Shown: piece by piece, positions 1 through 64,000 of the stretch
Numbering within the stretch: position 1 is the stretch's first letter
Layout of the letters: every line of letters begins with the position of its first letter
Source of the DNA: Caprella mutica
Lineage: Eukaryota; Arthropoda; Malacostraca; Amphipoda; Caprellidae
Assembly: GCA_947561585.1 (NCBI GenBank)
Contig: CANNZV010000851.1
Coordinates: 186,001 to 250,000, forward strand
DNA: 64,000 bases
Reading direction: 5' to 3'
Notes under the pieces: model-generated
Database searches by the model: none
Told to the model about the DNA's origin: nothing
What the model saw: the letters and a program-made list of their open reading frames with translations, nothing else
Program-made: the position numbers and the translations under genes

Positions 1-561
1 ATTAATTAAATCTATAATAGTTTCCTTACACAGCTTATATAGTAATCATTTCGTGAGGTAATACACTGTAATGATACGCTTCGTAAAGAAATATCATATA
101 ATGATAGAATGAATAATGAATAGAGCAGTTAATTATTATAATTCATCCATATTCAATTTAGTCATTTATGCTAATTAGTTACTGATTGAGAGAGGATTAA
201 TTTATTCTTACAATAACTAATAGTGAAATTTCTAATATTATTAAAAAGTTAGGTAAAAAAGTAATAGCTATTTAGAGCAGATTTTATTGAAATTTAATGT
301 CAAATATAGAAATGATATAGTAATGCACGTTACTCGTAATTAATTGATATTGTATAGTTGGGCATAATAATATTATTATAAATAATAAAGGTTTAAATGG
401 TAGAAAAAAACTTTACCCAATAGAATAAAAATATAATCTCAAAATATCAGGTAGAGCTTCCACATAATTTGCTCATCAATTAAAATAATTTTGTTTGTTT
501 TCGTTATAGAGAGTATGCTATTTTCATATACATTCCACAAATCGAATATCGATACAACATT
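1..561. other. AT-rich sequence, no gene seen
   Basis: Very AT-rich DNA flanking the hAT element. I see no ORF of note, no RNA gene and no clear repeat array. It probably is ordinary intergenic or intronic DNA. Confidence 0.6.
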
Positions 562-569
562 GTCATCAG

Positions 570-587
570 TAGAGACCGGATTTCCAG
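570..587 (+). repeat. hAT left terminal inverted repeat
   Basis: TAGAGACCGGATTTCCAG, the exact reverse complement of 2854-2871. The TAGAG start fits hAT termini. It is preceded by the target duplication GTCATCAG. Confidence 0.93.
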
Positions 588-633
588 CATTTATTCTTTA
601 AATGCTATAACGACTAGAAACAAATAGCATTAA

Positions 634-800
634 CAGCAAAATAGCATTTAACCATGCAAAATAGCATTTAACCATGCAAAATAGCATTTAACCATGCAAA
701 ATAGGATTTAACTATAATGACTAGAAAACAATAGCAGTTAACTATAATGACTATTAAACAGTAGCATTTAACGATAATGACTATAAAAGCTGCATTTAAC
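634..800 (+). repeat. hAT left subterminal repeats
   Basis: Tandem copies of a unit containing AAAATAGCATTTAACCATGC, then degenerate copies of TTTAACTATAATGACTA. The word CAAAATAGC recurs in reverse complement (GCTATTTTG) near the other end. Subterminal repeats of this kind are usual transposase-binding sites in hAT elements; that role is inferred. Confidence 0.75.
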
Positions 801-899
801 TATAGTGACATTTGGCAACACTGTATGGCAACACTATTGGAGACAATTTGAATGAAGCAAGTCATTTAGTGCTACCAGCTAGATATAGAGCCTACAAAC

Positions 900-1118
900 A
901 TGCCTAAAGTGAAGTCTACTAAACGTGAGGTTGTTGCCAAATTAGTAAACGAATTTGGGAGTGATGTATTATCAGGTGATGGTGAAAAATTGAAGTGTAT
1001 TGCATGTGACAAGGAAATGAGCTACAGTAGAAAATCTAACATCGTTGCTCATCTGAAAACACCTAAGCATAGGAGTAACTTTAGTAAACGACGATCAGGG
1101 CAATGTGGAACCAGCTAA
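900..1118 (+). pseudogene. hAT transposase N-terminal zinc-finger segment
   Basis: This 72-residue reading frame starts with a basic stretch (MPKVKSTKRE) and carries a zinc finger of the type found at the N terminus of hAT transposases and CGG-repeat-binding-like proteins: C-I-A-C, then H-L-K-T-P-K-H (Cys-x2-Cys ... His-x5-His). It would bind the element ends. The frame closes just inside the next segment, overlapping it by 14 bp in another frame, so a small indel near 1100 separates finger and core. The ATG at 900 is the natural start, being the first in the element's coding region. Degeneration of one ancestral gene is more likely than two separate proteins. Confidence 0.8.
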
Positions 1119-2247
1119 TGCAGAGATGAAGCAATTTAATTTAGATTTATGTGAGGCTCTAGTTAATGCTAATATTCCTCTCTCGAAATTGGAGAACAAA
1201 TCCTTTAAAAGTTTCCTTGAAAAATACACGGGAAATGTCGTGCCAGACGAGTCGACTCTCAGAAAGAATTATGTAGATGTTCACTATAACACCGCGATGA
1301 ACAAGATTAGAACTCATGCAGGCAACAATAAAATTTGGGTGAGCATCGACGAATCAACGGACGTCACTGGTCGACACATTGCCAACATAATTATAGGAAC
1401 ACTGGAAGCTGGGGAAGCATCGAAGATTTATTTGTTAAATACTCAACAACTAGACAAAACAAATAGCACTTCAATTGCTCAATTCCTTACAACCTCACTA
1501 GTTTTACTGTGGCCCGATGGAATACTATTTGATAACGTTTTGTTACTTGTAACTGATGCAGCTTCATACATGAAATGTGCTGCCAGATCGCTTCAAATAC
1601 AATATCCTAATATGATTCATTTAACCTGCTTGTGTCATGGATTGCACCGAATTGCAGAAGAGATCAGACTCAACTTCCCTAATGTTGACAAATTAATTGC
1701 GAATGTGAAGAAATTTTTTCTTAAGGCTCCGTCAAGAGTGGATTTGTTCAAACACACTGCTCCCAACTTAGCACTCCCACCACAACCAGTACTCACTAGG
1801 TGGAGGACTTGGCTCGACGCAGCTCTGTACTACGCTAAGCATTTCGACATCATTAAAACCATAGTTGGTTTACTTGATCCCGAAGATGCCTCAACAATTA
1901 AAGTGTCGCAACAACTATTAGATGATGAATCGCTCAGGAACAATCTCATCTACATATCTGCCAACTTTTCAACACTGCCGGACTCAATCAAGAAACTAGA
2001 AGAGCGGAACTTGAAAGTCGTAGATGCAGTAGGTGTGTTCGAAGGTGCCTTGCAAAGTATGAGCGTCGCATATGGAAGTGTAGGGCTTGCTATAAGGAAT
2101 AAGTGCACGCATATTGTATTGAACAATCCAGGACTAAAAGCTGTGAAGAAAATCAGGGACGGAATAGTAGGGGATAAGGAAGTGGAGATTGAAGAGAACA
2201 TCGCCCGCAATTCTCTTATTCTCATCTGTACAAGTATGCACCAGTGA
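1105..2247 (+). pseudogene. hAT transposase catalytic core
   Basis: A 380-residue frame with the hAT core. Seen in order: the segment VSIDESTDVTGRHIANIIIG with the first catalytic Asp region, then LLLVTDAASYM with the second Asp, then HLTCLCHGLHRIAE, the conserved C-x2-H block, then WRTWLDAALYYAKHF. The enzyme family excises the element by DDE chemistry and hairpins the flanking DNA. The finger lies upstream in a different frame, and the C-terminal dimerisation block lies in the upstream frame again, starting before this frame's stop. The ATG listed is internal to the ancestral gene. The core itself has no internal stop. Confidence 0.88.
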
Positions 2248-2366
2248 CATCAGTTGAAGTGGAGAGAAGTTTTTCTAAACTAAAGAATGTTCTCTCTGAT
2301 AAACGTCTCTACTTAACAACTGCAAACATAAAGAAATTCCTAGTCATTTCGTGCAATAATTTTTAA
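2229..2366 (+). pseudogene. hAT transposase C-terminal dimerisation segment
   Basis: In the same frame as the N-terminal zinc finger, this short stretch contains VEVERSFSKLKNVLSDKR, the conserved hAT C-terminal dimerisation (hATC) block, and ends in TAA. It overlaps the end of the core frame, so a second frame change near 2230 cut it off. It supports the view that the element once coded for one full-length transposase of about 480 residues. Confidence 0.82.
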
Positions 2367-2684
2367 TATAAAGTTCCGTTGTTATTGCCTAACTTCTGTT
2401 TCATTGTTATTGTTTCGTTCAGACTTTTTTCTTAAGCGAAAATTATGAGTCATACTGCTATTATGTACTAAATCACTATAATCATAATGGAAAACTAGAA
2501 AAAAAAGGTAATTTTTATCATCCTATTCAACGGTCAAAAATACATACAAAAATGAAAAATAGAAGAAAATGTCTGCAATTTAATTTATGCAGATTGAAAC
2601 AAGAAAACAGCGATATTTTTAAGTTAGTGTACCATTAAACATTTTCTTCTTTCTTCATAGAAAACAACTTACTTATAGCTATAA

Positions 2685-2850
2685 CCTGCTTGTTTATACT
2701 GCTATTTTGCTTGTTTTTACGACTATTTTGCTAGCTTAAAGAACTATTTTGCTCGTTGTTAGAACTTGATAGCTTTTTTATACGACTATTACTGCTATTT
2801 TATCTTGCTATAATGACCATCTTAATAGTGCTATTTTGACTAGTTTTTAA
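2685..2850 (+). repeat. hAT right subterminal repeats
   Basis: Several copies of a unit around CTATTTTGCTNG(C/T)TT, the reverse complement of the AAAATAGCA words near the left end. Together with 634-800 they form inverted subterminal arrays. Confidence 0.7.
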
Positions 2851-2853
2851 CGA

Positions 2854-2871
2854 CTGGAAATCCGGTCTCTA
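2854..2871 (-). repeat. hAT right terminal inverted repeat
   Basis: CTGGAAATCCGGTCTCTA, the exact reverse complement of the left terminus, followed by the target duplication GTCATCAG. Confidence 0.93.
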
Positions 2872-2879
2872 GTCATCAG

Positions 2880-3568
2880 TAGTGCAGTATTGTTGGGTCA
2901 AAACATTATTTCCTACAAGAAAATTCATCATATATGTAATCTTTTTCATTTTCAATCTTCTCAGTACTTCTTTCCTTTTCATAAAAATTAGCCGAATCGT
3001 TGATAACAATTTGAAAATTGTTCACTAAGTTTTTGAAAATTTCCCTAGCTGTAGGAATTAGTTCGATTATTTCAGTTTACAAAAGCAAATAATTAAAAAA
3101 AATTACTTGTTGTTCCTAATTTATTTTCTTAATAAGTAATTATTGAATACTCTTCAAACTTAATAAGAGAATAATAAAAAAAAATTTAGGCCTTCTACCT
3201 ACGTTTACAAATTGTTCTTCTTGCTGAACTGTTCTTCCTTCTGAAGTACTCTCGCTCATTGTATTCTTGATCTCAGAGAGTAATAAAAAATGCTTTTAAG
3301 GTTACAATAATAACTTTATTTACTGTGCCAATTTCCATCCGTTTAGAGCATTTTTTTTCTGTCACAAATGTCCTCTACAGGCAGCACTCTGTTTCTCTGC
3401 TTCCAATGTACTTAGCGTCAGAATTTATTGTGTACAAAATAACGAACTCTTTCTCATTGCTCTGGTACGCATGGCAGTGAAGGGTAAGAGAGCATTTGGT
3501 CATGAATTTTATATTTCTAACACATTTGAAGGCTCATTTTCGTAGCGAAAGCTGGATTAACAAAACTT
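2880..3568. other. AT-rich sequence, no gene seen
   Basis: Unremarkable AT-rich DNA with short homopolymer runs. No reading frame or repeat that I can support. Confidence 0.5.
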
Positions 3569-3689
3569 TTGCGAGGGATATATAATATGCATTTTAGCTT
3601 GAATAATCATGGATCAGTGCAACTATCTTTTCGAATTACAATGGTAAATAGTGTACGCATGAGAGTTTCCCCGTATCTCTCATATCAGT

Positions 3690-3847
3690 TGTATCAGGCT
3701 ACGAAATCACAGTGCTCCAGGGATATGATAACGCATGTCTTGGCTACTGACCCAGACTCCAATGGGATGGTTAACAGTATCAGGTGGAATACTAAAATTA
3801 ATAATATGAATGGGAATCATATTTTTATCAGTCTGTTACAGCGGTAA
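3690..3847 (+). pseudogene. Possible cadherin-repeat-like fragment
   Basis: A reading frame open from 3569 to 3847 includes ITHVLATDPDSNGMVNSIRW. The A-T-D-P-D-x-N-G run resembles the calcium-binding inter-repeat motif of cadherin domains (A-x-D-x-D..NG). The rest of the frame does not look like a cadherin, and no splice sites or neighbouring exons were found. It could be a relic exon or chance. No function can be assigned. Confidence 0.2.
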
Positions 3848-3850
3848 TAG

Positions 3851-4590
3851 AAAATTGAAAACTTACAACCTTGAACTAAGAAGTATGTCTGATATGTAAT
3901 ACCACCCAAACAAGTAAGATTGATCTGTTCGATATTAAGGAAATATTAAAGGAATAAGTCTATCTTTCATGTGATATTTATTTAAAATTTATTCATAGAT
4001 ATCCAAAAGTCCTTCCCCATTATTCTATTATTCTCAACACCGCTCTAACTACCCCCAATTCAATTTATGACTTCGCTATGATAGGGATTATAACCAATTG
4101 GTATCTGGTCGCATTAGAGATACTAATTTTTGCATCTCCAGCTAGTCGTGCAGCTGATCAATAATTAACGGCTTGATTAATAATTCATCTTGAATATCAT
4201 GCAGTGCTGTAGCTAAAATGTGGAAGCGATCAACATAAAAATGATGGTAATAAGAAGCCTGTAAATTTTAGATCTACAGGTTGTTGATATATGTTAAATT
4301 TAAATTTTGATTTTCTTATATTTTTTTTAGATTTCTTTTGTGACACCCTGTATCTATTGCAAAGTGCTATAGCTAATCTTTTTTCATTATATATGTACAT
4401 AAATGATATACAATCTTTTAAGTTATATTACAAACCTTATGAATGAGTTATAATTAATGGTTGACTTTAGTAAGATACAAGCTCCTTTAAAAATTGGTTT
4501 TAAAAAAAAAGATTTTTATTGAAATAAAATGTAAGAAAAAAGGTACCGTCTATTCCAATGTTACACATGAAAACCATTTGTAACTTATAT
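3851..4590. other. AT-rich sequence, no gene seen
   Basis: No coding or RNA feature recognised. Poly-A and poly-T tracts near 4320 and 4500. Confidence 0.5.
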
Positions 4591-4596
4591 TTTATT

Positions 4597-4775
4597 AAAG
4601 GTTATTTAAACTCTGCGTTGAAGGTTTTTTCAGTTTCCAAGCTTTCGAATAGAAAGATTTCTATTCATCATCAGGAGGAGGGTGGAAAACCAGGACCCCA
4701 CAATGAATTTTATGACCAATGGTTCTATGTTGGATACCGTCTTTCTCTTTCAGCTATATATCCTATATTTTATAA
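4597..4775 (+). repeat. Dispersed repeat family R, copy 1 (left arm of inverted pair)
   Basis: About 170 bp that recur inverted at 4846-5017 and once more at 51640-51800. The core begins GGTTATTTAAACTCTGCG, contains TCGAATAGAAAGATTTCTAT and ends GTTGGATACCGTCTTTC. An open frame on this strand reads LSNRKISIHHQEEGGKPGP then NEFYDQWFYVGYRLS, and the frame stays open in all three copies. Between copies many changes alter amino acids, so purifying selection is not shown. Copies 1 and 2 face each other across an 80-bp AT-rich spacer. Confidence 0.8.
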
Positions 4776-4845
4776 ATATCAATTAATATTAATAACTAAT
4801 AAAAATTAATTAATTAATATTATAAATTAATATTAATAAAATATT

Positions 4846-5050
4846 GGATAGATAGCTGAAATAGAAAGACGGTATCCAACATACAACCATTGGTCATAAA
4901 ATTCATTGACAGGTCCAGGTTTTCCACTCTCCTCCTGATGATGAATAGAAATCTTTCTATTCGAAAGCTTGAAATCTGAAAAATCCTTCATCGCAGAGTT
5001 TAAATAACTTTTAATATTATGGATTTCCCGTTGAGTATGAATCTTTTGAA
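4846..5050 (-). repeat. Dispersed repeat family R, copy 2 (right arm of inverted pair)
   Basis: Inverted relative to copy 1 with high identity in the core. It shares with copy 3 the extra outer sequence ACTCAACGGGAAATCCAT next to the GTTATTTAAACTCTGCG end, which copy 1 lacks; copies 2 and 3 are therefore more complete at that end. The pair would form a large hairpin. Confidence 0.8.
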
Positions 5051-5055
5051 TCAAC

Positions 5056-5406
5056 TTATATTTTGTTTTCGAATAAATCAACATCGTCTTCCATAACCAT
5101 CTGCCAACAAATTGTCACCAGCAAATCAATCTTCTTGCTGTAAAAGTCTTGAGTGAATACGAGATTATGCTCTAAACTAATAGACTGGTTGTTAAATGGT
5201 TTATTATGAACGGTTACCAATATGTAAATACTTCGTACAACATAAATTATTCTAAAAGGAGCTACCACTGGTGTATTACAAAGGTACAGTAGCCTTCTGA
5301 AAGGGTAAGACCACAACTTAGACGGAAGATTTTCTGCCATCAACCTTATGCTCATGTCATTGTGCCAGATGATTACTACCTCTTCCATTCTCTGGATAAT
5401 CATCAT
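5056..5406 (-). CDS. Unrecognised 116-residue open frame
   Basis: An ATG-started frame of 116 codons next to the inverted repeat, long for DNA this AT-rich. It is rich in hydrophobic residues in the middle (LYLCNTPVVAPFRIIYVV) and acidic at the end (MVMEDDVDLFENKI). I recognise no domain or catalytic motif. It may be a fragment of the protein once carried by the repeat family beside it, or a chance frame. No partner or regulation is visible. Confidence 0.2.
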   Translation of the reverse strand: MMIIQRMEEVVIIWHNDMSIRLMAENLPSKLWSYPFRRLLYLCNTPVVAPFRIIYVVRSIYILVTVHNKPFNNQSISLEHNLVFTQDFYSKKIDLLVTICWQMVMEDDVDLFENKI

Positions 5407-5835
5407 CGTGGGATATATATTAACAATGAAGTAAAAACACGTACTTTTTTGCGTTGGAAAGCACCAAGTTTAACCCGAAGGAGATTGAAACACCGGAGAC
5501 ACGTAGGCAGAAGGTGCTGAATGCCGGTGGCTTTCATTTTGAAGACTAAACATATAAATACTCACACTTTGAAGAGTTATCTTTTTTTATTTAAAAAAAC
5601 GGAAAAGTATTGGTTGGTTGCCTTGTATTTACATATATCATTTTTTTATCAAGTTGAACTTCTTGATAGGAACATCGGTGTTATTTTTAAGCATTCATAC
5701 TTAACTTACTTACAAAATTAGTATATCCTATTATAAACTAAATTTATATTGCATTTTTATTCATATTTTCATTTAACAATATACTATACTGAATTCTTAT
5801 GTTGGAATTCATCCGATAAAACATTACTCAGGTAA

Positions 5836-6170
5836 CAAGAAATTATCCCCGGGATATTCCGGGGAAATTCCCAGGGATTATTCCTTCGATATCTCCAGCG
5901 TTCACGAGGGGATACCCTATTTTGACGTTTTTGCGATATGGGGATATCCCCAAGTGATGTCGAGGGAATAATGATGTGATTAAAAAATATTATCTCTGGG
6001 ATATTCCCTCGATTACAAGGGAAGGTCGAGGAATATCTAAATTATTATTCCCTCGATAACAAGGGAATAAAATTGGGATAGTGAGGGATATTCCCTCAAT
6101 ATGGAGGGGATCAAATGGGAATATTCCCTGAATATTCCCTGGATATCTAGAATAGAGGAAGGATATAGAA
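5836..6170. repeat. GATATTCC-type degenerate repeat block
   Basis: Dense irregular repeats of words such as GGGATATTCCC, TCGAGGGAATA and CTCGATAACAAGGGAATA. The same vocabulary fills both ends of the cassette at 16919-20467 and the block at 33375-33834. No CCC..GCAA terminus is seen here, so this may be a truncated member. Many words are near-palindromic. Confidence 0.75.
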
Positions 6171-6278
6171 ATAAGAATACCAAAATTAATATTTTCCAGC
6201 ATCTGCATATACTACATTTGTACGTGTACGTTTGACTTTACTTGAATTAGTTGAATGTTATATACTAAAATTTATAAA

Positions 6279-7300
6279 TGATATTTTACATGACCGGAGA
6301 ATTGTCATACGCGGACAATTATTGCCACCTCCGGACAATTGCCACCCAAATAATTATTATCAGTCCTCTTATGGAGAGAGTGATAAGATATGCATAGTAT
6401 TTTTACACGATTAATTATTCATTATTCAAACTTTTTTCAGAGGCAAATTTCTTCATTCAACATAATTATGGTTATTGTATAAAATTAATTATTACACTCA
6501 CTTATATAACAAATTAAATATTGTTTTATACGATTTTTTCCTTCATACACTATATTTATATTATACAATTAGTCATTTCCGTAATAAATTATATATTTCT
6601 ACCTATATCAAAAATATCATTATCAAGCAAATATTTATAATTTGATATATGGCAATTTACAGTATTTGAAATCATTCGCTCAAATAATGTACGTATTTTA
6701 ATTTTTTAGAACTCCTACATTTTATATTTGAATTTTCAAATTTTTTCTTTTCGTTCTATATAAATAGTGAATGGATATAATTTATCATATGACACCTGTT
6801 ATTAGTTTGTCATAGAATAAATATGTTTAATTAACGTTTTCAATAAACATTAAAAAAACATATGATTGATTCTTGATCAATTATTGAAAAAAAAACATTT
6901 TTATCTCACCCAGTAAAATTCTATATATATTATTTATTGATAAGGGACCAAAAATCGGTATTTACATTACTACTATTTAATTAAGAAAACTTTCAAGTGA
7001 AGAATCCAGATTATAATAATTTGGGTTGTAGCAATATGCTTTTATAATCATAGATCCTAAAAATATAATAAGTGGATTCGATTAAACACTATTGATTCAT
7101 TTTAAACCGCCCATATATGGAATTCAATAGAATTCAATTTTTTCTCGTCTATTATATTCTTAATACCTATGACTTATAGAATATTATCACAACTCTAATA
7201 ATATTCATTAGGGTGGCAATTGTCCAGGGGTGGCAATTGTTCAGGTGGCAATTGTTCGGGTAGCAATTGTCCGGTTTGCAATTGTACTGATATTTGACAT
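6279..7300. mobile_element. MITE-like element with inverted GTGGCAATTGTCC subterminal repeats
   Basis: Two to three copies of GGACAATT-GCCACC words at 6293-6348 face four copies of the complement (GGGTGGCAATTGTCC and variants) at 7211-7275. The flanks show a 13-bp direct repeat with one mismatch, TGATATTTTACAT (6279-6291) and TGATATTTGACAT (7288-7300), which could be the target duplication. The interior is AT-rich with no coding frame. It is a non-autonomous element by structure; I cannot name the superfamily. Confidence 0.6.
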
Positions 7301-10300
7301 ATAACTTTATATATTTATATAAAAAAAAATTAATGATGAACAGAGTGAGAATATAACTCTAATGTATCATTAAATATCCTCACTTGCACATTCCATACAT
7401 ATGAACTTTTTCTATTTTCTAATTATTTTATTATTGCACGATATTCCTATCTTTAAAGAAAGACTGGCATTAAATTGACAAATTCTCGATGTCCATCCGA
7501 ATAATGGATCTGAGAAATAGTTTACCGCATTTACTTAACCTCTTATATGTATTTGTTTGTTAATAAGGTCAGAGTTCCCAGCCGTGCCTAGAACCGGACA
7601 CAGAGTTCCACGGTGCTTCTAAGCGTGCGAGATAATTTTATAATAAATGGAAAATTATTCCTTGGCATTTACCAATGGATGTATCAAATGAAGGTTCATA
7701 CGGATAAGAAAATCGAAAAGTCTATTGGTTAAAATTTATAAGAGTTTTAGTTAGCACTGATGCACCCGTGTCAGCAGCTAGGTTAGTTACTAGTTAGCAA
7801 ACTTTTGAGGGCTAGGTTACTAGTGTTAAATCGAACAGTCTAAAATGAACGAAACTCACCATTCATCCCCACATACATTCCAAAAGTTTTTACTTTGTTC
7901 TCTTCGGTCTCATCGTAGTGACAATTACCAAATGGAATTCATTGATTGCAATCTACTGAGTTTGGCCTGAAGGCACTCCATCAACAAACTTTAAATGGCC
8001 TCTCTACGCACTCATAAGAAGTACAGAAAAAATTACATCTTGCTAAACAGATTACAATATATTTCAGAAAATTAAAATGAATATTGATGTCTGTAATATA
8101 TGAAATAAGCTATCAGCAATCGAATACAAATAACAAACATCAACCTATCAATTATTAGTTATAATGATATAACTATTATTACATAGAAATATTATTTACC
8201 GAAGATGAATTATTTACCATAATTCAGTTGAAATGTAGTTCTCAAATTTTGTGTATATTAGTAACTGGTAGTGGCTATTTATTTTTTTAAGTACATGTGT
8301 ATTTAAGATACATGTATTTGAATAATTAGATAAGATCATACTGGAATTATCTTAGAATTTTAAGAAATAAATCAGAGATGGAAGATCAAGTAATTGATAT
8401 AATATCACTGATATTAGTTGAAATATTTATTGAACGGTTGGATTTGCAGTGAATTTTCTCACTGTTGAATTTTAACTTAGTCCCCATTTGCTTAGACGAT
8501 AATTGCACAATGCACAATAGTTTTATTTTTTTAATCAGTGTATGTGAATATCAAATCAAAATTGAATGAATTTTTTTAATAGGATCTTGGAAATAATACA
8601 TATATGTATTGTCACATAGCAACAAATAAGGCCAAGTCTATTTTTCTTTCAAAATCTATATCTGATACACAAATAGAATACTTCTAACTATGTATTCTAG
8701 TTCATTTCAATGCACTGTCGAATAATTTAAAAAGGGAAAAAATTCAAAGTTTCAGTTCACATTCTCTAATTATTGTTTTCCGATGAGGGTCGAATCTGAA
8801 ACATAATTAAAAAAGTCGTTGATCCAAGTCAAAATTCACTTCCCTTTCTTCATTGCTTACATTATTAGAATATTGTGGGGTTGAAATCATTGCAAAAGAA
8901 GTCAGAGTAATAAGGATGGTCGATTGGATTTTAGGTCGTACTAAACACAGACTCAAATGTGTTTGGTTGTCTAATCAACATAAGTATAGGCATTTGTTTA
9001 TTGGAAGTAAATTGGGTTCTGGTTGGTGAGATACAGAGAACAACTACTACCGGTAATTCCAGAGTTAAGGCAAAAAGATTTTTGATATGTGTATTAATCA
9101 AAAGGGGAATAATAACCAAACGATACAAATTTCGTTTATTAATCTAACCACCTTTAATGGGAATTACAGCTTCCAATCAAGTAACAATCCTTCAGATTGC
9201 TTCGTAAACACCTTGTGATTTTGCTTTAAGTAGCTAGAGAGAGGCAAAACTGATGATAAGTCCAAAAGATGATGGGCTGAGATTCATGCTTGCCTTTCAT
9301 CTCTTGCCTATGAAAAATGGTAATGTTTATTAACTACGGGGTTGGATCAATTGGAGACTCCAATGGTGAACCCTGAAAAACTTCTTCTGCATATGGTAGC
9401 AACTTCAAATTTGAGTACAATTTATCTACACAATGCACATACACGAAACAAGATTCTTCATTCTCAGTTAAGTCGAGTCAATGACTATAGAAGGATATAA
9501 AAAGTTATTCCAAAAAATGTTACTTTCATTACATTATAATATCTGCTTTCATACAATATATCATAACATTTGGAATTGATTTCACATTTCAAGTTCGAAA
9601 CTCTTCATTTATATTTCATTCCAATAAGAATATCTGTTAGAGATTTTCTAAACTCTAGTATTATTCACTTCTTTTCGTACCTAACTTTCAGGAAATTATT
9701 AGCAGACAAATCACTCAAATTTAATGCATATAGAAATATTGTTGCTTATTTTGACATCTGTAAAGATATTAGATTGAATACAAAAAATAATAAGAATGTG
9801 AAAATTTAAATAGTTGTAGTTAGCAAAATAAGGTTTAAAGTTTGAACTAAGAGACGGAAAAAATGTAGCGGATGGCTAAAAAAATAAACTTTAAATTTAA
9901 ACTTTAATTAACATCCTAAAAACTGAAATTCTTAATGAAAGCAATTCCAGGGGAAGACACTATGGAACTGATTTCAAACTAATAGGAAGAATATTCAAAC
10001 TGAATCATTAAAAGCATAGTGAATATCACAAAATTTAGTAGCCACCTAGCCACAACCCTACTAAAATGAGAAATAACTTGAACTGAATTAATTTAACAGA
10101 GGAACACACATTAGCTCCTGTTCCAATTCTTTAAGAAGTTCTATAAAGAAAATTATATACTTTTAAAATATTAGACACGAATGAATAATATACATTGGAA
10201 CTGCGGCAACAATATTTATTTATAAATTAGATAAAAAATTCTAATATATATAGATCGTTTTACGATTTATAGCAATGATTTACATAGGAATAATATATCA

Positions 10301-12740
10301 TATATTGCAGGATTCTAAAAGGAAACAATATAATATTATTTATCCTCATAACTTTTCTTTGTTTGAAATGGTCTGTTATATAAGAATATAGTATCAGAAT
10401 TTTCTTCCCAGGAGAATATCTATATTATTGAACATATTGCACGAATATCTTCATTTATTGTCATAATTTAATAAATAAACGAAATAAATAAGAAAATAGT
10501 TTTTTCTAAGAAGTAAATGTTTTTCAATTCGAACTATAAAAATGGTCAGATAAAACTAAAATTATACTATTTAGAAAAACATTCACGGTTTACCACATAG
10601 TTATGGTAAATGTTCGTTATTTAAAAGAATTACATCAGTTGCAGTTTATTCATTTCACTAACTTCTGTCCCCTCCATTCCTTCACTTTCGTTAATCATTT
10701 AGTGAAAACTTTAGAAATTCTGTGAAATATAATTTTCATTAAATTGTAAAATAAAAAAAAGGAAACAAAAGTTGTTCAAATTACTTGAAATTCTTACATT
10801 TATGCAGTAGAAAATTTTATTCGAAGGCATGTGATATTCTGGTTTTGTAATTAGTTAGTATATATTCCACCTTCGTTTCAGTAAATAAACTAGAATTTTA
10901 AATTAGAATAATTGAACAAGTAATTGCTTTACAAAATTCTCACCAAACTAAATTTCGATTTGAAAATATTAATATTTACTCACAGAGGGAGAATACATTT
11001 ATATATTCTATCTGTAATTCAACAAGTGTGGAGAATATATGGACATTTCTTGAGAATGAATGGATGATGGATAACACCTTCATATTGTAAAAAATTAGTA
11101 GAATTTTGTGGAAGAAGATGTATTGAAGTGATATAGCAAAGAATATTATTCACAAAGCATTAAGTTAATGGCCAATATACCAGAATATTTCGAAGTTCAT
11201 GATGGCTACCTTTAACATTTTGATCAGAGCTAAATTTATTGTTTAGTTGAAATATTGAACTATTGAAAGAATATTTGACCAAATGTATTGAATTTTCATA
11301 CGAATCAATGTGAGCTCTATATGAAAATACGTGCAAAATTTCAATAATGTGAGTTCTGTACTTTTTATAAAATTAAAGATTCAGATAACTGGTTCCTGCT
11401 TACCCTTAAATTTTCGCCACTATTTAGCTAAAGGATATTTACCTACAACACTTCTTGATTTTGTTTAAAGGTAAACCAAACGCAAGAATCTTTGTCTCAC
11501 AAATGCAGAATAAAAACTTCCTCTTTTCAGACTTCTTCCACTTGCTCAAATACAGAGCAGGAAAATCATATCAGCTTCTCTTCACAAGCTCTGTTCTGTT
11601 GAATGCTGAAAAATAAATAAAACAAAGGAAATCCTCCCAGAACTAAGTTTGAGATCTGAATGTAATATATTTCATAATAGTAAGGAATTTTATCTCACAA
11701 TTCTTAAATTAAATATTTGCTTTGTTTTTCATATAAGAATATCATTGATATATTCATTAATTATTAACCAAACTTTTATTGTAATCAGAAACCAAATGTA
11801 TCTTAATTCATCACAAGTATATTAATCTGATAGAAAATGTATGCATACATAATTGCTGTAGATTACTCTCGTTAAAAAATTTGGATGAAATTCAATATTA
11901 TCATATTTAAGAAAGATTGTTTGTAGGATAGTATAATGATATTGCGTGTTATTGAAAAACATATCACCAAATAGCCTAAAGACTTTTTCACCAAAATAAA
12001 TGATAAAATATGTATTACAATAACACGATCCAGTTTATTATGTTTGAGCCGATTGAATATAAAAAAATGATTATATTTTTTCAATATCATATACCGAAAA
12101 TATTTTGAAAAAGAAATACCAATTAAGTGTAGCCACTAGTCATACCATCACATTCCATCCAACATATATAACGATATATGTGGATTTTGTGTCGCGACAT
12201 TGCGTTCAATAAGACCCTCTTATTGCCGTATTAAATCTTTCATTTTATGCTGACTGCCTGTAATACGAATATAACGACTGATCCTAGAGATAATAGTCAC
12301 TATGAATGCAGTATTATTTTAATGCATAGGTTATTACAGTAGTAAATGAAGCATACTTTATGCATGATATATGACATATAATTACACGATGAAACCCACA
12401 GTGTATATTTATAACGTAATTGTTTTTAAAAAACAGGATAATCTTAAAGACTTGCTTCAAAAATAAGTTGTCATTAAATAGTCATAATTGATGATTTGCA
12501 CATTTGGTTTGCTAGTACAGGTGATGGCTACATTATCTGTATAAGAAACTAGTCATTATCTAGAAATAAGTTTTAAAGTTTATTAATATTTTATTAATCG
12601 CCAGTGATGGTGGCAGACAGTTCTTTCTGAATAAAGATGGCAGAACCACCATTAGGGTAGACAAACTCTACAAAACATTAATTAAGTAAGCTCAAAAAAA
12701 AAAATTAATTGATATTTTCAAAATAAATCTATACTTTTTC
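7301..12740. other. AT-rich sequence, no gene seen
   Basis: More than 5 kb with only short chance frames. Slightly GC-richer patches occur at 7565-7630 and 7880-8020; the second has a donor-like GGTGAGTT on the minus strand, but the adjacent frames are closed by stops. No repeats with clear periodicity were seen. Confidence 0.5.
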
Positions 12741-13538
12741 AAACCACCTGTAATGGTCATCTCAGGGTTTAACGATTCTACATATGGGTGGGCGGCCGTT
12801 TTAGGGGGGTATTTCCAACTTTTTTGAAATTTAACTTTCCTTAGTTGAAAAAAGTTGTGATTCTACATAACATTAATGCTGATTAATAACAAAATGTTAT
12901 TGACAACGTTATTGAAGTGCCTCAAGGACCCTGAAAATGAGATATGGGCGAAAATAGCAATTTTTGGAATGAAAATATAATTTAATAGATATTGAGAAAA
13001 TTAGGTCATTATGCTGATTGATATTTAGTTAAATCAATATCTTTTGAAGATCTCCATATAAAAATGTCTCTACATTTGGAATTTCTTGAGGTGCCTCAGA
13101 GAGGACAAAAATTTTAAATCACTAAATTTTGGAATTTTTATTCTAATAATGAAAATTCGGTAGTAAAAAACATAATTATCATTATGCCTAGACAGCCTAG
13201 TGATAGAATAATAAAGATGAGACTATTCTTCATTTCAAAATAAAATTTACTTCGTCAAACAAATTTTTCAGGTGCCTCAGCAATATAGTGCAAATCTAAC
13301 TAGAAAGTTGTAAAAGGCAGTGAATCAATTTTTTCATATTATAAATTCAATTATAGATTTCATTTCAATACAAAACAAAAACAAGTATAATATCCACTTA
13401 TTACGAACAAAATTTAATAGGAAAAACACTTGTGATAAACAAATTTCAATACAAAAAGAATGTATTACAACATTTAGAAAATCATGAAAAACTATATAAT
13501 TTTGGCATCATATTGTTATTCCGTTTCGAAACTTTTAA

Positions 13539-13943
13539 CTAGATCAAATATGCCTCCTTGAATGTTTCGTCCACTATATTGAGAAAGTGTAAAGTTTCAT
13601 TAACTTTTTGGGCTCCATAAATTGCAGTTTTCATTTTGAACCACATTGGAGCATACCAATTCATAATATAATGCGTTAAATTCTTGAATTATCTAGACGG
13701 GTTGATTTTTGCATCATAGAACCGAAGAATTCGATTTCCTGTTCTGAGACATCTTCCATGATTCATCTTCCCCAGTTGCCTTTCAGCTATATCAAGACTT
13801 ACAGAGCCATCACTAATAGATGTTTTTATCTCATACAAATATTTGAGATCGTAAGTAACATCTCCTATTTCTGTAACTTTGGCATTAAAATTAACAATAG
13901 GCAAACTTTCGCAGCCATGTAAATTTTTTCCAATCTGTCCCAT
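13539..13943 (-). pseudogene. Remnant of an uncharacterised transposon-associated protein
   Basis: A single frame runs from ATG at 13943 to TAG at 13539, broken by one in-frame TAA at 13689-13691. Visible motifs: KYLYEIKTSISDG, then GKMNHGRCLRTGNRILRFY, then, after the stop, YIMNWYAPMWFKMKTA. From memory, the pattern (W/R)-L-x-T-x-N-R-I-L-R-x-Y followed by Y-A-P-M-W-F-x-x-K marks a family of uncharacterised proteins found in many copies in insects and cnidarians and thought to be of transposon origin. The piece covers only the C-terminal part; the upstream region is replaced by the minisatellite. Function unknown. The family call rests on recollection, not a search. Confidence 0.45.
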
Positions 13944-13984
13944 GAATCCTTTTTGGCCACTTATTTCTTGTCAATTAATTCAAT

Positions 13985-14575
13985 TAAGTGGCGAAGTGGC
14001 AACTCATTTCCATGTAGCTAGTCCCCATAAATAGCAACTTTTTCCATGTAGCTGGCACACAGCAAGTGGCAACTCATTGCCATGTAGCTGGCACACAACA
14101 AGTGGCAACTCATTGCCATGTAGCTGGCACACAACAAGTGACAACTCATTTCCATGTAGCTTGCACACAACAAGTAGCAACTCATTTCAATGTAGCTGGC
14201 ACACAGCAAGAGGCAACTCATTTCCATGTAGCTGGCACACAACAAGTGGCAACTTATTTCCATGTAGCTGGCACACAACAAGTGGCAACTTATTTCCATG
14301 CAGCTGGCACACAACAAGTAGCAACTCATTTCCATGTAGCTGGCGCACAACAAATGGCAACTCATTTCCATGTAGTTGGCACACAGCAAGTGGCAACTCA
14401 TTTCCATGTAGTTGGCACACAGCAAGTGGCAACTCATTTCCATGTAGTTGGCACACAGCAAGTGGCAACTCATTTCCATGTAGTTGGCACACAGCAAGTG
14501 GCAACTCATTTCCATGATGTTGGCACACAGCAAGTGGCAAATCATTTCCATGTAGCTGTCACACAAATTTATTGC
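13985..14575. repeat. 36-bp minisatellite, about 16 units
   Basis: Unit close to GTGGCAACTCATTTCCATGT followed by AGCTGGCACACAGCAA. The period is a multiple of three and the unit has no stop in several frames, which explains the long open frames on both strands here (for example 14018-14590 minus, with repeated YMEMSCHLLCAN). These frames are by-products of the repeat and are not offered as genes. Units at 14370-14500 are nearly identical; the first unit at the left edge is divergent. Confidence 0.92.
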
Positions 14576-14910
14576 AACATGTTTGAGCAATAAAGTACAT
14601 TTTTATTATAGAGTTGAGGCACCTATTATCTCAGGCTTAGAAACTATTTGTAACAACCTTATTGTTCCTAAAGGTCTTCTTGATAAATATTTCAATAGGG
14701 GTTATTCAGATTATTCATAAATTAAAATTAATATAAAATGTTTAATACTGTAACTTTAGAGGTACACTGAGGCACCTCAAAAATTTCGATTATTGCGATG
14801 AAATTTGTAGTATCGTATTATTATGGCTTTTCAACTTTTAATCACTAGCCAATATCAAAATTAAAAAAAAAAAAAATTCGGTATCATTTAATTAAAAAGG
14901 TGCTTCCTAA

Positions 14911-15870
14911 CATCATACCATGAATATTTTATTATTTACTTCCTCGTTCAACGATAAATTGAAATAATGAATGGATAATCTGGGTTGCATAGAAATTAAT
15001 GTTTTTCGTCATAAACATGTACAAAATATCACAGGAAAATTTTATACATTAAATATCCAAATTATAAAAATATATATTAATAAAATTAATCTATATCGTT
15101 TGTTGAATCACGAAGAAATAAATCGATATAGAAGAAAACAGTAAAATACCCATCTGGGGCGAAATACTACATCTCTGCATTGTATATTTCAAATAGCTGA
15201 CGGTTAACACGTAGCACACATTCAGTTGCAATAAGCAGTAGTTCCAACAATTATAAACACGTTTAAACGAGTTGTCCGAACCATCCCATTGTCCGAATGC
15301 TCCTGGTTCTCCCCTAAAAACCAATTATCGGAGGTTCTTTAATTCATTACTGTTGATTAATCGTATTTTAATTGTATTATTAATTTTACATTATAATTTA
15401 TTTACATAATTATAATTATTTCATTTTTCTTGGATATGAATGTTATATCAATATTATTATGCGACCAGGAGTAATGAAGCAAATTTCAAACAAAAATATT
15501 CTTCAATATAATTATCTGAAATGGTAAAGGCCTGAGATCTTTGAATTCAAATTGCAAAGAATATATTTCCTCAATTATTAATCCTAAGAATTTTAATTAT
15601 ATAGTAAATCTATTTAGAAGAATAAAATGATAGAGACTCTATATAGAAGACACTTAAATTGACTTCCAATTTCAAATAATCATGAAACATGCTAATAATT
15701 ACTTTTGGATTTTTGTATTAAAATTATGTTTGTACTTTTCATCCGAAGTTATTAGGCATTACAAAATTAAATAATAGTTATTTTTACGAATGAACTTTTT
15801 TTCTCTCCAATCCCGCCCAGTCTGAACAAGTACATATTTTATCTTTCACATTTCAACTTTTGTTTATTAA
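14911..15870. other. AT-rich sequence, no gene seen
   Basis: No supported gene. A slightly GC-richer patch at 15150-15325 carries a 77-codon minus-strand frame without recognisable domains. Confidence 0.5.
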
Positions 15871-16407
15871 ACATATATAGAAAAAAAAGAATAACACTAA
15901 ATAGGGGGTGTTAAGAGATTTGATAGTTTTATCAAATATACAGATAAGTTTTAATAGGGATAACTAAGTTAGGATTTTGGACAATCAGGGTAGTGGCAGT
16001 AAATTCCGGTATGACGAGGGCTGTGGTGATCCGAGGAAACAACAAAGAGGAACAGAGTCCATCCTACGAATGAGCAGCCACACATCCGGAACATTTGCAT
16101 ATCTGCCAAAAATCAATCAAGACATATACAAAGATTTCAGAAAAAACAAATTGAAATAAAATAAAAGACAAATTAAGACAAATTTTAACCACAGTAAATT
16201 CAATTTACCTATTATAGCCAAAAACTTGCTCGATACGATGAACCAAGGCGAGGAAGATAGTTCTAAGGTGTATCTCCTATACAGGGTCTAAGAATATGAA
16301 GAAGGTTGGAATTACTGACAAATTAAGTTATGTAAGGAAATTGCAAGTTAACTGACTTATAGTTTAGTTTCATTAATAAGACATGAGTCAACAATCTAAA
16401 GTTAAAT

Positions 16408-16576
16408 TTTAAGTAAAGGATTTTAATAAGTTTAAAGTAAAGGATTTTAATAAGTTAAAAGTAAAGGATTTTCATAAGTTTAAAGTAAAGGATTTTAATA
16501 AGTTTAAAGTAAAGGATTTTAATAAGTTTAAAGTAAAAGATTTTAATAAGTTTAAAGTAAAGGATTTTAATATCTC
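16408..16576. repeat. 24-bp tandem repeat in left LTR, 7 units
   Basis: Unit AGTAAAGGATTTTAATAAGT plus TTAA. The other LTR has 9 units at 40682-40892. The number changed after the two LTRs were made identical at insertion. Confidence 0.9.
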
Positions 16577-16918
16577 CAATGAAATAAATTACTGAGGGTA
16601 AGGGATATTCTGGGGTTCATATTATATTCATAATACATCGAACAGCCCCCAAAGCACACATTGTCCCTAAACATTGTCACTCACTGCGTTATATGGCTGT
16701 TCTGGGAATTTGATCTGGTGTCGCCCATCCTTCGGCACGTCTCATTAGTCCAGTTGGACCCCGGGGTAGTATTTACTCCAGCATTGTAAGGTTACTTTTG
16801 GACAACAAATAGATCCAGTGAATTGGAATGGTTACTGTTAGTTGAAGGTGATGACAGAGCAGCTAGAAGGAACGTCTGTCTGCTGTCGCTGTTGGAAGTG
16901 ATCTGCCTTACGGCGGTT

Positions 16919-17500
16919 CCCGGGCAAGAAGGTTTTATTCCTGGGATATTCCCTTAATATCTACAATATTCCCTCCTAATCTCCATTCTCAGTTTGATGA
17001 TTAGGGGATATTCCTGTAACAATAATATTGGATAGTATTCATGTTCTTATACGAGGGAATATTCCAGGAATAGTGGAGATTTACAGTATTCAGTCAGATA
17101 TCATCCTAGGATATTCAGGGAATATCATATTTCTAAAGTATTCCATACGAAACAAAATGGAATATTCTTGGAATACATATTTTTGATAGTATTCCATTCT
17201 GAATACCCCATAAATTTCCCAAGAATTATCAAGCTAGTTACGTATAATAGTATTCCCCAAAAATATAACGAAGGAATATCCCTGGAACATTTGGGATCTA
17301 CAATATTCTTAGTGAAACAATGACGGAATGTAACAGGAAGCGAATGAAAAATTTTACTTCCTAAGAAATACTTTTGAATATCCCTGGAACTATTTCAATA
17401 TTTTTGATAAGGAATATATCCCATTGGGTTTATATGAAGGAATGCTCCTGGAAGATGGGAAATTTAAAGTATGTATGTCAAACAACGAAGGAATGTCAAT
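16919..17500. repeat. Cassette 1 left GATATTCC repeats
   Basis: Degenerate repeats of GGGATATTCC / GGAATATTCC words beginning within 25 bp of the cassette terminus. Much less regular than the array at the right end, suggesting greater age or repeated rearrangement. Confidence 0.7.
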
Positions 17501-17648
17501 TGAATCGAACGATGATTTTTTTTTATTTCCTTAGAATTTGGATGTCTTCTTGGATCACTAAGAAACTTGGGTTTGTGAGATGAACTGTTGTAATTTGAAT
17601 TTCATATGTTCTTTTCTATTTTTTACCATCTACATAATTTTTAACGCT

Positions 17649-17712
17649 ACTTGTAGTTTTTGAGGATAGCGCAAGAGTTAAGCTCTTCGTCTATAAGGTG
17701 TTAGATTTTGGT
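17649..17712 (+). ncRNA. Possible tRNA-derived SINE head
   Basis: GAGGATAGCGCAAGAGTTAA resembles a pol III A box region, followed about 40 bp later by AGATTTTGGTGTTAGG in the place of a B box. The B box is poor. It looks like an eroded tRNA-related SINE rather than a tRNA gene; no clover-leaf is convincing. Confidence 0.3.
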
Positions 17713-19845
17713 GTTAGGTATGTGCTTCCATTTTCATCTTCCATTCATACAAAACTCCTTCTCGGAGCTTTTCTGCATCCATGAGCTTTGTCACCGACTT
17801 ATAATGTGACTTCTTCTATAAGTCAGTTTCCTTTCTGGCTGCTTCTTTCAGTCTCTTGTATTTCAAAACGTCAGCGTTGTGGCCTTTTGTTCTAAAGCAG
17901 ATACTAAACAACCAAGTAAATTAAAAATATCGCTCTAAATGAATAGAGCTTCGGATCAGTAAATTTAATGCTGGCTCCCTATTAGAAATTAGTAATACCT
18001 ACAAAAATATCTTATTTCGTTTGTATGAAATGCGAAACTTCTAAAAGTTGCGAATCAGGTAGCCAAAATATTTTTTATCCAATTTAGTTTTCGCCTTGCA
18101 GCACTGCAGTTCAGACGTTTTAGACGGGCTATAATAGATAGTAGTTAAATTATTAGTGTCAATTAAAGAAAAAAGAGGTTTGTATTGTGATTGTAAATGT
18201 TTAACGTATGTACACCATTGTTTCATATTTTATCAACAGCAGTTATCACTCGACAATTTTAAATTTTGGTTTAAAGTTAAGTATTGATATCTGGTGATAA
18301 CGGAATAAGACTAGGGTCAAGCATGTAAATTGCGGCACATTAATTAACTAACTGCGGCTTCTAGCAACTGACACATCATATATTCAAAACACACGTTAAA
18401 AACTTAGATTAATAAATTATAGCATCTACTGCGTTCCATTTGATAGCTATGCAACATATTAATGAAATTTTGGTTCAGAATTAAAATGCAATTAAAAATT
18501 GAAATGCTGCAATTTACCGTACTATTGTAGTTCGTAGGCCTATTTCTATTCATATATACTCAGATATACTTTAATTGTAAATGGGTGCACTAAGTTAATT
18601 TATATTACGAAATATTTATAAATATTTAGCTATAACCTAGGTTAAACTTTGTAAGTGAAATATAAAATTTCATAAAATTATTTCTTCAGTGACCTATCCT
18701 TAAACTGACTAGAGTTTAATAATAAAATTTTAAAAGTGCCAATAATGATTTTCAGTGTTAATAATGTTCATAGTAGCTTTTCTTTGTTCATGAGCCCTTT
18801 CTTGTTTTACTTTAATTTGATTTTTTTCACTTTTTTTGACCCATATGGTTTCTCAAAACATTTTTCCTTATCTAATTTTGTATTCCCTTTACTATCTACT
18901 TTTTCATCTTTTAAAATTTGAATTAATCACTTAGGATTTTATTTAATTTATGGATTAACTTATTGAATGCAGATTATTGATAGATGATAATTAATTATTT
19001 TATTTCTTTTTAGGTACCACTGTCACAGTTTCTGGCAATATGGTTTACTAAGAAGTTACAAATCTGGAGACATGTCCTCTTCATTTCGTTTTGTGAACTA
19101 TATAGTATGAAGTGCGTGCACTAAAACTATAGCTGCGCTGACACCACTAGATTCACTTCATTGTCGAGAATATGAAGGAATTTAAGAATAATGACAAAAT
19201 TAAGTTCTCGATTGAATAAATTTGCTCCAGGTTAAAGTAAAGAACCAAATGCAAAAGACTTTGCACTAGTTGTCACACAGGAAAGTAGCTCATAGCAAAT
19301 TACGCTACCACCAATCGATTGTAGTGGTCAATAATTTCGCAAAAAGAGACGAAAGCACTGTTGAGCGTTGATTGCATTAACAGATGGAAGAGGAAAATGA
19401 GAAGGTGATGGTAAATGAAACCTGTGAGCCTTTCTTGACTAAAAATTGAAAACTTTGCAATTGAAAAGTACAACCATAGCGGTATAGAATAAATAAGAAA
19501 TATCTAGTGAAAAATACTGAGAGCTTATAGAATATAGATAAAGTTTCTATAACATGTAAACAAGTTGCCCAGGAATTAGTTTGTGCTTGATTACATTATG
19601 TTCTTTCTAAATCATGTACTATTTAATATTTTAATAAAATGATTGACGTATGTTTAGTTTCTTTCATTTCATCCCAGTACAAAGGGGCAATTGTGGAAAT
19701 GCCTAGATGTAAGTAGTGTGTCCTGTAATTAAAGTGTTAATATTCGTAGATTTTTTATACAGTTATTTGTTCAACTTAAACTTCTTGGTGTATAGCTATG
19801 TGACAATTAAGTTATGCAGTCAAGTGAATAGTGATTCATGGCCAG
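17713..19845. other. Cassette 1 central region, no gene seen
   Basis: AT-rich, apparently single-copy. A strong acceptor-like TTTTATTTCTTTTTAG lies at about 19000-19015, followed by 36 open codons, but no matching donor or homology was seen. A short stretch at 19385-19430 resembles 25785-25835 in cassette 3. Confidence 0.45.
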
Positions 19846-19849
19846 TGAT

Positions 19850-20340
19850 CCCTCTTCTTTTGGAAGTCTTATTTCATTGGTACTTCTTCAATATTCCCTA
19901 TTTCTTTGGATGACTCATTCAAAAGATATCCCTTCAATATTCCCTCTTCCTTTAGATGTCTTATTCCATAGGTAATCCTTCAATATGCCCTTCTCATTTA
20001 GATGTCTTATTCCATAGGTATTCCTTCAATATTCCCTCTTACTTTAGATGTCTTATTCCATTGGTATTCCTTCAATATTCCCTCATCCTTTAGATGTCTT
20101 ATTCCTTCAATATTCCCTCTTGCTTTAGATGTCCTATTCCATATGTATTCCATCAATATTCCCTTCTCATTTAGATGTCTTAGTCCATAGGTATTCCTTC
20201 AATATTCCCTCTTACTTTAGATGTCTTATTCCATTGGTATTCCTTCATAATCCCCTCCATCTATGGATTACTCATTCCATTGGAATTCCTTCATTATTCC
20301 ATTGTGATTCATCTCTGTGATTCCGTAGATTTTCCCTTGT
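19850..20340. repeat. Cassette 1 right array, about 46-bp unit
   Basis: About ten units of CCTTCAATATTCCCTCTTAC followed by TTTAGATGTCTTATTCCATTGGTATT, with variants. Beyond it, GGAATATTCC words continue to the terminus. The period is not strict and some units are shortened. Confidence 0.85.
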
Positions 20341-20623
20341 GACTTATGGGATTATTCCATAAAAGTGTCAAAAAATTGCATTCCCTGAATATCGAAAAAT
20401 TATCATCATGGAATATTCCTTGGGAATATTCCGAGAATGTTTTGGGAATATCCATTTTTTGCGCGGGTTAGTTGTGGCCCAAGTAAGCGCAAAACGCGGA
20501 GTTAGAATGCCGGGATAAGTGATGCGCTTATTTGGGCTGTATTAATGAATAAATATGAAATGATAAAGTTTCATGAGAAGTAAAAATAAAAATAAGAACA
20601 CAAGTAGTGTATATTTTTATACA

Positions 20624-20636
20624 CTCGCCCCAAACG
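20624..20636 (-). promoter_or_regulatory. BEL polypurine tract
   Basis: On the minus strand GTTTGGGGCGAG sits directly before the 3' LTR start TGTATAAA. Purine-rich, in the position where plus-strand DNA synthesis is primed. Confidence 0.6.
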
Positions 20637-20895
20637 GGTTCAAATTGGACAAATTTTAACATACCATGAAAAAGTTTATAGGGAAACTAAACCCTTTCAG
20701 ATTGAAAAAATAAACAAAATAAGCAACTCAAAGGAACGTGCAAATAATGGGTACAAACCAAATTAACGGAACAAAAACAGAACTCAAAAAAGAAAACCTG
20801 CAACTCAACGAAGAAAGGAAAAACATATATATAATAAATTATTTACAATAGCTCTTTATATTTTAATTAAAAAGAGCTCTGGTTCTCTCTTTGCT

Positions 20896-21013
20896 TTACT
20901 GAAAAGCTTTACGTTTCTCAAGCAGTTTTGTAGGAGGAATAACGAGTTCAGAGACAACTTCATCTTCCTTGGCTCTAAGCAGGAGAATAATAGAAGAAGC
21001 ATGCCTCTTGATA
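20896..21013 (-). pseudogene. BEL pol, C-terminal end cut off by cassette 2
   Basis: When the 13658-bp cassette and one TA copy are removed, the pol frame continues here from the integrase segment without a stop for 38 codons and ends in TAA at 20896-20898. Basic residues at the junction fit the C-terminal end of BEL integrase. The rejoining in frame is strong proof that the cassette entered a formerly intact coding region. About 270 bp of 3' untranslated sequence separate the stop from the polypurine tract; I see no envelope-like gene. Confidence 0.85.
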
Positions 21014-21039
21014 CCCAGGCAGCAAAACAACGTCGGTAC

Positions 21040-23475
21040 GACATTGTATTAGCATTGTAACATTGTATCAAGGTCGTCTTGTTGTTTCACAATGTTGTGC
21101 GAACATCGATACAACGTTGTGAATTTAGTCAATCACATATTAACGTTGGCACAACATCGGACGAACATCGAACAACAATGTGAATTAAGTAGATCATTCA
21201 GCAATGTTCGTACAACATCGGATGGACATCAAATAACAATCTGAAATTAGTAGGTCATTCAACAATGTTCGTACAACATCGGATGGACATCGAATAACTA
21301 TCTGAAATTAGTAGGTCTTTCAACAATGTTCGTAAAACATCGGATGGACATCGAATAACATTCTGAAATTAGTAGGTCATTCAACAATGTTCGTACAACA
21401 TCGGATGGACATCGAATAACTATCTGAAATTAGTAGGTCTTTCAACAATGTTCGTACAACATCGGATGGACATCGAATAACAATCTGAAATTAGTAGATC
21501 ATTCAACAATGTTCGTACAACATCGGATGGACATCAAATAACAATCTGAAATTAGTAGGTCATTCAACAATGTTCGTACAACATCGGATGGACATCGAAT
21601 AACTATCTGAAATTAGTAGGTCTTTCAACAATGTTCGTAAAACATCGGATGGACATCGAATAACATTCTGAAATTAGTAGGTCATTCAACAATGTTCGTA
21701 CAACATCGGATGGACATCGAATAATTATCTGAAATTAGTAGGTCTTTCAACAATGTTCGTACAACATCGGATGGACATCAAATAACTATCTGAAATTAGT
21801 AGGTCATTACACAATGTTCGTACAACATCGGATGGACATCAAATAACAATCTGAAATTAGTAGGTCATTACACAATGTTCGTACAACATCGGATGGACAT
21901 CGAATAACATTCTGAAATTAGTAGGTCATTCATTAATGTTCGTACAACATCGGACCAACATCGAATAATAATGTGAAATTAGTAGGTCATTACACAATGT
22001 TCGTACAATATCGGACCAACATCGAATAATAATGTGAATTAAGTAGGTCATTCAACAATGTTCGTACAACATCGGATGGACATCGAATAACTATCTGAAA
22101 TTAGTAGATCATTCAGCAATGTTCGTACAACATCGGATGGACATCAAATAACAATCTGAAATTAGTAGGTCATTCAACAATGTTCGTACAACATCGGATG
22201 GACATCGAATAACTATCTGAAATTAGTAGATCATTCAGCAATGTTCGTACAACATCGGATGGACATCAAATAACAATCTGAAATTAGTAGATCATTCAGC
22301 AATGTTCGTACAACATCGGATGGACATCAAATAACTATCTGAAATTAGTAGGTCATTACACAATGTTCGTACAACATCGGATGGACATCAAATAACTATC
22401 TGAAATTAGTAGGTCATTACACAATGTTCGTACAACATCGGATGGACATCGAATAACATTCTGAAATTAGTAGGTCATTCATTAATGTTCGTACAACATC
22501 GGACCAACATCGAATAATAATGTGAAATTAGTAGGTCATTACACAATGTTCGTACAATATCGGACCAACATCGAATAATAATGTGAATTAAGTAGGTCAT
22601 TCAACAATGTTCGTACAACATCGGATGGACATCGAATAACTATCTGAAATTAGTAGATCATTCAGCAATGTTCGTACAACATCGGATGGACATCAAATAA
22701 CAATCTGAAATTAGTAGGTCATTCAACAATGTTTGTACAACATCGGATGGACATCGAATAACATTCTGAAATTAGTAGGTCATTCATTAATGTTCGTACA
22801 ACATCGGACCAACATCGAATAATAATGTGAAATTAGTAGGTCATTACACAATGTTCGTACAATATCGGACCAACATCGAATAATAATATGAATTAAGTAG
22901 GTCATTCAACAATGTTCGTACAACATCGGATGGACATCGAATAACTATCTGAAATTAGTAGATCATTCAGCAATGTTCGTACAACATCGGATGGACATCA
23001 AATAACAATCTGAAATTAGTAGGTCATTCAACAATGTTCGTACAACATCGGATGGACATCGAATAACTATCTGAAATTAGTAGATCATTCAGCAATGTTC
23101 GTACAACATCGGATGGACATCAAATAACAATCTGAAATTAGTAGGTCATTCAACAATGTTCGTACAACATCGGATGGACATCAAATAACAATCTGAAATT
23201 AGTAGGTCATTCAACAACGTTCGTACAACATCAGACAAACATCGAATAACAATTTGAAATTAATAGGTCATTCAACAACGTTGGAACAACATCGGAAAGC
23301 ATCGAATAACAGTGAATTAGGTAGGTCATTCACCAATGTTGGTACAACATCGTACGAACATAGATTAATATTTTGAATTTAGTAGGTCATCCATCAATGT
23401 TGGTACAATATCGGACGAACCTCTATAACTAATGTGAATTATATTGTTCATTCACCAATTCTATGACACAGCGGA
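21040..23475. repeat. 61-bp satellite array with 305-bp higher-order units
   Basis: About 38 units of GTAGGTCATTCAACAATGTT followed by CGTACAACATCGGATGGACATCGAATAACTATCTGAAATTA. Variant units recur at multiples of five: the variant CGTAAAACATCGG occurs at 21311 and again 305 bp later, and the CGGACCAACATCG pair near 21935, 22487 and 22790 recurs after 9 and 5 units. Units decay at both edges, near the terminus and after 23220. Confidence 0.95.
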
Positions 23476-24184
23476 TGAACATTGCCTGTTTTATCCCCTT
23501 ATTTAATAAAGAGCAATATGTGAAGATTTATATATAATTTTTTTCTGTTTGTAACTTCTTTAGAAATAATAATCAATGTTCATTTAGATGAAATTCGTAA
23601 AGTGGCTACGAGATTTTGTACATAAATGTTTTTTTTTTTAAATAAAGAAGATAAGTAAAGTGTATACGCTTCAACTATAAATATAATTGCCATTGAACAA
23701 TATTATCTATTTGTGAGAAACTGTAGTGTGAGATTTTGAGCACTTAATAAATGCCGTCATTTATGACGGGCACCGGTACACTAGTAATGTAAATCCCACC
23801 TATATAATAAAACCCCAGAAACATTTATTTACTTATTTACTTATTTGCTTATTTATTTATTTATATTTTTTTTTTCCGTAATTTCTCCTATCTAAAAACA
23901 TTAACTAACAATTAAATTTCTTTATGGCAAGCTGTATCATGAATACAGACTGCTAAAATAATAATAATGCAGAGAAATTTTTTCTTCATTTTGGAGTTTA
24001 TAGAAAAATATAAATATTTTGAAAATTATTAATAATAATGTAATCATGATACGCACGGGATTAAATTTAATTATTTAATTCTTATGTTTTTATTTCAATG
24101 AGAGAGTACACTTTTAACGGGTTAAGAGCCAAAATTGAAACTTTGAAACACGTTATTTTTAACGGGAAAATACACTAGTAACAT
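23476..24184. other. Cassette 2 interior, AT-rich
   Basis: No gene. The phrase TACACTAGTAA occurs near 23775 and again near 24170, each after an ACGGG word, hinting at a small duplicated or inserted piece. A TTTA/TTAC microsatellite lies at 23822-23870. Confidence 0.45.
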
Positions 24185-24589
24185 CCCAGCAAACATGAAT
24201 GTATCTATTCGATGTCTATACGACTCTGTGAAACCTCTCTTCCGACATCGAATACCAGTAACAAATTAGACATGGTGACATCAAGTAGACATCAAACCGA
24301 TATCCGTTTGCACCGCTAAACCGCATCACATCAAGTATATTTGGCATCGAAGCGATACCGTTATACAGCGTTGAATAGAAAGATAAATTACGACATCCAA
24401 CATACATAGGGATTCTCCATCGAACAGACGCCTAATTATATATCTAATATGCTTCGAAACGATATCCACTTGCATCCAATAAATAAATAAATTAAAATTG
24501 AAAACCTTTACTTCAATGATATAACGTACTGTACGTTTAGATGCATATCAATTTGATTAATTTTACATAATGTTATATATAAATTAAAT

Positions 24590-24685
24590 GGGAAGAAATG
24601 AAGTGACGTGTCCGGGTATCGTTCGTGGGTCCAACCATCGTCGTGCCTGTAGCTCTGTCCCTTTGCCACCGTGAATGCATTTGAC
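24590..24685 (-). mobile_element. tRNA-like SINE remnant, copy 1
   Basis: Read on the minus strand it has a loose A-box-like region, a B-box-like CACGAACGATACCC and the tail CACTTCATTTCTTCCCATTTAA. The tail matches the second copy at 50775-50865. The promoter boxes are degraded. Confidence 0.45.
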
Positions 24686-25589
24686 TAAAAAATTTTTGAT
24701 ATTAAACTACCCGGAGATACTTGAAGATATTTTAAAGTGAATAGAACAATATATACAAGCACCGCTTTTATAACCAAAATCACAACTTATTCTTATTACA
24801 AATAGTAATGAGTTGGTCATATTTTTATAAAATTGTAACTCCTTGAAAATTTGGTTCTCTATGAGTTCAAATTAAAGAAAATGTTTAGAGGCCACGACTT
24901 AGAATAAAGATGAAAGCTCTGTGATGAAAGTTCAAAGTAATGAATGCATTAATTAAAATTTGACCATAGATTAACTCTCACTCAGTAAATATAGGTCATA
25001 ATAGTTGAGTAATTAGTCTGATATTTTGACTTATATAATTGTGTTTCATTGAACAATCAGGAATTTTGTGCTCTGTGAAATATTTTTAGCAATAGGGTAT
25101 ATGTTCCAAGTTATTAATAGGGTCTATATTTTTTTGAACACGTGATAAAGGAAAATATAATCATTATTATTAAACCACTATTTAATTAGTAACATAATAG
25201 CTGAAGGTATGATACCATTTGAAATAAAAGTTAAATAATAGGTAGTTATTATATATAGATTTATTGAGTCCGATTATCACTTTAAGTTTGATGATCTATA
25301 ATGTGAATCACTGAATTTTAATAGTCTCATTTGCAGCTTTTGGCACTAGGTGAAAGCTCAAGTTATCGGATATGGGGTTCCGCATTTTACGTAGAAAAAT
25401 TATTTATGTATTAATTTCTATTTCTAAACTTGTATTTTACGTACTGGTATCATGGATACCAATTTAGGTAAGAATTTAATAATGATAATTATTATATTTA
25501 TTTCTTACATATTCGAAAATGTGGAACCGTCCGATAACAGAGAATTTACTCTAAAATGGAACATGTTAAATAGCCCACCAACTTTTAAT

Positions 25590-26260
25590 TATTGACGTTA
25601 AGTAGAGGTTTAACCAGAGGCCATGTCACTGACGTCAAAAGGAAATGAAATACAAGGGACTGGAAGAAGCAGTCAGAAAAGAAAGTGGCTAGATGGACAA
25701 AGTCACGAAGCTTATGGATGCTGAAAAGCTACTCCGTGATTGCTGTCACTTACCTAGTAATGTGGCTGCACTCAAGGAAGGAAGAGGGAAATGAAGAGGA
25801 GAGGTGATAGTAAATGAAATCTACGAGCCTACCTAACACAAAATCTAAGACCTCGTACGTAATTGTAGAGCGCTATCCTCTTAAACTGCATGGAGAGTTA
25901 AAAACACTATATACATGGTAAATATAAAATAGACAATACATAATCCAAACTACAACAGTTTGGACGCCACCCCCTTCTCTTCTATTCACCAATGACAGCT
26001 TCAGGAGCCCCTCCGGGCTTATTTACAATAAGCAGTTTAGATAGATTCATCACATTAAATGCAGCCATCGAAAAATCACTTGATTGGTTATCCATTTCGT
26101 TTTCACAGTACTGGAGGAACATTGTTCAACAACCGATGTTCCAATATCGCTTACTTTTCGTTGATCCAGTTCACAATCGCACCAGCGTGCCAATGCTCAA
26201 TCGTAAACTTACAACTGCCGTAGTCCCCTATAAGTGTATTAATTATTGGGAATAGTTTAA
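25590..26260. other. GC-richer patch in cassette 3, no gene assigned
   Basis: An 87-codon frame at 25992-26255 (plus) is open but has no recognisable motif. Part of the patch (25785-25835) is similar to 19385-19430 in cassette 1, both reading around AGGTGATRGTAAATGAAA then GAGCCT, so a small repeat is shared. Confidence 0.3.
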
Positions 26261-26789
26261 AGGGAGCACTACATATGTTATATAGAAAGCTACAATCCAA
26301 TTGAATAGAAATTATTCTTACATTTCTATACGTATTATAAAACAGGAAGATAAGAAAATGAATTTCCAAATTTGAAACGATTTTTTAAAACTACGTATCG
26401 GTTTTCGCACTTCTGGTCGAAGTATAAATTCATATATCGTTTGGAAACAGACATGCTGACGTCAAGATGATGCTGTTAAAACCATGAATAGGTTTTCGTG
26501 TTTCTACTCGGAGTGTAAATTCAGATATCATTTAGAAATAGACATTCTGATATCTACTATGAGTCGAAATGGTTGCTAAGTCGATACCCACCGTTAGCGC
26601 TACGAATTCGACAGCAAACGGCATCGAATCGACATTCATATGTTTGTTGGGATATAATATATCATTTAATAACGTTAGTAGAAGATCTGACAGGCATTAG
26701 TAAGCAAGGAGAATTTGCTTGATTTTATTATGTAATTTTACAACAGCATTTTAACATACGGTACTTTATAGTGATGCGATTCTAGTAGT

Positions 26790-27234
26790 CTGATAGTACA
26801 TTATCACATGGTCTCTTTTCTCTTATAGTACATCATCACAGTGACTCTTTTCTCTGATAGTACACCATCGCAGTGACTCTTTTCTCTGATTGTACATCAT
26901 CACAGTGACTCTTTTCTCTGATAGTACACCATCACAGTGACTCTTTTCTCTGATAGTACACCATCACAGTGACTCTTTTCTCTGATAGTACACCATCACA
27001 GTGACTCTTTTCTCTGATAGTACATTATCACAGTGACTCTTTTCTCTGATAGTACATCATCACAGTGACTCTTTTCTCTGATAGTACATCATCACAGTGA
27101 CTCTTTTCTCTGATAGTACATCATCACAGTGACTCTTTTCTCTGATAGTACATCATCAAAGTGACTCTTTTCTCTGATAGTACATCATCACAGTGACTCT
27201 TTTCTCTGATAGTACATCATCACAGTGACTCTTG
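26790..27234. repeat. 32-bp tandem array, 14 units
   Basis: Unit CTGATAGTACATCATCACAG followed by TGACTCTTTTCT. Units are almost identical, with single-base changes such as CACCATC or CATTATC, so the array is recent. The first unit at the left is the most divergent. Confidence 0.95.
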
Positions 27235-27359
27235 AAATATAATAGCTGAAACTAAATTATCAGATAGGTAATATTTAAAAATAATAGTTAATAAATAACA
27301 ACTAGATAATTAACGTATACATCTTTTTTTATTTCTTTAGGTACCTGTTTTGTTATACA

Positions 27360-27780
27360 ATTATTCAAAAAGGGATATTGCGTCATTTCTTTGTTTAAAA
27401 ACAATGAAGCTGCAACACTGCTAACCTATCCGAATTCCTGCAATTTACAGTCAGTGTTAGTTTTCGGAAAAAATAGGGTGAAACATGACAGAATAAATAA
27501 CAATTATAAATCCAAATGCATATAAACTATATTTATTTTTAATATACGTAGATATTATTCTTTTGTTTTCTCTCTGTCATTAGAAAATTATTATTCAACT
27601 GTAGATTGCGACATTTCTTATGCTATAAACAGTGGAATGGCAACACCGCTTTATAACCGTTTTCCCGCTTTTCGAAATAGCGTTCAGTTTTCAGCCGAGA
27701 TCAATGTGAATCATTTCGATCTGTGTTACTTCATCTGCTACAAAACTTCTTGTGTTAAAACCTAGAAAAAATATTTAAAA
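27360..27780 (+). promoter_or_regulatory. Possible promoter region, partly duplicated
   Basis: Two similar stretches, near 27378-27480 and 27608-27690, share ATTGCG-CATTTCTT, then AAACARTGGAA, then GCAACAC-GCT, and end in GTTAGTTTTCGG or CAGTTTTCAGCC. The second leads into the small ORF at 27788. Insect core promoters often carry TCAGTT at the start site, and CGTTCAGTTTTCAG would fit. This is a structural guess only. Confidence 0.25.
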
Positions 27781-27787
27781 AGCAATT

Positions 27788-27896
27788 ATGTCTCTTAGGA
27801 ACTATTATAAAATAAAAAAATCTTGTAGTGACTTTGCAAGTGAACTTTTAAGTGAAAATGCTCTTCCTCTCTTCTCGGACTCCCAAGACAATAGGT
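27788..27896 (+). CDS. Small ORF or first exon of unknown product
   Basis: ATG then 35 more codons (start MSLRNYYKIKKSCSDF, end LPLFSDSQDNR) before TAA. The stop lies in a good splice-donor context, AATAG|GTAACC, so this may be a first exon. Downstream, near 27945-28022, another frame reads VDVHSLNEHLSKRCSTNFSD, which looks coding but needs frame changes to connect. Base composition is higher in GC than its surroundings. It may be the 5' end of a decayed transposon gene inside cassette 2. Product not recognised. Confidence 0.3.
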
Positions 27897-28114
27897 AACC
27901 CTGTCATTGAACAAAGTGAGAATATTATGAAAACAACACTGAAAATAATGTTGATGTGCACTCATTGAATGAACACCTTTCAAAGAGGTGTTCCACAAAT
28001 TTTTCAGATCAACCAGATAAATAAGCAGTCATGATACGGTGATACATACCATCATCATCATACCTGTAACCTATTCAGTGTACTAGTTATCTAAATGTGT
28101 GTATGTGTCTTGCT

Positions 28115-30801
28115 CCAGTTTGTATTTGGTGCACTGAACTACTCTGATTTTTTCAAAAATCTGATAGGTAGTAAATAGGTAGGTAGCTGCCAACATTTTT
28201 CATCAATTTGTCTAGGTACCTAGTCCTTCAACATTTTTCCAGTTTCTCCTCCAAAAATTAATGGTAATACCTAGGTATATGAATTACCTAATATCTACCT
28301 AGCTAAATATCCTCCATCATTGCAGGAATTTCTTTATTAGAGAAATTGAAGCTATCTCTCGAGATATCTTTGAAATTTACCACCAAATACAATCTGGGTC
28401 TTGCTTCCATACTCTTATAAATTCATAATTTTTCCATTAGGTACTCAGTCTGTATTTGGCAATCTGAACTCTGAATTAAATTTGATAGGCTAACTTAGAT
28501 GAAAACTCGGTCTGTATTTGGGCTTGGCCCAGACTCCCAGTCTGTATTTCGTGGTAAATTCCACCGAAAAATAGGTGCTTTCTGTAAAAAGTCAGTGGAA
28601 TTTTTTGCACCAAATACAGACCGGGACTTGGCGATGAACTCTACTAATTATTCCTAGAATTTAGGTCAGAATGTATTTTTTCAGAATTTTTCCCCTCTGT
28701 GTCTGATAATATTATTCTAGCCACCCAAGGTCCCAGACCCAAGGTGGTGGATTTTTAGCTATACCTATTTATTCCCCAGTCTGTATTTCGGTGGAATTTT
28801 TTCCCCTTTAAAAATAATATTGTGACAAAGTCTTTTGATTTTTAGCTATTTATTCCTATGTTACCATTAATTTTTGATGGATAAATTGTGAAAATGTTGG
28901 TGGATCAGCCAAATTACTGGAAATTTATGGTGGATTTTTTCAGCTTTTTTGAAAAAGTCAGTGGGATTTTGTGCACCACCAGTTTGTATTTGGTGCACTA
29001 AACTCCTCTGACTTTTTCAAAAATCTGAGAAATAGCTGCCAACACTTTTCATCAATTTGTCTAGCCCTCCATCATTTTTCCAGTTTCCCCTCCAAAAATT
29101 AATGGTAATATAGGAATTAATAGCTAAATATCCTCCGACATTGCAGGAATTTATTTATTAGAGAAATTGAATATCTCCCGATATATCATTGGAATTTACC
29201 ACCAAATACAATCTGGGTGCACCAAATACAAATTAGTTTATTCTTATGATATAATGATACCATTAATTGTTGGTGGATTAATAAAGAAAATGTTGGTTGA
29301 TCCCGAATCTTGATCTGTATTTGGTTCACAAAGTCTCACTGAGACACTGACTTTTAAAAAAACTGAAAAAATCCAACATAAATTTCCAGTAGCTAATTGA
29401 CTAATTCAGCTGATCCACCAAGATTTTCTCAATCTATCCACCGTAATGAATGGTACCTAACATTCTAACATAGGAATAAATAGTTATTAGGGTGGGTAAG
29501 TTCCGTGTTATCGCACGATTCCATATTTTCAAACACGTAAAAATCTTTATATAATAATCATTATTCAACTTTTATTTCAATTGGTATCCATGATACCAAT
29601 TAGAATAGAAGTTAAATAATAATTATAGAGATCTACCAACTTTCCAAGTAGCTAATAAAAAAAAGCATGTCCAAACTCGCCATTTTAATGGCGATTTTGT
29701 GACAGTTATTTTGAGCCCTTCAATTGCAAATGGCGAGTTTTATCTATTTTTCTCCTATGCTACAATACATGTTTTAAAGTATGGACAAAGTCGCCACTTG
29801 GCACTTGCCAGTATATTGGCAACTTTTGAGGGTTTAAATGAGTTGAAAAACATGTAAATAACGATTAAATCACTCCCAAAACAGTCTCAAGAGATGCACA
29901 TGCATCAGACTAAGAGCATAAACTGCACAATGATGTTTCCAAGTGTAAAATCTTTAGTAGAGAGTCAAATTTCTCCTTTAAATTATCTTAAATGTGGCGA
30001 CCTTGTTCCATTTTTTCACTAAACTTTTGACTTTCCTGCCACACCTTGAAACATGGACTACAATGTTATTTTGGAGAGAATTTATGAAAAATTTATCATT
30101 TTGGAGAGAATTTGTTGAATTTTGGAGAGAGCTGGAGAGACAAATGGCGAGTTTATGAGAGATGCTATTTTACTTGGCCGGGCGACTTTGCCAGAATATT
30201 ATTTTCAAAGGGGCTAAATTCTAGTGACGATGACCCCAGTCTGCAGAATATGGGATGTTTTTAACATTTTCTATGCGAACAATTCCTAATTTCCTCCTAT
30301 ATTTACATGTATTTTACATTTCTACTGAGAAAAAGTCTAAATATTATAATATAGAGGATTTCTTGGAGAACAGTTTACCAGTTCCTGCAGTCGCCAGTCT
30401 GGAATTCTACTGACATATCGATGAAATTTACCATAAAATATAGACTGGATTTAGGTTAGATCAGCCAAATTAAAATTATTGCAAATTCTTAGTGAATTTT
30501 TTAACCTTTTTAAAAAAAGTCAGTGGGATTTTGTGCACCAAATACACCAAATTGTATTTGATGATAAATTCCAATGATATGACGACAGATATTCAATTTC
30601 TCTAATAAAAAAATTCCTGCAATATCGAAGGATATTTAACTATTAATTCCTATATTAAAGTATATTATCATTAATTTTTGAAGGGGAAACTGGAAAAATG
30701 TTGGAGGATTAGACCAGTCACTAATTGATGAAAAATGTTGGCAGCTATTTCTCAGATTTTTGAAAAAGTCAGAGGAGTTCTGTGCACCAAATACAGACTG
30801 G
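28115..30801. mobile_element. Palindromic module region with CCAGTCTGTATTTGG words
   Basis: A module of 240-285 bp starting CCAGTYTGTATTTGGTGCAC occurs at 28115-28400 (+), 28979-29218 (+) and 30550-30801 (-), so the outer copies are inverted and give the region inverted ends. A second module is at 28846-28963 (+) and 29345-29483 (-). At least eight further short copies of AGTCTGTATTTSG or its complement are scattered within. No coding frame. It looks like a foldback-type element or several rounds of nested insertion. The flanks show no obvious duplication. Confidence 0.65.
29680..30200. repeat. Scattered TGGCGA / TCGCCA words
   Basis: Within the palindromic region, short words such as AATGGCGAGTTT, AATGGCGATTTTG, AAGTCGCCACTTGGC and GGCGACTTTGCC recur in both orientations. 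No fixed period. No gene. Confidence 0.4.
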
Positions 30802-30999
30802 ATTTTTGAATACTGAAGCCAGTGTGCATTTGAATGATTTGATGATCATTTCAACTGATATTTGGGAAGATTGAACTAAACTTCAGAAATATTCTATTTT
30901 GATCATTCATATATTTACAGATTAATTTGGTGTTTTCCTTTATATATTTACTTTCAGTCCATTCTTTTATTGCAGTCAATTATCTTTTAACAAGTAACC

Positions 31000-31800
31000 A
31001 AGTTTGTTCTTTTTTTGCAACATTGTAATTTGACTTTGTAAATTACTCAATTTAGATAATATCAATCCATTCTTTTTGCAACATTGGAAGTTACTTAATT
31101 TACTCTCAGTCTGTTCTTTTTGCAACATTGTAAGTTACTTAATTTACTCTCAATCCATTCTTTTTGCAACATTGGAAGTTACTTAATTTACTCTCAGTCT
31201 GTTCTTTTTGCAACATTGGAAGTTACTTAATTTACTCTCAATCCATTCTTTTTGCAACATTGTAAGTTACTTAATTTACTCTCAGTCTGTTCTTTTTGCA
31301 ACATTGTAAGTTACTTAATTTACTCTCAATCCATTCTTTTTGCAACATTGGAAGTTACTTAATTTACTCTCAGTCTGTTCTTTTTGCAACATTGTAAGTT
31401 ATTTAATTTACTATCAGTCCATTCTTTTTGCAACATTGGAAGTTACTTAATTTACTCGCAGTCTGTTCTTTTTGCAACATTGTAAGTTATTTAATTTACT
31501 ATCAGTCCATTCTTTTTGCAACATTGGAAGTTACTTAATTTACTCTCAGTCTGTTCTTTTTGCAACATTGTAAGTTACTTAATTTACTATCAGTCCATTC
31601 TTTTTGCAACATTGGAAGTTACCTAATTTACTCTCAGTCTGTTCTTTTTGCAACATTGTAAGTTATTTAATTTACTATCAGTCCATTCTTTTTGCAACAT
31701 TGGAAGTTACTTAATTTACTTACCTCAGTCTGTTCTTTTTGCAACATTGTAAGTTATTCAATTTACTATCAGTCCATTCTTTTTTGCATCATTGGAAGTT
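31000..31800. repeat. 44-bp array with 88-bp dimeric higher-order unit
   Basis: Two types alternate: type A has TCCATTCTTTTTGCAACATT then GGAAGTTAC; type B has TCTGTTCTTTTTGCAACATT then GTAAGTTA. They alternate A-B-A-B over about 18 monomers, so the amplified unit is the 88-bp dimer. Small exceptions occur, such as an extra TTAC near 31720. Confidence 0.93.
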
Positions 31801-32345
31801 AATTAATTAACTGTATTATACTTTTAAAAAGTATCTGGTATCAACTTGGTATTGGTATCGGTTGCCAGAATTTTAAAGTAACTGTAATTGGTAATGGTAT
31901 CGGTTACTAATATGATATCGGTGCATATCTACTTATTTACTATCAGTCCATTCTTTTTTGCAACATTGGAAGTTAATTAATTAACTGTATTATACTTTTA
32001 AAAAGTAACTGGTATCAGACTTGGTATTGGTGTCGGTTACCAGAATTCTAAAGTGACTGTAGCTACTTGGTACTGGTATCGGTTACTAATATGATATCGG
32101 TGCATATCTACTTATTTACTATCAGTCCATTCTTTTTTGCAACATTGGAAGGTAATTAATTAACTGTATTATACTTTTAAAAAGTAACTGGTATCAGACT
32201 TGGTATCGGTGTCGGTTACCAGAATTCTAAAGTGACTGTAGCTACTTGGTACTGGTATCGGTTACTAATATGGTATTGGTGCATCTCTAATTAATTTACG
32301 ATTAGTCTGTTCTTTTTTGCAACATTGGAAGTTATTTAATTAACT
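31760..32345. repeat. About 180-bp tandem units, three copies plus a partial
   Basis: Each unit opens with the type A monomer of the adjacent array (TCAGTCCATTCTTTTTTGCA) and continues AATTAATTAACTGTATTATA, AAAGTAACTGGTATCAG, GGTATCGGTTACTAATATG and GTGCATATCTACTTATTTAC. So the 88-bp array and these longer units share a seed. Starts near 31760, 31940 and 32120, then a fragment at 32295. Confidence 0.85.
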
Positions 32346-33370
32346 ATCGGTCTGTTTTTTTTTTCACATACAAATATCTTTCAATCAGTTAGATTATCAA
32401 AGAAATTGTCTGATTATTATGCCTAGCTATTGCTTATTGGTGAACTTATGATTAATTTATTAATTCAAGTAGCTATCATTATATAATTGTATTTTTATGT
32501 ATATAAATGTATGAAATCAAAATTTTGTTTATATGCTGTTCAGGGTTTATCAAGGTAGGTTTCCTCCAAAGTGGGAAACTGAAAACCATTTGGGGGAATC
32601 CTAAATTAGCTATTCTTATTACTTATCCAAGGACTTTATGATGTCTGTATCCTCCTTTGATTTATAATTAATAATTACTTTACCAATCAACATAGCTAAA
32701 ATTCCACTTGACTTAGCTAGAATATTACTCTTAAAGGGAAAAAATTCCATTTACAAGTCACAGTTGGTGGAATTTACCATGAATTATAGTCTGGGCTATG
32801 TCTAATCTAAACGACTGAATGCGTTTTGCAATGTCTGTTAACGTTTCTTGTAATTATTCAATTTACTTATACAGATGAAATACATTTTGTTTTTATTAAA
32901 TACTTCTATTCATTTGAATAGTGATAACAGTTTAAATTATTTTGCATGTGTAAGGTGTTGGTGGAAATGCTCCTTGTACTACTTAATTTCTATTTTAATC
33001 CTTAATGAAGATCTAAATGTTAATTATCCTTTTTATTTCAGTTATGATCCTTGATGTCTGTATTCTCAACACCCATCAGCATGGCTGCTCCACCCCACTC
33101 AACAGCAAATAGAATGGCGAATGTAGCTACATCTTATCGACACCTTGATATGACATCGATAGTCCTACTGCAGGAGAGATAAATGTAAGATGATGCACAT
33201 TCAATGATTAACAGCCTTGGTGCTCATGATGTAACCTATTGAGATCCATGGTACCTTGTCTGTTGTTATTTGTGTACATCTCTTAACTGAACTACTAGCA
33301 GTTTCTTCATGAAATCACACATCTCTTGATATATTTCACTTGATAAGTGTAAGTATTTATTGCAACAAGC
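32346..33370. other. Cassette 2 interior, mostly unique
   Basis: AT-rich to 33030, then a GC-richer patch at 33042-33260 preceded by a strong acceptor-like TTTTTATTTCAG. Frames in that patch are short (22 codons from an ATG near 33045). Could be a terminal noncoding exon; not supported further. Confidence 0.35.
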
Positions 33371-33374
33371 ATTA

Positions 33375-33834
33375 TATGCATCCCCTTGAAATCGAGGGAA
33401 TATCCATTCACTTTCATATTTCCATTCCCTCGTTAATGAGGGGATAACTGTTTTGATATTCCCTTTCTCTTCCCCTAGGGAAGATTCCAGGAATATTTAT
33501 ATTTTAATTCCCTCTTGTTCCCCTTGATATCGAGGGAATATCCATTCACTTTCATATTTTTATTCCCTTGTTAATGAGGGGATAACTGATTTGATATTCC
33601 CTTTCTGTTCCCTTGATATCCAGGGAATATTTATATTTTTATTCCCTCTTGTTCCCCTTGATATCGAGGGAATATCCATTCACTTTCATATTTTCATTCC
33701 CTTGTTAACAAGGGGATAACTGTTTTGATATTCCCTTTCTGTAGAGTTGATATTGAGGCAATATTGTGTATGATATTCCCCAATATTGACACAATATTGG
33801 GGCAATATTGTCCTAATAATTTTTGCTTCGTGGG
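33375..33834. repeat. GATATTCC block ending in a cassette-type right terminus
   Basis: Three units of 130-140 bp with CCCTTGATATCGAGGGAATA, then TCCATTCACTTTCATATTT, then ATTCCCTYGTTAAYRAGGGG. The block ends ATTTTTGCTTCGTGGG, which resembles the right end of cassette 1 (TTTTTTGCGCGGG). Beyond it, the AACGTTG-type repeats of cassette 2 resume. It is likely another cassette nested here, but I could not find its left terminus. Confidence 0.7.
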
Positions 33835-34063
33835 CCTCGTTTGAAAATGATGAAACAACAATGTTTCAACGTTGGGTAGCAACGTTGTATTAACCTTGTC
33901 AAATTATGTCTATCCTACGTCGCAGTCGAACGTTGGCACTATGTTGTTTCAACATTGTAACAGTGTCGTTTGGAAATGACGAAACAACATTGTTTCAACG
34001 TTGAATTAACAACGTAGTTTTAACCTTGTGTTTTAATGTCTAAACAAAGTCGTAATCGAACAT
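33835..34063. repeat. About 125-bp units of AACGTTG type
   Basis: Two degenerate units with TCGTTTGRAAATGAYGAAAC, AACAWTGTTTCAACGTTG and GTCGYARTCGAACRTTGGCA. They run into the 194-bp units and use the same vocabulary. Confidence 0.8.
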
Positions 34064-34647
34064 TGGCACGATGTTGTTTCGTCATTGTATCAACATTGTA
34101 CAGATGTCGGAACCCAAACATAAGTTTGGCAACCAACGTAGTTCGAATGTTGTCTTTCGACGTCGTATTTTTTTCCAAAAACCGACAATCAGACAACGTT
34201 GAAAACTGATGTTGTACCAACGTTCATACAACCAATAAACGATGCTCAGCCAACATCATGACGACGTTGTTTTGTCATTGTATCAACATTGTACAGATGT
34301 CGGAAAACAAACATAAGGTTGGCAACCAACGTTGTTCGAATGTTGTCTTTCGACGTCGTATTTTTTTTCCAAAAACCGACAATCAGACAACGTTGAAAAC
34401 TGATGTTGTACCAACGTTCAGACAACCAAGAAACGATGCTCAGCCAACATCGTGACGACGTTGTTTTGTCATTGTATCAACATTGTACAGATGTCGGAAA
34501 ACAAACATAAGGTTGGCAACCAACGTTGTTCGAATGTTGTCTTTCGACGTCGTATTTTTTTTCCAAAAACCGACAATCAGACAACGTTGAAAACTGATGT
34601 TGTACCAACGTTCAGACAACCAAGAAACGATGCTCAGCCAACATCGT
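34064..34647. repeat. 194-bp tandem repeat, three units
   Basis: Units at about 34064, 34258 and 34452. The second and third appear identical over 194 bp, the first differs at several sites. Each contains many CAACGTTG-like words (CCAACGTTGTTCG, GACAACGTTG, CCAACGTTCAGACAACC, ACGACGTTG). Each of the last two gives an identical 65-codon frame, a by-product of duplication. The array abuts the right terminus of cassette 2. Confidence 0.95.
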
Positions 34648-34671
34648 GACGACGTTGATTTGCTGCTTGGG

Positions 34672-36427
34672 TAGTCTCCCTGGTAGACCCCTTCATCAGT
34701 ACAGCTCCGGTAGATTCACCAAGGTCATTTAAGGTGACCTCTTTTACAACTGCCATGGGATACTGCGTAGGTTTGTGATGCTGTTCCTTTAGAAGAACAA
34801 TATCACCAATCTCTAATGGCTGGTGCTTAATTGGACTGTATCGATCCTTCTTGTCAACAGCCTGATTAATTAAATTGACAAGAAACTCCTCGTTGTGTTT
34901 CTTAACAAGTACGCTACGGACTTTGGACAGTTTCTTGTAAGTAGTTCGCAACCTCTCCAAGGGATCTGCATTGGGACACCAATCTGGATCAACATCCTTT
35001 TCTGCAACATAAGGAATCAAATTAACAGATGGAAATGAATGGCCGTATATTAACGAGTCTGGAGTAATTGAACTTGGAAGAGTGTCACCCATATCTCCGC
35101 GCAAACACTCTTTGAACGCAATAGGGCGTTTGTTAGCCAAGCTAACAGTTTGCGCTACAACAAATTCGAACTGCTCAATGAGTAGCACCTTATTTCTCAC
35201 TGACCCAAATATCAATATTTTTACCTGCTTAACCAGACTTTCCACTAAAGAACCTAGAGCACTGTTACCCTTATAATACTGGTTAAATTCAGGAAACTTC
35301 ACGTGGTTTTCTTTCAGATATTGGGACATCTGTTGAGTTTCCGCAAATTCATTGATAATCTTCGATCCAGCTACCAATTGGCTTCCTAAATCTGAAAAAA
35401 TTCTCTTAGGCAATCCAAACCTGAAAACGTGTAATTGAAGTGCTCTCAAATATTCTTCTACAGACAAATCACTACACACAACAAGATTTACAGCTCGTGA
35501 CCACATACATGTGACACACAAAACATAGGATTTTACTCTACTTCCACTTGATTCTTTGGTATTGAAAGGTCCAATGTGATCAAAAAACACATCCGCAAAT
35601 GGAATCTCTGCTGGTGAGAGTCGAAAATCTCTATAGGGGCTTTGGTTTAATTTGATTGTTCGTTGACCAAATCTCCTACAATGAACACAACTTCTTAGAA
35701 CCTTTTCAACACAAGAATAATAATGGGGAATCCAATATTTCTTCCGTAATTCAGACAAAACCGAATAAACTCCAGCGTGTGCAAATTTTTCATGCGCATG
35801 TCTAATAATGAGTTCAGTCAAATGCCCGGCCTTTGACAAAAGAATCGGGCAGTGTGAATTAGAACTAAATTTACTGTTTTTAGACAACTTACTGCCAACT
35901 CTAATTAAGCCATTATTATCGATAAAAAGGTTCATTTGATTAATTATGTTAGGAATTTCCTTATGACATCTATTAGAAACTTGAAAGTTTGATAAAACAT
36001 CTGCAAAATATAAACTTTGTTCGTCCCTAATCAATGTCATCAAAGCCTTATCGTAGATTTCCTTCTCATTATAACCAGAGTCAGGACTAATACATCTCTT
36101 TAAATTTGAAAGAAATTTAAATGTATTCTCAACAATAGTAATAAGTTTACCTAATCTAGATACCTTAGAAGTATCTATCAGAGGGTCATGAACATGAACT
36201 TCACTTACCCCCACAGAAAACTCTACCGTATCAACACTGGTACTACCTGGTACAGAGAACGTGAGGATATCCGATCTGCTGACATCTGGTTGCTTTGCTC
36301 TCAGGAAGCTAGGTCCTGTCAAATAGTTACTTTTAATTAATAATTTATAAGAGACAGGCCTAGATATAGAATCAGCAGGGTTTGATATCCCATCGACAAA
36401 GGAAAAAGTTATCGGATGAACTTCAGT
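34672..36427 (-). pseudogene. BEL pol: integrase region
   Basis: The frame is open from the nonsense codon at 36428 down to cassette 2; its first ATG is at 36322. It joins viral-type DNA to the host chromosome. Seen in order: an H-H-C-C zinc domain (HAHEKFAHAG ... CVHC), the DDE core (FFDHIGPF with the first Asp, SDLGSQ with the second, LVESLVKQVK with the Glu) and a C-terminal domain with LEIGDIVLLKEQ, the DUF5641-like end typical of BEL/Pao. The last 12 codons before the apparent stop at 34634 come from cassette 2. The true end lies at 20896. The frame itself has no internal stop. Confidence 0.9.
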
Positions 36428-37189
36428 CTACTTCTCTAAACATTTCAGTCTATTCATAACAAACACAGATTGTTTGTTCATTTTGTTGAACTTCTGAAAA
36501 TAGCCATTGATCCAATTAAGGGATACTAAACTGTCCGTATATACATACAAATTTGATATATCAATGGGGTTCATACAAGCTAGACCAGTTAACTCCTTGT
36601 ACAAATCAACAAGAGCTTCTGCTGCCAGAACTGCTGACATTAACTCCAATGCTGGTATGCTCTTGTCCTCAAGTTGTTTTGACACCATTCTGTTTTTAGC
36701 GATAACAAAGCTAACCTCTTTAGTGGACTTGTTTTGAATGTAGATAACAGTGCCATACATTTGTTTACTACTATCACAAAAAGCGATCAAATCATAGGAA
36801 GCATCTCTACTGCCCAATAATCTTGGTACAATCATCGGTTCCGCTTCATTAACTTGCTTACAAATGTTATGCCATTCGTTCTTCTTTTCCTTGGAAATTA
36901 CCGTATCCCAGCTAAGTTCCTTCTGCAACTGTAATTCGTGCAAAAATATCCTAGCCCTGTTCATAATAGGACCATCATAATTGTATGGATCGAAATTTTC
37001 TGCAATAGACTTCAGGATTTTCCTCTTTGTGTCCGCATCTTCATTCAGAATTTTCTTTTTGGTAGACAGTGTCCTTTTTCTTATTCCAAATAAGACCAAA
37101 TAGCTCAACCTCTTCTTGAGAAACCTTTTCATCAATCGGAAGAACCTTCTGCATTTCAGCATTATTTCTACAGAACTGTTGTAATTCAA
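36428..37189 (-). pseudogene. BEL pol: end of reverse transcriptase and RNase H
   Basis: This frame takes over from the reverse transcriptase frame in the overlap at 37041-37189. It carries the linker (NFDPYNYDGP) and RNase H with its acidic residues visible: AFCDSSKQMYG (Asp), IPALELMSAVLAAEAL (Glu) and YVYTDSLVSLNWI (Asp). The enzyme removes the RNA strand from RNA:DNA hybrids. It ends at a TAG (36428-36430) that is in the same frame as the integrase segment, so this is a single nonsense change and the frame beyond it is intact. Confidence 0.88.
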
Positions 37190-38495
37190 ACTGGTAAGAG
37201 CTAAATATATTTTTCAACTGATCGTGTGCCCAGAAAAGTTCTTCTGTAGACTCAGTTGAGATAGCACAGTTATCCATATAAGTTAAAGAGTAGATCAATC
37301 TCTTAAGTTTTCGTAAGTGAGGTGAGTCGGTTTCAACATCTACGATCAAAATTTTGTACAAAGTCATCATTAGTAGCGTTGGACTACATCTCAATCCGAA
37401 ACTCAGGCGGATATTTCGGTAACCTTCAATTGTAAAATCTCCGCCAACTGGATCTTTGAACCATAGAAACATCAGTTTATCTTGATCAGAAGGTGGTAAC
37501 TCTATCTGTAAAAACGCCTTTTTCAAGTCGAAGCATAACAAATTACTCCCAAATCTAAGATTAACAAGAGCTGTGCTCAATTTTTGGTTCAAACTAGGTC
37601 CACTCAACATTGCTTGATTATGAGAAATAGAGCCAATTTCTCGCTTGTCACTTAAACTGGAGAGGAACACAATTCTACATTTAGTACTCTTATTACCAAT
37701 CTTTATGATTGGCATATGACCCAAAAAACTACACGAAGGAACTCTCTTAACATAAGTGTCAATATCTTTAACCTTTTCAATAACTCCAAGATCTAATAAT
37801 TCCTTCACCGAATCATCAACTAGCTTTAAATTTTCTTTATTACTCAAAAGTTTCTTTTTACCTGAAATTAATACATTTTTAGCAAGGTAATAATTATTAG
37901 CTAGCCTATGATTAATCTTATGGTTCCATAATAGAGGCATAATTATCCTACCGTCATTATTTCGCTTAACGTTAGTCAGCAAATATTCTACTTGCTCTTT
38001 ATTCTCTTCTGAATTAAAAGAGTCTCCATCATAATTATCTTTCCCTAAATAAGATGAGCAACATCCTTCTAAATGATAAATCTTTGAAGTATCTAACCGA
38101 TTTAACTCATATAACTCGTATAACTCCTCTCTGATACATTCGGTATCATTCTTAATTACCGAACTGTTCGAGCTACTAGTATGATCTTTGTCAGTTTCAG
38201 AACAATAAGAACCATCTCTGCTAACATCGTTGTTTGGAGGCAAACTAGCGATATCCTTAAGCATTTGAGACTGTTTGCCTATAAGCATTACTCCTATTTG
38301 AGTTGATATGAACATAGATTTCTTGTTAAAACCAAACTTCACAGTCTGATCTGCAAAACAATTCATGGCGTTTGCACCAATTATCAAGTCAATATTATCA
38401 ATGCGATCAGTATGGGTAGAAAGATAACTATCAGCCATAGAATAACCTTTATCCCTAAAACAAGAGACAATTTCAGTTAACCTAGTCAACTCCAT
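37041..38495 (-). pseudogene. BEL pol: protease end and reverse transcriptase
   Basis: A 484-codon frame copying RNA into DNA in the ancestral element. The first 75 residues continue the aspartic protease domain (IDLIIGANAM). Reverse transcriptase motifs follow: KCRIVFLSS, LCFDLKKAFLQIELP with the first catalytic Asp, LRCSPTLLMM, and SLTYMDNCA in the place of the usual Y-x-D-D box, with Asn for the second Asp (plus-strand 37269-37280). It overlaps gag by 14 bp in a different frame. BEL/Pao elements usually encode one polyprotein, so the overlap is more likely a frameshift mutation than programmed frameshifting. Confidence 0.9.
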
Positions 38496-40008
38496 AGAAA
38501 TATAAATAAATATCTGGTAAGACTAAAGCTTCAATTTCCTCAACTTTCTTGCCAATTTCAATATTAAGCATTACCCGTTTACTGTTATAACATTTCTTGT
38601 TATTAATACCATTTATAGTTAATTTAACATTCTCGTCCAGAACCTCATAAGATCCAGAAACTAAAGCATGCTCAGCTATGAGAGTACTTTGACTGCCAGA
38701 GTCGCGTAATCCCCATAGACTTTTACCATTTACGAAACTACAACTAAAAGTAGATAGTACAGAGTCTGTGTAACATTTAGCGGTAAAGGAGTTTGAAGTT
38801 ATAGTTACACCCGTCTGAATAGTTTCTCTATTCTTCGGCTTATAATTTCTAGAGTTTTCACCTTTGGTACAAAGAAAAGTGAAATGCCAACCACCACAGA
38901 ATTTACAAGGATTTTTAAACCTAAATCTACATGATTGTGCATTATGACCGGCATTAGCGCATTTTTCACATGCATTCAAGGATCTCAACCTAAAAATTTT
39001 ATCAGTCGGGTTTACAAATTTACCACATTTATTAATTGAATGCTTACTATCTGCATCACGGCACAAAGAACAATTAATGAAAGGATTACAGTCATTCCTC
39101 TCCGTCTCGGCAGATAAAGCTAGAGTAGTTGATTTTTCAAAGTTATCATTAAATTTAGCCTTGCCAATTTTTTGAGCAGACATATAACGTTCATTAGCAT
39201 CAAAAAAGGACTCAAATATTTGTTCAAGGGTAGGTCTAACGTCATTAGTAATGGCAGTTATTTGTGCTTTAAATGACTCATTCATGCCGGTGTAAAAAAA
39301 ATACCGCATGACATCCTCAACAGTTATTTTCAGAGAATCAAAGGAATGGCAAATTTTTCGCATATCACTAATATATTTGAATGGTTCATCGTTAAGTGAT
39401 AATTTCATTTGAGACAACAGATTTAGTACATTGAACTTTTGTATATCAACAGAGGCAAAGGCAGACATTAACAATTTTTTAGCTTCATTATAATTTTGCT
39501 TATTGGGTTCCAACGAATCCAACAAAAATACTGCTTTACCCTCAATTTGCTGCTTCAACAAAAGCAGTCTATCATAATCAGTGTAATGAAACTTTGATAA
39601 AATTTCCTCAAAATTAGAAAGAAAAATCTCTAAATTCTCACCTTCCAAACTTCTGAATTTCGGCAAAGGACTCTTGAGCAAACTCCTAGTCTCAAGATTG
39701 ACAACCGGTTGAGTGCGAGTGACTTCTCCAGCCAACTGCTGCTCCAGCTCTCTTATCTTATCTTGATAAGACTCCGCAGTCTCGAAATGAGTTGTCATAT
39801 CCTCCTCTGAACACTTAGCAGCTATTTTAGCATTGAGAACTTTCTCATCTAATTCTATTACGGAGGCTTTCAGATCTGAAACCTTACGAGAAACAAGATT
39901 TCTCTCATTTCCTTGGAGAGAAGCAATATTAACCAAATCATTGTGTAATTTAGTTAAAGATGACCTCATATACTTCCGTGACTGTACAAGGGACTCCATA
40001 TTAAACAA
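38482..40008 (-). pseudogene. BEL gag and protease active-site segment
   Basis: A 508-codon frame beginning at the first ATG after the primer site. Residues 20-95 look coiled-coil forming. A capsid-like region of the BEL gag type follows (LPKFRSLEGENLEIFLSNF). Two zinc knuckles are visible: CEKCANAGHNAQSC (C-x2-C-x4-H-x4-C) and CKFCGGWHFTFLC (C-x2-C-x3-H-x4-C). Near the end, LRDSGSQSTLI holds the D-S-G active site of the aspartic protease. It packages the RNA and cleaves the polyprotein. The frame then shifts into the reverse transcriptase segment. Confidence 0.9.
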
Positions 40009-40127
40009 ATCACGAACAAGGTAAATAAATAGGGAAAAATTAGTCTGAAATAAATTAAATTAGGAACATAGGAGATCCGACTGAACATAAACAAGCCAAA
40101 GAACGACGACCCAGATCACCACCAGAA

Positions 40128-40145
40128 CCCTAAATTTGGGCGCCA
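40128..40145 (-). promoter_or_regulatory. BEL primer-binding site
   Basis: On the minus strand TGGCGCCCAAATTTAGGG starts directly after the 5' LTR. TGG at the start pairs with a tRNA CCA end. TGGCGCCCAA is common at this place in BEL elements. The tRNA cannot be named with certainty. Confidence 0.75.
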
Positions 40146-41390
40146 TATAGAAAAAAAAGAATAACACTAAATAGGGGGTGTTAAGAGATTTAATAGTTAT
40201 ATCAAATATACAGATAAGTTTTAATAGGGATAACTAAGTTAGGATTTTGGACAATCAGGGTAGTGGCAGTAAATTCCGGTATGACGAGGGCTGTGGTGAT
40301 CCGAGGAGACAACAAAGAGGAACAGAGTCCATCCTACGAATGAGCAGCCACACATCCGGAACATTTGCATATCTGCCAAAAATCAATCAAAACATAAACA
40401 AAGATTTCAGAAAAAACCAATTGAAATAAAATGAAAGACAAATTAAGACAAATTTTAACCACAGTAAATTCAATTTACCTATTATAGCCAAAAATTTGCT
40501 CGATACGATGAACCAGGGCGAGGAAGATAGTTCTAAGGTGTATCTCCTATACAGGGTCTAAGAATATGAAGAAGGTTGGAATTACTGACAAATTAAGTTA
40601 TGTAAGGAAATTGCAAGTTAACTGACTTATAGTTTAGTTTCATTAATAAGACATGAGTCAACAATCTAAAGTTAAATTTTAAGTAAAGGATTTTAATAAG
40701 TTTAAAGTAAAGGATTTTCATAAGTTTAAAGTAAAGGATTTTAATAAGTTTATAGTAAAGGATTTTAATAAGTTTAAAGTAAAGGATTTTAATAAGTTTA
40801 AAGTAAAGGATTTTAATAAGTTTAAAGTAAAGGATTTTAATAAGTTTAAAGTAAAAGATTTTAATAAGTTTAAAGTAAAGGATTTTAATATCTCCAATGA
40901 AATAAATTACTGAGGGTAAGGGATATTCTGGGGTTCATATTATATTCATAATACATCGAACAGCCCGCAAAGCACACATTGTCCCTAAACATTGTCACTC
41001 ACTGCGTTATATGGCTGTTCTGGGAATTTGATCTGGTGTCGCCCATCCTTCGGCACGTCTCATTAGTCCAGTCGGACACCGGGGTAGTATTTACTCCAGC
41101 ATTGTAAGGTTACTTTTGGACAACAAATAGATCCAGTGAATTGGAATCGTTACTGTTAGTTGAAGGTGATGACAGAGTAGCTAGAAGGAACGTCTGTCTG
41201 CTGTCGCTGTTGGAAGTGATCTGCCTTACGGCGGTTAGTTGTGGCCCAAGTAAGCGCAAAACGCGGAGTTAGAATGCCGGGACAAATGATGCGCTTATTT
41301 AGGCTGTATTAATGAATAAATATGAAATGATAAAGTTTAATGTGAAGTAAAAATAAAAATAAGAACACAAGCAGTGTATATTTTTATACA
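40146..41390 (-). repeat. BEL right LTR (5' LTR), intact
   Basis: 1245 bp, the uninterrupted partner of 15876-20623. Begins TGTATAAAAATATACAC on the minus strand. It holds the empty insertion site of cassette 1 at 41235-41236 (TT). It supplies the promoter for the minus-strand genes. Short plus-strand frames within both LTRs (for example 40247-40429) are antisense shadows. Confidence 0.93.
40682..40892. repeat. 24-bp tandem repeat in right LTR, 9 units
   Basis: Same unit as in the left LTR, two units more. One unit reads TTTATAGTAAAGG, a variant absent from the other copy. Confidence 0.9.
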
Positions 41391-42831
41391 TCATATTCCA
41401 TACATTAAAGTGTTCAATGAACTAAAATTCACACATTTTTAAAATATAAAGTAAGTAACATACTCTAGTTAGTCAAAGCAAACCATGAAAATGAATCACA
41501 CGAACTCGTTTCTGCTCTTCTAATCTTTAAAGCTTCATCCGGTACACTGCAAATTTACACACAGCTCTGAAATAATCATCAGCAAGGAGAATAAATGATA
41601 TAATACGATGAGTTTGAATCAGCGATGTTGATTCATCCAATTTCATTTGAGATAAGCTGCATTTAAAATCATTTATTAATCATGTATAACTTTGTCTATA
41701 ATTTTAGTTGGTTATTTTCACAGTAGTGGTGTTATTTTCCATTTCTATTGACGGTTAATTTCAATTCCTAAAGATAGTTATTATTCATATCTAATTATGG
41801 TTATTATCCATTTCTAATGATGGTTAATATTCACATCTATAATGACGGCTGTTTACTATAATTAACGTTTCAATTATGCATACACACATTAATTAGATTG
41901 TTTCTATATGTTTCTGTAATTCTAGCATTCGACTATTCATAGATAATAAAATCTTGAGATATTAAATCTTAATTATTGGCTCACTGATTCATTTTATTAG
42001 CATTATTAACTTTCAACTTACAGTTACCTCTAAAAGAACTGTTCCATTAGTAATCAAATCTTAGAAAAATCTCCTGAACTTCACTCTAATATTGGAGTCT
42101 GACGATCAGTGAGCTTTGAAGTGCAATTCGAACTCCAACACTGCATTCAAGATTATTTTTACCAGGAGGAAGAGAATTACTTTCTATAGGTTTACTGGAC
42201 TAATATCTGATTATAAAGTCTCAAAGAATTTGGTTATTCCTCCAACAGGGTGTTATGGACAGCAATTAGATGAAACATCATTCGTAAATTTAGATGAAGT
42301 TTTCTGATGTTCAAAGATGAATATTTTAAATTTGTTCAATAATCCGAATGACAATCATCTCTATAGAAGATTAATAAATTATAATTAACGTAATGTTAAA
42401 GAAATTGTTGAGAAGACGAACATTACACATTGCAAACAACTATACCAAGTGTGCAAATGTTTATGAATGTTTTATATATATATATATAAAGTTTTTAACT
42501 CGAAGTGCAAATAAAGCTCAATTTTTTATTAAGTTTGTTGTTCAAACCTTAATGAGTGTCACATGTGTTTTCTAAGCACACCCTTTTTAAATTATTTTCT
42601 ATCTTTCATGTCATTCCTTTAAATTTAGCGGATTTTCTTGACTTTGTTCCTTTATTAATACCCAATATTTTTTTTTGTTATTATAAATTTAACAATATTT
42701 ACATATCGGCGTAAATCATATAAATTAGGAAATTAATTGTACTGTGGTGACGTGTAGCTACGTATAAATATAATTCGGTCAGCCTCTAAGCACACATCAA
42801 TCCACGTTTTCATTGAGTGCAAACATATAGG

Positions 42832-42871
42832 TGAGCTGTGATTGGGCCACACTCCACCCAATCACAGCTCA
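42832..42871. repeat. Perfect hairpin
   Basis: Arms TGAGCTGTGATTGGG and CCCAATCACAGCTCA, 15 bp with no mismatch, around a 10-base loop. It could be the core of a small palindromic element or a chance survivor of an older inverted repeat. No terminator role is expected in this kind of genome. Confidence 0.85.
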
Positions 42872-43541
42872 GCTCTTTCACTTGTCAATATCTTGCATAA
42901 CTATGTATTTGTTTCTCCTTATGTGAATATATGTTCAATAATTTTACTTGGAATTTGGTACACAGAAGTTTAGTTTGGCCAAAGTGTGGCTCACGAACCC
43001 CATGTGGTTCCTGGAAATATTGTGTGCTTCTGGAGTGAAATTTGGCGCATGGAAATATCTTAATTATTTTTACATAATTCATTTAATTTGACTATATTTG
43101 CTTTTGTTTTTACGATTCACTATTAAATATATATATATATTGATTTTAAATCTATATTTATGATACAGACTGAACAAATAAAAAATCAGGTTAAAATTAA
43201 ATAAATATGGAGTTCAATAAAAAAAATATAAGAAAAATTAAAATTATTCTGGCTCAATGGCAATCTCATGTAGCTCACATATCTAATTTTCTGGCCACCC
43301 TGATATATACTAACAACTTGTAAAAGATTCAGTAACGCAGGTTTATGAACAGGACAGGTGATTTTTAAACATACAATCAAACCTTCCCGTACATTCTGAT
43401 AGTAAAACTCAATAGGGTTAAAAAGATAATTTGCATGGGATTATACAGTGATTGCAGTGATTGTAATACAATATTTTTGAAATTTAATTTTATCATTAAA
43501 TAAATTTTATTCTTAAACAATTCTATAATTCATATCATACC

Positions 43542-43588
43542 AACTGAAAATGGTGTATCACTGGAGTGATACACTATTGTTTTCAGTT
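43542..43588. repeat. Imperfect hairpin
   Basis: AACTGAAAATGGTGTATCACT faces AGTGATACACTATTGTTTTC..: arms of about 21 bp with a small internal indel, loop of a few bases. Isolated, with no gene beside it. Confidence 0.75.
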
Positions 43589-43771
43589 CATAATTATTCT
43601 CGCAATAGAATTATTAATTTTCAAAATTGAAAAATGACCTTTTTCAGAAATAAAATATGAGAGATTCGCAGTAATAAAAATATCTTGGAAAGTTTTAAAC
43701 TATGACATAATTAAATATAGACCAATCTGATAAGTTTATCGGTAATTTCCCTCTAAATTAGGGTTAAGCCG

Positions 43772-44044
43772 ATTGGCTTCAGGGTTGACGACAGTATTTT
43801 GCTGATAGTACCAGATTAGTAACTGAAAAAGTACCAGACTGGACACAAAAGTACCAAAAACCTTAAATTTCCATGAAATTCATTTTTATTTTTACTTGTT
43901 GTTCGTCAAAATTGAAAATATTCTTGAAAAATGAGGTAATTAGGGAGAGGAAAAAGTACAAATCTGGTACTTTTTAGAAAAGTGAGACAGCAAAAGTACT
44001 AAATCTGGTACAATAGTACCAGGTTCGGTAAGACTGATTGGCTT
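43772..44044. mobile_element. Short hAT-type MITE with 8-bp target duplication
   Basis: The element (43780-44036, 257 bp) begins CAGGGTTGACGAC and ends GGTTCGGTAAGACTG, so CAG...CTG as in many hAT elements, with weak inverted similarity beyond. ATTGGCTT lies on both sides (43772-43779, 44037-44044) without mismatch. Inside, AGTACCAG and CTGGTACT words occur as inverted subterminal repeats. It has no coding capacity and would rely on a transposase elsewhere; it differs in its termini from the element at 570-2871. Confidence 0.7.
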
Positions 44045-45079
44045 AAGCTCAGCCTCGAACCTGCCCCTTGGAATGAATTATATATTGTTCAATCATGAGT
44101 ATTACCTACATTTGTTACGATTTTTTGAAATAAATATAACAATTATTATCACTTATATTACGAAAGATATCAATTCAATTAATTTAGAAACTGTCTTTTA
44201 TCAATCATGGAATTTTTTTTTAATTTCTAGTATATAATCATTAAATAAAACTGTTACAGAGCTCTGTTTTACCCACAATAGTTATAATTCTCACACATCA
44301 ATTTCACAGAATAACATATATATCTCACACAATTCTAACAGTTCAACTTCTTCAAACTGTGCCTCTTTCCAGTTATTAAAGTCATGAAAAGTGTTCTCGT
44401 TGCTTCCGCCAACGCAACTTCAGTTCTATTGAATAATCTCCTCCAATTTCCGATAGAAATCTGTTTTCGATGAACATTCGGAAGAGCTCCAACTTCTCAC
44501 CATTGTGTTAGGAAATTATTAAAGGGGAGATTTTTACAATAAAATGTGTTGTTAAAGAGTAGTTCTTCGTAAACCATTTCAAATTTAAAAATAAATATAT
44601 ATATTCATTGTTGAGTAAAAGAAATATCTTTACTATGTTCATGTAAAAAAAATTCAAAAAAATGAATTTAGATATTAATAGAAATTGAAGTAATGTAATT
44701 CATTAACATTCGATATCATAAAAATCAGTCTTCACTATGAATTTTTTCATTTTAATTGAACCAATTTTAACTTTCATTTCTTAATTCACTAGTATTCTAA
44801 TCCAAAATTACAATAATTCAGTTATTTATTCCAATGTGTTGGGATATAATTCATTTCATTCGGGTTTCTTCAATCAAATTATTGATAGAACTCGACTGCA
44901 CTTTAAGTGTTTTCATACGTGACTTGAAAATAAGATTAGTGTAATCGAGTAGACTTTGGTAATATAAACACAATTGATATATCTCTATAATATTATTATT
45001 TCATGAATTAGGATTCTCTTCTAGAATTTTAAATGCTTATAGGATTACACAAATAAAGTTTGTATGTTTTTTTTTTCAG
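44045..45079. other. AT-rich sequence, no gene seen
   Basis: No coding frame or array. The patch 44340-44500 is slightly GC-richer but has no recognisable content. Confidence 0.5.
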
Positions 45080-45199
45080 GCAGTTCTATTTGGCGTATTA
45101 TCTCGGCTTACTTATTTGGCTTACCGAAAAATTGAAAGTTCGAACAAATTTAATATTTCAGCAAAATGTTTAACATTTATTCAAAACACTTTATTATAG
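45080..45199 (+). CDS. Possible terminal exon of unknown gene
   Basis: A textbook acceptor (ATGTTTTTTTTTTCAG) ends at 45079. The following frame is open for 39 codons (begins AVLFGVLSRLTYLAYRKIES) and ends in TAG. No upstream donor, no homology recognised. Acceptor-like sequences are frequent in AT-rich DNA, so chance is likely. Confidence 0.2.
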   Translation, partial: AVLFGVLSRLTYLAYRKIESSNKFNISAKCLTFIQNTLL

Positions 45200-46326
45200 A
45201 CATTATATCACTACATAACTAAACATTGCATGATCAATTAGTCAAATGGTAGATAAAGCAATACTTACTGTAATATATCAATTTATAAATTATCACTTTA
45301 TTTTACTTGCATCTTTCCACCTTTCATTTGACATTCCATTTTTCCTTTAAATTAATAACTTGACCTTTTGATCCCCAAAACACATTGAAGACCAAAATTA
45401 ATTTCTTTGATAGTTCAATATAAGATAGATAGATAAGGTAAATAAAATTTTGAAGAAACTGTAAGAAAAACTTTGGGTTGTTCAATATCTAGAATCATTT
45501 CGTGACATAGCTTGCACATATTTTAATGCTTCTAACTGCTAGAATATGATTATATAGAATAAATTTAAACACCATTGGATGTTTTACTAATGTCCTCCCC
45601 AGAGGACATTGATCGTTAAAGAGTAAATTCTTTATAAATATTTTACAAATTTAATGTGATGTACTGTTTGAAAATTTATTCTTGGTAGCTTATATAACTC
45701 ATACATTCTTTTTAATAATGATTTATCAATATTTTGTGTTGTTGCAACAACAAAATATTGTAGCTAAAAACGATAACACTTGAGTAATACTATTCTGAGT
45801 GACCCAATTCTCATGATGAGATTATACATTATTGAGCCAAATTGCGTGCAGAAAATAATGGAAATAGTGTGATAAAGCATAAGCAATTTATCATTGATAT
45901 ATCCAGATCGGTATTATCATAGAGGGTAACATTTAGAATATACATTACAAGTCTCTGCAAGTTTCCATAAACCATAAATAATTATTTTTCATAAATATAT
46001 AAACCGCATAATAATTATTGATGTATTATGTATTAGGTAACCATTCAAAGGAATTAATAATAAATACTAGTCATTATATATTAATTATTGATGGTACGTG
46101 TAATTATAATGTAACATGTAGGCAGAAAACTTAGCTAGGGATTGAACTGCAATTAACTTGTGTGACAGCGTGAAGTCACGGACTGGTAATCCAATTGGCT
46201 TAAATGACACGAGATATATTCTAGAAGTTAACTTGTTTCGGAATGAATGGGAATCATTCAATAAATGTTTAACTAATTCTGGGAATATAAATATAAACTA
46301 TTCTATGATTGAATTAAATTAGTAAC
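45200..46326. other. AT-rich sequence, no gene seen
   Basis: No gene, array or element recognised. Confidence 0.5.
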
Positions 46327-46328
46327 TA

Positions 46329-46424
46329 AACTGCGTCCATCGCTTTATTGCAGATCACTATTTAGTGAATAATTTTAATAATATTGATCGTACAGTAGTG
46401 AAACTTTGGTCACTGGAAGATTGC
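46329..46424 (+). repeat. Foldback left terminal repeat
   Basis: About 95 bp nearly identical to the reverse complement of 47734-47828. It contains TCACTATTTAGTGAATAATT and GATCGTACAGTAGTGAAAC. Confidence 0.88.
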
Positions 46425-47733
46425 TTCTATTTTAGTATCTTGCTGAAATATTTTTTGAATCCATGAGAAAATTGAAAAGGTATGAACGTTTATGTATTTT
46501 GAAGGCATTTTAACTGTCCATCGCTTTAGTGCAGCTCTGTGAAAAGGCCAAAAAATGGGCGATTAACTTCTACCGAGAGGGTAGAAAATTTAACAGGTCC
46601 TGCAGAAGGGATGACTCTTCTATATTTAGCTAATGAATTTGGGAGGGATAAGATAAACATAGTTTTTATTGTGGAAGATCCCGACACCAACCCAAGGAAA
46701 GATGAGGGCACGAGGAGAAGCTTTTTCCTCTCGAAATATGCGAAAACTACCCAGGCAGGTTATAAGGCAGCCAAATAACACTAGTGCCTCCATTTTCGAC
46801 AAGGCTGTCATTGGTTATTCGTCCAAACAGTGTCTTAAATGGGACGATAAGGAACTTGGAGCCCATTTCCAGGCCTTCTATGGACAAGACCCAAAAGGAA
46901 AAAGGCATTAGATGTACACAGAATCAAACTTCTTACTTGTTCTTTTAACAGATGAGGAAAGAGCCACCCTTGATTCTCTGGATGGATGGATTAAATTTTG
47001 GATCCTATTGGAGCTGTTTATCCACACTGGTTTCGTCGTCAACAAGGAGGCTGTGGCTTTATGTTTTAAGCGGACATCATTGGTGAAACGTTGATTGGCC
47101 CTTTCCGAGTACTAGAGGGTGTAAACCTAACTATCCAATCCTACATTGCCTCTTTTGTTGAGTACTTGTTCCCTTGGCCTAATAGTTTGCAATTATCTCG
47201 TTGGCAAAAGATGATTTTCTTGCATTACTTCGCACAACCTCATGCTTTAAGGGTTACAACTTATTTCCTCATATCTCTGGGCATCTAGTGAGAGTCTCTC
47301 ATGACTTGATTGCCTTGTTCTCTGGTCTTAAACCCCATTGAGCCTTTTTGACCGTTTCATTTGAGACATTATATCAGGACTGTTTTCACTTAAGACCAAT
47401 GACAGCCTTGTCAAAAATGGAGGCACTAGTGTCCTTTAGCTGCCTTATGTCCTGCTTACGTATTTTTGCATATTGCGAGGGGAAATTCTTTTTTCTCGTA
47501 CCCTCATCTCTCCTTGGGTTTGTTTCGGGATTTTCCAGAAAAGAAACTATTGTTCTCTTAACCCTTCCAAGTTATAAAGTTAAATATAGAAGAGTCCTAC
47601 CTTCTGCAAGGCCTGCTACAATTTTTACCATCTCGGAGGCAATGGACAATTCTCTCAAAATACATAAACGTTCATAAATTTCCAATTTTCCCATGGATTC
47701 ACAAAATATTCCTGCAAGATACTAACATAGATG

Positions 47734-47828
47734 TAATCTTCCAGTGACCAAAGTTTCACTACTGTACGATCAATATTATCAAAATTATTCACAAAATAGT
47801 GATCTGCAATAAAGCGATGGACGCAGTT
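47734..47828 (-). repeat. Foldback right terminal repeat
   Basis: Inverted partner of 46329-46424, with only a few differences, indicating that the outer ends are under recent homogenisation or selection for transposition while the inner arms drifted. Confidence 0.88.
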
Positions 47829-48241
47829 TATAGTACGAATTATTCATCTAGAGCTAACTAAACATGTTATATTTTCAAATTTGATTATGAATTATTGGGA
47901 ATAATCATAATTATTTTAATAAGAATTCAACTTATATAATTGGTTGGTTCCTATGAACGATAGAACTATCAGATAGGATATTCACTGTGTGATGAAATGT
48001 CAAAAAAAAAAATTCCAAGATGATGACCAGAAGAAAGCATCAAAAGTATTGTTTATTTATTAGTGAAAAAAACTTGTTTTCACTACGCCAATAGCAGATT
48101 TATTTACCCACTCTGAACTACACAGTTGCAAAACATAAAATAAGATATTGTGTGAAATGTAACTTATCAAACATAAATTAAAATCATCATTATCAAAATC
48201 AAATTTATTTATACGGGCCTATAGAGAAATGTAATACTAAA

Positions 48242-49070
48242 TAGGGTTGTGACAATATTCTTTTTTAAATATGCTATTATATATATTCTCTGGAAATATA
48301 TTCTCCCTATTCTCTAACTTTATTCTTTTATGCTCTGAAATGTGCTTTATATTCGTTTGAAATATGCTTTTTATTCTTTTTATGCTCAATAATTATTATG
48401 TTTTTTATGCTCAATTCATAAAAGTGCTGTATTTCAATTAATAAACATGATAACGGATATAACCAAGCCCCTTAAATCATATTTGAATGGCAATCTCATG
48501 TTTCGATTGAATGAAAATCTTTGAAGGGTTTAAATATATCTTTAAAACTATGATCAAAACACATGGATTCAATGTGTACACTGTGCATCATCTGAAAAGT
48601 TCAGTTACAGTAATATTGGGTTAATAAAACGGGTAATTTTTGAACTTTATCTAAGTTACGTTGAACAGTTGTTACGATTGAATGTAAACTCTTTTTGAAA
48701 TATTAATTTATGAAACTTTTCAATATTGAACCTTTAGTAGGTTATGTTCCAATCATATTGGCATGTATTGTGGACAACGGTCTTTTAAAATAACTAACAT
48801 ACCTGATTTCTATTGTTGTTTTTTTGTCGATATGTATATTTTTAGTAGTATTTAGGTAATTTTTGGTGTATCTCAGAACACAAAATTTTAATGTTCCATG
48901 ACTTATATTATGAACTCATGAAAAGAATATATTTTTTATAAAGAGAATATATTTTTATGAAGAGAATACATTTTTTATAAAGAGAATATATTTTTATTTT
49001 AAAGAATATGCTTGATTTAAAATATGGTCATGAATATATTTTATGCTAAAAGCATACTGTCACAACTCTA
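48242..49070. mobile_element. Degraded hAT-like element
   Basis: Left end TAGGGTTGTGACAATAT and right end, inverted, TAGAGTTGTGACAGTAT: 15 of 17 match. The TAGRG start fits hAT. Flanking 8-mers ATACTAAA and GTGATAAA share only 5 of 8 bases, so the target duplication is eroded or the ends are slightly off. AGAGAATATATTTTT words and their complements form subterminal repeats. No transposase. Confidence 0.5.
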
Positions 49071-49078
49071 GTGATAAA

Positions 49079-50330
49079 TTTCGAAATTAAAATTAAATAA
49101 ATGCTACAATGCTAACCATTATTTTATTTACAAATACATAATACTGATTTGAATTAACGTCAATCGCAACACTACCTCCAAATCCAATTATTTGCTTAAT
49201 TTCTAATTTGTAAAATTCTCTCACCCAAACTTTAGACGTGATCGAGTGTCCCATTAGAAATCTATTGTCAGTTATATGTGAGATCGTAAGGTTCTCTGAC
49301 AAATTACCCTCAGAAACCAATACGACGCACAACTAACGAGTTGTTTTCTCCAAAGATTCAAATGAAAGATTATTTTGGTTAGAGTTTGGTGAGTTCTTCG
49401 ATTGGAATATATCAATTTCTTTGATGAGTTAAATTCTGTGAACAGAAATTACTGGGAAATATCATGACAAATGTTTGGAATATAACATTGATATAGGTAA
49501 TTTTTTCATACGTTCAATTTCATATTCAATGCGAGATATTTCAATCTCAGTTGTTTCAATTAAAAATAGTTAATAAATTATATCTTGGACTCAAAACGAC
49601 AAAGACGATATATTCATCATATTTTTGAGAACTGCTAGTTTAATTTTAATAATTTAAATATTATTAAACTAATGATAATGTTAAAATTATTCAATAATGA
49701 AAAGTGAACGGTTATGTGAAAAATATTTAAAACCACATATTATTATATCTGACAATATAGCTTGTTTAGGTAATGTATAAATGTGTCACATCATTTTCCC
49801 TCATATCGGTCTTCGTTTTTTAATCTTCATTCTTTCAATTATCTCTCTTAGAAAACAAGCAGATTTCTTTGGAGGATGCAATCAAGTATATTATTTTCTG
49901 GGATTACGAAAAGACATCTTGTCATTTTTCCGTCCTTTTGATTGTCCGCGAGGAATGAAATAAAAAGATTTTCTTGATTGACATTTCCATTGAAGTTTGA
50001 TTTAGAAAATTTGGAGGAAAAATATGAACAATATCCAATAACTAAAAAGATTGATACAGTTAACCCTAATGAGTTTGACTATCAGAATGTATCGGAAAGT
50101 TAGACATTAGACAATATGATTAACAAGTACATGTCTTATATATAAACCTACGGTCCTTTATTTTAACAATTTGTTAGTATATATTCTGAACTAATGCGTA
50201 CTAAATTTCAAGTATAAATATCAAACATATCGGGAGAAATAAATACATAGGTATATAAAGCTATGTCCAGTTGTCCACACCTGTTCAACTTTCCTTTCAA
50301 CAAGCGCACAACCAGTTGATTTTTAAGGCC
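49079..50330. other. AT-rich sequence, no gene seen
   Basis: Short chance frames only (79 codons at 49093-49332 minus, 60 codons at 49781-49963 plus). No motif recognised. Confidence 0.45.
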
Positions 50331-51560
50331 GATTTATAGCCGATTTTTGGAAGAGTACCTAAACATGAATCGGCGTATTAACGATAAATCATCGTTGAAT
50401 ATTCGAAGAAGTGTCCGTTTTATCCAAGATTTTTCGTATAAAATAAGGCAGGATGATCGTCGATTCATCGAAGAAGCACATACATAACCGACTGTAACCG
50501 TCTTTAAATCAACGATGATTCAAGTTCGATTTTAAGTCGTTTCATGGAAGATTCATACGAAAACAGTTCACATAATCACCTCAATATTATTGGCGAATCA
50601 AGCATGAATTTAAGCAGATTTATTCAATTTATAGGGTTAACTAAAAAAAAAATTATATTTTGAAAGGTATTTACGATTCTGTCTTATTTTTTTCTTTATA
50701 TCATATAGGGTACACAAGTATGTTTGGCTTTATATAGATTAGTTTAATGTTACATATTTTAATATATATATTAAATGGAAAAATGCGAGAAAGAAATGAA
50801 GTGGTGTGGCCGGGACTCGTTCCTGCAACTGTAGTCAGCGACATATCCTCTGAGCCATCTTGGACATGACAAAAGTAGGATTGGGTTAAGATATATTCAA
50901 TATGATAACCCGCGTGTTTTTAAAGTTCTTATGAAAGAATATAATTTTTTTTTCTATTCTAAATGATTTAAAGTATGTATAGTATTATTTATATATATAT
51001 ACTGTAATTACAATTTTTGAATCACGGACACCTTTAAATGTATATGATAACTCATACAATTCACTGAAGATCATCGAAGAAATGTCTGCTATTATTCGAG
51101 GAAGATGAGTCTGCCGTAACTCAGCGATCTTCATCGAAGACGTGTCTGCTATAATTCATTCCTGGAATAATTAGGGGACGATGTGTCTATCGTAGCACGT
51201 CGATGATCATCGAAGAGATACCTGCTGTAATTCGGGGAAGATGAGTCTTCCATAACTCGCCGAAGAGACATCTACGAGGTCGAGCTGCCAGCTGTAATTC
51301 AGGGAAGATGAGTCTTCCAAAACTCGCCGAAGATACATCTACGAGCTTCCTTCTGTAATTCAGGGAATATGAGTCTTCCATAACTCGCCGAAGATTCATC
51401 GAAGAAATCTCCTCTTTAATTCGAGAAAGTACAATCAACCATGATTCGTTAAAGATTTTTCGATAATCCTCTACAGTCAATCGCCAATGAGAATTTATCG
51501 GCAATTTATCGGTGTTTCGTCTACGTTATATTCTCTCTGCCATTAACGATCTTAAATCAT
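50330..51560. repeat. TCATCGAAGA-type degenerate repeats
   Basis: Words GATCATCGAAGA, AGATGAGTCTTCC, ATAACTCGCCGAAGA and CTGTAATTCAGGGA repeat with a period of about 61-75 bp at 51060-51420. Looser copies of CGATTTTTGGAAG and ATCGAAGAA flank it at 50330-50560 and 51420-51560. The array keeps a 105-codon minus frame open, a by-product. The layout of loose edges around tighter units is like the ends of the cassettes, but no CCC..GCAA terminus is seen; TCTGGG at 51587 is the closest. Confidence 0.7.
50775..50870 (-). mobile_element. tRNA-derived SINE remnant, copy 2
   Basis: On the minus strand an A-box TGGCTCAGAGG (50847-50857) precedes a B-box GGAACGAGTCCC (50812-50823), followed by CGGCCACACCACTTCATTTC. 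The tail is shared with copy 1 at 24590-24685, including the ATTTAAT end. Spacing of the boxes is slightly short for a tRNA, as in eroded SINEs. It lies inside the TCATCGAAGA repeat region. Confidence 0.5.
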
Positions 51561-51614
51561 CGAAGAAACTCTCTTAAATTTTATCTGGGCACAATGATGA
51601 AAGATTGAAAAGAT

Positions 51615-51805
51615 TAACACTCAACGGGAAATCCATATTATTAGAGGTTATTTAAACTCTGCGTTGAAAGTTTTTTCAGATTTCAAGCTTTCGAATAGAA
51701 AGATTTCTATTCATCATCAGGAGAAGAGAGGAAAATCTGGACCTGATAATGAATTTTATGACCAATTGTTGTATGTTGGATACCGTCTTTCAATTTAAGC
51801 TAAAC
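51615..51805 (+). repeat. Dispersed repeat family R, copy 3
   Basis: Single copy in the same orientation as copy 1. It has the outer sequence ACTCAACGGGAAATCCAT shared with copy 2, then GGTTATTTAAACTCTGCG and the rest of the core to GTTGGATACCGTCTTTC. The frame found in the other copies is open here too until a stop just after the core. Confidence 0.8.
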
Positions 51806-53318
51806 ATCCTTAAGTTTATTAATATTAATTAACAATCTATTAAATATTAAAATTTGAGCAATTTTTTTTAGTAAATTTGTTACTACCTATAGCAGTATAG
51901 CTATTGATAACTACATTAATACTCTAGAATATTTTTACTTTCTATATATCTGAGACCAAATCAACTGTGTTTTATTGTTTATACATAGTAATTTGTATCT
52001 TCAAAAATATATATGATTTTGGTCAAAAGTATTTTTTAATATTATTTTATTTGGGTGAGATTCTCCCAAGTCTACCTCCAACGTTAGCAATTTAGTGTGC
52101 AATCATTCTAGGGTTGATAGGTTCCTCGAACTTTTGTGGAAGCGCCATAGCAGCATGTGTAGCTGGTATATGAATATGTTATTTCTGCTGCAAACCGCTA
52201 GAAGCGCAGCCTAAGAACACCCCATTGATTGCTTGATCTTAGATTGCAGGTGTGGTTGGCTTTCCTCAAAGTACTATAGATTAAATTTCCATACGCTGCT
52301 AAGGGTGTTTGAGATTGGATGCATTTTTAGCTAACTTCCCACCTTTCTTCATTACTGTATGCGCTACGGACAACCTATGACAGTAATATTTATGCATTGT
52401 ATTCTACATACATATAATACATCTACGTATATTTTAGGCGAATAAATTGTTTGACATTTTTTTCTGGCTTTTCTGAAAGCCTCTGTTCCACTCAAATACA
52501 CATTAAAAATTCAATCTTATTTTCAGTTACGATGTAGGGACGTTAAATTTATACAATTTGTTGCTCATATTTTCTTATTGCAAAAAGAGAGAGATTTTTT
52601 ACTCTATTTAATTCAATTGTTATGCTCATTTCTTAAGAGATTAATTTTCTGAAGGCATCAAGAATCAAATTTAATTTTCTAAAATTTTGGTATGCAACTA
52701 TTCAAGTTGCATATCTAATCTCTGCAATAATGCATAACTCCTATTTCAATTGAAAATGGTGTTCCTTATACTTTGATCTATTCTACATATATTTGAGTGA
52801 CTAAATTTCTATATTCTGAAAAACTGTACTGCGAAAGAAAAAGAGTGATTCTCAGAACTAATTTTTAACACAAAAATAGATGAAATTGTATACAATATAA
52901 CATAAAATAACATTTAAAACAAATATAACATTTCAAATAAATTTCTCATGCGAAAATGATAAGGACACACACTATTGTAGAATTTCCAAGGTCAGTTTCG
53001 CAATTACGAACTAATGTTACAGATGTGAAGTTATTCCAGCCTGAAACATTTTTTCTCAAAGAATGAACTGATTAAACTTAGTTTTGAGGAGAAATTTATT
53101 CATAACCCAATAGACTTAGATAGAATTATAGTCGAATTAACAGTATTTAGAGGCTATGGTTTGATATTGTCAACTGTGTACCCTATTTCGATTGGCTATT
53201 CGATGAAGATTTTAAATTGTGAAAATTCCAGTACGATATCATATTTCAAAAAGTTATTGTAATTATAGAAGTTTCGCTCAAGGGTATCTTATATCTTAAC
53301 TTTTAATGGTCTCTCTTT
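51806..53318. other. AT-rich sequence, no gene seen
   Basis: A GC-richer patch at 52060-52390 shows no frame or repeat that I can name. The rest is AT-rich. Confidence 0.45.
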
Positions 53319-53462
53319 TCATTCCTGAGAAGATCCTAAAGTTCTGTGTTCGTATGTGTCAAATGGAACTGAAAGTTTCACATCCTTTGTAGCTGTGACT
53401 GGAGCTCCAACTTTTATCTCTGAATCATTGAACTTGTTTGAGGTTACATGAAAGGTGCAACT
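53319..53462 (-). CDS. Possible terminal coding exon of an unrecognised gene
   Basis: On the minus strand a pyrimidine-rich stretch (TTTTTTTCTTTATTCC) is followed by ACAACAAG and then a frame of 47 codons ending in TGA at 53319-53321. It reads CTFHVTSNKFNDSE, then VGAPVTATKDVKLSVPFD and TYEHRTLGSSQE. The composition is protein-like (charged, few K/N/I runs) and unlike the chance frames nearby. I do not recognise the family, and upstream exons were not found within the window. If real, the gene runs leftward and much of 53463-64000 could be its introns. Confidence 0.35.
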   Translation of the reverse strand, partial: SCTFHVTSNKFNDSEIKVGAPVTATKDVKLSVPFDTYEHRTLGSSQE

Positions 53463-54984
53463 CTTGTTGTGGAATAAAGAAAAAAATAGATTTCATTATT
53501 GAAAATTCAATAAATTTTTTAACTGAAAATTATAAAAGAAATTTTCAAGTTTACCTATATTTAATTTATTTTAATAATTGACTAACCTATATATTCAACC
53601 CGATATAATCCAATAAGAAGAACAAACATTTTGACTTTACTTTACATCAAATTAACTGAATATTGTAGTAATATAGTTAATAAACTAATTTTCATTTGAT
53701 ATTCAAATAAAGTATATTTCAATATTCCAATTAATTTTGTCATGAAATTTATAATTAAAATTTCTTTACATATGACATTGCCTTCAAATCGTTTAATTTG
53801 GACTGTTTATAATAATCTTGAACACAGAACAGATTCGGAAAAAAGAAAGATCAAACAAACAGATTCAGATAATTTAAAACTCAGAAGCACATCATAGACC
53901 TCTGTTAAATTGAAATAGTTTTTAATTGTCAAAAGTATATTTACTAATTAAAAAAATGAAGTTGCTAATGCATGGTATGATATTAGAGGCTATATTCTGA
54001 TGATAGGTAATTGAAATTAATAAAGATGAAATTCTTTGATGAGAATTGAGCATTCTCCGCCGTTGTATTCATTTTACTATTATCGAACTAGCTGCCATCC
54101 TATTCAGAAGTTATTGAGGTTTTTGTCGAAGCATAAATAACAACATTATGATAATCTCCATGTTGCTAAGAATATTTTTTCTTCAATCATACTAAACTGA
54201 GCACTCCCATTATTTTCATTAATAGCTGGTTCATATTTTTACATCATCAGAGCCAGTGACCTTTTATATTTCTAATTACATCAACATCACCAACTAACTC
54301 TGACTGATGATCCTAATCTAATTGTTCTGAAAACAAATGAGCTATAAATAATGGAGATATATAGTAGGGATAATTAGGTATTTGCACACACGTGATTAGT
54401 ATAAATAGAGACAGGATTTTCAAATTGAAAATAATTTACTTTCTAACTCTTTACGAAAGATCAGATTTGAAGTTAGTATATATGTGGTCACGAAATATTG
54501 GATATTCTATTTAATGTTCTCATATTTTTTGTATTTTTTTTTATATATTATGTTTTAATTTCATTATATTTAGGTTCATGAAATATAGGAATTGAGTTAG
54601 GACTTTGAATTAGGAGAAACTTCCGTCCAAGCTTAAGAAAAAAACAAATTACCATATGCAATTTAAAATACATTTAGAGGTATATCATCTTCAAGGTATG
54701 AATTATATTACTTTTTGTTAAAGGAAGCAAGAAAACCACGTGAATTTAACATCTAAAGAATTGAAGTATAGAATAAAATAAAGAAAAATTGCAAAAATTT
54801 AAATTTAGGCACAAAAACTCTATTTGAAAAATAAAGTTCCGTTCGAAATAATATTTGCATGTAGGAGTGAATGAAACACGAGCTTCAGTTGATTACAAAT
54901 TGATGAGTGAAGAAGTGTGAGCAATGTCAACTGATCTGAAAAAGTCACATTAAATGTCTATATATAAATTCCTTCTTTCTCATT
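53463..54984. other. AT-rich sequence, no gene seen
   Basis: No gene, RNA or array recognised. Confidence 0.5.
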
Positions 54985-56335
54985 CGGTCAAATATAAAAA
55001 ATTCCACCACGGAAAGTTCCACCAGGAAAGTTCCACCGCTGATAAGTTCCAACGCGGAAGATTCCACCGCATAATAATGGATTTCATATAAAAAAATATA
55101 TAATTCAATGAAAACTGATTCAAAGAAAAATGAGTTTTTGGTGGTAACCTATCATCATTTCATTAGTTAAAAAGGGAAGAAATTACAGGAATATATTATG
55201 TTAAGTGAAAGCTTAAAAGATAAGCTGAGACGAACATACGAAATAATAAACAGATCAATCTATCTTTTAAATATGAATCAATTCAATTTATGGAATAAAT
55301 TGAACAGTGTAAATTCAACAGTAAAGTTCCACTGGCCCAGTGACTAACAATTAAGATTCCGTTTAATTATTCTTAAACATATATATGATGGATCTGAAAT
55401 TAAAGATCATATTTTGTTAGTAAAATATTTTTTATTTTATATATATTATATATCACCCTGGTTTTTAAATGTACTAATATATATTTCAATTTAAGTCAGC
55501 GACGATGAAAGGTGGAATTAAGAATTAAATTTGACACGTACTGAAATGAAATGTTTAATTAGGATCGATATATTTTAATATAAAAAGAAAAATAACCAAG
55601 ATGAAATTTTCTGAAACTATATAATAATCTCTATTGAAACTATTGCCAATTAAAGTTTAAATATAATGCGTTTCAATTAAATTTTGAACATATGGTTAGG
55701 CAGGAAAATTGCGGTACATTAATTAGCTTCGATCTGAAACCACAGACACACGAATAAAAATCATAACTTCAAAACACACATAAGATATATAAATCATAAC
55801 ACGTACAGAGTTTCTTTTGATATGCAACATCTTAATATTAATTCGGTTCAGCAGGTCTCTGATTTAAATTGACTCTAAAGAAATAGATACAAAAAACATG
55901 CTTGTCATATTACTGCTTAATATCTTTTCAATAATGAAGCCTGAAAAAATTTGTTTAGTATCAAACATCCAAATCTGAACTTAGTTCTGTTGATATATTC
56001 AAGAAGCTAAATTTAATAGTGTTGTCACTGGTTGGGATTCCAATAACAGCATCAAATTCTGTCACGTTAACCATATAAAAAATTTAATGCCTATATTATG
56101 GCCGGATTATTCATTCTTTTATATTTAAAAGGAATATTTGTTCATTAATAATTTCATAATTATCATTATCTAGACTTAGAAATACATTTCAAAATAAACT
56201 GCTCATTTGTATATTTTTTTCAAAATGGTGGAATCTCCCACAGTGGAATTTTCCACATCTGGCATTTAACGCCGGTTGAATCTTCCGCAGTGGAATCTTC
56301 CTGGTGGAACTTTCCACGGTCGAATTTACCGGTCA
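54985..56335. mobile_element. MITE-like element with inverted GGTGGAACTTTCC subterminal repeats
   Basis: Four to five copies of AAAGTTCCACC-type words at 55001-55070 face inverted copies (GGTGGAATCTCCC, GTGGAATTTTCCAC, GGTGGAACTTTCCAC) at 56225-56320. CGGTCA lies at both edges (54985-54990, 56330-56335) and may be the target duplication. A stray unit sits at 55321. The interior is AT-rich without coding frame. The plan, inverted clusters of a 12-15-bp word at each end, is the same as at 6279-7300, though the words differ. Confidence 0.6.
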
Positions 56336-59300
56336 CTCTAATCTTACAATCAAATATATGTTTTTGTGTCTACACATTAGCAAATAACTTTGGTTCTGAT
56401 AGATATATCTATCATTCATTAGATATCATTCAGAAAATATCATTATTGTATTAATGCATTCTCTCTTGTCCAGTTCTATTGCACAATGACAATAGGGGAC
56501 TAACTTAGCTTTACACCCAATTCACATTATTTTAATATAAGGGGATGAACACAAGGTAGGCATCTACCAGCAGAGGCACGCCTTATCTCATACAGCAGAG
56601 ACAGTTACGATGCTTCAGAGGGGATATTATATTGTGTTTCAATATCTACACAAACCGGATGTATTGAGGAAGAGTTATATATATTTAACCTCATAATTAT
56701 TCTATTATTTAACACAAGTAACTCTGCTTAATTTAACATTATTGAATTCAACGGTATAGAGTACTGATTTAACTATCTAAAAGGTGAATGAATCCATAAA
56801 TTCAACAAAAACCACATTCAATATATACTTTAACCTAACAGAACTCTCATATCATTTGTCGAATACCTTTCTTGAAAGTTATGTATTATAAAAGTAAAAT
56901 ATTACAAAGTGTAACAAATCAATGAAATTCCAATCCATTTTGAAATAAATATTTTCCCTCTTGAATAGTAATTAGAAATAGAAATAAAGTATTACAATGT
57001 ATAATTGAATTGGGTGACTCAATTTGAATTATAATATTTGTAATTATGTAAAAATTGTACGCAATCAATTTATATTACATCAAGTTATCTATGGGGTATT
57101 TGAATAGAATGTGACATGCAATTACGTGGACCTTATGTGCAGTAATGCCCATACATGAAATAATCACCACCATTATCCTTTTCACTCATTATTTTAATCA
57201 TACAACTGTTTCTAACACTTTGCACTATATTCAACTACTGAAAAAATATACATACGAAAGGAAATGTTATATAAATTAAATATAGCTGCTCCCCATATTG
57301 ATTTATGATTCAGAATGTACTATTACGCATCAGTTTGTAACTTGTAAGCGAACCGCTAAATCTCTCAGAATAATATGATAATAATTTAGCTGAACTTACA
57401 TCACTGCAAACTTAGTAAAATTTGTGATGGAAAGGAAATAATACATTCGTACAATAATTAAAACAATATTATAGTAATGTTGAAGTTGGTAGAGCTTTTC
57501 ATCTTCGATAAAACAGTTTTGTTTTATGTAGTTTAACGTAAGCTGAATAATTAACTTCTTCTGATGAAACCATAAATCTACTAATCAAGATGAAGCAATA
57601 AAATTCATGATTGGTTAACATAATTTATTGTTGGTACAGAATAAGTTTTTATCTACTGTATGTTTTTTTACTTATGCAAACTTAATTATCTACCAAATAT
57701 TGCTTTATTTTCAAATTTGTAGATGGTGAATATTTTATTATAATTGGTTGCTCAAATTTGCAATTTCATTAATTTCCTACACGCACTCTACTCAGTTCAA
57801 ATAGTTTTCAGAATCTGTCAGTCTTTAAGATTATTTAAATCCTGTCATGATTGAATTCCATTATATATATGACCAGGAATGAGCAGAGTTCATTGCAGAG
57901 TGAATTAATCATTAGGATATCTCTAGATTGCTTCAGTGCTCAAAGTAAAGTTTCATAAATTACACAGAGGAGAACTTAATACGTCTAATTTCTCAATCAA
58001 CAAATATGAGTTGAAATTAACAATCATTAATACAAATATCTACAATTATTATTGTTTTAAATTAAAATACATCGTCTTGAAATGATAATATACAATCCTT
58101 GAAAATATCAATGATGATTTATTTCATATTCATTATGAATCTTTTTCTTGATAAAATTATGTGACCATTCTTGGAACAAACAAATCTACTGAAGAAACTA
58201 ATTTTGGGGCAACATGGAGCGCTAGATTGCGAAATTCAAGTTACCACCGATCATATGGTATGTAATGAAACAATATTGTTAGAATGAAACTAAAGGAAAG
58301 TAAGAATATTACCTGATCAGTGAAACTGTTAGAATTGCAGCTCCGATAACAACGTTAACTTATTAACAATACAAACTACATTTGCTAAGTTTAGTTAGAG
58401 CTCTGTTCGGCTAAATTCAACATTGAAAAGTAATATTTTAATCCAATAATGAAAACTTCACCCATCACATTCACCTGGATTTCAAAGCATAAAATAAAGG
58501 TTATATGTGATTATTTTTCCTTCTGTACTTTACATGCAATCCAAATGAAACGAACTAATTTGAGAAAAAAAAATTCATGAAGAAAAGAGTGATGCAAATT
58601 TCATTTTATTTATTTTATATTATTATAGAAATAAACTACTGCTCTAGTTAATTTATAAGTACTCCGAAGTGTTTTATCAATATTGAACTTACATATATTC
58701 TGAGTAATAAATTATGAACTTTTAAATGTGATGATTTTGTTATTATTAATTTTTTAATTTTGAAAATCTTACAAAATAGTCACCTCAAATGACAAAAATT
58801 CAATAAACTCAGTTGTTGGTTCATTAATGAATAAATCTAACTATGTATAACACCTAATTAAACATCAAAATGAAATTGAAAATGAGTAAATTGTTTCTTT
58901 GAATTGAGAAGTAAATATCCTAGCAATACTCAGGCAGCATGAATAGAAATTCCAAAATGAGGCTAATTGGTTCTGCTAATCATCAAAGTCCGTTTTGTGT
59001 TGTAGCAAAAATTGGAATTTTATTTTGCAACTCATGCAATATCTGTTCCAAGAACTAGAAGAAACATTTTTCCACATTGTACAAAATTACAGTGCAGAAA
59101 CCTAAAATAAGTTCGTTAATTAGCGTCCAACTCTGAAATTACTGAACTCTAAAGTTTGAATATCTAGTTATAAAATTAGTTTTACTGGAAAGTTCAGAGA
59201 AGAAGGAACTCGTGGACATTGTTGCTAGTGGATTATTTTCATTTGATTTTCAAATGTAAGAATATTCTTTCTATTAATTAGATTGTTTTATTAAATATTA

Positions 59301-59390
59301 ACTTTGATTAAATTGTTCATTATACGGTTCACATACCATTGAAATACTAGGAAATTATTTCTTGTTTTGTTTCATAATTTGAATGTACAA
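56336..59390. other. AT-rich sequence, no gene seen
   Basis: No supported gene. A slightly GC-richer patch at 56520-56660 and an open stretch ending in a good donor (CATATG|GTATGTAA near 58258) were looked at and not accepted as exons. Confidence 0.45.
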
Positions 59391-59394
59391 CCTA

Positions 59395-59447
59395 AATTAG
59401 GTAAATCAAGTAATTAGCTAAATCAAGTTATTGTTATTCGGTGGTGT
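59395..59447. repeat. 17-bp repeat, small outlying patch 1
   Basis: Two to three units of TAGGTAAATCAAGTAAT followed by TTATTCGGTGGT. The same flank follows the patch at 61380-61440, so a segment including the flank was duplicated. Confidence 0.8.
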
Positions 59448-59704
59448 TTTTGCTAATACATATGGGATATTATGAATAGATTTTACAGATAATATTAGAT
59501 GTAGCGAGCTTGTAGTCATACTCAACTTTAGATGAATGATCGGGGGAGGGGAGTGGCGTGCTGTTGTACCAGAGAAAATAAAGATTAAATAGTTAGAGGA
59601 TGTTTAATGCGAGTGTTTTAGAATGAAAATATAATACCGTATATTTGGGTAACGATGCTATTATAGAGAATCTATTTAAATATTGGTTTCGTAGAAGAGT
59701 TAGA

Positions 59705-60292
59705 TAGAGTAATAAGATAAATGAAGTAATTAGATAAATCAAGTTATTACATAAATCAAGTAATTAGATAAATCAAGTAATTAGATAAATCAAGTAATTA
59801 GATAAATCAAGTAATTAGATAAATCAAGTAATTAGATAAATCAAGTAATCATGAAAATCAAGTAATTAGGTAAATCCAGTAATTAGGTGAATCAAGTAAT
59901 TAGGTAAATCAAGTAATTAGGTAAATCAAGTAATGAGTTAAATCAAGTAATAAGGTAAATCAAGTAATAAGGTAAATCAAGTAATAAGGTAAATCAAGTA
60001 ATAAGGTAAATCAAGTAATAAGGTAAATAAAGTAATTAGATAAATCAAGTAATCAGGAAAATCAAGTAATTAGGTAAATCCAGTAATTAGGTGAATCAAG
60101 TAATTAGGTGAATCAAGTAATTAGGTAAATCAAGCAATGAGTTAAATCAAGTAATGAGTTAAATCAAGTAATAAGGTAAATCAAGTAATAAGGTAAATAA
60201 AGTAATTAGGTAAATCAAGTAATAAGGTAAATCAAGTAATTAGGTAAATCAAGTAATTAGGTAAATCAAATAATTAGGTAAATCAAGTAATG
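59705..60292. repeat. 17-bp tandem array, about 33 units
   Basis: Unit TAAATCAAGTAATTAGG with variants TTAGAT, ATAAGG and ATGAGT that cluster along the array; a stretch of seven units around 59845 with CATGAAAATC and AATCCAG is repeated near 60040-60120, so blocks as well as units were duplicated. Confidence 0.95.
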
Positions 60293-60640
60293 TACGATAA
60301 TTATTGTGAGCAATGCAATTCATTAAATTATTCAATATCGAAATAATAATATTCACTAAATATTAATGCTAAATGGGCCAAAATGACAATTAGCATATTC
60401 CACCTCACTGTAATCACAGATATCGTACGTCTCCTTCAATTTTTAATCAATGTCTAGTCTAGTATTTCACAGCCAGTCAGTCTTCTCCGGCATCCCAACC
60501 ATAGAACAGCAAAAAAATAGTGCTCAATTGATGCCCCCAACCTACCACCCTCAAATCTATAACTTTAAATCTTCTCCAACTGTTGAATTATCATTATGAG
60601 GAAATAAAGTTTCACGCTATCTACGAGGAGAGTTTTTAGA
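60293..60640. other. Sequence between array and possible transcript
   Basis: Moderately GC-richer than average from 60400. No frame or RNA gene recognised. Confidence 0.4.
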
Positions 60641-61385
60641 CGCAGCCATTAATTGTCCACCACCTCATCTCCTTTCGACAATTGTCCGGACTTTGGATGT
60701 CGCAATTCACGTAGACAAATCACTATGGTGAAACGGTAGACTGATCATCATAACGTGGCGTAATCGACAAGGAAGAGACTAGAGCAGCGAAGGCAGACTA
60801 ATAGGTAAGCTGTGGGTATTAGTGGTGGTGTGTTCTTATTACTAATTGTCAATCCCTAGAAAAGTCCAGTTAGCTAAAGGCCGACGATTAAAAAGAAATT
60901 TAATTCTTAAAATGTAATTCTTAAAATTTAATTCTTAAAATTTAATTCTTAAAATTTAATTCTCAAAATTTAATTCTTAAAATTTAATTCTTAAAATTTA
61001 ATTCTTAAAATTTAATTCCTAAAATTTAATTCTTTAAACTAAAACTTTAAACTGAAACTTTAAACTAAATAATCCGCTCACAATAATTATCTATCTCTAA
61101 TCTCCATATTAATAAAATTTTATTTTCCAGCTCTGATCGGTTCGTGTTCAGCGTCCGACAACTTGAGACCAACCCATTCTACTTCAAATAGTTGCCAAAC
61201 ACCTCCAGCAAACTGCACTTCCAAATGCCCTAATTGAACACCAATATCCGAGCAAATTCAAATGTAGCTAATAGTTGAATTAATTACTATATTAATTAAT
61301 AAAAGTACTTCTTAAATGATTCAAATCTGCCTTTTTTCTGAAATACAAATAAATCCCTATAATAAAGTTTGTATTTTTGTACAAG
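60640..61385 (+). ncRNA. Possible spliced non-coding transcript
   Basis: A consensus donor (CTAATAG|GTAAGCTG, intron from 60805) pairs with a consensus acceptor (TTTATTTTCCAG, ending 61130), giving a 326-bp intron. Both flanking segments are GC-richer than their surroundings and have only short frames. AATAAA signals follow at 61348 and 61361. The intron contains a 14-bp tandem array. The start is unknown. This is inferred from splice signals and composition only. Confidence 0.3.
60897..61035. repeat. 14-bp tandem repeat, about 9 units
   Basis: Unit TTAATTCTTAAAAT, nearly perfect, followed by a few copies of ACTTTAAACTRAA. Confidence 0.92.
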
Positions 61386-61440
61386 TAATTATGTAAATCA
61401 AGTAATTAGGTAAATCAAGTAATGGTTATTCGGTGGTATT
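61380..61440. repeat. 17-bp repeat, small outlying patch 2
   Basis: Three units of CAAGTAATTAGGTAAAT ending in GGTTATTCGGTGGTATTA, the flank shared with 59395-59447. The main array lies between the two patches. Confidence 0.8.
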
Positions 61441-64000
61441 AATAGTAATAAGTAAGACTTAGGGTAAATTTAATGTATACTTGGTAACTGTTCTGTTTTA
61501 ACCCACGTCAATTTAACTACTTTTAAGTAGTACCTGCAACTGCCCACGTAGTTAGACCCAAAAATAACCCATTCATATGAGTCAAAACGAATCAAATTTG
61601 ATTTGATTCAACTAATCATTTATCTGTGTGCAAAAGGTTTCAATTGTGTACATTAGGATAATTCATAGAACATATAATTTAAAGGTCTTTAAATGAAGAA
61701 AATTTTGAACATTTCTAGCGTTGTTGTTCTGTTTTTTTTTATATATTCCTATTTGTGAATAAATATGAGATACAAAATTATTCACAGACCATTAGTTGCA
61801 TTTGTGTCAAGAGGCAGCAGTTAGTGTCACCAAACAGCCAATCAAGTTAACATGAATAAATTCATTGTTCCTCTTTGAAATGATTCCGAAATACAGTTTT
61901 CTGGAAGGAGAAATAAGAGCAAATTTCAATCTGAGAAAAAGGATGCATGGAGAGAGAGGATAATATAAATGAACTAGGTTTTAATTTTACATGATTTTCT
62001 GGTCGTAGACAATGTATCAACAATAAAACTTAAGCTAAATATACTGAGATTTGAACGAATAAAACTCACCAATAATGATTCCTTTAAAATCAAATATGAA
62101 TACTACGAAGTGAACTCAGTTCAAATCTTCCCATATCATAAACCCATTACGACCTATTTATCATTAAACATGGCGAATATGGTCATAAATAGAAGAGCTA
62201 AATCACATAAGTATGATACTTCTCTGCTATATACTTCTCTTCTCTTGCCAAACTGAAATACATTTAACTGTTATGTAAATTATGTATCAACCTATTTTTC
62301 AATGTTTCAGTATGAATCTTATATAAAATTATTTGAGTCTGAATCTTATATAAGATGTCTGGATTGTAACCCTTAAATAACATATCCTGAATAGGAATCT
62401 TATATAAAATATCCTGAATAGGAATCTTATATAAGACTATCATCTCAGAAAAATATCTCTCATTACTTTTGCTTCGGATAGATATAAGAGATTTCGGATC
62501 TATTGTATTTTCAAATGAAGTCTTATGCAGAATATAATATTAATCAAACAATGTGGTTGAAAATATGGATGAATTCAATCTCTCTTTATATCGAAAACTG
62601 AGATGCAAAAGTTATGAATTAATATTTAGTTTCCGAATATAATAAAGGTTAGTCTGATTAACCACTATTTTGTATTTTGTATAAAAAATTCTGAATCAGC
62701 AATTGATTTTTTTTGTTTGTTTGTATTCCCTATTTACAACAAAAGTAACGAAGTTCAACAATAATAACTTCGAAAAAGGGATAGAAGTTATAGCGTGCAT
62801 GAAAGGGTTACCTGAAATATAGAGACAGTTGCTGGTAAATAAATCAACAACGGAACTTATGTGAACGAATAACAAAATGCCTTTATATTCTGAGTGAAGT
62901 TTTTTTCTCACAATATATCCATGATCACTAAACTGTACCTGAAAATATATGATCATCAATATTGATTGCAGAGCATTCGATTTTATCCGATTATGATAAA
63001 ATCATCGATTACATTCATTGATATAATCCTTGCGATAGCAGATATTGAACTACCGCTTGAAATCACCGTAGATTATGTGTCACCCTGAACAGATTCTCAT
63101 TAGTTTAATAAGATCACTACAATAAAAGACTATACGTCACCTTAAACAATATACTCTCCAGAACAAAAAAATCAGTGCTGCAGAAGAAAATGCGTCACCC
63201 TGACCAATACTCTCCCCAGTTCCAGTTGATATGTTGACAGGTGCAGACTCAATCCAGCCCATTCCGGTCAGATAGAGCAATAACTCTCCTCTATCTACCA
63301 AGACAATGTCGCAATGAGTGGGACTATGGGCTAAACAGAACTTGGGAAAATGAATATGAATGATAAATTTTACAGTCACGATTAAAAAAAAAAAGATCTG
63401 TTCGGATTGTTACAAAATGAAAGAGTATTTGAATGGTTTTCTTCATATATGAATTATATTCAATGAAGGATCTTCTTCTTAAGACTTTTATAGAGATATT
63501 GAGTAGAGATTTCAATCAAGAAGAAGTTTTTATTTCATTCTTCACGGACAATAAGATGGGCGGAAAAGTGAAACGACGTCTTTTTGGAAATCACATAAAA
63601 TAATTTACTGGATTGCATCTTCAAAATAAATCTGATTGTTTATCAATAAATATAATTGCGGAAAAGGAGATTAGAAAACTATGAAAACAAAAAAATATAT
63701 TAAAATAATATAATCAAGTTATATTGTCTGAAAATATATCATGTGGGATTATACATATTCCACTTAACTATTGTAAGCAGTGAACTCATCACTCACATCG
63801 AATTATAAGATTCAAACAAATATTATGTTAAATTAGTGAAAAAGAAATTTCGAAAAATAGTTAAATATGTTTTCCTTCTTGTTATGAGTCAAAGTTGATA
63901 TATATATATAGATGAATAATATTGAAATATATCTTTTAAAATATGAAATCAAAAATATGGAAAACTTCAATATCTGTTATATATTTCAAATGTGCATTTC
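61441..64000. other. AT-rich sequence, no gene seen
   Basis: Two minus-strand frames, 62696-62959 (87 codons, with an acceptor-like TATATTTTCAG inside) and 63137-63379 (80 codons), have no recognisable domain. Three loose copies of GTCACCYTRAMCAA.. occur at 63078-63210. A TCTTATATAARATRTC repeat of a few units lies at 62315-62435. Nothing can be called with confidence. Confidence 0.4.

Follow-up and report, generated by a model that had tools for sequence, protein, structure and literature searches.

In 2006 DeMarco et al. reported from Schistosoma mansoni the element SmTRC1, which together with related animal elements has ends that begin with CCC (PMC1636069). According to the available part of that paper, 2-bp direct repeats were present in 7 of the 14 TRC copies examined, empty sites were recognized in LTR retrotransposons, and the elements have a tandem-repeat region and a Transposase_21 domain. 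Two insects, Aedes aegypti and Tribolium castaneum, harbor TRC members, and insect members have the ends CCCAGTCAAC and CCCTAGTAGCACC... (PMC1636069, same part). An element from Hydra, Spongebob_HMa / EnSpm-4N1_HM, with the end CCCAGCCAACATTGAC and 2-bp duplications, is also put in the TRC branch (excerpt of PMC4298943). In plants the CACTA element Jozin from Chenopodium is 16.5 kb long, has subterminal repeats and contains a captured satellite array (excerpt of PMC8978399). Arrays inside such elements are thus already in print, both for SmTRC1 (PMC1636069) and for plant CACTA (PMC8978399), and transposons as sources of satellites have been reviewed (PMC9659126).

The window considered here is a stretch of 64,000 nucleotides from the amphipod Caprella mutica (contig CANNZV010000851.1, positions 186,001 to 250,000); by base counts it is AT-rich (31% GC) and eukaryotic. 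It contains three repeat-filled cassettes, which we regard with good confidence as non-autonomous members of the CACTA (En/Spm) superfamily, in its animal TRC branch, mobilized by a putative partner transposase. Their borders and flanks, listed below, are on direct reading those given by an earlier sequence-only reading of the window (TT/TT, TA/TA and AT/AT).

16919..20467, no strand: cassette 1, non-autonomous insertion, 3549 bp, ends CCCGGGCAAG...TTTTGCGCGGG
16917..16918, no strand: left target duplication of cassette 1, TT (GGTT at most)
20468..20469, no strand: right target duplication of cassette 1, TT (GGTT at most)
21014..34671, no strand: cassette 2, non-autonomous insertion, 13658 bp, TIR CCCAGGCAGCAAAACAACGTCG / CCCAAGCAGCAAATCAACGTCG
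21012..21013, no strand: left target duplication of cassette 2, TA
34672..34673, no strand: right target duplication of cassette 2, TA
24185..26651, no strand: cassette 3, probable insertion nested in cassette 2, 2467 bp, flanks AT/AT

Two insertions into one retrotransposon

Cassettes 1 and 2 interrupt a retrotransposon with the following parts.

15875..20623, minus strand: LTR of the host retrotransposon, interrupted by cassette 1 (aligned to the second LTR)
34634..40059, minus strand: gag/pol frames of a BEL/Pao-type retrotransposon (from the ORFs; the listed frame enters cassette 2 from 34671 down to 34634)
40145..41390, minus strand: second LTR, the empty site for cassette 1 (self-BLAST and LTR alignment)

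The pol frames match Integrase_H2C2 with 43.1 bits (cut-off 25.5) and have 114 homologues, the closest named ones being from the crustaceans Macrobrachium, Palaemon and Hyalella. The homologues carry the domains PF05380, PF17921 and PF18701, which we take to be the mark of BEL/Pao and on which the group name of the retrotransposon is based. The two LTRs are 98.2% alike (1176 matches and 22 mismatches in 1198 aligned bases, with 48 gap columns). Both contain the same 24-bp tandem array, with 7.1 copies at 16403-16572 and 9.1 copies at 40673-40890.

The empty site that the sequence-only reading had proposed to look for is found, for cassette 1, within the window itself: when cassette 1 and one TT are removed, the joined flanks align to the second LTR without a gap at the join, and self-BLAST places the breakpoints at 16918/20466. 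Since GGTT is present in both flanks and also in the empty LTR, the duplication can be 2, 3 or 4 bp long.

Cassette 2 splits pol within the DUF5641 region, and the frame continues over the join with one TA kept. Because only this length keeps the frame, the duplication is exactly 2 bp (TA). The 214-residue joined tail is matched by 102 of the 114 homologues (E 1e-3), 85 of which align over at least 10 residues beyond the join, 72 of these 85 having no gap within 20 residues around it; as to the others, 15 end at most 10 residues from where the alignment stops and 2 extend further, unaligned. Upon joining the flanks the DUF5641 profile match grows from positions 3-67 to 3-93 of 94 and its score from 18.6 to 22.9 bits, both under the cut-off of 23.1.

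Cassettes 1 and 2 are therefore real insertions into the retrotransposon that took place after its integration, cassette 1 by its empty site and cassette 2 by the restored pol frame, and the earlier description of mobile insertions with short target duplications holds for both. Both landed in one recently integrated BEL/Pao-type retrotransposon, and the third is probably nested inside cassette 2. The uniform duplication of 2 bp proposed for all three is exact for cassette 2 and one of the lengths possible for cassette 1; for cassette 3 it consists of the AT flanks alone.

The ends of the cassettes

Each read inwards, the ends are CCCGGGCAAGAA / CCCGCGCAAAAA in cassette 1, CCCAGGCAGCAAAACAACGTCG / CCCAAGCAGCAAATCAACGTCG in cassette 2 and CCCAGCAAACATGAATG / CCCAACAAACATATGAATG in cassette 3. 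On direct reading all six start with CCC. From the proposed common motif, CCC[AG]GCAA / TTGC[CT]GGG, the CCC part thus stands and the remainder as written was too loose a summary: in a motif search of the window CCC[AG]GCAA occurs once, at the left end of cassette 3, and TTGC[CT]GGG does not occur.

Chance similarity was assessed by scoring the gapped similarity of the ends for the 1874 CCC...GGG pairs in the window with a spacing of 0.5-20 kb and equal 2-bp flanks. Cassette 2 scores 22, cassette 3 scores 18 (a gapped similarity over about 36 bases) and cassette 1 scores 11. The top pair over 100 simulated windows scored 17.5, so that none of the 100 had a pair at 18 or above; in an earlier set of 40 simulations, 3 windows had a pair scoring at least 17. 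A score of 11 is at chance level, simulated windows having on average 15.1 pairs at or above it. We therefore rejected the ends of cassette 1 as evidence by themselves, and the case for this cassette rests on its empty site.

Two unrelated pairs in the window outscore cassette 3. One (46680/47529, score 28) sits within a longer inverted repeat; the other (28536/32795, score 21.5, flanks CT) lies in the repeat-rich middle of cassette 2. These pairs, the weak end words of cassette 3 (see below) and its lack of an empty site would fit with cassette 3 being a part of cassette 2, with borders alike by chance or from another inverted repeat. We consider this unlikely, as the score of cassette 3 was reached in none of the 100 simulated windows and its left end is, among all the cassette ends, the closest to a published TRC end. 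Cassette 3 as a separate insertion is thus likely rather than demonstrated, there being no empty site for it.

As separate observations, the 28536/32795 pair may mark a further nested element, and 46327-47830 is another element-like structure, with inverted arms of about 505 bp that are 76% alike.

Family assignment

The coding scan comprised 78 stop-free stretches of at least 45 amino acids, 23 from cassette 1 and 55 from 23480-33830 (cassette 3 included), the terminal arrays of cassette 2 being left out. None of the 78 ORF fragments in this scope reached a curated Pfam cut-off; the lowest E-values belong to PssL (0.0021, a match of 9 residues within an array) and to a zinc ribbon (0.003, at 18.3 of 30 bits). 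The sequence-only reading had noticed no recognizable transposase, and the domain search agrees with it over the same 78 fragments, terminal arrays of cassette 2 excepted. No tRNA was found, and no Rfam family reached its gathering score. Since no fragment reaches a Pfam cut-off, we read the cassettes as non-autonomous TRC elements that are moved in trans.

The same reading had held that the plan of the cassettes fits no known superfamily. This did not survive comparison with the literature: CCC termini and 2-bp duplications are, in the available parts of PMC1636069 and PMC4298943, the published mark of animal TRC elements, so that the features taken for those of a new class are TRC marks. Probably, therefore, the cassettes are not a new transposon class but new, unnamed members of the TRC type. 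At the level of titles and starts of abstracts, the literature searched contains no report of these exact elements.

SmTRC1 and the cassettes have in common the CCC inverted ends, the 2-bp duplication, internal tandem repeats and copies in LTR retrotransposons (excerpt of PMC1636069). SmTRC1 differs in its inverted repeat of 54 bp and in coding for a Transposase_21 protein, whereas in the cassettes no such coding was seen and the ends are shorter and less alike (compared with the same excerpt). The Hydra element shares with the cassettes the CCC start and the 2-bp duplication and, at about 5.8 kb, is like them without an intact transposase frame; elsewhere it differs, the comparison being limited to the end printed in the excerpt of PMC4298943. 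This end, CCCAGCCAACATTGAC, resembles the left end of cassette 3 in 12 of 16 positions, which only 2 of the 576 CCC sites of the window reach (both strands, cassette 3 itself included), and contains CAACATTG, the word of cassette 2 (PMC4298943, same excerpt). The left ends of cassettes 2 and 3 agree with the mosquito TRC end in 8 of 10 positions, as do 6 of the 576 CCC sites in total. With the beetle TRC end no cassette end stands out among the CCC sites of the window, and the ends of cassettes 1 and 2 agree with the Hydra end in 7-9 of 16 positions, no better than many CCC sites.

That beyond CCC the ends of cassettes 1 and 2 show no special likeness to published TRC ends, and that the 78 ORF fragments (terminal arrays of cassette 2 left out) yield no transposase, is what would be expected of a new superfamily of satellite-carrying DNA transposons, with a transposase unrelated to CACTA and with convergent CCC ends and 2-bp duplications. 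We hold this to be very improbable, because CCC termini, varied 2-bp duplications and internal tandem repeats are found together in one published lineage, insects included (available part of PMC1636069).

Several known groups were considered and rejected. Tc1/mariner elements strictly duplicate TA; the duplication of cassette 1 is TT to GGTT. The duplication of hAT elements is 8 bp long, as compared with 2 bp at cassette 2 and at most 4 bp at cassette 1. Helitrons and Helentrons insert between host bases with no target duplication; cassette 2 duplicates exactly TA. Plant-type CACTA elements have CACTA ends and 3-bp duplications; the cassettes have CCC termini and cassette 2 duplicates 2 bp. 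ISL2EU, of the PHIS superfamily, is like the cassettes in its 2-bp target duplication but unlike them in that this is always AT and the termini are usually GG (excerpt of PMC4482050); cassettes 1 and 2 have TT and TA, and CCC termini. Plavaka has, in the excerpt available, the termini TGT or CATCA and a 2-3 bp duplication, and was rejected on its termini. ESTA and PHISTA duplicate TA and are, in the part of the source available, reported from rust fungi. An origin from one of these 2-bp groups (Tc1/mariner, ISL2EU, Plavaka, ESTA/PHISTA) would agree with the TA of cassette 2 and the AT of cassette 3, but the join of cassette 1 is TT, or GGTT at most, and never TA or AT; together with the termini and targets just given this makes such an origin extremely improbable.

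Searches in other genomes gave no match to the 61-bp array pattern of cassette 2 (see below) in viral contigs and one match in each of 8 bacterial contigs to a near variant of it; the end pattern of cassette 2 matched no viral contig and that of cassette 3 matched 12. Cassettes 1 and 2 had no BLAST match among the collected loci, and the bacterial and viral pattern matches were therefore taken as chance.

For the TRC-type reading, we infer mobilization in trans, binding of the enzyme (or of a helper) to the repeated words and growth of arrays from these words, as follows. A putative enzyme of the Transposase_21 type, with its gene at another place in the genome, would bind both to the CCC ends and to the repeated words directly inside them. 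It would excise the element and reinsert it at AT-rich targets of varied sequence, with a stagger of 2 bp; slippage or unequal exchange would then make the arrays grow out of the binding words.

Repeat words and arrays

The following arrays lie in cassettes 1 and 2.

19849..20300, no strand: 46-bp tandem array near the right end of cassette 1
21151..23415, plus strand: 61-bp tandem array, left subterminal in cassette 2, 37 units with 41 CAACRTYG words
31060..32345, plus strand: 44/88-bp and 179-bp arrays in the middle of cassette 2, 19 CAACRTYG words
33837..34662, plus strand: 130/194-bp arrays, right subterminal in cassette 2, 27 CAACRTYG words

Both ends of cassette 1 carry GAATATYCC words (16919-17600 and 19831-20467), with a density of 10.3 and 6.3 per kb; in the flanking window the density is 0.41 and 0.03 per kb. 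The word CAACRTYG occurs 97 times in the window (both strands): 45 times in 21014-23490, 20 times in the middle of cassette 2 and 27 times in 33832-34671. Cassettes 1 and 3 are free of it, and the remaining 5 lie in the 46 kb outside. By word density, subterminal repeats at both ends and in both orientations are thus present in cassettes 1 and 2 and are weak in cassette 3; repeat words directly inside the termini, proposed earlier for all three cassettes, are clear in the first two only.

An unbiased test compared the 7-8-mers common to both ends with 500 control placements in three settings. Controls equalled or exceeded the observed value in 10, 54 and 64 of the 500 placements for cassette 1, in 7, 240 and 135 for cassette 2 and in 149, 229 and 179 for cassette 3; the excess over controls is thus partial and the result mixed over the three settings.

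When the 51 tandem-repeat rows of the window were merged into 31 arrays, CAACRTYG was found in 3, all in cassette 2 and with different monomers, the other 28 being without it. That three different arrays of cassette 2 share the word suggests binding words that have grown into satellites. Selection for many sites would then grow arrays of unrelated monomers round an octamer (for cassette 2 CAACRTYG, for cassette 1 GAATATYCC) and insertion would scatter them; that a TRC transposase-binding word seeds satellites in this way is a speculative proposal, which we think unlikely to hold.

The arrays could instead be host satellites captured by the elements. There is a precedent in plant CACTA elements with a 171-bp satellite array inside, a similar monomer being present in arrays outside such elements in another species (excerpt of PMC8978399), and the 32-bp array at 26789-27233 of cassette 2 is without CAACRTYG. 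Against capture, one octamer is common to the three arrays in spite of their different monomers and is present also in the unique end sequence outside the arrays, and the 61-bp array is best conserved, among its 61 windows, at the 21-nt window with the paired words (95.9% mean identity). We regard capture as doubtful.

Jozin and cassette 2 are alike in being long elements with subterminal repeats and an internal array; Jozin differs as a plant element that ends in CACTA, duplicates 3 bp and encodes its own transposase (available part of PMC8978399). The arrays of cassette 2, at both ends and in the middle, are more extreme than the TRC descriptions in the available part of PMC1636069.

Other repeats in the window

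Cassettes 1 and 3 have in common a collinear module of about 430 bp (17500-17928 and 25581-26078, in opposite orientation), which gives BLAST pieces 71 and 74% alike and lies about 660-1000 bp inside one end of each; either common descent or a shared captured repeat can account for it. A small near-palindromic repeat is present in cassette 3 (25412-25549) and in the middle of cassette 2 (29496-29626), 77% alike, and a repeat family of about 250-290 bp occupies 28114-30802, also in the middle of cassette 2, in both orientations.

A GGGAATATCC-like repeat block at 33371-33831, which resembles the words of cassette 1 and ends with TTTTTGCTTCGTGGG, has the appearance of another cassette's right end. 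A search for a fourth nested cassette, with TTTTTGCTTCGTGGG at 33831 as its end, gave no partner end, and this candidate was dropped. Outside the cassettes, repeats of the GGAATATTCC type at 5847-6180 are 70-78% alike to 33380-33734 in reverse orientation.

A frame of 396 amino acids at 1057-2247 matches DUF659 with 53 bits (cut-off 34.7) and is probably the relic of a hAT-type transposase. A long hairpin, self-complementary at 90% over 424 bp, lies at 4593-5016 and has a relative at 51603-51877.

Implications

If the TRC-type reading holds, the window contains two sharply dated TRC-type insertions with clean footprints, both younger than LTRs that are 98.2% alike. The octamer common to three arrays makes the birth of satellites from transposase-binding words a testable question. 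Were it true, transposons would turn their own recognition code into new satellite families and spread these by insertion.
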